Shown piece by piece: positions 1 to 39,183 of a stretch of 39,183 nucleotides of DNA. The translations under genes were made by a program, and so were the position numbers. Below the pieces are notes generated by a model, which had not been told where the DNA came from, searched no databases, and was given only the letters and a program-made list of their open reading frames with translations. The stretch is taken from positions 1 to 39,183 of the forward strand of contig CANQCY010000018.1 in assembly GCA_947591245.1 (NCBI GenBank). Reading direction: 5' to 3'. The DNA is from an uncultured Lachnospiraceae bacterium (GTDB taxonomy: Bacteria > Bacillota > Clostridia > Lachnospirales > Lachnospiraceae). The number at the start of each line of letters is the position of its first letter. Position 1 is the first letter of the stretch.

Positions 1-1298
1 TCACAGATCTCTTTGGGGTTCCCATATCCCCTTATCTCGCCCTTTTCAAGCCATAGCACTTTACTGCATATCTCCATGATCTGGCCTATACTGTGAGAAA
101 CGAATAACACAGTGGTTCCGCCGCCCATCAGCTCCAGCATTTTTCTTTTGCTCTTCTTCTGGAATGCCTCGTCGCCAACCGCCAAAACCTCATCTACAAT
201 CAGGATCTCCGGCTGTACGATCGTGGCTATGGAAAAGGCAAGGCGCATCAGCATACCAGAAGAATAGTTCCGAATCGGCTCATCTATAAAATTCTCAAGC
301 TCAGCGAAATCGACGTTCTCCTGGTACTTTCTCTTCAGAAATTCCTCGGAATATCCCAGAATCGCACCATTCAGAAATATATTCTCCCTTCCGCTTAAGT
401 CAAAATCAAATCCGGAGCCAAGAATATTTTTCCCGAGCAGCCCGCGGTCAAGAGCCTTATCAATCGCTTTCTGAAGCCGTTCTACCGCCAGCGGATATTC
501 CGCACGCACGTAAATATATCCGTGATGCGCATTTGTGGCAATCGCCGCAATCAGCATGCCCTCGATCACACGATGCGGTTCTCCCTCCATCATAGAACGG
601 TCCATAAAAGCGCCCGGATCTCCTTCATCACCATTACATACGACATATTTTTCCTCCACATCCTGATTCAACACCTGCTGCCATTTTCTTCCCGTTGGGA
701 AGCCGCCGCCTCCGCGCCCCCTCAGGCATGACTCGCTGATCTCATCCACAATTTGCTGCGGCGTCATGTCAAACAGCGCTTTCGCAACAGCGCTGTATCC
801 GCCGAGGGCAAGATACTCCGCAATGCTTTCCGCATTAATCCTGCCGCAATATTCAAGCGCGATGCGGGTCTGCTGCTTATAAAACGGAATGTCTTCCTGT
901 TTTACATAAGTTTTCTGATTCTGATCTTTGTAAACAAGATGATCTACCACCTCGTCATTGATAATACTCTTTTCAATAATTTCCTCGCAGTCTTCAAGCT
1001 TTACTTTGAGATACAGCCAGCCCATCGGCTCGATGCGAAGCAGGGGGCCCATCTCGCAAAACCCATGACATCCGCTTTTCTTCAAGCCGATGCTGTCGCC
1101 GTGCGGTTCCTTTTCCAAAAGCAGCGCACACTTGAGCCCTTTCTCTTCGATTATTTCTTTCATTTTCTCGTAAATATCAAGAGAGCCGCCGGCAACGCAC
1201 CCCGTCCCCGCGCAGATCAGGATTTGCTTTCTCTGGCTGTTTAAGGAGGCTCTGTATTCCCGCTGCTTCTCAACAAGCTCTTCCCTCGTACTAATCAT
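1..1298 (-). pseudogene. Chimeric ORF: NuoF/HydB N-terminal half fused in frame to Wzt-type ABC ATPase C-terminal half (partial at left edge)
   Basis: One open frame runs from the ATG at 1298-1296 to the left edge with no stop. Residues 1 to about 300 are the NADH-binding subunit of a bifurcating hydrogenase or complex I type enzyme: a thioredoxin-like 2Fe-2S region (CAGTGC, CHGFC), then the FMN/NADH motif RGRGGGGFPTGRKW and CNGDEGDPGAF. After LLGKNILGSGFDFD the sequence becomes a polysaccharide-export ABC ATPase: SGRENIFLNGA, signature YSSGM, Walker B EILIVDEVLAVGD and H-loop VLFVSHS. The switch lies at 399-419, where both families carry a G-x-G-F-D type motif. The NuoF half lacks its C-terminal part and the ABC half lacks Walker A, so neither should work. 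The ATG overlaps the nuoE-like stop (ATGATTAG) and has a GGAGG about 9 nt upstream. The ABC half is not a copy of the ATPase gene at 13762-14514, so its source is elsewhere. Confidence 0.85.
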
Positions 1299-1800
1299 TC
1301 GCTTCCGCCTCCTTCTCTGCCGCCTCAGACGCTTCCTTCTTCAGCTCTTCGATGAGTTCCCTCGCCCTCTCCGGCGTCATCGCCGGATGGACGTGGTCGT
1401 TTACCGTACACACCGGCGCCAGCCCGCATGCGCCCAGACAGGAAACGGTCTCAACCGTAAACATCATATCGTCCGTTGTCGGCTTATCCTCACTCACACC
1501 GAGATTTTTCCTGAATTCTTCCAAAATCGGAACAGATTTCCGTACGTGGCATGCCGTTCCGTCGCAAATCTTAATCACGTATTTGCCCTTCGGCTCCAGA
1601 GAAAAATTCTCATAAAATGTTGCAACCCCATAAATCTTAGCTTCACTTAATTTCAACTTTTTTGCTATGTAGCACAACGCCTTCTCCGGAAGGTAATGGT
1701 ACTCCTTTTGTATGTCCTGCATAATTGCGATCAAGAGAGTATGATTGTAGTCGTGCTGCTGCAAAATCTCATCCAGTTTTGCTATCTCCTTTTGCGTCAA
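1291..1800 (-). CDS. NuoE/HydC-like 2Fe-2S subunit of NAD-dependent hydrogenase or NADH dehydrogenase
   Basis: A 169-residue thioredoxin-fold ferredoxin subunit of the NuoE/HndA/HydC family, which passes electrons between NAD(H)-linked NuoF/HydB and the rest of the complex. The four cluster-binding cysteines appear as CDGTAC (C-x4-C) and CLGAC (C-x3-C), spaced as usual for the family. The N-terminal helical part (HYLPEKALCYIAKKL, ATFYENF) also fits. The C-terminus is unusually Glu/Ala-rich. The start is a TTG at 1800-1798, supported by AAAGGAG six nt upstream. It is followed, with overlapping stop and start, by the NuoF-like chimera. In Clostridia such pairs usually precede a catalytic [FeFe] hydrogenase subunit, which is not visible here because of the chimera or window edge. 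Confidence 0.88.
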   Translation of the reverse strand: MTQKEIAKLDEILQQHDYNHTLLIAIMQDIQKEYHYLPEKALCYIAKKLKLSEAKIYGVATFYENFSLEPKGKYVIKICDGTACHVRKSVPILEEFRKNLGVSEDKPTTDDMMFTVETVSCLGACGLAPVCTVNDHVHPAMTPERARELIEELKKEASEAAEKEAEAND

Positions 1801-1815
1801 TGTCTTCTCCTTTCT

Positions 1816-1853
1816 AAAAAGGCACCACTCTGAAGTTTCCTCAGACTGATGCC
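1816..1853 (-). terminator. Terminator-like hairpin with U-run upstream of nuoE-like gene
   Basis: On the minus strand two 13-nt arms pair at 12 of 13 positions (one G-G mismatch, one G-T wobble) around a 7-nt loop and are followed by TTTTT. The hairpin lies after the yfhO-like gene, so it could end the glycan operon, but it also lies between a candidate promoter and the nuoE-like ribosome binding site. Confidence 0.6.
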
Positions 1854-1872
1854 CGATTCATATAATGATATG

Positions 1873-1901
1873 ATTATAACATGAATAGCTCCCATCCACA
1901 A
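1873..1901 (-). promoter_or_regulatory. Candidate sigma-A promoter for the nuoE-nuoF-like genes
   Basis: On the minus strand TTGTGG (1901-1896) and a perfect TATAAT (1878-1873) are separated by 17 nt. The predicted start of transcription is only about a dozen nt before the terminator-like hairpin at 1853-1816. Confidence 0.5.
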
Positions 1902-1918
1902 CGGTTATTTATGAAAAT

Positions 1919-4612
1919 TCACCGTCGTTTTTTCCAATTGGCGGCAACCGTCAGAACGACGCCAAGCAGACTGACGAAAAATCCAAGTCCCAATCCCGGC
2001 GTTCTGTACTTAAGATCTATGCTGTGCTCCCCCTTCTCCATCCATGCGCCGATATACATTTTATTTATTTTCCCAATCTCCGCCTCCTTGCCGTCCACAT
2101 AAAGGCGATACCCGTTTTTGTACGGGACTGCAAGACACATGATCTTGTCCTCGAAAAGATATGGAACATCTGCCGATATGCTGCCGTCCTTCCGCACGGA
2201 AATGTTATAAAGATGATCCTCGCACAGCTTGTCCATCTTTTCCGCCACGCCGTCTACAGGCGCTGCGACCAGTTCGATATTTTCCAAACTGTACTCCGCC
2301 GGACCTTTGAGCGCCACGTTCAGCTCTCTTCCTTCCTTCCAGCCCGTTTTCTGAGACAGGCTTCCCAAATTAATGACATAGTCATTTCTGCCAAAATAAA
2401 AATCATAATTGCGGTTCGATATAAGAAATTGCTTCTTCATATCCCCCATCTTCACATTCGCCCATATATAATCCGCTTTCGCTTTATCAAGCTCGAGTCC
2501 GGTAAGGCGCAGATAATACTCCTTGCCCGGTTCCATAATAAATGACAGGCGCAATTTCCCCTTTTTCCCCGGTATATTTAATTTGCTGTTCTTCCATTCA
2601 AAATTTGCTCCCGCCGTCATATCAAAAGGAATCGATTCCGCCTCTCCACTGACAATTCCTTTTGTCGCGGCCGGCGACTTTTCCGCTTTTTCATAAAGGC
2701 TGGAATCCGGCTCCAGCACAGCGGATTCCAGTAATGTATCCTGACGCTCAAATAGATCTGACGCATCATAATCCCTTTCGCTCACATAGCTGTCATAAAA
2801 ATAACCAATCGACGTCTTATTTTTATTTTTGTATAAATTTTTCTTGCCCTTTACCCGTCGGAATCCATAAGGTACATACGATTTCTTGCGGCTCACGACA
2901 TATTTTACATTTGCCAGATTGGACAGAACCGTCCGCCCGTCATTTCCTGAAATACAGTGGGTAAACTTCATATCCGGCGTATTGCCGAGCGAAAACATAT
3001 ACTTGTAATATCCGGCATTAATAATGCTGTAATAAACGGAAACGCCGGCATAACATGCAATCATTGACTGATTCGGATTCTTTCCCTGATTCAGCATCAC
3101 ATCCACCCTCCCCAGCACGCCGTCATCGGAAAACGATGCGAGCTTTCCTGCCAGATTTACCGTTTTGTTTGACACATATTTATCCCTGACGCTACCGGCG
3201 TCTAAATATGCATCTGCCATATTCGCGCCAAACGGCTGGTAGAGGAAATTTATGTTTCCGATCAGATTTAATACCAGCATACCGTACAACGCCCGTTTCC
3301 GCCATAAATGGTTATGCGCCTTAAACAGGACGGCGATCATGCCGCCCAGCATGACTGCTGTATATACCGCCGTAAGCAGTCCGTCGTCAAAGGACACCGC
3401 CATGCACGCCGCTGCATATGCCGCTGCCAGACAGACCAGCATTTTGTGCCCTTTCCCATCCAGCGCTAAAATATCCGGCAATACGCGGACGAGAATCGCC
3501 GAGAGCAAAAACGCCGGAATAAACATAAACCGGTTTGTCACATATCCAAACCCATTCATCACATAGCCCGCAAAGGGCGAGGCAACCGCCACAAAGCACA
3601 GGCAGACGCAGTTTCTCATATAAACGGAATGCTTGTCCTTTTTACGAAACAGCACATACAATGCCAAAAAGACAATGACCGACATGGAAAAATAGCCTAC
3701 CGATCCCGCATCACGGTTTTCTGCCACCATGACGAACTTAGTAACCATATTTTTATAATACCCAAGCGGATAAAGAAGAAGGGAATGCAGCGACGTATAC
3801 GTTCCCGTCCGGCTGCTGGCCGCATATCCGTAAATCAGCGGTACAATGAGAGCTCCCGACATGAGCACGCCGCACGCGCCCGCCAGCAGGCACCGGATCC
3901 CATCCCGCCAAATCTCCTTCAAATGAAGCGTCGCCGCTCTTTTCAAGCCGCCGTACCTGAAAACGCTTTTGGCGGCAAAATATGCCAGCGCGCCAAGCAC
4001 GATCATGTAAAAGAAATAATATCCGCTCAGTATACAAAACAATACGCTCAAAGTGAGCGCAAGCGGCCCCTTTTTTTTCAAACTCCGCTCGACGCCGAGA
4101 AGAACCAGAGGCAGATAAATCATGGCATTCAAAAAGAACGGATCTTTCAGCGACCAGATCGCAAAACCGCAGAACGCATAGACGAGCGCACCATATACGC
4201 TGTCTTTCGGTTTCCATTTCATTTCCCGGCAGTACAAAAGAAACGATATGCCAGACAGATACAGGCGCAGAGCCACGAGAAAATCGTATAAATATTCCGT
4301 GTACGCCGACGGCACAAACGTGCTGAACAGAGTCAGCGGATCGCCAAGCCCGTAATTGGCAAGCGTCGTTATAATATCCTCCCCCTGCCCGATCGTATAA
4401 TCCACCATCGGAACGCAGGGCGAGCCATGAAGGATCGAAAGTATAATGCTCCGGTAATAACGTCCGAGATAACTGAGCGCCGGATAGTATTGCCGGAAGC
4501 CGTCGCTTTCCCACACAAAACTTTTTCCCTGTATAAAAAATGTTATAAACCCGCAAAGAAATATAATCAGAAACAGCACAGTATAGCGGATCAAGCATCT
4601 TTTTCTGCTCAT
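1919..4612 (-). CDS. YfhO-family multi-pass membrane protein (GT-C-like, probable glycan glycosylation)
   Basis: An 897-residue membrane protein. The N-terminal half has about a dozen hydrophobic segments starting at residue 8, with luminal-type loops such as WESDGFRQYYPALSYL and IGQGEDIITTLANYGLGDP, typical of the YfhO family. The C-terminal 400 residues are a soluble extracellular domain ending with a last membrane helix and a KKRR tail. YfhO homologues in Bacillus and Listeria are linked to adding sugars to teichoic acid outside the membrane from lipid-linked sugars; that role is inferred here. It is the last gene of the glycan operon. Its ATG overlaps the stop of the upstream glycosyltransferase (ATGA), suggesting translational coupling. 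Confidence 0.85.
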   Translation of the reverse strand: MSRKRCLIRYTVLFLIIFLCGFITFFIQGKSFVWESDGFRQYYPALSYLGRYYRSIILSILHGSPCVPMVDYTIGQGEDIITTLANYGLGDPLTLFSTFVPSAYTEYLYDFLVALRLYLSGISFLLYCREMKWKPKDSVYGALVYAFCGFAIWSLKDPFFLNAMIYLPLVLLGVERSLKKKGPLALTLSVLFCILSGYYFFYMIVLGALAYFAAKSVFRYGGLKRAATLHLKEIWRDGIRCLLAGACGVLMSGALIVPLIYGYAASSRTGTYTSLHSLLLYPLGYYKNMVTKFVMVAENRDAGSVGYFSMSVIVFLALYVLFRKKDKHSVYMRNCVCLCFVAVASPFAGYVMNGFGYVTNRFMFIPAFLLSAILVRVLPDILALDGKGHKMLVCLAAAYAAACMAVSFDDGLLTAVYTAVMLGGMIAVLFKAHNHLWRKRALYGMLVLNLIGNINFLYQPFGANMADAYLDAGSVRDKYVSNKTVNLAGKLASFSDDGVLGRVDVMLNQGKNPNQSMIACYAGVSVYYSIINAGYYKYMFSLGNTPDMKFTHCISGNDGRTVLSNLANVKYVVSRKKSYVPYGFRRVKGKKNLYKNKNKTSIGYFYDSYVSERDYDASDLFERQDTLLESAVLEPDSSLYEKAEKSPAATKGIVSGEAESIPFDMTAGANFEWKNSKLNIPGKKGKLRLSFIMEPGKEYYLRLTGLELDKAKADYIWANVKMGDMKKQFLISNRNYDFYFGRNDYVINLGSLSQKTGWKEGRELNVALKGPAEYSLENIELVAAPVDGVAEKMDKLCEDHLYNISVRKDGSISADVPYLFEDKIMCLAVPYKNGYRLYVDGKEAEIGKINKMYIGAWMEKGEHSIDLKYRTPGLGLGFFVSLLGVVLTVAANWKKRR

Positions 4613-7047
4613 ACCCCGTATCTCTCCTTATCCCTTTTTTCCTTTAGTTTTTTCTTCGTTGACAACCGAAATCTGACAAGGCGGCTCTCATCCCGCCGTA
4701 TCACAAAACTTCGCATAATAACAATATATTTAATCTCCTGCCCGCATGCCTTCAGCCAGGCTGCCAAAGCCTGATTCATCATCCTCTTCTCAATAAAAAA
4801 TAACGTATTGCTCCAGTCATGCTTTTTAACAAATGCATCAAATTGCTTTTTATTCTCACACTCCGGCAAATAGACGACGGCCCTTCGCTGCCTGCGGTTT
4901 CTTTTTCCCTGATTGAAGATCTCGCGGCATGTCATGCCGGCCGCGGCCGTACCGCCCGCATCTGCGCCTTCGGCCGCCGACAGCGCATTTATCCATTCAG
5001 CCGCCTGCTCCGCACTTTCAAATGTCTCAAAGCGCTGTCCGGCGTCCGGCGTCAGCCCCTGGCTCCATGCCACGTCAGGCTCATTGGCCACAAAACGGCA
5101 CGCCGGCTTTCCAAGCGCTTTCATGACATACAATTCCGACCCATATTCACCGACCAAACCGTCGCAGCCAGCCAACACCTCACTGATCTCTGCGTTCTTT
5201 GGCAGAAATTCAATATGCTTCCATATATTCTCACGGAATTTCCTGCGCACTGCCTTTGGAAAGCAAACGAGAACCTTCCGTCCGTCCGCGATTTTCTCGT
5301 CCAGTTCTGTCAGCTTCTTTCTGAGTTCGCTTAAAAACAGATAATAGTCTGCGTCCTCCAGTCCCGGAAATACTTTCATCGCCGGCAAATAGGCAATGCG
5401 TATCTCACCCTTTTCCCTGTCCGGCAGGCAGTCGCCCCATTTCCGAAAAAAATCGGCGATCGGTATATAAACTGCCTTATCCGGACAAATTTCATCCATA
5501 TTGTAGCGCTTGAGAAGCGGCACAAACTCATCCCGGATCTCTTCCGGAAACAGGATGGCGTCCGCCTGGGCAAGTCCAAACTGGACGCTCTGCATATTCT
5601 TTGTACCGTATGTCACATCTCTGCCCTGCCCGAGGACGGACGGCATAAAGTCGGTAAAAATAAACTTCTGTCCCTTTCGTTTCCGGTAATACTCCACCAC
5701 GCCCCGGTTTGTCACGATATATTCCGCCGTGGCAAGCAGCTCCACATACCGTTCCGACTTCATATCTACAATATTCCAATTCTCATCGTACGCCTCGCGG
5801 AACTTATCCGCCCTCGCGGCGTCCATCGCCGCCACATAAACCTTATAGCCGCCCTCCTTGTCTTCAGCAAGAAGCTTTCCGATATAATAACACGCACCGT
5901 GAACGTCGTTCCCATGATAACATTTTATGAGAACCGCGCCCTTTTCCAGCTTTCGCTCCGTCACAAGCTCCTCGAAATATTCCGCACGGCTTTTTCCTTC
6001 CCCGCCCTCTGCCTTCTTCTTTTTCTTCGCCGCCTTTTTGTCCTCTTTGTCCATTTCATCCGAAAACAGGCCGTCCTGTTCTTCTACCGTATCCCCGGCC
6101 TGATCGTCCTTGGACGCCTCTTCGCCGTTTCCCGCCTGAAATTCCGCATATACGCCTGATTCCCGCCAGCCGGGAAAATCTCGGTCCAAAAGCGCATACG
6201 CACGCTCGGTAAATGTCTTTTTAAAGTCTTCGTTTTTGTACCTCTCCATCTCGTTAAAACGTGCGAATATATGACGGATATTAAAGAACAGAAGCACATC
6301 GTAAAACGCTTCAAACTGTCCCCGTTTGCGGAACGCATCATTGACGATTTTCAGCGCATCTACGATCTGACCGTGCCTCTCATCAAATGTGCTGAGCGTC
6401 CCCCCTTTTCTGCCCTTCATATAATAATACAGTTTTTCGTGCACCCTGCCGACCTTTTCGGCATCCAAAAAAAGAGGTATGACCGCGCACAGATCCTCAA
6501 AAATCATCCCTTCCGGAAACCGAAAACCGACACGCCTCAAAAGATCTGCCCGATACAGCTTGTTCCACGGATACGGGGCGTTCGCCCGAAGAATAAGCGG
6601 ATTTTCATAAATGCTTCGGTTAAATTCCCCCCTGTAACCGGTCTGGTATCCCGTGATCCGTCCGGTAGCAGCCTCACATCCGCAGTACCCGCATGTCACG
6701 ATGTCGCACCCATTTTCTTCAGCCTCTTTGTACAGCTTCTCATACATCTGAGCGCTGATAAAATCATCGCTGTCCACAAAACCGATATACTCTCCCGTTG
6801 CCTTTTCGATCCCCAGATTTCTCGCCGACGACTGTCCGCCATTTTCTTTTTCATACAGGCGGATCTTATCCGGAAAGCTCTCTTCGTATTCTCTGACAAT
6901 CTCTCCCGTCCGATCCGTACTGCCATCATTTACTACAACAACCTCCAGATCTTCATACGTCTGGCTTACCACCGAATCCAAACATCTCCTTATATACTTT
7001 TCGACATTATACGCCGGAATAATCACGCTTATTGTTTTTCCCCTCAT
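4609..7047 (-). CDS. GT2 glycosyltransferase fused to degenerate TagF-like glycerophosphotransferase domain
   Basis: An 812-residue cytoplasmic fusion. Residues 1 to about 240 are a GT-A family 2 glycosyltransferase: SVIIPAYNVEKYIRRCLDS, VVVNDGSTD and the metal/nucleotide motif DSDD at 92-95. Residues about 305-355 are a highly charged linker with a run of lysines. Residues about 365-700 resemble CDP-glycerol:glycerophosphate transferases (EYIVTNRGVVEYYRKRKGQ fits the family), but the catalytic WHGT box is replaced by TDFMPSV (about 465-471) and the ITDYSS box by VGEYGS (about 632-637). The C-terminal 110 residues are basic. The GT2 part is likely active; the second domain may bind substrate or be inactive. 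It overlaps both neighbours by 4 nt (ATGA), so translation is probably coupled with the ligase-like gene before it and the yfhO-like gene after it. Confidence 0.8.
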   Translation of the reverse strand: MRGKTISVIIPAYNVEKYIRRCLDSVVSQTYEDLEVVVVNDGSTDRTGEIVREYEESFPDKIRLYEKENGGQSSARNLGIEKATGEYIGFVDSDDFISAQMYEKLYKEAEENGCDIVTCGYCGCEAATGRITGYQTGYRGEFNRSIYENPLILRANAPYPWNKLYRADLLRRVGFRFPEGMIFEDLCAVIPLFLDAEKVGRVHEKLYYYMKGRKGGTLSTFDERHGQIVDALKIVNDAFRKRGQFEAFYDVLLFFNIRHIFARFNEMERYKNEDFKKTFTERAYALLDRDFPGWRESGVYAEFQAGNGEEASKDDQAGDTVEEQDGLFSDEMDKEDKKAAKKKKKAEGGEGKSRAEYFEELVTERKLEKGAVLIKCYHGNDVHGACYYIGKLLAEDKEGGYKVYVAAMDAARADKFREAYDENWNIVDMKSERYVELLATAEYIVTNRGVVEYYRKRKGQKFIFTDFMPSVLGQGRDVTYGTKNMQSVQFGLAQADAILFPEEIRDEFVPLLKRYNMDEICPDKAVYIPIADFFRKWGDCLPDREKGEIRIAYLPAMKVFPGLEDADYYLFLSELRKKLTELDEKIADGRKVLVCFPKAVRRKFRENIWKHIEFLPKNAEISEVLAGCDGLVGEYGSELYVMKALGKPACRFVANEPDVAWSQGLTPDAGQRFETFESAEQAAEWINALSAAEGADAGGTAAAGMTCREIFNQGKRNRRQRRAVVYLPECENKKQFDAFVKKHDWSNTLFFIEKRMMNQALAAWLKACGQEIKYIVIMRSFVIRRDESRLVRFRLSTKKKLKEKRDKERYGV

Positions 7048-8519
7048 TCCGCCGCCTCCTTCTCTTCGATCTTCTTCTCAAAAATATCCCCAAATGCAAA
7101 CCAGTAGGCAAACGCCGGAAAGATTTCAAACGGCAAAAACAGGCACTCTGTCATCGTCGCCACCACAAAGCCCACGCAGATCGCAGGAATCAGAAAAGCA
7201 TAGGTGGCGTTGCGCCTCCGGTTCGTCATATAAAAAAATACAGAACGCGTAATACTAAGCACAGTCATAATCAAATAAAAGATAAAACTGCCCACACCAT
7301 AAGTATAGGCAAATTGCAGCCAGTTATTGTGTGCATGCGAAACTTTTTTTCCATTTACGAGAAGCGTAATTCTCTTGTGCCCCTGCCAATTAAGGCGCTG
7401 CATATACGCCTTATAAATCGTAATCCTGCCGGTTGAAATTTTGTTCAGCGTCTCGCTGCTGTCCAAAGTTCTGATCAGCCTTCCCAATATGCTGTTGTCC
7501 TCTATGTCTTTTTCCGGAAGATCGATACTCTCAAAGGCGTCCGATTCCGCCAGCACCTTATCGCCGATATCCTCGATTTTTTCTCCATTTGACAAGTAAA
7601 GCACATCCTCGTCAAAAATCAGCATATGGCCGACAAGCGGAGGGAGATTCCGGACTCCGGCATAAAAAACCGGGTAGCAGACGGCAGAGATCAATATAAG
7701 CGCCGCCAGCCCCTTTACGAAATTTTTGTATTTCTTCTGCCTTTTCCCCATGACGATCCGCAGCGCGATCCATAGGAATAAAATCGAACTGATAGCGAGC
7801 ATCGCCGTACGAGCCTGCGACACTGAAAGATAAAAAATCACAAGCGCCAGCTGTATATAAGTCGGCAGGCATTTCCGCAGCGGCTTGCCCGTCTCCACAT
7901 TCCAGTCCAAATCTGACATATAAACGGCAAAAACCACGTACAGATAAAGTCCGAACGTATTCGGATTCGTAAATATCCCCGCATATCTTCCGCCTTCAAA
8001 AAACGGGCGGAACAAAAAGGAAATGACCGCCATGAGAAAAAACGCCGCTTTTACGGCATCCTTAAACGCCTTCCAAAGCAAATCCTTCCTGCCGTTATTC
8101 TGCCATACGAAAAAGACGCCGGTAAATACAAACGCCAAAACAATTCCCAGGCCGCACGCCTTCTTGCTCACCAAAAAATCCGAGACCGTAAATGCCGTAC
8201 ACATGCCAAACCATGCAATACTAACCGACCTGCGCCATGGTTTGCGCACCAGCGTCCGATCAAGCGATAAAATAGCGATAATAAGCATCAAAAAGATACC
8301 GCATGCCGTATTGTAAAAATAGCTCTCTTTCAACAAAACATATCTCACAATGCAAAAAAGCACGAGATCTGCCATAAAGCATGCCGTTATCAAAAAATTT
8401 CTCACTTTCGGACTGATTTTCCCCACAATCGGTATCCACGGGGAAAAGAGACTGATAAATAAGTCCTGAAGGCGATTTATCATAATCCTTCTCCATTCTC
8501 GCCGCAGCCCTGACAGCAT
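7044..8519 (-). CDS. O-antigen ligase/Wzy-like polymerase family membrane protein
   Basis: A 491-residue protein with about ten to twelve membrane segments. It carries the family signature region GRYAGIFTNPNTFGLYL (about 185-200), a large extracellular loop with many acidic residues (about 300-375), and a second signature SHAHNNWLQFAYTYG near residue 395. Members polymerise or ligate lipid-linked glycans outside the membrane. No Wzx flippase is present in this operon, which has an ABC exporter, so a ligase role is at least as likely as a polymerase role (inference). Two starts are possible: ATG 8519 (AGGAGG about 10 nt upstream) and ATG 8483 (GGAG about 7 nt upstream, giving MINRLQDLF). It overlaps the next gene by 4 nt. 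Confidence 0.8.
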   Translation of the reverse strand: MLSGLRREWRRIMINRLQDLFISLFSPWIPIVGKISPKVRNFLITACFMADLVLFCIVRYVLLKESYFYNTACGIFLMLIIAILSLDRTLVRKPWRRSVSIAWFGMCTAFTVSDFLVSKKACGLGIVLAFVFTGVFFVWQNNGRKDLLWKAFKDAVKAAFFLMAVISFLFRPFFEGGRYAGIFTNPNTFGLYLYVVFAVYMSDLDWNVETGKPLRKCLPTYIQLALVIFYLSVSQARTAMLAISSILFLWIALRIVMGKRQKKYKNFVKGLAALILISAVCYPVFYAGVRNLPPLVGHMLIFDEDVLYLSNGEKIEDIGDKVLAESDAFESIDLPEKDIEDNSILGRLIRTLDSSETLNKISTGRITIYKAYMQRLNWQGHKRITLLVNGKKVSHAHNNWLQFAYTYGVGSFIFYLIMTVLSITRSVFFYMTNRRRNATYAFLIPAICVGFVVATMTECLFLPFEIFPAFAYWFAFGDIFEKKIEEKEAAE

Positions 8520-8534
8520 CCCTTTCCATCCTCC

Positions 8535-9215
8535 TCAGGAAAGTACTGCGATGACCGTGCGAAACAAAACAACAAAATCTTTTGCCAGCGAATAATGTCT
8601 GATATACCGGAGATTATATTCCATCTTTTCGGGAAGTATTTGATTCACATAGACCTCATCGACATCCGTCCCCGCAATCAAAAGCTTTTCTTCGTCCTTA
8701 TATTCAATACTTGCCGTAGACGTAACTCCCGCCGGCATCAAAAGCGTGGCATACATCTCCGGCTCATACTTCGCCACATACTTTTCTACTTCCGGCCTCG
8801 TCCCGACAAACGACATTTCTCCCTTTACTATGTTAAACAGCTGGGGCAGTTCGTCAAGCCGCACTTTGCGCAAAAATTTCCCGATTCCGGTGACGCGGGC
8901 ATCTCCTGCCACTGTCACCTGCGCTCCCTTGTCCGCTGCGTCCGAAACCATCGTACGGAATTTGTATATATAAAATTTTCGTCCATATGTAGTAATCCTC
9001 ACCTGACGGAAAATCACTTCTCCCGGCGACGTCAGCTTCACCGCCGCGCCGATCGCGAGCATAAACGGAAATAAAACCGCAATCAGTACAAGCGAAAAAA
9101 CCAGATCGAATATCCGCTTGCAGACGAGCTCTGCCCGCTTGCGGGAGAGGATTTCATAATATGGCTTCGTCTGCGCGTTTCTCATATAGTCAGGAAGCTC
9201 TTCCCATTTCTTCAT
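8535..9215 (-). CDS. Initiating sugar-1-phosphate transferase (bacterial sugar transferase, PglC/WcaJ type)
   Basis: A 226-residue monotopic phosphoglycosyl transferase. It moves a sugar-1-phosphate from a UDP-sugar to undecaprenyl phosphate, the first membrane step of glycan assembly. One hydrophobic segment lies at about residues 35-60 (FDLVFSLVLIAVLFPFML). It is followed by the family motifs FRQVR, KFRTM, the catalytic RLDELPQLFNIVKGEMSF and VGTRPE. The short length shows a PglC-like core without extra N-terminal membrane helices. It starts 1 nt after the aminotransferase stop, which suggests that the aminotransferase makes its amino-sugar nucleotide substrate. Confidence 0.9.
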   Translation of the reverse strand: MKKWEELPDYMRNAQTKPYYEILSRKRAELVCKRIFDLVFSLVLIAVLFPFMLAIGAAVKLTSPGEVIFRQVRITTYGRKFYIYKFRTMVSDAADKGAQVTVAGDARVTGIGKFLRKVRLDELPQLFNIVKGEMSFVGTRPEVEKYVAKYEPEMYATLLMPAGVTSTASIEYKDEEKLLIAGTDVDEVYVNQILPEKMEYNLRYIRHYSLAKDFVVLFRTVIAVLS

Positions 9216-9216
9216 A

Positions 9217-10461
9217 TCACTCTGCCACGCCTTTCCCTCTCTCTTCCATTATACATTCTTCCAATGCGCGGAGCACATACTGAATATCTTCATCGGTAAG
9301 TTTCGTATGCAGCGGAAGCGTCATCTCATTTTCAAACATGCGGCGGGCGTTGGGATAATGAACCGCATCGAATCCCATATTCCGATACGCTGTCAGAAGC
9401 GGCAGAGGTTTGTAGTGCACATTCACCGCCACGCCTTTTTCCGCCATCTTCTCAATCATCCGATCCCTGTCTTTTCGCGAACAGCCGTGCATGCGCATCA
9501 AATATAAATGTCCGCTTGAAACCCGGTTCCCGCGAAAATGCGAAAGCGCTTCCAGCACAATCTTATCCTGTTTTTCATTTATCTTTTTAATTCCCTCATC
9601 ATATTGCTCAATAATCTCCCTGCGCCGTTTCAAGAGGCCGGGATACCTTCTGAGCTGCGCCAGGCCGAGCGACGCCTGAATATCCGTCATATTGCACTTA
9701 TACGCCGGCGAGAGGATATCATACTCCCATGCGCCCGCTTTCGTCTTGGCAAGGGCATCCTTAGACTGGCCATGAAGCGACAGAAGCATAAACTCGCGGT
9801 AAATCTCGTCCGAACTGATCCCGTCCATCTCTTTCCACACGACCGCTCCTCCCTCTGCCGTCGTCAGATTTTTTACGGCATGAAAGGAAAACGCGGTAAA
9901 ATCTGCGAGCCTGCCCGCCGGCGTTCCGCCGACAGAAGCGCCGAACCCATGAGCGCAGTCCGACAAAATCAGAATCCGCCCCAATGCTTTCTGATATTTG
10001 CTGCCGCCCGGCTGAAATATATTTCTTTTTTTCTCTGCGATTTCATATATTTTTTCATAATCGCACGGAATCCCCGCCACGTCTACCGGTATGACCGCCT
10101 TTGTAGCGGGCGTAATATATTTTTCCAAACTGTCATAATCCATTTCAAAGGAACCGCTGCCCGTATCCATAATCACGGGTTTTGCGCCTGTATGGCAGAT
10201 CGAGCTTGCCGTTGCCGTATATGTATATGCCGTTGTAATTACCTCGTCTCCCCGCCCGACGCCGAACAGGCGAAGCGTCATCTCCATGCATGCCGTCGCT
10301 GAATTGAGGCAGACGGCTCTCTCTGTGCGGCACCATTTCGCGATCTGACGCTCAAACTCTTTCGTTTTCGGCCCGGTCGTGATCCACCCCGAACGCAGGG
10401 CGTCCGCGACCTCCTGGATTTCCTCTTCCGTAATATCCGGGGGTGAAAATGGAATTTTCAT
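9217..10461 (-). CDS. DegT/DnrJ/EryC1/StrS-family sugar aminotransferase
   Basis: A 414-residue PLP enzyme of the sugar nucleotide aminotransferase family (PglE/ArnB/WecE-like), converting a keto-sugar nucleotide to an amino sugar. The N-terminus IPFSPPDITEEEI and SGWITTGPKT are typical. The cofactor aspartate lies in ILSDCAHGFGA, and the Schiff-base lysine in FHAVKNLTTAEGG at about residue 220. The length is slightly above the usual 370-390 because of an insertion around PGGSKYQKALG. The partner dehydratase that would make the keto sugar is not in this window. It sits directly before the initiating sugar transferase in the operon. Confidence 0.9.
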   Translation of the reverse strand: MKIPFSPPDITEEEIQEVADALRSGWITTGPKTKEFERQIAKWCRTERAVCLNSATACMEMTLRLFGVGRGDEVITTAYTYTATASSICHTGAKPVIMDTGSGSFEMDYDSLEKYITPATKAVIPVDVAGIPCDYEKIYEIAEKKRNIFQPGGSKYQKALGRILILSDCAHGFGASVGGTPAGRLADFTAFSFHAVKNLTTAEGGAVVWKEMDGISSDEIYREFMLLSLHGQSKDALAKTKAGAWEYDILSPAYKCNMTDIQASLGLAQLRRYPGLLKRRREIIEQYDEGIKKINEKQDKIVLEALSHFRGNRVSSGHLYLMRMHGCSRKDRDRMIEKMAEKGVAVNVHYKPLPLLTAYRNMGFDAVHYPNARRMFENEMTLPLHTKLTDEDIQYVLRALEECIMEERGKGVAE

Positions 10462-10546
10462 ACTCTGTCCTTTCCTAAACGGTCAAAGAGTTCCCTATGA
10501 AACAAGAGACCCCTGCCATACAATGACGGAATCCCTTGCATCCTTT

Positions 10547-12082
10547 CTACTGTTCTTTGTTTGCCGGCGCCGCCGATGAGGCTGAATCATCCGATGAAAC
10601 CGGTTTCTTTACATCTCCCGTATCATCTCCCTCATCCTCCTGCACTTCCGACTCGGGCGTCGCCGCCAAATATTTCTTTATTTTCTTGGAAATCTTGTCA
10701 ACTGAATTGTAATCCGGAAGACACACATACAGCTTACGCGACTGATATGAAAACGTCGTCCTCATGGCTCCTGTACCGTTTGCATTGGCAAACTTCACTT
10801 TCCACTGCGCCATATCGTCAAGCTGCATCTTACACAGCGCCGTGATTTCTTTTGCAGACATATTCGTCTGAAAATTCTTGGAAACCGTCTTTAAAAGCTT
10901 CGCATAATTCGGCAGAATATCCGGCGACATCGCCTTATTCAGAATCGCCTCGACCATATGCTGGTGGTTGCGCCCGCGCTGATAATCGCCGTTCGCAAAG
11001 TGATGCCTCTCGCGGCAGAACGCCAGCGCCTGTTTGCCATTCACCTTATTATAGCCTTTTTTGAAGCTCGGCCCCCAATCCGATGTGAAGTCAAAATCGG
11101 AATAAAGCCGGATGCCGCCAAGCAGGTCGACAATTTTCTGAACGCTCGTAAAGTTCACTCGCACATAATAGTCAATATCTATGTCGTACAGCATCTCCAG
11201 CGTCTTAATCGAGCAGTCCACGCCATGGTTGCCCGCATGGGTCAATTTATCCGGAATACCGTTCGATACCGAAAGAGGCACATAATAATCGCGCGGCGTC
11301 GTCGTCAGAAGAATCTGTTTCGTATTCGGATTGACCGTCATAATGACATTCACGTCGCTTCGGCTCGTCTGCTCAATATCGCCGTATAAATCAATGCCGC
11401 TCAGATAAAGATTAAACGGCGTCGTCGTAATATCGTCCTTTTTCGGTTCCTTTTTCTCCTCGATCACAGTCTCTACGCTGTGCGTACTCAACACGCGCGT
11501 ATCATCGGAAAACGTCTTATAATACTCTTCGATCAGATTCCTGTTTGCCTCGTTGATCACGATTACGCTGACATCCTTCGCATATAAGGCGTCGACGAGC
11601 GTATCATTATCCTCATACTCGCCAATCTCCGGTTTCTGTCCGACCGCTTCCTCTACCTTTGCAAGCGCCTTATCCGTATTCGCCCTGTCGTTTACGCCGA
11701 GAATGCCGAATTTGTAATCCTTCGTATCGTAAATGCTTTGCGCTGCGTCATCTTTCAGTACGATATAGGAAAGCCGGTCAATCTTAACCTGATTGCCTGC
11801 AAATTCCTCAATAGCAGAATACGTATACACGCAGTAATAACCGCCGCCGATATAAAACAAGCATATGGCCATACACAGAACCCTTCCGACAATATAAAGC
11901 TTATCGGTCATCTGGCTGAAAACGCCATACGCCAGAAAGAACAGCATAACCGCAATCAAAACGGCGATAAACTTCGTCGGTATCGCTCCCACAAAAACCG
12001 TCACGCCGACCAGCGCCGCGCTAATCAATATCTGCACAACAAGAAAAACAATACTCAATTTCCGCTTTAATAATGTCTTCAC
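10547..12082 (-). CDS. LytR-CpsA-Psr (LCP) family glycan-to-wall ligase
   Basis: An LCP enzyme, which transfers lipid-linked teichoic acid or polysaccharide to peptidoglycan on the outer face of the membrane. The N-terminus has about three membrane helices within the first 90 residues. An extracellular region follows, with the LCP core NVIMTVNPNTKQILLTT, TPRDYYVPL, the ring NHGVDCSIKTLEMLYDIDID, LLGGI, and the Arg-rich AFCRERHHFANGDYQRGRNHQHM. The C-terminus is Ser/Asp-rich. I prefer the GTG at 12082-12080 (511 residues) because GGAGG lies 6-7 nt upstream; an upstream ATG at 12133 would add 17 residues but lacks a clear ribosome binding site. Confidence 0.9.
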   Translation of the reverse strand: MKTLLKRKLSIVFLVVQILISAALVGVTVFVGAIPTKFIAVLIAVMLFFLAYGVFSQMTDKLYIVGRVLCMAICLFYIGGGYYCVYTYSAIEEFAGNQVKIDRLSYIVLKDDAAQSIYDTKDYKFGILGVNDRANTDKALAKVEEAVGQKPEIGEYEDNDTLVDALYAKDVSVIVINEANRNLIEEYYKTFSDDTRVLSTHSVETVIEEKKEPKKDDITTTPFNLYLSGIDLYGDIEQTSRSDVNVIMTVNPNTKQILLTTTPRDYYVPLSVSNGIPDKLTHAGNHGVDCSIKTLEMLYDIDIDYYVRVNFTSVQKIVDLLGGIRLYSDFDFTSDWGPSFKKGYNKVNGKQALAFCRERHHFANGDYQRGRNHQHMVEAILNKAMSPDILPNYAKLLKTVSKNFQTNMSAKEITALCKMQLDDMAQWKVKFANANGTGAMRTTFSYQSRKLYVCLPDYNSVDKISKKIKKYLAATPESEVQEDEGDDTGDVKKPVSSDDSASSAAPANKEQ

Positions 12083-12193
12083 TGTAACCCTCCAATTCTT
12101 CGGATGTTCTTTACCGCAATCCGCAATCCGCATATTTCGCCCCTAATTGAATCCTGCGGACCGGTTCATTGCTCTTGACCCTAACATCATAAC

Positions 12194-12222
12194 ATTATAT
12201 ATCATCTCCCGCAAAAAATCAA
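12194..12222 (-). promoter_or_regulatory. Candidate internal promoter before the LCP gene
   Basis: On the minus strand TTGATT (12222-12217) and a perfect TATAAT (12199-12194) are 17 nt apart, overlapping the end of the TagB-like gene. It could give separate expression of LCP and the downstream genes. Confidence 0.55.
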
Positions 12223-13329
12223 TTCCAAAAGTCTATTTGTCGAATTTGCATCGAGACTGTCGAAATTCTCACGGATAAATCTTTCATTTGCCGAAACGTC
12301 CGCCTCTGCCATGCATCGCATCAGCTCGCTCTGGCTTGCCGCCACCGGCCCCGGCACAAAGGTTTTGTAATCCCGGTAAAAGCTTCTTCCGCTGGATTCA
12401 AACGCCTCCAGATCATAAGCATAAAAAATCATCGGTCTGTTGAGAAAACAGTATTCAAATACGATCGAGGAATAATCGGTAATGAGCATATCAGCCGCGG
12501 CAAGCAGCGTCGTCACGCCCGGATAGCCCGACACATTTATTATATTATCCCATTTTCCGCTTTCTAATTCCCCGCCCATCTGATTCGCAACATACGGGTG
12601 AAGGCGGATCATAAGCGCCTCATCCGGCGGCAGCTCCGCCGACATGCGGTCGAGATCCAGATGAATCTGCGGATTTGCGACCTCGGCATCTCGAAAAGTA
12701 GGCGCATAAAGAATGCATTTCTTCCCCCGCAGTTCCTCGTGATCCTCAAAAAAACTTTTCCGTCTTTTCTCCAGAAACGGGCGGTTTAACATCAAATCCG
12801 TTCTCGGAAGCCCAAGCACATAAATCCGGTCGTCCGGGATTCCGAATGCGCTTGCGTATTCCTTTTTCACCTGCTCGGAATTCACGATGAGATGCGTAAT
12901 TCTCTGATTCGCCCGATATTCCAGTTTTTTCAGCGTCCCTTCGTTCACGTCCTGCCCGAATTTTTTAATCGTGCCGGTTCCATGCCAGAGCTGGACCACC
13001 TTGGTTCGTTTTGAAAAACGGATATACGCCATCGGAAGAAATTCATTATCCAAAAAAACATAGCGCGCCGTAGCCAGATGATACGCCTTGACAATAAAAA
13101 AATTAATGGGGTTCGTTATTTTATCATCCCTCGTAAACCAGATGCACCGCATGGCGCCGTATTTTTTCCTGATCGCATCCGCCACGATTCCGATATTTCC
13201 TTCCGGGCTTTTGTCATGGGTAGCCACGAAAAACGCCTTTTTCGCATTTGTTCCGAACAGCCTTGAGAGATGGAAAAAAAAGGCAAATACGATATAACCG
13301 ATCCGTTTAATCATTTTCTTTACTGCCAA
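12202..13329 (-). CDS. CDP-glycerol glycerophosphotransferase family protein (TagB/TagF-like)
   Basis: A 375-residue peripheral membrane enzyme that transfers glycerol-3-phosphate from CDP-glycerol to a lipid-linked acceptor. Both family motifs are intact: LWHGTGTIKKFG (catalytic His about residue 126) and MLITDYSSIVFEYCFLNRP near residue 290. An Arg-rich basic N-terminus with an aromatic hydrophobic stretch (IGYIVFAFFFHLSRLF) suits membrane binding. The length is that of single-domain TagB/TarB primases rather than the long TagF polymerases, so it may add only one or a few units. The start is a TTG at 13329 with AGGAAG about 9 nt upstream inside tagD; ATG 13314 is an alternative. It overlaps the tagD end by about 23 nt. 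Confidence 0.85.
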   Translation of the reverse strand: MAVKKMIKRIGYIVFAFFFHLSRLFGTNAKKAFFVATHDKSPEGNIGIVADAIRKKYGAMRCIWFTRDDKITNPINFFIVKAYHLATARYVFLDNEFLPMAYIRFSKRTKVVQLWHGTGTIKKFGQDVNEGTLKKLEYRANQRITHLIVNSEQVKKEYASAFGIPDDRIYVLGLPRTDLMLNRPFLEKRRKSFFEDHEELRGKKCILYAPTFRDAEVANPQIHLDLDRMSAELPPDEALMIRLHPYVANQMGGELESGKWDNIINVSGYPGVTTLLAAADMLITDYSSIVFEYCFLNRPMIFYAYDLEAFESSGRSFYRDYKTFVPGPVAASQSELMRCMAEADVSANERFIRENFDSLDANSTNRLLELIFCGR

Positions 13330-13711
13330 GCCCCAAATCTTCCTTAATTCTGGATGTCGAAATGCCTTCGGTTCTCGGAAGGTAGACGACTTCGCAATAC
13401 TCCTTCAGAAAGTCAAATTTTCCTTTCCAGTCATCTCCCATCACAAATACATCCACATCATTGTTTACGACGTCATCTATCTTTTGTTCCCATGTGTATT
13501 CAGGGAGTACCTCATCCACGTATCTGACCGCTTCCAATATAATTTTACGGTCTTCAAAAGAATAATATGCCTTTTTTCCCTTGCCCGCGTTAAATTCGTC
13601 GCTGGAAACGACGACAATCAAATAATCCCCCAGTTCCTTTGCCCGCCGGAGCAGATTAATATGCCCCACATGCAGCAAATCATACGTACCGTACGTAATT
13701 ACTTTTTTCAT
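13307..13711 (-). CDS. tagD: Glycerol-3-phosphate cytidylyltransferase
   Basis: A 134-residue cytidylyltransferase making CDP-glycerol, the donor for the TagB/TagF-like enzyme that follows. Motifs are VITYGTYDLLHVGHINLLRRA (HxGH nucleotide-binding motif in the first 20 residues), the substrate segment FVMGDDWKGKFDFLKE, and the C-terminal TEGISTSRIKE, which matches the conserved ISTT-like box of TagD. The length is normal for the family. The ATG at 13711 has GGAGG 8 nt upstream; a longer frame to 13756 is less likely. It lies 50 nt after the ABC ATPase gene. Confidence 0.94.
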   Translation of the reverse strand: MKKVITYGTYDLLHVGHINLLRRAKELGDYLIVVVSSDEFNAGKGKKAYYSFEDRKIILEAVRYVDEVLPEYTWEQKIDDVVNNDVDVFVMGDDWKGKFDFLKEYCEVVYLPRTEGISTSRIKEDLGLGSKEND

Positions 13712-13761
13712 CTTATAATCCTCCGTATCTTCATCCGCATTCACTCTGTCATGCATTTGAC

Positions 13762-14514
13762 TCAGGCTTCCAGCCCCAGCTTTTCATCGTAAAGATCCAC
13801 GATATCCTCGACGTCTCCCTGTGCAATCAGCTTCCCCTGCTCAAGCAAAATCCCCTTATTGCACATCCGGAGCACCTGATCTGTGGAATGCGACACAAAA
13901 AGCACCGTCACCCCTTTATCGAACATACCCTGTATGCGGGCCTCGCATTTTTTCCGGAACCGCTTATCGCCGACGCTTAACACCTCATCCAGAATCAGAA
14001 TATCCGGCTCAACCACCGTTGCGATTGAAAATCCGAGTCTCGCCTTCATGCCGGACGAATAATTTTTGACCGGAACATCAATAAATCTGCCAAGCTCCGA
14101 GAATGCGACAATATCGTCATATTTTTCCTGAATAAATTCCCTGCTGTAACCGAGCACCGCACCATACAGAAAAATATTTTCCGCCCCGGTATACTGCCTG
14201 TCAAAACCGGCTCCAAGCTCCAAAAGGGGCGCAATCTTACCATAGCACCGGACATTTCCCTCCGTCGGCTTCAACACGCCCGCAATCACTTTCAAAAGCG
14301 TGCTTTTGCCCGCGCCGTTCATGCCGAGGATACCGACCCGGTCTCCCCGCTGAATTTCAAAATGAATATCTTTTAAAGCCCAAAACTCCTGATACATCAA
14401 TTCTTTCTTGATCATTTTAATGACATATTCTTTTATATTGTCGACTTTCTGCGAGCTGAGATTAAATTTCATGCTCACATGATCTACCTGCAGGGCCAAA
14501 GCGTTTTTCGCCAT
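13762..14514 (-). CDS. Polysaccharide/teichoic acid ABC exporter, ATPase subunit (Wzt/TagH type)
   Basis: A 250-residue ABC ATPase that powers export of undecaprenyl-linked polymer with the permease encoded just upstream. Walker A is GMNGAGKST, the Q-loop region is PLLELGAGFD, the signature is YSSGMKARLGF, and Walker B is DILILDEVLSVGD followed by VLFVSHS. It ends soon after the nucleotide-binding domain, with no C-terminal carbohydrate-binding domain. GGAGG lies 6 nt before the ATG, and the permease stop is 15 nt upstream. Its segment GAGFDRQYTGAENIFLYGA is homologous to, but clearly different from, the ABC part of the chimera at the left edge. Confidence 0.93.
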   Translation of the reverse strand: MAKNALALQVDHVSMKFNLSSQKVDNIKEYVIKMIKKELMYQEFWALKDIHFEIQRGDRVGILGMNGAGKSTLLKVIAGVLKPTEGNVRCYGKIAPLLELGAGFDRQYTGAENIFLYGAVLGYSREFIQEKYDDIVAFSELGRFIDVPVKNYSSGMKARLGFSIATVVEPDILILDEVLSVGDKRFRKKCEARIQGMFDKGVTVLFVSHSTDQVLRMCNKGILLEQGKLIAQGDVEDIVDLYDEKLGLEA

Positions 14515-14529
14515 CGTAAACCTCCATCA

Positions 14530-15342
14530 TCATATGTTCAGTATAAACGTATCCTGTTTTCGGTAAAAAATAAACATTCCAATCCCCATTGCCACAATGC
14601 TCACGCTGAACGTATAGGCGAGAAGCTTCATGTCAAAAGGCTGTCCAAACAGCGCCCGCCGGAAATTGTGGATAATCCCGAACAGCGGGTTCGCCTTAAT
14701 CAAAGTCTGCTTCTGCGGACTCAGGCTGCTGGCAAAATAAAAGATTGCGCTGCAGTACATAATTAGCATAAGTAATACGCTCCACAAATATTCAATATCC
14801 CTGAAAAAGACACAGAGCGTCGCAAGCGTCAGTCCGGCGCCCACACAGAGCAGCAGCAGATTGAGCAGCGGAATCAGCGCCAGAAACATACGGGCGTTCA
14901 ACGGCGCGCGATAATCTCCCGTTGCAAGGAAAAACATCATCACTCCCACAAGTACAACGAGCGAAATCAAAAAAATGGCAAAGTTTGACAGGATGCCTGA
15001 AAGCGGATACATGTATTTAGGCACATACACTTTTTTTATCATGCCGCCGTTCGTCCGGATCGACTTCATCGCCGCATTCGTCGAAGAAGAAAAGAACGAA
15101 TACAGCAGCCGTCCCGTCAGCACGTAGACCGGGAACGGCACTCCGTCAAAAGCGGCATCCTGATGGTTTCTCCCGAGAATTTCTCCAAAAACCACGCTGA
15201 GCACGATCATCGTCAGCAGAGGTTCGATCAGCGTCCACAGTATACCCAGATAGGACCTGCGGTATTTCAGCTTAATATTTTTTTTCACCAGCTCCCCAAG
15301 CAAGTAGCGGTAACGGCTGAAATTTTTAATCACCTGAGACAT
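14530..15342 (-). CDS. Polysaccharide/teichoic acid ABC exporter, permease subunit (Wzm/TagG type)
   Basis: A 270-residue ABC-2 permease with six membrane helices. The N-terminal RYRYLLGELVKKNIKLKYR and YLGILWTLIEPLLTMIVLS are typical for Wzm/TagG. NPLFGIIHNFRRALFGQP near the C-terminus is also conserved. It pairs with the ATPase gene that follows. The ATG at 15342-15340 has GGAGG 5 nt upstream; the same frame stays open to 15537, but the extension lacks family similarity. It is the first gene of the glycan operon, behind a leader of about 190 nt. Confidence 0.93.
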   Translation of the reverse strand: MSQVIKNFSRYRYLLGELVKKNIKLKYRRSYLGILWTLIEPLLTMIVLSVVFGEILGRNHQDAAFDGVPFPVYVLTGRLLYSFFSSSTNAAMKSIRTNGGMIKKVYVPKYMYPLSGILSNFAIFLISLVVLVGVMMFFLATGDYRAPLNARMFLALIPLLNLLLLCVGAGLTLATLCVFFRDIEYLWSVLLMLIMYCSAIFYFASSLSPQKQTLIKANPLFGIIHNFRRALFGQPFDMKLLAYTFSVSIVAMGIGMFIFYRKQDTFILNI

Positions 15343-15455
15343 AGCTTCCTCCATTCCAAATAGTATAATCTCTAAGCTGGCAGGTATAAGGCTCTCAGAT
15401 TCCTTGTTCATGAAAATCCCCCGCTCTTTTTGCCAAAAACACTTGACAAATCCAT

Positions 15456-15493
15456 CGGAAAACGCGTCGCTCCGCAGCGTCAGAGTTTTTCCG
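15456..15493 (-). promoter_or_regulatory. Nested stem-loop in leader of glycan operon
   Basis: Outer arms CGGAAAA (15456-15462) and TTTTCCG (15487-15493) enclose a second stem CGCT/AGCG with loop CCGC (15468-15479). It lies about 110-150 nt before the permease start, inside the predicted untranslated leader. There is no U-run, so it is not an ordinary terminator. Confidence 0.35.
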
Positions 15494-15494
15494 G

Positions 15495-15508
15495 CATGAG
15501 CGCTCATG
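15495..15508. promoter_or_regulatory. 14-bp perfect palindrome, possible operator
   Basis: CATGAGCGCTCATG is a perfect palindrome about 25-40 nt downstream of the predicted minus-strand transcription start, a position suited to a repressor site. Confidence 0.35.
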
Positions 15509-15540
15509 ATTCCGAGAAACCATATAGTTCCAATCACTAA

Positions 15541-15570
15541 ATTATATCATTAGTGCTGTTGATTCGTCAA
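15541..15570 (-). promoter_or_regulatory. Sigma-A promoter of the glycan export operon
   Basis: On the minus strand TTGACG (15570-15565) and a perfect TATAAT (15546-15541) are separated by 18 nt. The start would be near 15534, giving a leader of about 190 nt before the permease gene. Confidence 0.7.
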
Positions 15571-15631
15571 GCATACTGATTAAGTTTATGGCGCAATCGC
15601 TTAATAATCTAAAGTTTTCGCAACAAAAATG

Positions 15632-15659
15632 TTGACATATCCGGCACTTATGATATGAT
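15632..15659 (+). promoter_or_regulatory. Sigma-A promoter of the carboxyltransferase/acylation cassette
   Basis: A perfect TTGACA (15632-15637), a 16-nt spacer and TATGAT (15654-15659). It points toward the carboxyltransferase gene and is back to back with the glycan operon promoter. Confidence 0.75.
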
Positions 15660-15730
15660 TATATTGAATTTTTATGTAAATTTGAGAAAAAATGTATGTT
15701 ATTAATTCAGGAAAGAATGGTGAAACAATC

Positions 15731-17245
15731 ATGTATAACATGGAAAAACAACACAAGCTCGGCAAACTGCATGCCTTGGAACGAATCTGTATGCTTCTCG
15801 ACGCGGACTCGTTCCGTGAAATTGGTTCCAATATTACCAATTTAGAGGATGCTTTCAACATTAAAAAGGGACAATTCCCTTATGACGGCGTCATCACCGG
15901 TTACGGTACGATCGGGGGACAGAAGGTCGTCATTTATTCCGAAGACTTTACCGTCATCGGCGGCACTCTCGGAAAACAGCACGGCTACAAAATCGCCAAT
16001 GCGATCAAACTGGCGATCGAAAACCGCTGTCCGGTCATCGGCATCAACGATTCCGGCGGCGCCCGGATTCAGGAAGGCGTCAACGCCCTTGCCGGATACG
16101 GCGAAATCTTCTATTATAATACGCTGGCGTCCGGCTACATTCCGCAAATATCGATTATTGCCGGAAATTGCGCCGGCGGCGCTGTTTACAGCCCCGGCAT
16201 CACGGATTTTATCTTCGTGATCGACGATATCAGCCAGATGTTCGTAACCGGGCCGAAGGTCATCAAGAGCGTGACGAATGAAGACATCACCGCCTCCGCG
16301 CTCGGCGGCGCCGCCGTCCACGCAAACCAGAGCGGAGTCGCGCATTTTCATATGGCCAACGAAAAAAAATGCTATGAAAAAGTCCGCGAGCTGATTGCCA
16401 TCATCCCGCCCTGTTACGAGGACGGATGCATTCATATGCCGAAAAAGGATATGAAGCCGCAAAATTATAATGAAAATATTGCGTTTAATCATGAACTCGC
16501 AAACATCATTCCTGAACAGAGCAATCAGAGCTATGACATTCATGACGTCATAAACGGGATCGTAGATCAAGGCTCATTTATCGAGGTTCAGGAAGAATTT
16601 GCCAAAAATGCCGTTGTTGGTTTCGGACGGATCAAGGGGATTGCCATCGGAATCGTCTCCAACCAGCCGAATTTCATGGCGGGCGTGCTCGACTGTGACG
16701 CAAGCGACAAAACCGCACGTTTCATCCGCTACTGCGACTCATTTAACATTCCGATCATTACGCTGACCGATGTGCCGGGCTTCCTTCCCGGAAAGGATCA
16801 GGAATACAAGGGAATCATCCGCCACGGAGCCAAGCTTCTGTATGCATATTCTGAAGCAACTACGATAAAAATAAACATTATATTGCGGAAAGCTTACGGC
16901 GGCGCCTATATCGCCATGAGCAGCAAACACCTGCGTTCCGATTTCGTTTATGCATGGCCGACCGCAGAAATCGCCGTCATGGGAGCTGACGGTGCGGCAG
17001 ATATTTTATATGGAAAGCAGATGAAAGATATGGATCCGGCGCAGAAAGCCGCATTCCGTCAGGAAAAAATCGATGAATACAACGAAAAATTTATGAATCC
17101 GGGAATCGCCGCCATGCACGGCTATGTGGACGAGATCATCAAACCGGAAGCAACGCGCGAGCGCATTTTCGGCGATATACTGATGCTGTCGGATAAACGC
17201 TCGCTGAGCGGCGTTCATAAAAAGCACGGAAACATTCCGTTATAA
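15731..17245 (+). CDS. Biotin-dependent acyl-CoA carboxyltransferase (PccB/AccD/MmdA family)
   Basis: A carboxyltransferase of about 504 residues with both crotonase-type halves. It moves CO2 between carboxybiotin and an acyl-CoA. N-half motifs are INDSGGARIQEGVNALAGYG and AGNCAGGAVYSPGITDF with FVTGPKVIKSVTNE. C-half motifs are DVPGFLPGKDQEYKGIIRHG, LRKAYGGAYIAMSSKHL and YAWPTAEIAVMGADGA. Ile at residue 394 sits where PccB enzymes that prefer propionyl-CoA carry Asp, as in acetyl-CoA-accepting AccB and, from memory, in MmdA decarboxylases. No biotin carrier, biotin carboxylase or membrane decarboxylase subunits are nearby. The start at ATG 15731 has GGTGA six nt upstream; a 13-residue longer frame begins at 15692. 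It leads a tight operon with the MBOAT and SGNH genes. Confidence 0.9.
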   Translation: MYNMEKQHKLGKLHALERICMLLDADSFREIGSNITNLEDAFNIKKGQFPYDGVITGYGTIGGQKVVIYSEDFTVIGGTLGKQHGYKIANAIKLAIENRCPVIGINDSGGARIQEGVNALAGYGEIFYYNTLASGYIPQISIIAGNCAGGAVYSPGITDFIFVIDDISQMFVTGPKVIKSVTNEDITASALGGAAVHANQSGVAHFHMANEKKCYEKVRELIAIIPPCYEDGCIHMPKKDMKPQNYNENIAFNHELANIIPEQSNQSYDIHDVINGIVDQGSFIEVQEEFAKNAVVGFGRIKGIAIGIVSNQPNFMAGVLDCDASDKTARFIRYCDSFNIPIITLTDVPGFLPGKDQEYKGIIRHGAKLLYAYSEATTIKINIILRKAYGGAYIAMSSKHLRSDFVYAWPTAEIAVMGADGAADILYGKQMKDMDPAQKAAFRQEKIDEYNEKFMNPGIAAMHGYVDEIIKPEATRERIFGDILMLSDKRSLSGVHKKHGNIPL

Positions 17246-17281
17246 ATTCATAACGCAAATCACTAATGTAAGGAGAAAATC

Positions 17282-18694
17282 ATGATTTTTTCAACATACC
17301 AATTTACCTTGATCTTTTTGCCAATCACATTTGCCGGGTACTTCATTTTGCACCGCCTGAAATACACGAGTCTGGCTAAAATATGGCTTGTACTGGCATC
17401 TTTTTATTTCTATGCGGCAGGAAGCCCCGATTTCTTCCCGTTCTTTCTCGGAAGCGTCGTCGGAAACTATGTCGTAGGAAATACCCTGAGCAAGCTTCAG
17501 GGACAAGAACACCGGATCGAGCGCGGTCTTCTTCTGACCGCAGGCGTTCTGGCAAATGTCGGGCTTCTCGGCTACTATAAATACACAGATTTCTTTATCA
17601 GCAATGTAAACTTTATCGCCGGAACGCACATACCGCTCCAGCATATTATACTGCCGATCGGTATCTCCTTTTTCACGTTCCAGCTTATCGCCTTTCTCGT
17701 GGATTCTTTCCGTGGGGAAACGAAAACTTATGACGTGCTGGACTACTTGCTGTTTATCACCTTTTTCCCGCAGCTCATCGTGGGGCCGATCATTCACCAC
17801 GCAGAGGTCGTTCCGCAGTTTGAAGACGAAAAGAATCACCGGCTTATTTATGAAAATGTAGCGAAAGGGCTTTTCATTTTCTCGATCGGCTGCGCAAAGA
17901 AAATGATGATCGCAGATCCCCTGACAACTGACGCGCAGGGCTTTTTCGATCATGTGACGGACAATCTTCCGATGATACAGTCATGGTTCCACTCCATTGA
18001 GTATACGGTGTCTTATTACTTTGACCTGTCCGGATATGCCGATATGGCGATCGGACTGGGCTGGATGTTTAATATTAAAATCCCGCAGAATTTCAATTCA
18101 CCTTACAAGGCAAAGGATTTCCAGGAATACTGGCAGAGATGGCACATGACGCTTTCGCGCTTTCTCGGTTCCTACATTTTCCGAAATGTATACCGGAGGG
18201 GCGTGAGTTACCGGAATTATTATGTCGCGACAATGTGTACATTTTTTGTATCCGGTTTCTGGCATGGCGCCGGGTGGACCTTCGTCGTATGGGGACTCGT
18301 AAACGGCATTCTGGTCTGCATCGCTTCTTATCGAAATAAAAAAGGCATGAATACTCCCGTATGGCTCGGCGTTCCGCTCACCTTTTTACTGGCAGTTCTG
18401 ACGCGTATTCTCTTTGTGTCCGATACGTTCGCAAATGCGGCAAATGTGTTCAAGGGACTGGTAAATGTGTCTACGCTCCACCTCTCCACCTTGAAAACGG
18501 TTTTGGCGAACAACTGGGACATGTGGCTTCTCACACTGTTCGGCCTCGCCATCTGCTGGTTCTGCCCGACCACGCTGAAACTATCCGAGAAATTTAAACC
18601 AAATTGGAAGCATCTGCTGTATGCGGCAGCGCTGCTGATCATCTGTATCCTGAATATGGACAAGGTTGTTCAGTTCCTCTATTTCCAATTTTAA
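17282..18694 (+). CDS. MBOAT-family membrane O-acyltransferase (AlgI/DltB/PatA-like)
   Basis: A 470-residue multi-pass protein that in known systems passes acyl groups from a cytoplasmic donor across the membrane to an extracellular partner for glycan O-acylation. The start FSTYQFTLIFLPITFAGYF is typical of AlgI-like proteins. The conserved PQLIVGPIIHHAEVVPQF, YWQRWHMTLSRFLGSYIF (His 288) and the catalytic FVSGFWHGAGWTFVVWG (His 328) are all present. AAGGAG lies 6-7 nt before the ATG, 36 nt after the carboxyltransferase stop. The two SGNH-like genes downstream are the expected partner type. The substrate is probably the wall glycan made by the divergent operon (inference). Confidence 0.93.
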   Translation: MIFSTYQFTLIFLPITFAGYFILHRLKYTSLAKIWLVLASFYFYAAGSPDFFPFFLGSVVGNYVVGNTLSKLQGQEHRIERGLLLTAGVLANVGLLGYYKYTDFFISNVNFIAGTHIPLQHIILPIGISFFTFQLIAFLVDSFRGETKTYDVLDYLLFITFFPQLIVGPIIHHAEVVPQFEDEKNHRLIYENVAKGLFIFSIGCAKKMMIADPLTTDAQGFFDHVTDNLPMIQSWFHSIEYTVSYYFDLSGYADMAIGLGWMFNIKIPQNFNSPYKAKDFQEYWQRWHMTLSRFLGSYIFRNVYRRGVSYRNYYVATMCTFFVSGFWHGAGWTFVVWGLVNGILVCIASYRNKKGMNTPVWLGVPLTFLLAVLTRILFVSDTFANAANVFKGLVNVSTLHLSTLKTVLANNWDMWLLTLFGLAICWFCPTTLKLSEKFKPNWKHLLYAAALLIICILNMDKVVQFLYFQF

Positions 18695-18711
18695 AAGAAA
18701 GGATTCTTGTG

Positions 18712-19890
18712 ATGAATGCGAAAAAATGGACGATCGGATTTGTAAGCCTTATTCTCCTATGCCTGCTTTTCATCGCCGGCAGCAATTACTTCATTGATCC
18801 CTACGGCTATTTCAGCGCGCAAAAAGGGGAAAATTACACGATGGATGAAGATGATTATTTAAGGGAACAAAAAGCGGAGCATATTAAATATCACGGCGGC
18901 GAATATGACGCCTTTCTGGTCGGCGGTTCCAAGGCGGGCGCGATACGCTGCGACAAGCTTTCTGATATTGACGGCTACAAATATTACAACTGCTGGCTTC
19001 TGTCGGGAAACTTCGAGGATTACTACAATTACTCAAAATTTATTATTGAAACCGCGCATCCGAAAAAGATCCTGCTTCACATCTCGACGTCAGAGATCGC
19101 GCAGTTTGACCGTGAAGCCAAGGGCGATATTTACGAAATCCCCGCCGTAATGAGCGGAGAGTCAAAAACGTCGGAGGTTTTTAAATTTTTATTCAAAAAC
19201 CTCTCGGTAAGCTATGATACGATCACAAGCAAAGAGGCCCGCTATCCGGTCACACAATCCGGAGAACGGAATCTGCAGAAATATTATAACTATTATGAAG
19301 GACATCGGGATAGGGATGAATATTACAACTATCTTATGAAAGAAATGGTAGATCCCTACCTTCCGCGCCTGATCAAAGGCACGAAAGACAAGACGAGCCT
19401 CGTAAACAGCAATATGGATTATTTGAAGCAGATCAAAAAACTATGCGACAAAAATGACGTTGAGCTTCAGGTCTTTCTGGGAAGCCTTTTCATAGGAGAA
19501 ATGGTAGGCTATGAAGGAAACAGCTTCTACAGCTGGCTGTCGCAGATGGTCGACGTCACCGGCGGGCTGTGGTGCTTTAACAACTACAACGATCTGGTCT
19601 ACAACCCATTCAATTATTATAATGCGAGACATTACTATTATGAAATGGGCGATCTTATGATCGACCGCATGAGCGGCAAGGATTCAGGACATGACGATTT
19701 CGGCATATACCTGACCAACGATAATATCGCAGAAGAAATCGCCCGACGCAAAAAAGAGACCGGCAAAATCCGCGAATATTACAAAAAGACGGGTACGATT
19801 CCCCTCTCCAACTACGAAGATGCGACAAACATCACAAAAGACTTAAAATACTGGGACGGAAATCGGAAAATCACAATGGGGATTAAATGA
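18712..19890 (+). CDS. SGNH/DltD-AlgX-like secreted acyltransferase partner, copy 1 (Asn in place of catalytic Asp)
   Basis: A 392-residue membrane-anchored protein with one N-terminal hydrophobic helix (residues about 8-26), after which an extracellular domain begins with NYFIDPYGYF. The SGNH block I is VGGSKAG with candidate nucleophile Ser73. Near the C-terminus NARHYYYEMGDLM aligns with the D-x-x-H box, giving His307 but Asn304 where copy 2 has Asp. Proteins of this kind work with MBOAT transporters to place acyl groups on glycans. The ATG has AAAGGA 8 nt upstream and lies 17 nt after the MBOAT stop. It matches copy 2 along nearly its whole length without gaps up to the D-x-x-H box. Confidence 0.8.
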   Translation: MNAKKWTIGFVSLILLCLLFIAGSNYFIDPYGYFSAQKGENYTMDEDDYLREQKAEHIKYHGGEYDAFLVGGSKAGAIRCDKLSDIDGYKYYNCWLLSGNFEDYYNYSKFIIETAHPKKILLHISTSEIAQFDREAKGDIYEIPAVMSGESKTSEVFKFLFKNLSVSYDTITSKEARYPVTQSGERNLQKYYNYYEGHRDRDEYYNYLMKEMVDPYLPRLIKGTKDKTSLVNSNMDYLKQIKKLCDKNDVELQVFLGSLFIGEMVGYEGNSFYSWLSQMVDVTGGLWCFNNYNDLVYNPFNYYNARHYYYEMGDLMIDRMSGKDSGHDDFGIYLTNDNIAEEIARRKKETGKIREYYKKTGTIPLSNYEDATNITKDLKYWDGNRKITMGIK

Positions 19891-19917
19891 GTTCCTTAAG
19901 AAAGGTATGATAAATAT

Positions 19918-21057
19918 ATGAGTCCAAAAAAATGGTTTATTTCCTTTTTGTGCCTGATTATTGCAACACTGCTTGTTATCTCTGGCACCAATTACTTCGT
20001 AGATCCGTACGGATACTTCAGAAGTCAAAGCGGCGACTGCTATGATCTGGATGAAAATGATTATCTGCGCGAGCAGAAAGCGCAGCACATAAAACATTTT
20101 TCCGACAACTACGACGCTTATCTGATCGGCGGCTCCAAAGCGGGAGCGCTCCGCACGGAGAAACTTAGCGAGCTGGACGGTTACCGCTATTATAACTGCT
20201 GGGTTATGTCCGGAAACTTTGAGGACTACGAAGCATATACGAAATACATCGTAGAGAATACAAACGCAAAAAAAGTGCTGCTTCAGATCTCCACCTCGGA
20301 AATCAAGCAGTTCGGACGCGAATCGCGGGGCGCCGTTTACAAGACTCCGGCTATGCTCTCGGGCGAATCCAAGGCTTCGGAATACATCTCGTTTCTCTTC
20401 AAAAACCTGAAACTTTCCGTAGACGAGCTGACGGATGATTCCACGAAGTATCCGTGCCTGAAAACCGGCGAGCGGAATCTCACGAAATATTATGACTACT
20501 TCAATAAAACAAAAGGTACTGAAGAGTACTACAATTTTTTGATGAAGAAAAAGGTAGACCGCTTTTATAAAACGCTGAAAAAGGGCGCTCCTGATAAATC
20601 TGCCGTAACACGCCAATGCATCGACTCGCTCAAGCGGATGAAAAAGCTCTGCGACAAACACGGAGTTGAATTTCAGGTGTTCTTCGGCTCATTATTCGCC
20701 GGACAGATGATCGCTTACGAGGGAGAAAGCTTTTACAATTTCCTGGAACAGGTCGTACAGGTGGCCGGAGACGTATGGTGTTTCAACACATTCAACGATG
20801 TGGCGTTAAATCCTTACAACTACTATGACATTGCCCACTATTATTATGAAATCGGCGACCTGATGATTGACACGATGAAGGGCATGCCTTGCAAATATGA
20901 CAATTTCGGCATTCTCCTCACCGAGGATAATGTCAGGGAAGAAATTGCAAATCGCCGGAAATGTATAGAAGAATGGAGAAAATACTACCTTGAACACGGT
21001 ACTCTCCCTTTCCAGGGTATCGAGGATGACAGCCTCGTTCCGAAAATATATGGCTGA
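19918..21057 (+). CDS. SGNH/DltD-AlgX-like secreted acyltransferase partner, copy 2
   Basis: A 379-residue paralogue of the preceding gene with the same layout: N-terminal membrane anchor, NYFVDPYGYF, DYLREQKAQHIKH, IGGSKAG with Ser73, ISTSEI, and FLFKNL. Here the C-terminal box is DIAHYYYEIGDLM, so the candidate dyad Asp304-His307 is complete. The tandem order, the equal spacing of the catalytic box and the matching motifs point to gene duplication followed by divergence. It lies 27 nt after copy 1 with AAGAAAGG before the ATG. It is probably the active transferase of the pair (inference). Confidence 0.82.
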   Translation: MSPKKWFISFLCLIIATLLVISGTNYFVDPYGYFRSQSGDCYDLDENDYLREQKAQHIKHFSDNYDAYLIGGSKAGALRTEKLSELDGYRYYNCWVMSGNFEDYEAYTKYIVENTNAKKVLLQISTSEIKQFGRESRGAVYKTPAMLSGESKASEYISFLFKNLKLSVDELTDDSTKYPCLKTGERNLTKYYDYFNKTKGTEEYYNFLMKKKVDRFYKTLKKGAPDKSAVTRQCIDSLKRMKKLCDKHGVEFQVFFGSLFAGQMIAYEGESFYNFLEQVVQVAGDVWCFNTFNDVALNPYNYYDIAHYYYEIGDLMIDTMKGMPCKYDNFGILLTEDNVREEIANRRKCIEEWRKYYLEHGTLPFQGIEDDSLVPKIYG

Positions 21058-21111
21058 CATCATTTCTTTGTACCGACATAGGGTTATTCATTTCAGATCG
21101 GAGAACAGCTT

Positions 21112-22251
21112 ATGAAACAAAAAAGACTTATCATGCCGCTGCTTCTATTGTGTTCTGCTCTGCTGGCAGGCGGCTGCGGCGCCGGCAGCGGTAACAGCGA
21201 CGCCGGCTCTGGCGGCGGCAGCAGCGGCGCCGGGACGGAAAAGTTTACTGCGAACGGCATTCAGAGTTCCGAGACGGCGAAAGACATTGACAACGCCGCT
21301 TTCGGCGTCGGGGATGAAACCACAGACAAAGCGGATTCAGAGGCAGATTCCGCGTCGGATTCAGAGGCGGATTCAGAGACGGATCTTAAAACCGCTGAAA
21401 ACACAAACGCTTCATCTGACATGAATACGGAGATGCTTGTCTATACCTGCACTCTCTCCGTTGACACATTGGATTACGACCAGTCTGTCGCCACATTCAA
21501 AACTATGCTCTCTGCCGCCGGCGGATTCATAGAGAGCGAAAATTATTCCGACGGCCGCTCATCTACATCTTACTACATAGAGGACTATGAAAAAGAGAAG
21601 CTGTACCGGGCTACCGTGCGTATTCCGCACGATAAATATGACGATTTTCTAAACGGCGCGGATCAGCTCGGAGACGTTCGTTCCAAAACCGCTAACGTTC
21701 AAAACGTCGGGCAGGAATACAGCGATCTCAACACCTCGCTGCAGATCTATGAGGCGAAAGAAAAGCGGTACATCAACATGCTTTCCACGATTACGGATGA
21801 CGAGCAGGCGTTCCGTGTGGAAAAAGAATTGACTGAACTTCAGGTAAAAATCGCCTCCATTAAGACGCGAATGAACGAAATCCATGAAGACGTTGCCTAC
21901 TCTACCATTGAAGCGCAAATAAGAGAAGTCAAAAAATACGAGCAAGAAAGGATGCCTGAAAAGACGGATACTTTCCCGCAGCGCCTCAAAAACACCCTGA
22001 AAGATACGTGGAAATACTTTCTGATATTTATGGAAGGGCTTCTGTTCTTTGTCATACGGATATTCCCGTATGCCCTGATCGCCAGTGCGATCCTTCTTAT
22101 TATCCTGCGGTATCGCAAGAAACGGAAAAGGAATATTGCTGCGGATCGATTTCCGAAACCGGATTTTCCAAAGCCGGATTTTGCAGAACCGGATTTTGCA
22201 GAACCGGAAACGGATGATAATGATACCCCTGAAGAAGGGGAAGACGAATGA
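21112..22251 (+). CDS. DUF4349 lipoprotein with C-terminal membrane helix
   Basis: A 379-residue predicted lipoprotein: a basic start, hydrophobic segment and LLAGGC lipobox (Cys about 22). A low-complexity Gly/Ser then Asp/Ser-rich region runs to about residue 105. A DUF4349 domain follows, with LVYTCTLSVDT, a Gly-rich GGFIESENYSDG, YRATVRIPHDKYDDFLN, and a coiled-coil part TELQVKIASIKTRMNEIHEDVAYSTIEAQ. One membrane helix lies at about 302-332 and is followed by RYRKKRKR. The cytoplasmic tail has short KPDF/EPDF repeats. The function is unknown; related proteins are cell-envelope proteins. GGAGA precedes the ATG, and the gene is 54 nt after SGNH copy 2, so it is probably part of the same transcript. 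Confidence 0.85.
   Translation: MKQKRLIMPLLLLCSALLAGGCGAGSGNSDAGSGGGSSGAGTEKFTANGIQSSETAKDIDNAAFGVGDETTDKADSEADSASDSEADSETDLKTAENTNASSDMNTEMLVYTCTLSVDTLDYDQSVATFKTMLSAAGGFIESENYSDGRSSTSYYIEDYEKEKLYRATVRIPHDKYDDFLNGADQLGDVRSKTANVQNVGQEYSDLNTSLQIYEAKEKRYINMLSTITDDEQAFRVEKELTELQVKIASIKTRMNEIHEDVAYSTIEAQIREVKKYEQERMPEKTDTFPQRLKNTLKDTWKYFLIFMEGLLFFVIRIFPYALIASAILLIILRYRKKRKRNIAADRFPKPDFPKPDFAEPDFAEPETDDNDTPEEGEDE
22159..22203 (+). repeat. Three tandem 15-bp units in the lipoprotein tail
   Basis: Units ccggattttccaaag, ccggattttgcagaa and ccggattttgcagaa encode five-residue PDF-containing repeats. A fourth, partial unit follows. Unit number could vary between strains. Confidence 0.75.
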
Positions 22252-22290
22252 CTATGGCATTTTGCTCTGCAAGAGCGGGCTTTCTATCAA

Positions 22291-22326
22291 AAAAATCAGC
22301 GCGGCGTCTGCGCCGCGCTGATTTTT
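22291..22326. terminator. Strong bidirectional intrinsic terminator
   Basis: A perfect 16-bp stem (aaaaatcagcgcggcg with its complement) around TCTG, with A-run and T-run flanks. It ends both the plus-strand acylation/lipoprotein unit and the minus-strand glycosidase gene. Confidence 0.93.
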
Positions 22327-22359
22327 CTTTTTCTCATTGATATTCAAACACCGCTTCCC

Positions 22360-25300
22360 TTATCGGGAAATCTTCACTTTCTTCACCTTTGAATATGTGC
22401 TGTAAACCACCTTGCCTTTCACTTTCCCCTGGCAGCGGATCCGATAACAGTACTGTTTCCCTTTCTTTACCGTTTTATCAACCCAAGATGTTTTCTTTGC
22501 CCCGGATATCTTTTTCACGGTCTTAAATTTTCCCTTTTTTCCTACCGCCCGCTGAATAATATAACTCTTTGCCGTTTTCACTTTTTTCCATGAAACGAGC
22601 ACGCCTTTTTTTTGTACTTTTGGCTTCTTTAATACCGGCGTTTTCAGTATCAGCGTATTATTGCCATTCACACCCGGCGATGGCGGCTGAACGGCCGGAG
22701 TGATTTCCGACGGCGGTACCGCCCCGCTTCCCGGCGTATCGCTGGCAGCCGGAAGCTGTTCGGATGGCATCGGCTGGACAGGCGTTTCGGTCGGCGTTGC
22801 AATCGGCGGTTCCTCCTTAGGAAGCTCCGGCATCGGCTGTCCCAGAGGTAGAATCGCATCCAAAACAAACTTACCGGATTTCACCGTAACCGTGACCTCG
22901 TGTTCCTTTTCTTCCAATCCATAATACAGATACGGCGTACCATGATTTGAAGATGCATTCGTCGCCGCTTCTGCACTGATCTCCTCTCCGTCTACCGTGA
23001 CGCCAAGCGCCGCTGTTCCATCATTACTGCCGATCAATGCAAATCCTTTTCCGGTGATCGGAACGGTAAAGGACGCGCCCTCTTCCTGCGTCTCGCTTGT
23101 CGAGCGGTACCAGTCGTTGCTGCTTCCATTACACTTAATATTCCACCCGCCGGAATATGAAACTGCATCGTCCGCATTATCAATTAAGAACCCGGCGTAC
23201 GGAAGCGTATCGATGGAATCGTCATCCTGCGGAAGCTTCTCCACCGCAAGGTTATCAAATTCTGTCCTTTCCCAGTTGCAGAACAGCTTTATACGTCCGA
23301 AATATTCAGGATTGCCGTCCTCATATGATGCGACCTCTTCATCATCCACAAATGCCGTCACCTTTTTCCCGCTTGCAGCAATGGAAAGACGGTATTTTCC
23401 CTCATCTGATGCCTGAACGCTACCGGATTCGAGTACGGAACCGCGTCTCTTAAACTGCCATTTTCCGTCCCTGCTGATCTGCAGGCTGTATCCGCTTCCG
23501 CTATACGACATACCGGTCTGCTGACGAACCACGATACCGGCAGCGCCCGATTCGCCCGGATATACATCAACGCCCGCCTTGTAGTTCATCCAGCGGTAAT
23601 CCCCCACTACCGTATTTGGTTCATTATCCTGCCACTGGCTGATTTTCTTCTCCAGCCCCTGCACAAGCTTTCCATCCTCTACGTAAAAAGCGCCGCTCTG
23701 ATCCACCATATAGCGCGGTTCATTTCCGCGCTCGGCCAGATAATCCTCCGAATAGGATGAATATTCAAAATCGTCACTGTACAAAATATCCCCCGAATAA
23801 TCCAGCTTACTGCCCGACTCATCCGTATCCAGAACGTATTTCGCCGTCTCCTCCGGAAGGCGTTTTGCGTATTCTTCCTGATCCCGGCATTTTAACGAGG
23901 TAACTGTCACGATGGAAAACGGTTTCACCGTTACATCATAGGAACCGTCTTCTGCCTTGATCTCGCCGCCGTATTCCATATAACGGTCTGTCTCGCTCTC
24001 CCATACTTCGAGTGCGGCGTCGGATGCAATATCCATGTTTTCCAGCGTAATCCGGTACTGTAGCGCCTTATCGCTGTTATTGACCAGAATCGTCGAAAAA
24101 TCCTTTTTATCCGGCGACGCTAATGTCATATAGCTCGGATTTCCCTGAGTGTTTGTCAGATGCTCCGTCCCAGTGGAATCATTGCCCGAGGCGGCGTTTA
24201 TATAACGCCAGATGCCCGCTGTATTCGTCTCATTTTCCCATCCTGTCTTTGCAAATTTGCTAAAATGGCTGAGCAGATAGATCGACTCGTCAAAATGAAT
24301 GCTTCCCGCCCACGGCTCTCTGGCGCTCACAAGCTCTTTATGGTCATATTGGGCTCCCTCATAAAAGGAACCGATCGCCGGCTGGAAAATATAATGGGTC
24401 TTTCTGGAATATACCGCGCTCTTTACCATACAGTCGCACATAGCAAGCGGACTCTGATATCCGCCGATCGTACCTGCGCCGTATGATTCCGTTTTGTTTT
24501 TCTGATATCCGGTATAGCTGAAGCTTCCGCATCCTTCGCTGTACCATACCTCTTTATCATCCTCATCCGCCATCCTTACATAATCCGCCGTTGTCTCAGC
24601 CGTACCTGTGCTATAGTGAAATCCGATCGCATCGACGGCGTCGTATACTTCCTTGTCATTGCGCATGGCAGGTACGATATTCAGGCTTATATATTCATCC
24701 GAAGCAACAATTTTCATATTGTGGTACTGCTCCACAGCCTGCTCCGTCATATAATCCGGGAACTCATTGTCAGTCTGCACCCGGTTTCGGAACCACTTGA
24801 TAAAATCGGTATCCGGCACACCCGTTTCATTCTTATCCGGATCGACATAATCCGGCAGATAGCCATATTTCTCATACGCATCCAAAAAGGTCTCCTTATA
24901 CCAGCGGTACATCGCCTCATGGCCTCTGCCCGCCTTGTCGCTGTTCCATGCCTCCTGAACCCACGCCGGCATCTCCCAGCGGAGAACGCTGACTTTAACA
25001 TCCGGATTTATCTTCTTGGCATCCGCCGCCAAAATAAAGCCCGGACTCCTCGATGCGTCCGCCTCTTCATCCTCGGTACGCATCGTACAGGAATCCGCAC
25101 CGGTCGAATTGTTTCCGTCATTCCCCATCTCAACCTTGACATGGTTCATAAGCGGATGTTCTCCGCCAAACATCGTATCCAGCAGCGTCTGGTACGCTTT
25201 CGGCGTCTGGTATTTATAATCCATCAACAAATTACTCGTACTATTGCAGCTAAGTAAACCGAACCCTTTATATGTAAGTCCATTGAGGTTTGACGCCGCC

Positions 25301-25449
25301 CGCTCCACGTCGGTTCCGTCAACTACAATATCGGTGCAATCATCTGCCGCATCCGCCGCAAATGGCTGAGCTGCCAAACTTCCAAAAATCAGGCCGGCTC
25401 CTACTATTCCCGACAAAAAACGCCGGATCATTTTTCCCTTTCTATACAT
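22360..25449 (-). CDS. Secreted GH59-like (galactocerebrosidase-type) glycosidase with C-terminal Fn3-like domain
   Basis: A 1029-residue exported enzyme. A signal peptide (RRFLSGIVGAGLIFGSLAAQPFAADA) precedes a catalytic region of about 500 residues that matches GH59 galactosylceramidase order: YKGFGLLSCNSTSNLLMDY, NHVKVEMGNDGNNSTG, INPDVKVSVLRWEMPAWV, a KNE box (acid/base candidate Glu208), VVDxIG-like VDAIGFHY, and VWYSEG (nucleophile candidate Glu305). Then come a GALC-like lectin/LamG region, a further beta-rich module, a Pro-rich linker and a Lys-rich Fn3-like domain. GH59 enzymes remove galactose from galactolipids or related beta-galactosides; the substrate here is unknown. The start MYRKGK at 25449 is preferred because GGGAGG lies before it, inside a longer frame from 25467. 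Confidence 0.72.
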   Translation of the reverse strand: MYRKGKMIRRFLSGIVGAGLIFGSLAAQPFAADAADDCTDIVVDGTDVERAASNLNGLTYKGFGLLSCNSTSNLLMDYKYQTPKAYQTLLDTMFGGEHPLMNHVKVEMGNDGNNSTGADSCTMRTEDEEADASRSPGFILAADAKKINPDVKVSVLRWEMPAWVQEAWNSDKAGRGHEAMYRWYKETFLDAYEKYGYLPDYVDPDKNETGVPDTDFIKWFRNRVQTDNEFPDYMTEQAVEQYHNMKIVASDEYISLNIVPAMRNDKEVYDAVDAIGFHYSTGTAETTADYVRMADEDDKEVWYSEGCGSFSYTGYQKNKTESYGAGTIGGYQSPLAMCDCMVKSAVYSRKTHYIFQPAIGSFYEGAQYDHKELVSAREPWAGSIHFDESIYLLSHFSKFAKTGWENETNTAGIWRYINAASGNDSTGTEHLTNTQGNPSYMTLASPDKKDFSTILVNNSDKALQYRITLENMDIASDAALEVWESETDRYMEYGGEIKAEDGSYDVTVKPFSIVTVTSLKCRDQEEYAKRLPEETAKYVLDTDESGSKLDYSGDILYSDDFEYSSYSEDYLAERGNEPRYMVDQSGAFYVEDGKLVQGLEKKISQWQDNEPNTVVGDYRWMNYKAGVDVYPGESGAAGIVVRQQTGMSYSGSGYSLQISRDGKWQFKRRGSVLESGSVQASDEGKYRLSIAASGKKVTAFVDDEEVASYEDGNPEYFGRIKLFCNWERTEFDNLAVEKLPQDDDSIDTLPYAGFLIDNADDAVSYSGGWNIKCNGSSNDWYRSTSETQEEGASFTVPITGKGFALIGSNDGTAALGVTVDGEEISAEAATNASSNHGTPYLYYGLEEKEHEVTVTVKSGKFVLDAILPLGQPMPELPKEEPPIATPTETPVQPMPSEQLPAASDTPGSGAVPPSEITPAVQPPSPGVNGNNTLILKTPVLKKPKVQKKGVLVSWKKVKTAKSYIIQRAVGKKGKFKTVKKISGAKKTSWVDKTVKKGKQYCYRIRCQGKVKGKVVYSTYSKVKKVKISR

Positions 25450-25478
25450 AGCATGCTTTCCTCCCATTCATTGGAAAT

Positions 25479-25511
25479 ACCGGAACATCAATTTCTCCAT
25501 GATATTCCGGT
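25479..25511 (-). promoter_or_regulatory. Hairpin between glgP and glycosidase genes
   Basis: Minus-strand arms ACCGGAATATCA and TGATGTTCCGGT pair over 12 positions with one G-T wobble and a 9-nt loop. There is no U-run, so it may stabilise or separate the messages, or be an operator, rather than terminate. Confidence 0.45.
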
Positions 25512-25537
25512 GATTTTAAATAACTTGCGCCACACTC

Positions 25538-27997
25538 TTACAGTTTCACCTTGTCAAGCTTCCAAATCTCTTTCGCATATTCTTCGATCGTACGGTCAGA
25601 TGAAAACTTGCCGGATTTCGCTACATTCAGCATCGCCATTTTCGCCCATGCTTCCTTATCTCGGTACGCCGTATCCACAGCTTTCTGCGCCTCTGCATAA
25701 GAGCGGAAATCTTTCAGTATAAAATACTGATCCGCGCGCTCGTAGCCGTTGGACTCCAAAAGCGACGAGTAAAGTTCACGGAACAATTCCGGATTATTTC
25801 CGCTATAAGTGCCGTCCACCAGCTGGTCAACCACCTTTTTAATATCCGGATCGCTTTCATAAATCTCTCTGGGGTTATATGAGTTATTATTCTCATAATT
25901 AATAACCTCCTGAGAGGAAAGGCCGAAAATAAATGCATTTTCTTCTCCTACCTCTTCAACGATCTCCACATTGGCGCCGTCCATCGTACCAAGCGTCGGC
26001 GCGCCGTTTAACATAAATTTCATATTGCCCGTTCCGGACGCCTCCTTGCTGGCTGTGGAAATCTGCTCAGACACATCTGCTGCGGCAAAAATCATCTCGG
26101 CGTTGCTCACGCGATAGTTTTCAATAAATACGACTTTGATTTTGCCGCGAATCGATATATCATTATTCACCACATCCGCCACGCTGTTTACCAGTTTAAT
26201 AATCGCTTTTGCGCGCCGATATCCGGCAGACGCCTTCGCACCGAATATAAACGTATGCGGCACAATATCCATATTAGGATTTTCTTTTAACTGGTTGTAC
26301 AGGTACATAACGTGCAGAATGTTGAGAAACTGCCGTTTGTACTCGTGCAGCCTTTTGACCTGCACATCGAAAATCGAATTCGGATCGATCTCCACGCCAT
26401 TATGCTCCTCAATATATTTGGCAAGGCGCACTTTATTTTTGTACTTGATTTCCATAAATTCCCTCTGTGCAGCCGAGTCATCCGCATACGGCGCCAGCCG
26501 CCCGATCTGGGAGAGGTCCGTGATCCACCCCTGTCCGATTTTATTCGTAACCCAGTTCGCCAAAAGCGGGTTGCCGTGTAGCAGAAAACGCCTTTGCGTA
26601 ATACCGTTCGTTTTATTGTTGAACTTCTCCGGCATCATCTCATAAAAGTCTTTCAGTTCCTCATTTTTGAGTATTTCCGTATGAAGCTTTGCCACGCCGT
26701 TGACCGAAAATCCGGCAGCAATTGCGAGATGAGCCATCTTTACCTGTCCATCATAAATAATCGCCATCTTTTTCACTTTATCAAAATTGCTCGGATATCT
26801 GTCCGCAATCGCATTCTGGAAACGGCGGTTAATTTCCTCCGTGATCTGATAGATTCTCGGAAGAAGGCGGGAAAAGAGATCAATCGGCCATTTTTCCAAT
26901 GCCTCCGACATAATTGTGTGGTTGGTATAAGCGCATGTCCTTGACGTAATATCCCATGCGTCATCCCACTCCAGCTTGTACTCATCCAGAAGAATCCTCA
27001 TCAGCTCCGGAACCGTAACTGTCGGATGGGTATCATTGAGCTGGAAACATACCTTATCCGGAAGCCCGTGTATATCGTCATGCTTTTCCATATACTTGGC
27101 AACTGCACGCTGCACGCTCGCAGAAACAAAGAAATACTGCTGTTTCAGGCGAAGCTCCTTACCTGCAGTATGGTTATCATTCGGATAAAGAACCTCGCAG
27201 ATCGTACGGGCAAGATTTTGCTGCTCTACCGCTTTCTGGTAATCTCCTTTATCAAATGAATCGAGATTAAACGTATTGACTGCCTCGGCGTCCCATATGC
27301 GAAGCGTGTTCACGATGCCGTTTCCGTATCCGACTACCGGAATATCGTAGGGAACCGCCTTAACAGACTGGTAATTTTCCTGTACATAATGGTCTCTGCC
27401 GGTTTCATCCTTCCGAACTGCCACATAGCCCCCGAATTTTACCTCGACAGAATACTCCGGCCGCTTCATCTCAAATGGATTGCCATGCTCCAGCCAGTCA
27501 TCCGGCGCCTCGATCTGGAATCCGTTCTCAATCTTCTGCTTAAACATACCGTATTTATAACGGATACCGCATCCGTATGCCGGATATCCGAGCGTTGACA
27601 GCGAATCGAGAAAACATGCCGCAAGCCTTCCCAGACCGCCGTTGCCCAGAGCTGCATCCGGCTCTTCATCTTCAATCACATCAAGATCTACGCCCATCTC
27701 GTCCAATACCTCGCGGACGATCTTGTCCTGTTTAAGATTGATTATCATATTTCCGAGCGCGCGACCCATGAGAAACTCCATGGAAAGATAATATACGGTT
27801 TTTACATCCTGATTCTCATACTGTCTGTGCGTCTCCATCCAATCGTCCACGACAATATCCTTGACCGCATAAGCCACAGCTTGGAACAGCTGCTGGTTTG
27901 TCGCTTTTTCTATCGGTTTGCGAAATAAAAGCTTCATATAATTTTCAATATCCCTCTTCAACTGCGCCTTTTTGCTGTTTTCTGTCATAAAATTCAT
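25538..27997 (-). CDS. glgP: Glycogen/starch (alpha-glucan) phosphorylase
   Basis: An 819-residue GT35 enzyme releasing glucose-1-phosphate from alpha-1,4-glucans. Motifs include YLSMEFLMGRALGNMI near the N-terminus, ALGNGGLGRLAACFLDS, YGCGIRYKYGMF, FQLNDTHPT, and the PLP-lysine region EASGTGNMKFMLNGAPTLGT in the last third. Length and order are normal. ATG 27997 is preferred, with AGGA about 5 nt upstream (ATG 27988 is an alternative); the open frame continues to 28081 without family similarity. It sits 96 nt after ileS on the same strand. I see no other glycogen genes in the window. Confidence 0.96.
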   Translation of the reverse strand: MNFMTENSKKAQLKRDIENYMKLLFRKPIEKATNQQLFQAVAYAVKDIVVDDWMETHRQYENQDVKTVYYLSMEFLMGRALGNMIINLKQDKIVREVLDEMGVDLDVIEDEEPDAALGNGGLGRLAACFLDSLSTLGYPAYGCGIRYKYGMFKQKIENGFQIEAPDDWLEHGNPFEMKRPEYSVEVKFGGYVAVRKDETGRDHYVQENYQSVKAVPYDIPVVGYGNGIVNTLRIWDAEAVNTFNLDSFDKGDYQKAVEQQNLARTICEVLYPNDNHTAGKELRLKQQYFFVSASVQRAVAKYMEKHDDIHGLPDKVCFQLNDTHPTVTVPELMRILLDEYKLEWDDAWDITSRTCAYTNHTIMSEALEKWPIDLFSRLLPRIYQITEEINRRFQNAIADRYPSNFDKVKKMAIIYDGQVKMAHLAIAAGFSVNGVAKLHTEILKNEELKDFYEMMPEKFNNKTNGITQRRFLLHGNPLLANWVTNKIGQGWITDLSQIGRLAPYADDSAAQREFMEIKYKNKVRLAKYIEEHNGVEIDPNSIFDVQVKRLHEYKRQFLNILHVMYLYNQLKENPNMDIVPHTFIFGAKASAGYRRAKAIIKLVNSVADVVNNDISIRGKIKVVFIENYRVSNAEMIFAAADVSEQISTASKEASGTGNMKFMLNGAPTLGTMDGANVEIVEEVGEENAFIFGLSSQEVINYENNNSYNPREIYESDPDIKKVVDQLVDGTYSGNNPELFRELYSSLLESNGYERADQYFILKDFRSYAEAQKAVDTAYRDKEAWAKMAMLNVAKSGKFSSDRTIEEYAKEIWKLDKVKL

Positions 27998-28093
27998 TTT
28001 TTCCTGTCCTCTCTTTCCTATATATAATGCATATGATTTATCGAAAATCTTATCCAGAGCCCCAAATGGCTGCTCCGGCAATTTTCTTGCGGA

Positions 28094-31000
28094 TCAGAAC
28101 GAAAGCCTTGACATAGCAAGCCCGAACGTCACTTTCTCGCCATTGATATTCCACTCTGCAGTATGTCCGTGCATCGCGCCGATAATAATCTTTTCTGCGA
28201 GCACTTCCGATTTGATCTGCTCTGAATTTCTTATGATAATATCAATAAGCCTCTCGCTGCCGACCACATATACCTCGATCGAATCCATAACCTCGAAATT
28301 AGAGTCTTTACGCATCGTCTGTATTTTGCTGATAATCTCGCGCACAAACCCCTCCTCTATAAGCTCATCCGTGAGATGCGTGTCGATGACCACGGTCGTC
28401 TCCCAATACTCCTGCGAAACGTAGCCGTCCATTTTCGCCGTTTCAATGAGAAGGTCATCTTTGGCGAGGACTTCATCCGCACCGTCAACCGTCACGGCGA
28501 TCTCGCCTTTCGTATTCAGCTCATCCATAGCCGCGTTGCCATCCAAGCCGGCGAGAACGTCCCTGAGCGCATTGATTTTACTGCCGAATCTCTTACCGAG
28601 CGTCCTCAGCTGCGGTTTGAACGTATAGGTCGTAAACGCCCTCACATCCTCCGTAAAAATAACTTCTTTTACGTTTAGCTCATCTGAGATGATATCCGTA
28701 TAGAAATCGGAAAATTCGTTCTCTTTCTCAATCTTGACGTACATTTTGCCGATCGGCTGGCGGTTTTTTATATTCGCTTCATTCCGGCACGCGCGACCGA
28801 GCACGACGATCTGGAGAAGATCATCCATCCTGCTCTCCAGTTCTTTGTCAATATAGCTTTCATCCGCCTGCGGATAATCGCAGAGGTGAATGCTCTCCGG
28901 CGCTGTCTTGTCTATGCTGCACACGAGATTCTGATATATGCTCTCTGTCATAAAAGGAATCATCGGCGCAGCTGCTTTCGATACTGTCACAAGCGCCGTG
29001 TACAATGTCATATAAGCATTGATCTTATCCTGTTCCATGCCCTTTGCCCAAAAACGCTCACGGCAGCGGCGCACGTACCAGTTACTCATGTCGTCCACGA
29101 AGTCCTGAAGCGCCCTCGCCGCCTCCGGTATCCGGTAATTCCCCAAATGTCCGTCCACTTCCGAAACTACCGTGTTTAACTTGCTGAGCAGCCATTTATC
29201 CATGACGGACAGCTTTTCTTTCTCCAATTTATATTTTGTCGCATCAAAGCCGTCAATATTAGCATACAGTACAAAGAATGCATACGTGTTCCACAACGTC
29301 CCCATAAACTTACGCTGTCCCTCAGTGACCGCCTTCGCATGAAAACGGTTCGGCAGCCACGGCGCGGAATTGACGTAAAAGTACCAGCGGATCGCATCTG
29401 CCCCGTATTGGGAAAGCGCCTCCATCGGGTCTACCGCATTTCCCTTACTCTTGGACATTTTCTGTCCGTTCTCATCCTGTACGTGTCCGAGAACGATAAC
29501 ATTTTCGTACGGCGCCTTATTAAACAAAAGCGTTGACTCCGCCAAAAGCGAATAAAACCATCCTCGCGTCTGATCCACCGCCTCCGAGATAAACTGAGCC
29601 GGAAACTGCTTTTCAAACAACTCTTTATTTTCAAACGGATAATGATGCTGTGCAAACGGCATCGCCCCTGAGTCAAACCAGCAGTCAATCACTTCCGGCA
29701 CCCGGTGCATAACCTCGCCGCAGCACGGGCATTTAATCGTGATTTCATCTATATACGGACGGTGCAGCTCCACGGTCTTCGCCGCTTCGTCTCCACTCAT
29801 CCTGGCAAGCTCTTCCCGGCTTCCGATACTCTCCATATGGCCGCAGGAACACTCCCATATATTCAGCGGCGTCCCCCAGTAGCGGTTTCTCGAAACGCCC
29901 CAGTCCTGAATATTTTCCAGCCAGTCGCCAAAACGTCCCTTTCCGATATTTTCCGGAATCCAGTTGATCGTGTTGTTATTGCGGATTAAATCGTCTTTTA
30001 CCTCGGTCATCCTAATAAACCAAGATTCCCTCGCATAATAAATCAGGGGCGTGTCGCACCGCCAGCAGAACGGATAATCATGTTCAAATTTAGGCGCATC
30101 AAACAAAAGGCCCTTTTCCTCCAGTTTGGACAGAATCGGCATATCCGCATCTTTTACGAACATATTGGCAAACTCTGTCTCCTCCGTCATCTCACCCTTT
30201 CCGTTGACAAACTGAACGAACGGAAGATCGTATTTGCGTCCCACCTGCGCATCATCTTCACCGAATGCCGGCGCAATATGGACGATGCCTGTTCCGTCTA
30301 TCATCGTTACATAACTGTCGCATGTCACATAAAATGCTTTTTTGCGCTGTTTCTCACATATTTCATTGGCATAATCAAACAGCGGCTCGTATTCCTTTCC
30401 CTCCAGATCCGTTCCCTTGAACGATTCCAGCGCCTCATACGCTTTCTCGCCATTTTCAGCAAGTCCGCCAAGCACCTGATCCAGAAGCGCCTCCGCCATA
30501 TAATAAGTATAGCCGTCTTTTGCCTTTACTTTGGAATACGTCTCGTCCGGATTCACGCAGAGCGCCACATTGCTCGGCAGCGTCCACGGCGTAGTTGTCC
30601 ATGCCAGGAAATAGGCGTCTTCTCCCACTACCCGGAAACGGACGATTGCAGAACGCTCTTTCACCGCCTTGTATCCCTGCGCCACTTCATGGGAAGAAAG
30701 CGGCGTGCCGCACCTCGGACAGTACGGAACAATTTTAAAGCCTTTATATAGGAGCTTCTTATTCCATATCTCCTTGAGCGCCCACCACTCGGATTCGATA
30801 AATTCGTCGCTGTAGGTGACATACGGATCATCCATGTCCGCCCAGAAGCCAACGGCGCCGGAAAAATCTTCCCACATTCCCTTATATTTCCACACAGACT
30901 CCTTGCACTTTGCGATAAACGGATCCAGCCCATACTCTTCGATCTGCTCTTTCCCGTCCAGTCCGAGAAGCTTTTCGACCTCAAGCTCAACCGGCAGGCC

Positions 31001-31264
31001 GTGCGTGTCCCATCCCGCCTTCCGCGGTACCTGATATCCCTTCATCGTACGGTATCTGGGTATCATATCCTTGATCACCCGCGTCAGCACATGTCCGATA
31101 TGCGGTTTTCCGTTTGCTGTCGGCGGTCCGTCATAGAACATGTATGTAGGGCATCCTTCCCGCTGTTTTATGCTTCTGCGGAATATATCCTTTTCTTTCC
31201 AAAATTTCTCAATTTCTCTTTCCCTGTCAACAAAATTCAAATCCTTTGAAACTTTATCGTACAT
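28094..31264 (-). CDS. ileS: Isoleucyl-tRNA synthetase, IleS2 (eukaryote-like) type
   Basis: A 1056-residue class I synthetase charging tRNA-Ile. The HIGH motif appears as GPPTANGKPHIGHVLTR and the KMSKS motif as GQKMSKSKGNAVDP. The form GWDTHGLPVELE, the long C-terminal region and the absence of a terminal zinc finger indicate the IleS2/eukaryote-like class, known for mupirocin tolerance (established for the class, not tested here). An editing domain lies between about residues 190 and 400. The ATG has GAGGA about 7 nt upstream. The gap to the preceding HD-domain gene is only 63 nt, too short for a T-box leader. Confidence 0.96.
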   Translation of the reverse strand: MYDKVSKDLNFVDREREIEKFWKEKDIFRRSIKQREGCPTYMFYDGPPTANGKPHIGHVLTRVIKDMIPRYRTMKGYQVPRKAGWDTHGLPVELEVEKLLGLDGKEQIEEYGLDPFIAKCKESVWKYKGMWEDFSGAVGFWADMDDPYVTYSDEFIESEWWALKEIWNKKLLYKGFKIVPYCPRCGTPLSSHEVAQGYKAVKERSAIVRFRVVGEDAYFLAWTTTPWTLPSNVALCVNPDETYSKVKAKDGYTYYMAEALLDQVLGGLAENGEKAYEALESFKGTDLEGKEYEPLFDYANEICEKQRKKAFYVTCDSYVTMIDGTGIVHIAPAFGEDDAQVGRKYDLPFVQFVNGKGEMTEETEFANMFVKDADMPILSKLEEKGLLFDAPKFEHDYPFCWRCDTPLIYYARESWFIRMTEVKDDLIRNNNTINWIPENIGKGRFGDWLENIQDWGVSRNRYWGTPLNIWECSCGHMESIGSREELARMSGDEAAKTVELHRPYIDEITIKCPCCGEVMHRVPEVIDCWFDSGAMPFAQHHYPFENKELFEKQFPAQFISEAVDQTRGWFYSLLAESTLLFNKAPYENVIVLGHVQDENGQKMSKSKGNAVDPMEALSQYGADAIRWYFYVNSAPWLPNRFHAKAVTEGQRKFMGTLWNTYAFFVLYANIDGFDATKYKLEKEKLSVMDKWLLSKLNTVVSEVDGHLGNYRIPEAARALQDFVDDMSNWYVRRCRERFWAKGMEQDKINAYMTLYTALVTVSKAAAPMIPFMTESIYQNLVCSIDKTAPESIHLCDYPQADESYIDKELESRMDDLLQIVVLGRACRNEANIKNRQPIGKMYVKIEKENEFSDFYTDIISDELNVKEVIFTEDVRAFTTYTFKPQLRTLGKRFGSKINALRDVLAGLDGNAAMDELNTKGEIAVTVDGADEVLAKDDLLIETAKMDGYVSQEYWETTVVIDTHLTDELIEEGFVREIISKIQTMRKDSNFEVMDSIEVYVVGSERLIDIIIRNSEQIKSEVLAEKIIIGAMHGHTAEWNINGEKVTFGLAMSRLSF

Positions 31265-31327
31265 ATCATTTCCTCATTTCCACAATTTCCCATTGAGCGA
31301 ATCTCTTCGCCCGCCGGCATGTTTGAT

Positions 31328-32422
31328 TTATTTATTCCATTCTACGGGGGCATATTCTTTTAATATATCCGGATCCAGCTTAATTCGGTTGTCCATCGTT
31401 TTCATAATGTCAACCAGTTCCATATCCTGATTTTCTCCCGTATCTGCCAGATTGTGCAATCTGTTATCCTGAAAACTGAGTACCCACGGTCTGAAGATAT
31501 CGTCCTCATTTTCAATGATAACAACCCCCTTAACATGTCCGGTAAGCTCCACGCACACGCCGGGATTCAGCACATTGATGCCGTTGATCAGCGCCCGCAC
31601 CGCCACCGGATCGTATGTTTCCGGATGTTCTAACAATACGCGCAGCGCTTTGACCTCACTCGTCGGCTCTTCGTACGACTTCATCGCCGTCATGCGGTCG
31701 TAAGCGTCCGCCACATGAAGTATCGTCGCACGCGAATTTGACCTTGCCGCCTCGATCGCCTCTTTGGAATCGCTCCCCGTATATAGCGCCTGCATATGTT
31801 CGATCGTCCTCAAAATGCTCTCGTCAATGATGTTCGAGTTGCTTTTTAGGATCTCCCTTGTATTTACCTTTACAGTATTCTTCACATTCTGATCTTCATC
31901 AGCATTGACATAATCTAACTTCAAGCCGCCGCAGTCATGAAGCAGGGCGGCTTTCACGATTGCATTGATCCTTCCCGGCGGCATATTCATTTTCCCGGCT
32001 ATAATCGCTGAGAGCAATGCAACGTTGATGCTGTGCTTGTATATAAAATCGTCGCTGCTTCTCAGGCTCTGTACAAAATTTATTTTATGCGGAACATTCG
32101 CATAATTTTTCAAAATCAGGCTGCACAGCCAATCCAGCCCCTTATCCTTTTTCCCGGCTGTAATCAGCTCCAGATCCTCCCGGATGCTAAATACTGCCAT
32201 CGTCTGAAAACGTTCAAAATTAATATCCTCTTCCGACATCGGCGGCACCGGCTCCGCCGGCTCCAAAATATATAAACCCATCAATCCAAAATTTCGTATG
32301 CCGTAAATGACCTGCATCGTCAATCTCGTATCTCGGTCGTACAAAAGCACCCCGTTTTTATTGTAAATCGGTTTTCCGAGACGCATCCCCGGTTTTAGTT
32401 CGTCAACTTTTACAAAAAGCAT
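31328..32422 (-). CDS. HD-domain protein resembling HD-GYP, with altered GYP motif
   Basis: A 364-residue soluble protein. The N-terminus (VDELKPGMRLGKPIYNKNGVLL) matches the leader domain often found before HD-GYP domains. The HD core has KHSINVALLS (His130), LLHDCGG (His162-Asp163) and VADAYDRMTA (Asp239), but the HHE-xx-DG-x-GYP stretch is replaced by EHMQALYTG. So metal binding may be kept while cyclic-di-GMP hydrolysis is doubtful. The N-terminal AAGGAG-type site precedes ATG 32422. It lies directly upstream of ileS and probably shares its transcript. Confidence 0.75.
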   Translation of the reverse strand: MLFVKVDELKPGMRLGKPIYNKNGVLLYDRDTRLTMQVIYGIRNFGLMGLYILEPAEPVPPMSEEDINFERFQTMAVFSIREDLELITAGKKDKGLDWLCSLILKNYANVPHKINFVQSLRSSDDFIYKHSINVALLSAIIAGKMNMPPGRINAIVKAALLHDCGGLKLDYVNADEDQNVKNTVKVNTREILKSNSNIIDESILRTIEHMQALYTGSDSKEAIEAARSNSRATILHVADAYDRMTAMKSYEEPTSEVKALRVLLEHPETYDPVAVRALINGINVLNPGVCVELTGHVKGVVIIENEDDIFRPWVLSFQDNRLHNLADTGENQDMELVDIMKTMDNRIKLDPDILKEYAPVEWNK

Positions 32423-32469
32423 CTCTTTTATCTCCTTTCACTTTTTCGACACACTTATCAGATATTATA

Positions 32470-32498
32470 ATAATAACAGTTTCAATCGGATAATACAA
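32470..32498 (-). promoter_or_regulatory. Candidate promoter for HD-domain gene and ileS
   Basis: On the minus strand TTGTAT (32498-32493), 17 nt, then TATTAT (32475-32470), with a further TATAAT at 32469-32464. The region is AT-rich, so the exact -10 is uncertain. No equally good promoter was found for the divergent protease gene. Confidence 0.45.
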
Positions 32499-32512
32499 TA
32501 AATAATTTTGTT

Positions 32513-32551
32513 TTTTCTATGGAAAATGCATTTTTTCTAAGACATAGAAAA
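32513..32551. repeat. Nested inverted repeats in the protease leader
   Basis: Perfect 9-bp outer arms TTTTCTATG (32513-32521) and CATAGAAAA (32543-32551) enclose a perfect 12-bp palindrome AAAATGCATTTT (32523-32534). The element ends just before the protease ribosome binding site (AAGGAGG at 32553-32559). Confidence 0.5.
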
Positions 32552-32571
32552 CAAGGAGGCATAGCAGTAAA

Positions 32572-34875
32572 ATGAAAAAAAAGCTCTTTTACATGATATT
32601 CGTATTTGTATTCCTATTTTGCAGCATTTGCGAACCGGTCCGCGCAGCTTCAGAAAATCAGAATCCTTCCCCGCCGTCTCCCGAAGCTCTCCCATCGGAT
32701 GGAACGACCGACGCAGACGGCGGCTACATAGAGGGGACGGTAATTGTGACGATAGCTTCGCCGAAAAAAACATCACTGGCCAAAAAGGGCCCGGCGTCCT
32801 TCGATTCCCGCATTTCCATAGACAAATCCTATAATTTCGGTAATGCCCGCATACTTGCCAAAACAAACAGCCAGCGTTCCTTTTTATCCGATAAAACGCT
32901 GTATGTTTCCGAGGTTTCATCCGCCTCCTATTCCACGCAGGATCTCATGGATAAGCTGGAGCGCAAGGCATACGTTCTGCGGGTGGAACCCGATTACAAA
33001 CATCGCCTGAACACCGTCTCCGACGACCCGCTTGTCAGCGAACAATGGCATCTGGACGGAACCGGCGATTTTTTCTGCAGCAGTCAGGGCATCGCCTATT
33101 CTTCTGCGCAAAACATGGCAAAAACCGGAGAGCCGGTCATCGCCGTCATGGATACGGGCATTGATTATACCCATGAAGACCTGAGGGATCATATGTGGGT
33201 AAACCCCGCCCCCGATACGCTGCCCGGAACATACGGCTATGATTTCACTATACACTATCCGGACTGTATGGATACAGACGGACACGGAACACACTGCGCA
33301 GGTACGATTGCCGCAGTCTCCGGCAACCAAAAGGGCATCGCCGGTATTTCAGACGCCAAGCTTATGGCGCTGAAAGTATTCGGCGACGACGGAGAAACGA
33401 GCAATTCCACCATTTTGGACGCGATGAATTATATCCTGCAGGCAAAAAAAGCCGGGGTCAATATCACGGCGGTCAACTGTTCATGGGGAGGAGGAAGATC
33501 GGGTTATGCCATGCCTTCCCTTGTAAACCAGCTTGGAAAAATGGGCGTTTTATTTGTTTTTGCTTCCGGAAACGACGGCATCAACCACGATTCAAACCTC
33601 GGATTGTCATGCCCGTACGACCTGTACTCGGGCTCGTACGCTGAAAACCGCAATTACATTATCATAACCGGCTCTTCAGACGAAAATGACAATCCTTCCG
33701 TCTTTTCCGATTACGGTTCAAAAGACGTAGATCTGTTTGCGCCGGGGGAAAATATTTTGTCGGCCTATTGCGAAGATAATTATCTTCCCGGCACATACGG
33801 GGAAACGGCCGAAAAGGCTCTGACCGCTTCGTTCTTCCCCTTTGACCTGAATCCGCAGACGGGCGCCGGCGGCGAAACGCCCGAAATTTATACCGACCAC
33901 GATCTTGAAATTCGGACAAAAGTCAGCGCTTCCGCCGTTTCTTCCACAGAAAGGGATTACCACGCCGACCCCGGTTCCGGAAGCCTGAAATGGACCGTAA
34001 ATCTCGGTTCTCCCCAGCAAACCTCCAAATCCGCCTACTTATATCTGGATGTAACCGACTATGATCTTGATCCCGAAGCTGTTTATTATGTCTCTATGAT
34101 GTTTGGCGGCACGGATTCCGAAGGCGATTTTTCATGGGATCATTTCGTCAAAAAATCAAGCGGAAAGCTGGGAGACGAAACAAATCGTTTTTATATTGCA
34201 AGAAACGGAAGAATTTATTTTATGCTGGTCGGTCTGGAGACAAGGGGCGAATTGACCGGCTCCTCTGTCTACTACCTTGATAATATCGGTTTGTCGCGCG
34301 CCAATCCGGATACATCCCTGTTTGGAAAATACGAGGTTATGAACGGTACCTCCATGGCGGCCCCAATGGCAACAGGGGCAGTCGCCCTGCTCAGCGAAAT
34401 CTATCCCGGCGACAGTGCGAAAAACCGCCGCGGACGCCTTCTCGCATGTACGCGGCAAACGCCCGGCGCCCAGGGGAAATGCCTGACTGGCGGCGTGCTT
34501 CATCTTGCCAATATGGCATTGTATGCGCCCGTACCGGACGATGCAGAGGGCAGTTCAGAGAATAAGCTCCCATCGTCGTCAAACGCCACCGTTAAAAAGA
34601 AGACGATAAAAGTTGCGAAAATTAAGCTGCGCGCTTCAAAAAAGACGCTGAAAGCGGGAAAACGCCTGAAACTGAAGGCTGTCGTTTCACCGAAAAACGC
34701 CTCGAGCAAAAAAATCAAATGGAGTTCCTCCAGAAAAAAATGGGCTTCGGTCAGCAAGGGCGGCGTTGTGAAAGCAAAAAAGAAGGGAGCGGGACACACG
34801 GTAAAAATCACAGCGGCAGCCACAGACGGCAGCCGAAAAAAAGCTTCCGTAAAAATTAAGATCAAAAAAGCCTGA
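32572..34875 (+). CDS. Secreted subtilisin-like (S8) serine protease with large insertion and C-terminal Big_2-like domain
   Basis: A 767-residue exported protease. A signal peptide occupies residues 1-25 (ending VRAA). A propeptide-like region leads to an S8 catalytic domain with Asp194 (VMDTGIDYTHEDL), His238 (DTDGHGTHCAGTIAA), oxyanion Asn334 (FASGNDG) and Ser594 (MNGTSMAAPMATG). Between APGENILSAY (about 390-399) and the Ser box there are about 190 residues, where typical subtilases have about 20; this insert looks like a beta-rich module. The C-terminus is a Lys-rich Ig-like Big_2 domain (KIKLRASKKTLKAGKRLKL), likely for wall binding. The AGGAGG to ATG spacing is 12 nt, rather long. Confidence 0.92.
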   Translation: MKKKLFYMIFVFVFLFCSICEPVRAASENQNPSPPSPEALPSDGTTDADGGYIEGTVIVTIASPKKTSLAKKGPASFDSRISIDKSYNFGNARILAKTNSQRSFLSDKTLYVSEVSSASYSTQDLMDKLERKAYVLRVEPDYKHRLNTVSDDPLVSEQWHLDGTGDFFCSSQGIAYSSAQNMAKTGEPVIAVMDTGIDYTHEDLRDHMWVNPAPDTLPGTYGYDFTIHYPDCMDTDGHGTHCAGTIAAVSGNQKGIAGISDAKLMALKVFGDDGETSNSTILDAMNYILQAKKAGVNITAVNCSWGGGRSGYAMPSLVNQLGKMGVLFVFASGNDGINHDSNLGLSCPYDLYSGSYAENRNYIIITGSSDENDNPSVFSDYGSKDVDLFAPGENILSAYCEDNYLPGTYGETAEKALTASFFPFDLNPQTGAGGETPEIYTDHDLEIRTKVSASAVSSTERDYHADPGSGSLKWTVNLGSPQQTSKSAYLYLDVTDYDLDPEAVYYVSMMFGGTDSEGDFSWDHFVKKSSGKLGDETNRFYIARNGRIYFMLVGLETRGELTGSSVYYLDNIGLSRANPDTSLFGKYEVMNGTSMAAPMATGAVALLSEIYPGDSAKNRRGRLLACTRQTPGAQGKCLTGGVLHLANMALYAPVPDDAEGSSENKLPSSSNATVKKKTIKVAKIKLRASKKTLKAGKRLKLKAVVSPKNASSKKIKWSSSRKKWASVSKGGVVKAKKKGAGHTVKITAAATDGSRKKASVKIKIKKA

Positions 34876-34889
34876 ATGATTTCTAGTTC

Positions 34890-34918
34890 TGTACATATAC
34901 TAGTGTACGGTATATAAT
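34890..34918 (+). promoter_or_regulatory. Candidate promoter with inverted repeat before YihY-family gene
   Basis: A perfect TATAAT (34913-34918) lies 17 nt after a weak TGTACA. Arms GTACA (34891-34895) and TGTAC (34904-34908) form an inverted repeat between -35 and -10, a position suited to a repressor. Confidence 0.4.
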
Positions 34919-34942
34919 GTCAGGATTGGGGGGAAAGAGCCT

Positions 34943-35812
34943 TTGAAACATTTACAATTCGCCGTAAAATGGTTTGTCCGTCACTTTACCAAAAACGCAT
35001 TGTCAATACATGCCGCGCATGTAGTGTTTTTCGTGATGCTGTCCTTTTTCCCCTTTGTCATGTTCTTTTTTACGCTGTTGCAGTACACGCCCCTGACAGA
35101 GGAAAATTTTCTCCATGTATTGGAAGCCGTCGTTCCGAGCAGCATCAGCAATGTGCTCGGATCATGGGTAAGCGAAGCGTATCACAGGTCTACCGGCACG
35201 CTTCTTTCCATCACGGTCATCACCACCCTCTGGTCGGGATCAAAAGGATTTATGGGAATCACGCTCGGACTGGACAAAGTGTACGGCGTTGAAAACCACC
35301 GGAACTGGTTTCTGCAGCGCATTTACTCGCTGTTATATACGCTTGCTTTCGCTGCCATCCTCCTCACATCCCTGATCGTACTCGTATACGGAAATAAGAT
35401 TCTGCTCACGATCGACTCGTTTTTTTCTATAGAGGCGCCCCTTTTCATCGGAATTTTTTCCCTGCGCTCCTTTCTCGGTTTTGCTTTGTTCTTTCTGTTC
35501 TTTCTCCTTCTGTATATGTTTATCCCGGACAGGAAACCGACGACCAGAAAAGAAATTCCGGGCGCCTTGTTTACATCCGTTCTCTGGATTTTGTTCAGCT
35601 ACCTGTTCTCCATCTACATCGACTATTTCACCGACTTTACGTCCATTTACGGAAGCCTGACCTATATTCTTCTTTTCATGCTGTGGCTGTACGTCTGCAT
35701 AAATATATTATTTATCGGCGCACTGATCAACCGCTTTCTCGCAGATGGAAATACCTTTCGTTTCAGGTCCAAAAAATCAAATCATGATTTCACTTCCACT
35801 CCCTCAAAGTAA
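34943..35812 (+). CDS. YihY/BrkB-family inner membrane protein
   Basis: A 289-residue membrane protein with about six helices. HAAHVVFFVMLSFFPFVMF, the segment SGSKGFMGITLGLDKVYGV and the C-terminal IYGSLTYILLFMLWLYVCINILFIGALIN are characteristic of the YihY family. Homologues were once called ribonuclease BN; that name is wrong for this family, and its function is unknown. The start is a TTG at 34943 with GGGGGGAAAG upstream. Its 3' end overlaps the convergent SpoIID/LytB gene by 31 bp. Confidence 0.9.
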   Translation: MKHLQFAVKWFVRHFTKNALSIHAAHVVFFVMLSFFPFVMFFFTLLQYTPLTEENFLHVLEAVVPSSISNVLGSWVSEAYHRSTGTLLSITVITTLWSGSKGFMGITLGLDKVYGVENHRNWFLQRIYSLLYTLAFAAILLTSLIVLVYGNKILLTIDSFFSIEAPLFIGIFSLRSFLGFALFFLFFLLLYMFIPDRKPTTRKEIPGALFTSVLWILFSYLFSIYIDYFTDFTSIYGSLTYILLFMLWLYVCINILFIGALINRFLADGNTFRFRSKKSNHDFTSTPSK

Positions 35813-37635
35813 TATTGCAGTATCTCTTCATACGTTTTGCCCGCCTGAGCCAGCTCATTTGCCCCGGTCTGGCTCATTCCGGTACCATGGCCGAATCCGC
35901 CCCCTCGGAATTCATATGTCCTGCCGACCAGATCGCATACGAAGAATCCGCTGGGCAGTATGCTCATACCGGATACATTTGTCCCATCATTTTTCCGGAT
36001 GATCGCATTTTCATTGAAAAGCAGCATCCGGATATTGTATTCATGAAACACCCTCACTGTTTTTTCCGTGCCGACGATGACCGCCATCGTAACTACGCCC
36101 CCGTCTCCCCGCTCTTTAATGCGGATGCGCTTTAGCTTTCCGATACTATCAATTTGCTCGCTGGCATACGTCCCATCCGCCTGGCGCACCTGAATGCTCT
36201 CTCCTACCGCCTGGCAGCGGCTTCCGATTTTTTCATTGATATTATTTTCCATATCCTCCATTGAGATTGCAGTACTCCAGCGATACCACGGCTGCGACTT
36301 TTCCAGAACCGATCTGTCCTCGTCCAGAAATTTACGGAACAGGTCTTCGTCTCCAAACGCTTCCGATACTAATTTTGCCCGCTCCGCACTGTCCTGATCC
36401 TTCCACTCCGGCTCCTGAAGCCGTCCGGACAGATACGGAATGTTCTCGTCACTGAAACCGACATCGCGTGCAGACGAAGTCACGCCGCATGCTGTCGAGA
36501 AAAAGTAGGTAGAGGCAATCTTGCCGCCATAATACGCCATCATGCCTTTCGTCTCATCCACCGCCTGCTTGCACCGCTCATCCTCTTTCGTATTGTTATA
36601 AACCTGGTAAGCTGTGCTGTCGTCTACATGCGCGCCCATCTCTTTGAGGCGATTATTTTTCATATGCTTAGCCGCATAACTCCTCGCGCAGACCGCCTGT
36701 GCCTTTAACGCCTCTTTTCCGTATTCCGCGGGCATCTCGCTCGGAATGACGCCGTATAAATATTCTTCCAGCGGGAGCTCATTTATGACATGGAATCCCT
36801 GATCCGCCTTCACGATCTCCATCGTTCCCCGATACAGCGGTTTCCCTCCGCTCCTGCTGACAGAGGACAGCTCAATGCGCCCTCCTTCCTCGCTTCGGAC
36901 CGACACCCGGTTCTCTTTCATGGAATCTGCACTGAAAACAATTTCTTCGCCGGGCTGAACTTCCGTCTCCGTCTTTTTTCTTTTAACATAAAGCTTTTTT
37001 GTTCCCCTGAGCCTCACTTCCGCATGCTCGTAGGATGCAAACCCGTCCGTTTTGAGTATGACCCGGATATTTCCGCCCGTCCCCGCCTCTTTTTCCTGTT
37101 TCGCATCTTCCGGCAACAAGACGCCGCACAGTTTTCCGTCCGCCACAACAAATCTTGCGTCCGTCTGCCCGACATAGAGGCTTTCCATAGAAGACGGAGC
37201 AATCCCCGTTCCAACCGTATAACAGCTGTTTTTTTGATCAAGGGGAATTTCCCCATAATTCTCCAGCTCTACCATTGCCTCCCCAATAGCAAGAACTTTA
37301 GCAGTAATCTGATCCGGCTTACATACCAGCTTCTTTACCTCGTCATTCCGGACGCAGACGTCTCCCAGCCCCGTATACTCCATTTCAGTTAAATCATCTT
37401 TTATTTTATATTCATGTTCTTCGTTCTGAGAATACGCTGTAAGAACATTTCCTTTCCCCTTCACTATATAAACATTTATTAATTCCTGATTTTGTTCTTT
37501 ATTTTGCTTCTCCCGCCACGATTGGTACACCCACACTCCAGCAGCGCAAACTGCTGCCAGCAGAAACAAGAGAAAAATACTTTTACCTTTTTTCAAAAAA
37601 ACAGCCCCCTTACACTCGTCCAATGATTGTTCCAT
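35782..37635 (-). CDS. SpoIID/LytB-domain protein (peptidoglycan lytic enzyme family)
   Basis: A 617-residue membrane-anchored protein with one helix at about residues 17-37 and an extracellular region. The SpoIID core begins near 270 with ELPLEEYLYGVIPSEMP, where Glu300 matches the catalytic Glu of SpoIID, a transglycosylase that cuts denuded glycan strands during engulfment. It continues with AQAVCARSYA, a DSTAYQVY box, FFSTACGVTSSA and the terminal GGGFGHGTGMSQTGA. It is longer than sporulation SpoIID, with an extra N-terminal domain of about 200 residues, so it may act in vegetative wall remodelling. The start could instead be TTG 37596 (AGGGGG 8 nt upstream). Confidence 0.88.
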   Translation of the reverse strand: MEQSLDECKGAVFLKKGKSIFLLFLLAAVCAAGVWVYQSWREKQNKEQNQELINVYIVKGKGNVLTAYSQNEEHEYKIKDDLTEMEYTGLGDVCVRNDEVKKLVCKPDQITAKVLAIGEAMVELENYGEIPLDQKNSCYTVGTGIAPSSMESLYVGQTDARFVVADGKLCGVLLPEDAKQEKEAGTGGNIRVILKTDGFASYEHAEVRLRGTKKLYVKRKKTETEVQPGEEIVFSADSMKENRVSVRSEEGGRIELSSVSRSGGKPLYRGTMEIVKADQGFHVINELPLEEYLYGVIPSEMPAEYGKEALKAQAVCARSYAAKHMKNNRLKEMGAHVDDSTAYQVYNNTKEDERCKQAVDETKGMMAYYGGKIASTYFFSTACGVTSSARDVGFSDENIPYLSGRLQEPEWKDQDSAERAKLVSEAFGDEDLFRKFLDEDRSVLEKSQPWYRWSTAISMEDMENNINEKIGSRCQAVGESIQVRQADGTYASEQIDSIGKLKRIRIKERGDGGVVTMAVIVGTEKTVRVFHEYNIRMLLFNENAIIRKNDGTNVSGMSILPSGFFVCDLVGRTYEFRGGGFGHGTGMSQTGANELAQAGKTYEEILQYYFEGVEVKS

Positions 37636-37764
37636 TAAACCTTATGCAAGACAGGCTGTCGTTATTCATCATACATATATTTATATGCTTTTTTGCGGAT
37701 AGGCATATAATTAATTTTGCATTTAGTTCTGTATTTTTTCGGATTCTATATATTTAAATCCTTT

Positions 37765-39069
37765 TTAATCCATGATATCTACATCCTCCCCGCGAAGAAT
37801 TTTGTTAATATTTCTTACCGCACACATTTTTCCGCACATCGTACATGTGTCTTCCTTCTCGGGTTTGCTCTCCTCACGGTAACGGCGCGCTTTCTCCGGA
37901 TCGATCGCAAGTTCAAACTGCTTTTCCCAGTCAAGATTCCTTCTCGCCTCGCTCATCTCGAAATCCCAGTCTTTGGCGCCCGGTATTCCTTTTGCCACAT
38001 CAGCGGCGTGCGCTGCGATCTTAGAGGCAATTATACCTTCTTTTACGTCCTCTACAGTCGGCAGGCGGAGATGCTCCGCCGGCGTGACATAGCACAAAAA
38101 GGAAGCCCCGTAGGTCGCCGCGATCGCACCGCCAATCGCACTTGTTATATGGTCATATCCCGGCGCCACATCGGTCACCAGAGGACCGAGGACATAAAAC
38201 GGCGCCCCTTTGCAAACCGTCTGTTCGATTTCCATATTCGCCCGGATCTGGTTCAGCGGCATATGCCCCGGTCCCTCGATCATCACCTGAACATGCTGTT
38301 CCCACGCCCGCTGCGTCAGTTCGCCAAGAGCGACAAGTTCAGAAATCTGCGAAATGTCTCCCGCATCTTCTATGCTTCCCGGCCGGCAGGCGTCGCCAAG
38401 GCTGATCGTCACGTCATATTTTTCACATATATCCAACAACTCATCATACCGCTCATAAAATGGATTTTCATTTCCTGTGAGCTCCATCCACGCAAAAATG
38501 ATCGAACCGCCCCGCGACACAATATTCGTATGGCGGAGATTCTGCTTAAAACGCTCCGCCGTCTGACGGTTGATTCCGCAGTGAATAGTCATAAAATCCA
38601 CTCCGTCCTCGGCGTGCATCCTCACCACGTCCATCCACTCATCTGAGGTAATGTCCTTCAGCGCTTTATTATAGTACACGACAGCGTCATAAATCGGCAC
38701 CGTGCCAATCACGGCGGGACACTCTGCTATCAGCTTTTTCCTGAATTTCTGCGTATCTCCGTACGAACTGAGATCCATAATCGCCTCAGCTCCCATCTCG
38801 ACTGCCATATTCACCTTTTCCATCTCAACGTCGGGATCAAGACAGTCCCGGCTCGTCCCCAGGTTCACGTTAATTTTCGTTTGAAGTCTGCTTCCGATAC
38901 CATATGGTTTCAGACATTTGTGATTTTTGTTCGCCGGAATGACAACCTGTCCCTTTGCCACAAGATCCATCAGGTCATCCCTTCCGATCTTTTCATATTC
39001 GCAAACACGTTCCATAGCGCCGGTAAAAACGCCTTTTCTCGCTGCATCCATCTGTGTTGTATAGTCCAT
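37765..39069 (-). CDS. thiC: Phosphomethylpyrimidine synthase
   Basis: A 434-residue radical-SAM enzyme converting aminoimidazole ribotide to HMP phosphate for thiamine. Motifs are [13 protein letters not shown] at the start, [62 protein letters not shown], and the C-terminal CTMCGKMC cluster site (C-x2-C-x4-C). The start at 39069 has GGAGG about 9 nt upstream; a longer frame to 39129 is unsupported. In the 114 nt visible upstream I see no TPP riboswitch core; if one exists it would lie beyond the right edge. Confidence 0.97.
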
Positions 39070-39183
39070 GTCACTTATCCTCCATTCCAAACCTATAAGC
39101 CTATAATATGATGTTGGGGTCAAAACCATAAATAAATTTGCCCCTATTCCTATAGTACCTTGAAAAATTCATATTTTGTAGTA

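Follow-up and report, generated by a model that had tools for sequence, protein, structure and literature searches.

An in-frame hydB-wzt fusion at a contig tip of a Lachnospiraceae genome assembly is very probably a chimeric contig end

Introduction

HydB, as it is described in PMC6288185, is a NuoF-like subunit that binds flavin and NAD. Assemblers of short-read metagenomes are known to produce chimaeras between genomes, and one benchmark (PMC11261854) counts 22.15 (MEGAHIT) and 2.63 (SPAdes) chimeric contigs per genome. Here we analyse a window of 39,183 bases from an uncultured Lachnospiraceae bacterium, at whose first bases an open frame combines a piece of hydB with a piece of wzt. The window spans contig C18 in full, and window base 1 is the contig end. 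The assembly has 2,074,162 bases in 55 contigs, with 85.41% completeness and 0.44% contamination; judged by these values and by its relatives, many of which are labelled metagenome-assembled genomes (MAGs), it appears to be a MAG itself.

Results

One open frame joins half of a HydB to half of a Wzt

On the minus strand, an open frame starts with an ATG at window position 1298 and runs without stops for 432 codons to position 3, thus reaching the window's first bases. A first-pass annotation had reported a single frame passing from a hydrogenase subunit into an ABC export ATPase, and both protein matches and NCBIfam matches bear this out: the product consists of two unrelated proteins in series, to which HydB contributes its N-terminal half and then a Wzt-type ABC ATPase its C-terminal half. 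The first part, a NuoF-like NADH/FMN subunit of [FeFe] hydrogenase, occupies residues 1-301 (396..1298, minus strand) and matches PF01512. Residues 2-302 share 86-92% identity with hydB of the same genus, with hits at E ≤ 1e-20 in 21 of the 36 genomes of that genus. The NCBIfam NuoF model TIGR01959 matches residues 157-302. The second part, belonging to a polysaccharide-export ABC ATPase (1..422, minus strand), runs off the contig end. Its residues 293-432 match Wzt-type ABC ATPases in a protein search of 60 relatives, and the NCBIfam models for teichoic-acid/galactan export ATPases (Wzt/TagH-type; NF010065 and NF050108) cover residues ~293-431. The NCBIfam scores lie under the whole-protein cut-offs, as fragments would be expected to do. 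The fused wzt piece also contains the motifs NYSSGM and ILIVDEVLAVGD, which we take to be ABC signature-like and Walker-B-like, respectively. When all 1298 nt were searched against plasmids, only partial matches came back, in 14 records at 64-82% identity.

Both parts are incomplete at the join. PF01512 is matched over positions 1-97 of 150, so that the hydB half ends inside the FMN domain, and a profile search of the window protein gave no match to PF10589, the NuoF 4Fe-4S region; the missing parts sit on another contig, C2 (see below). The wzt half begins at model position 92-98 (NF010065, 92-230 of 549; NF050108, 98-236 of 244). In the Wzt of relatives, a P-loop (Walker A, GxNGxGKST) lies upstream of the aligned part, and the fused half is devoid of it. 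The hydB half is thus without the NuoF 4Fe-4S region and the wzt half without its P-loop region; in agreement with the earlier view that neither could work alone, each lacks essential parts. A functional fusion protein made of an NADH/FMN module and an ATPase half has the open frame, and that alone, in its favor; however, a hydB half that stops within its FMN domain, an ATPase half without the P-loop region and the absence of the fusion from all 109 hydB loci described below make such a protein extremely improbable.

The join lies in a stretch that both families can encode

The match to hydB extends as far as residue 302, and that to Wzt begins at residue 293. The overlap, residues 293-301 (window 396..422, minus strand), reads LGSGFDFDL, nine residues that both the HydB and the Wzt families are able to encode. 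Same-genus hydB alleles read GSGFDF-[DE]-L-x-I-S-Q-GAGAFVCGE (12 readable of 21 same-genus loci), in disagreement with the GSGFDFD-IE continuation that had been proposed for hydB, and the Wzt of another genus (L133) reads LELGSGFDFDLSGREN at this place. Because hydB continues with [DE]-L-x-I-S, the leucine that follows FDFD is likewise common to both families. The join had been placed in a shareable stretch of about 21 nt; its location is thus confirmed, and its length has to be extended to up to 27 nt.

At the nucleotide level, the best hydB allele is identical to the join stretch at 26 of 27 positions and the best wzt compared at 21 of 27. Of 109 hydB loci, 85 could be read by pattern, as could 14 of 15 wzt loci; over the 1190 pairs that they form, the longest exact run in common is 17 nt. 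With this shorter run as the longest seen, an exact sharing of 21-27 nt by hydB and the donor wzt is no more than plausible. The 21-mer was found only at the join, once in the genome when up to 3 mismatches were tolerated and nowhere else in 392 genomes of the order with up to 1 mismatch. Hence a check proposed earlier, that of looking for complete hydB and wzt copies sharing this k-mer, does not reveal the parents. As both families encode LGSGFDFDL, the join itself is hidden within the common stretch; its being in frame might speak against a misjoin, although shared codons would give the same frame anyway. More generally, a stop-free and in-frame fusion at a contig tip can arise when unrelated families encode the same nine residues, which calls for caution.

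Contig C2 ends in the missing half of hydB

PF10589 gave a single match above the cut-off in the genome, on C2, and one further match at chance level (E 0.17). The piece of hydB on C2 is a 324-residue frame that starts with RGAGAFVCGE and has no boundary before the contig runs out at base 193424. The gene that follows it carries the iron-only hydrogenase domain PF02906, which identifies this gene as hydA, and hydA directly follows hydB in 5/5 relatives compared. Of the 410 positions of TIGR01959, the window piece covers 12-157 and the C2 piece 160-410. We aligned the two pieces separately to 109 hydB loci, of which no more than 97 are distinct; in every locus they share a frame, with a spacing of 9 nt. 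These loci comprise 29 from the protein search of relatives and the 80 best of 577, with 12 contigs, judged by their length, present in both sources. For this spacing, ends were extrapolated where the local alignment fell short, a step that was unnecessary for the 21 same-genus loci; a reading based on a motif script caught 103 of the 109 loci, the other 6 being outside its pattern, and the alignment reading took them all. Only the last of the nine spacer bases is retained on C2, so that 8 nt are missing between the hydB piece of C18 and C2.

The first and second halves of hydB are 92.7% and 91.3% identical to the nearest relative (L013), and such near-equal values are as expected of one gene. 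No second N-terminal half of hydB was detected in the genome, nor any other match over the hydB part of the frame. We also observed a GC content of 73% in the 60 nt with which the C2 piece of hydB begins. Taken together, C18 and C2 are probably chromosomal neighbors, separated within hydB by ~8 nt that were not assembled. The true continuation of the broken gene, the C-terminal half of hydB, is thus located at a contig end of the same assembly. Because the rest of hydB sits at another contig tip of the same genome, we read the fusion as an assembly error, and the earlier suggestion of an assembler that had switched paths receives strong support.

The alternative that had been proposed is a real recombination; such an event, or a translocation, would have taken place in the organism or a subpopulation of it, with the GSGFDFD-coding stretch as microhomology between hydB and a wzt acquired from elsewhere. 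A join that is in frame and within codons common to both families agrees with such an event, and a hydB split over two contigs would also be expected from a real breakpoint. However, a translocated hydB tail should adjoin something, and C2 just stops, 8 nt short of the hydB of C18. Moreover, the fusion is present in 0/109 hydB loci, a count to be read knowing that we identified no second genome of the host species.

Gene order around the two contig ends

Directly upstream of hydB lies a NuoE-like (hydC-type) gene (1291..1800, minus strand; PF01257), which is 90-91% identical to its counterpart and found in the same order in 3/3 relatives (L125, L126 and L128). The complete wzt of the window (13762..14514, minus strand; PF00005) also shows 90-91% identity to the syntenic wzt in 3/3 relatives. 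The region 1291-15537, which comprises the glycan/wzt operon and then the NuoE-like gene and hydB, keeps its gene order in 3/3 relatives; within it, the genes at 1919-4612 and 4609-7047 are more diverged in those 3 relatives (51-57% identity) than their neighbors (64-93%).

On C2, the gene content of the region downstream of hydA (173500-190700) is unlike that of the five relatives compared, and over the last 20 kb of this contig the matches to them are confined to hydA and the hydB piece. Comparison of relatives with one another shows that L150 has only the operon genes in common with L146-L149, whereas L147 has far more in common with L148 and L149. Since some relatives likewise share just the operon genes, the limited synteny on C2 argues neither for nor against C2 as the continuation of C18.

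Elsewhere in the window, two adjacent proteins encoded at 18604-21057, after an MBOAT acyltransferase gene (17282-18694), are 55% identical over 376 residues and represent a tandem duplicate; neither has a Pfam match at E 0.001.

Origin of the wzt tail

In other genera, the Wzt proteins of 13 loci (L131-L139 and L141-L144) are 56-74% identical to the fused wzt piece. The window's own wzt had been dismissed as the donor, rightly so, as its protein is 53% identical to the fused piece. When a full-length wzt was used as a probe on the genome, it matched the fused piece at 70%, the window's own wzt at 51% and other ABC ATPases at ≤49%, this last value corresponding to just 53 P-loop residues on contig C6. 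The probe gave no candidate for the wzt front half in the genome, which leaves the suggestion that the donor resides there unsupported, although the front half could be merely unassembled, the genome being 85% complete. The GC content of the wzt piece (46.8%, and 58.0% at third codon positions) is in line with the neighboring genes, and composition thus fails to separate the two halves.

DNA searches of 392 genomes of the order, including this one, gave as the best long match for the tail an identity of 73% over a length of 328 nt, in a genome of a different family (G126). Shorter stretches of the ABC core match higher in the order genomes, for example 74% over 188 nt and 84% over 43 nt. Samples of the class (391 genomes, E ≤ 1e-20) and of the phylum (299 genomes, E ≤ 1e-30) gave matches of 67-70%; the three samples overlap, and each contains this genome. 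No donor was thus found in the genome itself, in the 60 relatives searched with proteins (36 of the same genus) or in the order, class and phylum samples searched with DNA. With the best long match at 73% and in another family, the tail probably derives from an organism outside the sampled genomes, as far as sequence similarity can tell.

These results also bear on recombination. A donor could be lacking from a genome that is 85% complete, but the wzt front half was not found in it, and the fused piece sits exactly at a contig tip. In the absence of any positive evidence, with no fused copy in the 109 hydB loci and no genomic wzt donor, we consider that a genuine microhomology event is very unlikely. 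If it were true, the fusion would record the loss of a hydrogenase by microhomology recombination at the level of the strain, with an operon broken by a foreign wzt tail joined through nine shared codons, and would be of modest interest.

Discussion

We conclude, with a probability of roughly 94%, that the hydB-wzt fusion is a chimeric contig end, produced either by the assembler or by a chimeric library molecule. The gene itself would be a hydB of the ordinary kind, part of a hydCBA-type [FeFe] hydrogenase operon and running from C18 into C2. Extension of C18 most likely stalled at the GC-rich start of the C2 piece, which would have been poorly covered, and C18 would then have been extended by ~395 nt with the wzt tail through the shared stretch of up to 27 nt. 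The source of the tail was most likely a second organism present in the sample, and the join would have been made during assembly or during library making. C18 and C2 abut with 8 nt missing and do not overlap by k-1, which argues against a simple fork in the assembly graph and suggests a break in coverage followed by a wrong extension.

A library chimaera, formed by template switching during PCR or amplification and then used at a low-coverage contig end, is one case included in the above estimate, and by itself we hold it for unlikely. It would have the same anatomy as an assembler error, and a short shared stretch next to a GC-rich flank could favor template switching; but, viewed without reads, the two are indistinguishable, and the product is an artefact either way.

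Whichever way the chimeric end was made, the fusion is almost certainly no real biological feature and holds no biological novelty. The first ~395 bases of C18 are probably foreign, and the position of the two hydB pieces provides a scaffolding hint that places C18 next to C2.

Comparison with known systems

Multimeric [FeFe] hydrogenases of the hydCBA type in Lachnospiraceae have HydB as their NuoF-like subunit. Residues 1-301 and the C2 piece, each compared separately, cover a normal hydB and, as in a hydCBA-type operon, a NuoE-like gene precedes hydB and hydA comes after it. Unlike in these systems, the gene is split over two contigs with 8 nt unassembled, and its first piece carries a wzt tail of other origin. 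Residues 293-432 align with Wzt/TagH-type ABC ATPases at the identities given above; unlike these proteins, they are without the P-loop front part, and on the 3' side the contig end truncates them. Finally, the inter-genome chimeric contigs of PMC11261854 differ from the present case in that no donor genome was found among the genomes searched here. They resemble it in two respects: two unrelated genes meet, at the tip of a contig, in a short stretch that both could share, and the true continuation sits on another contig.
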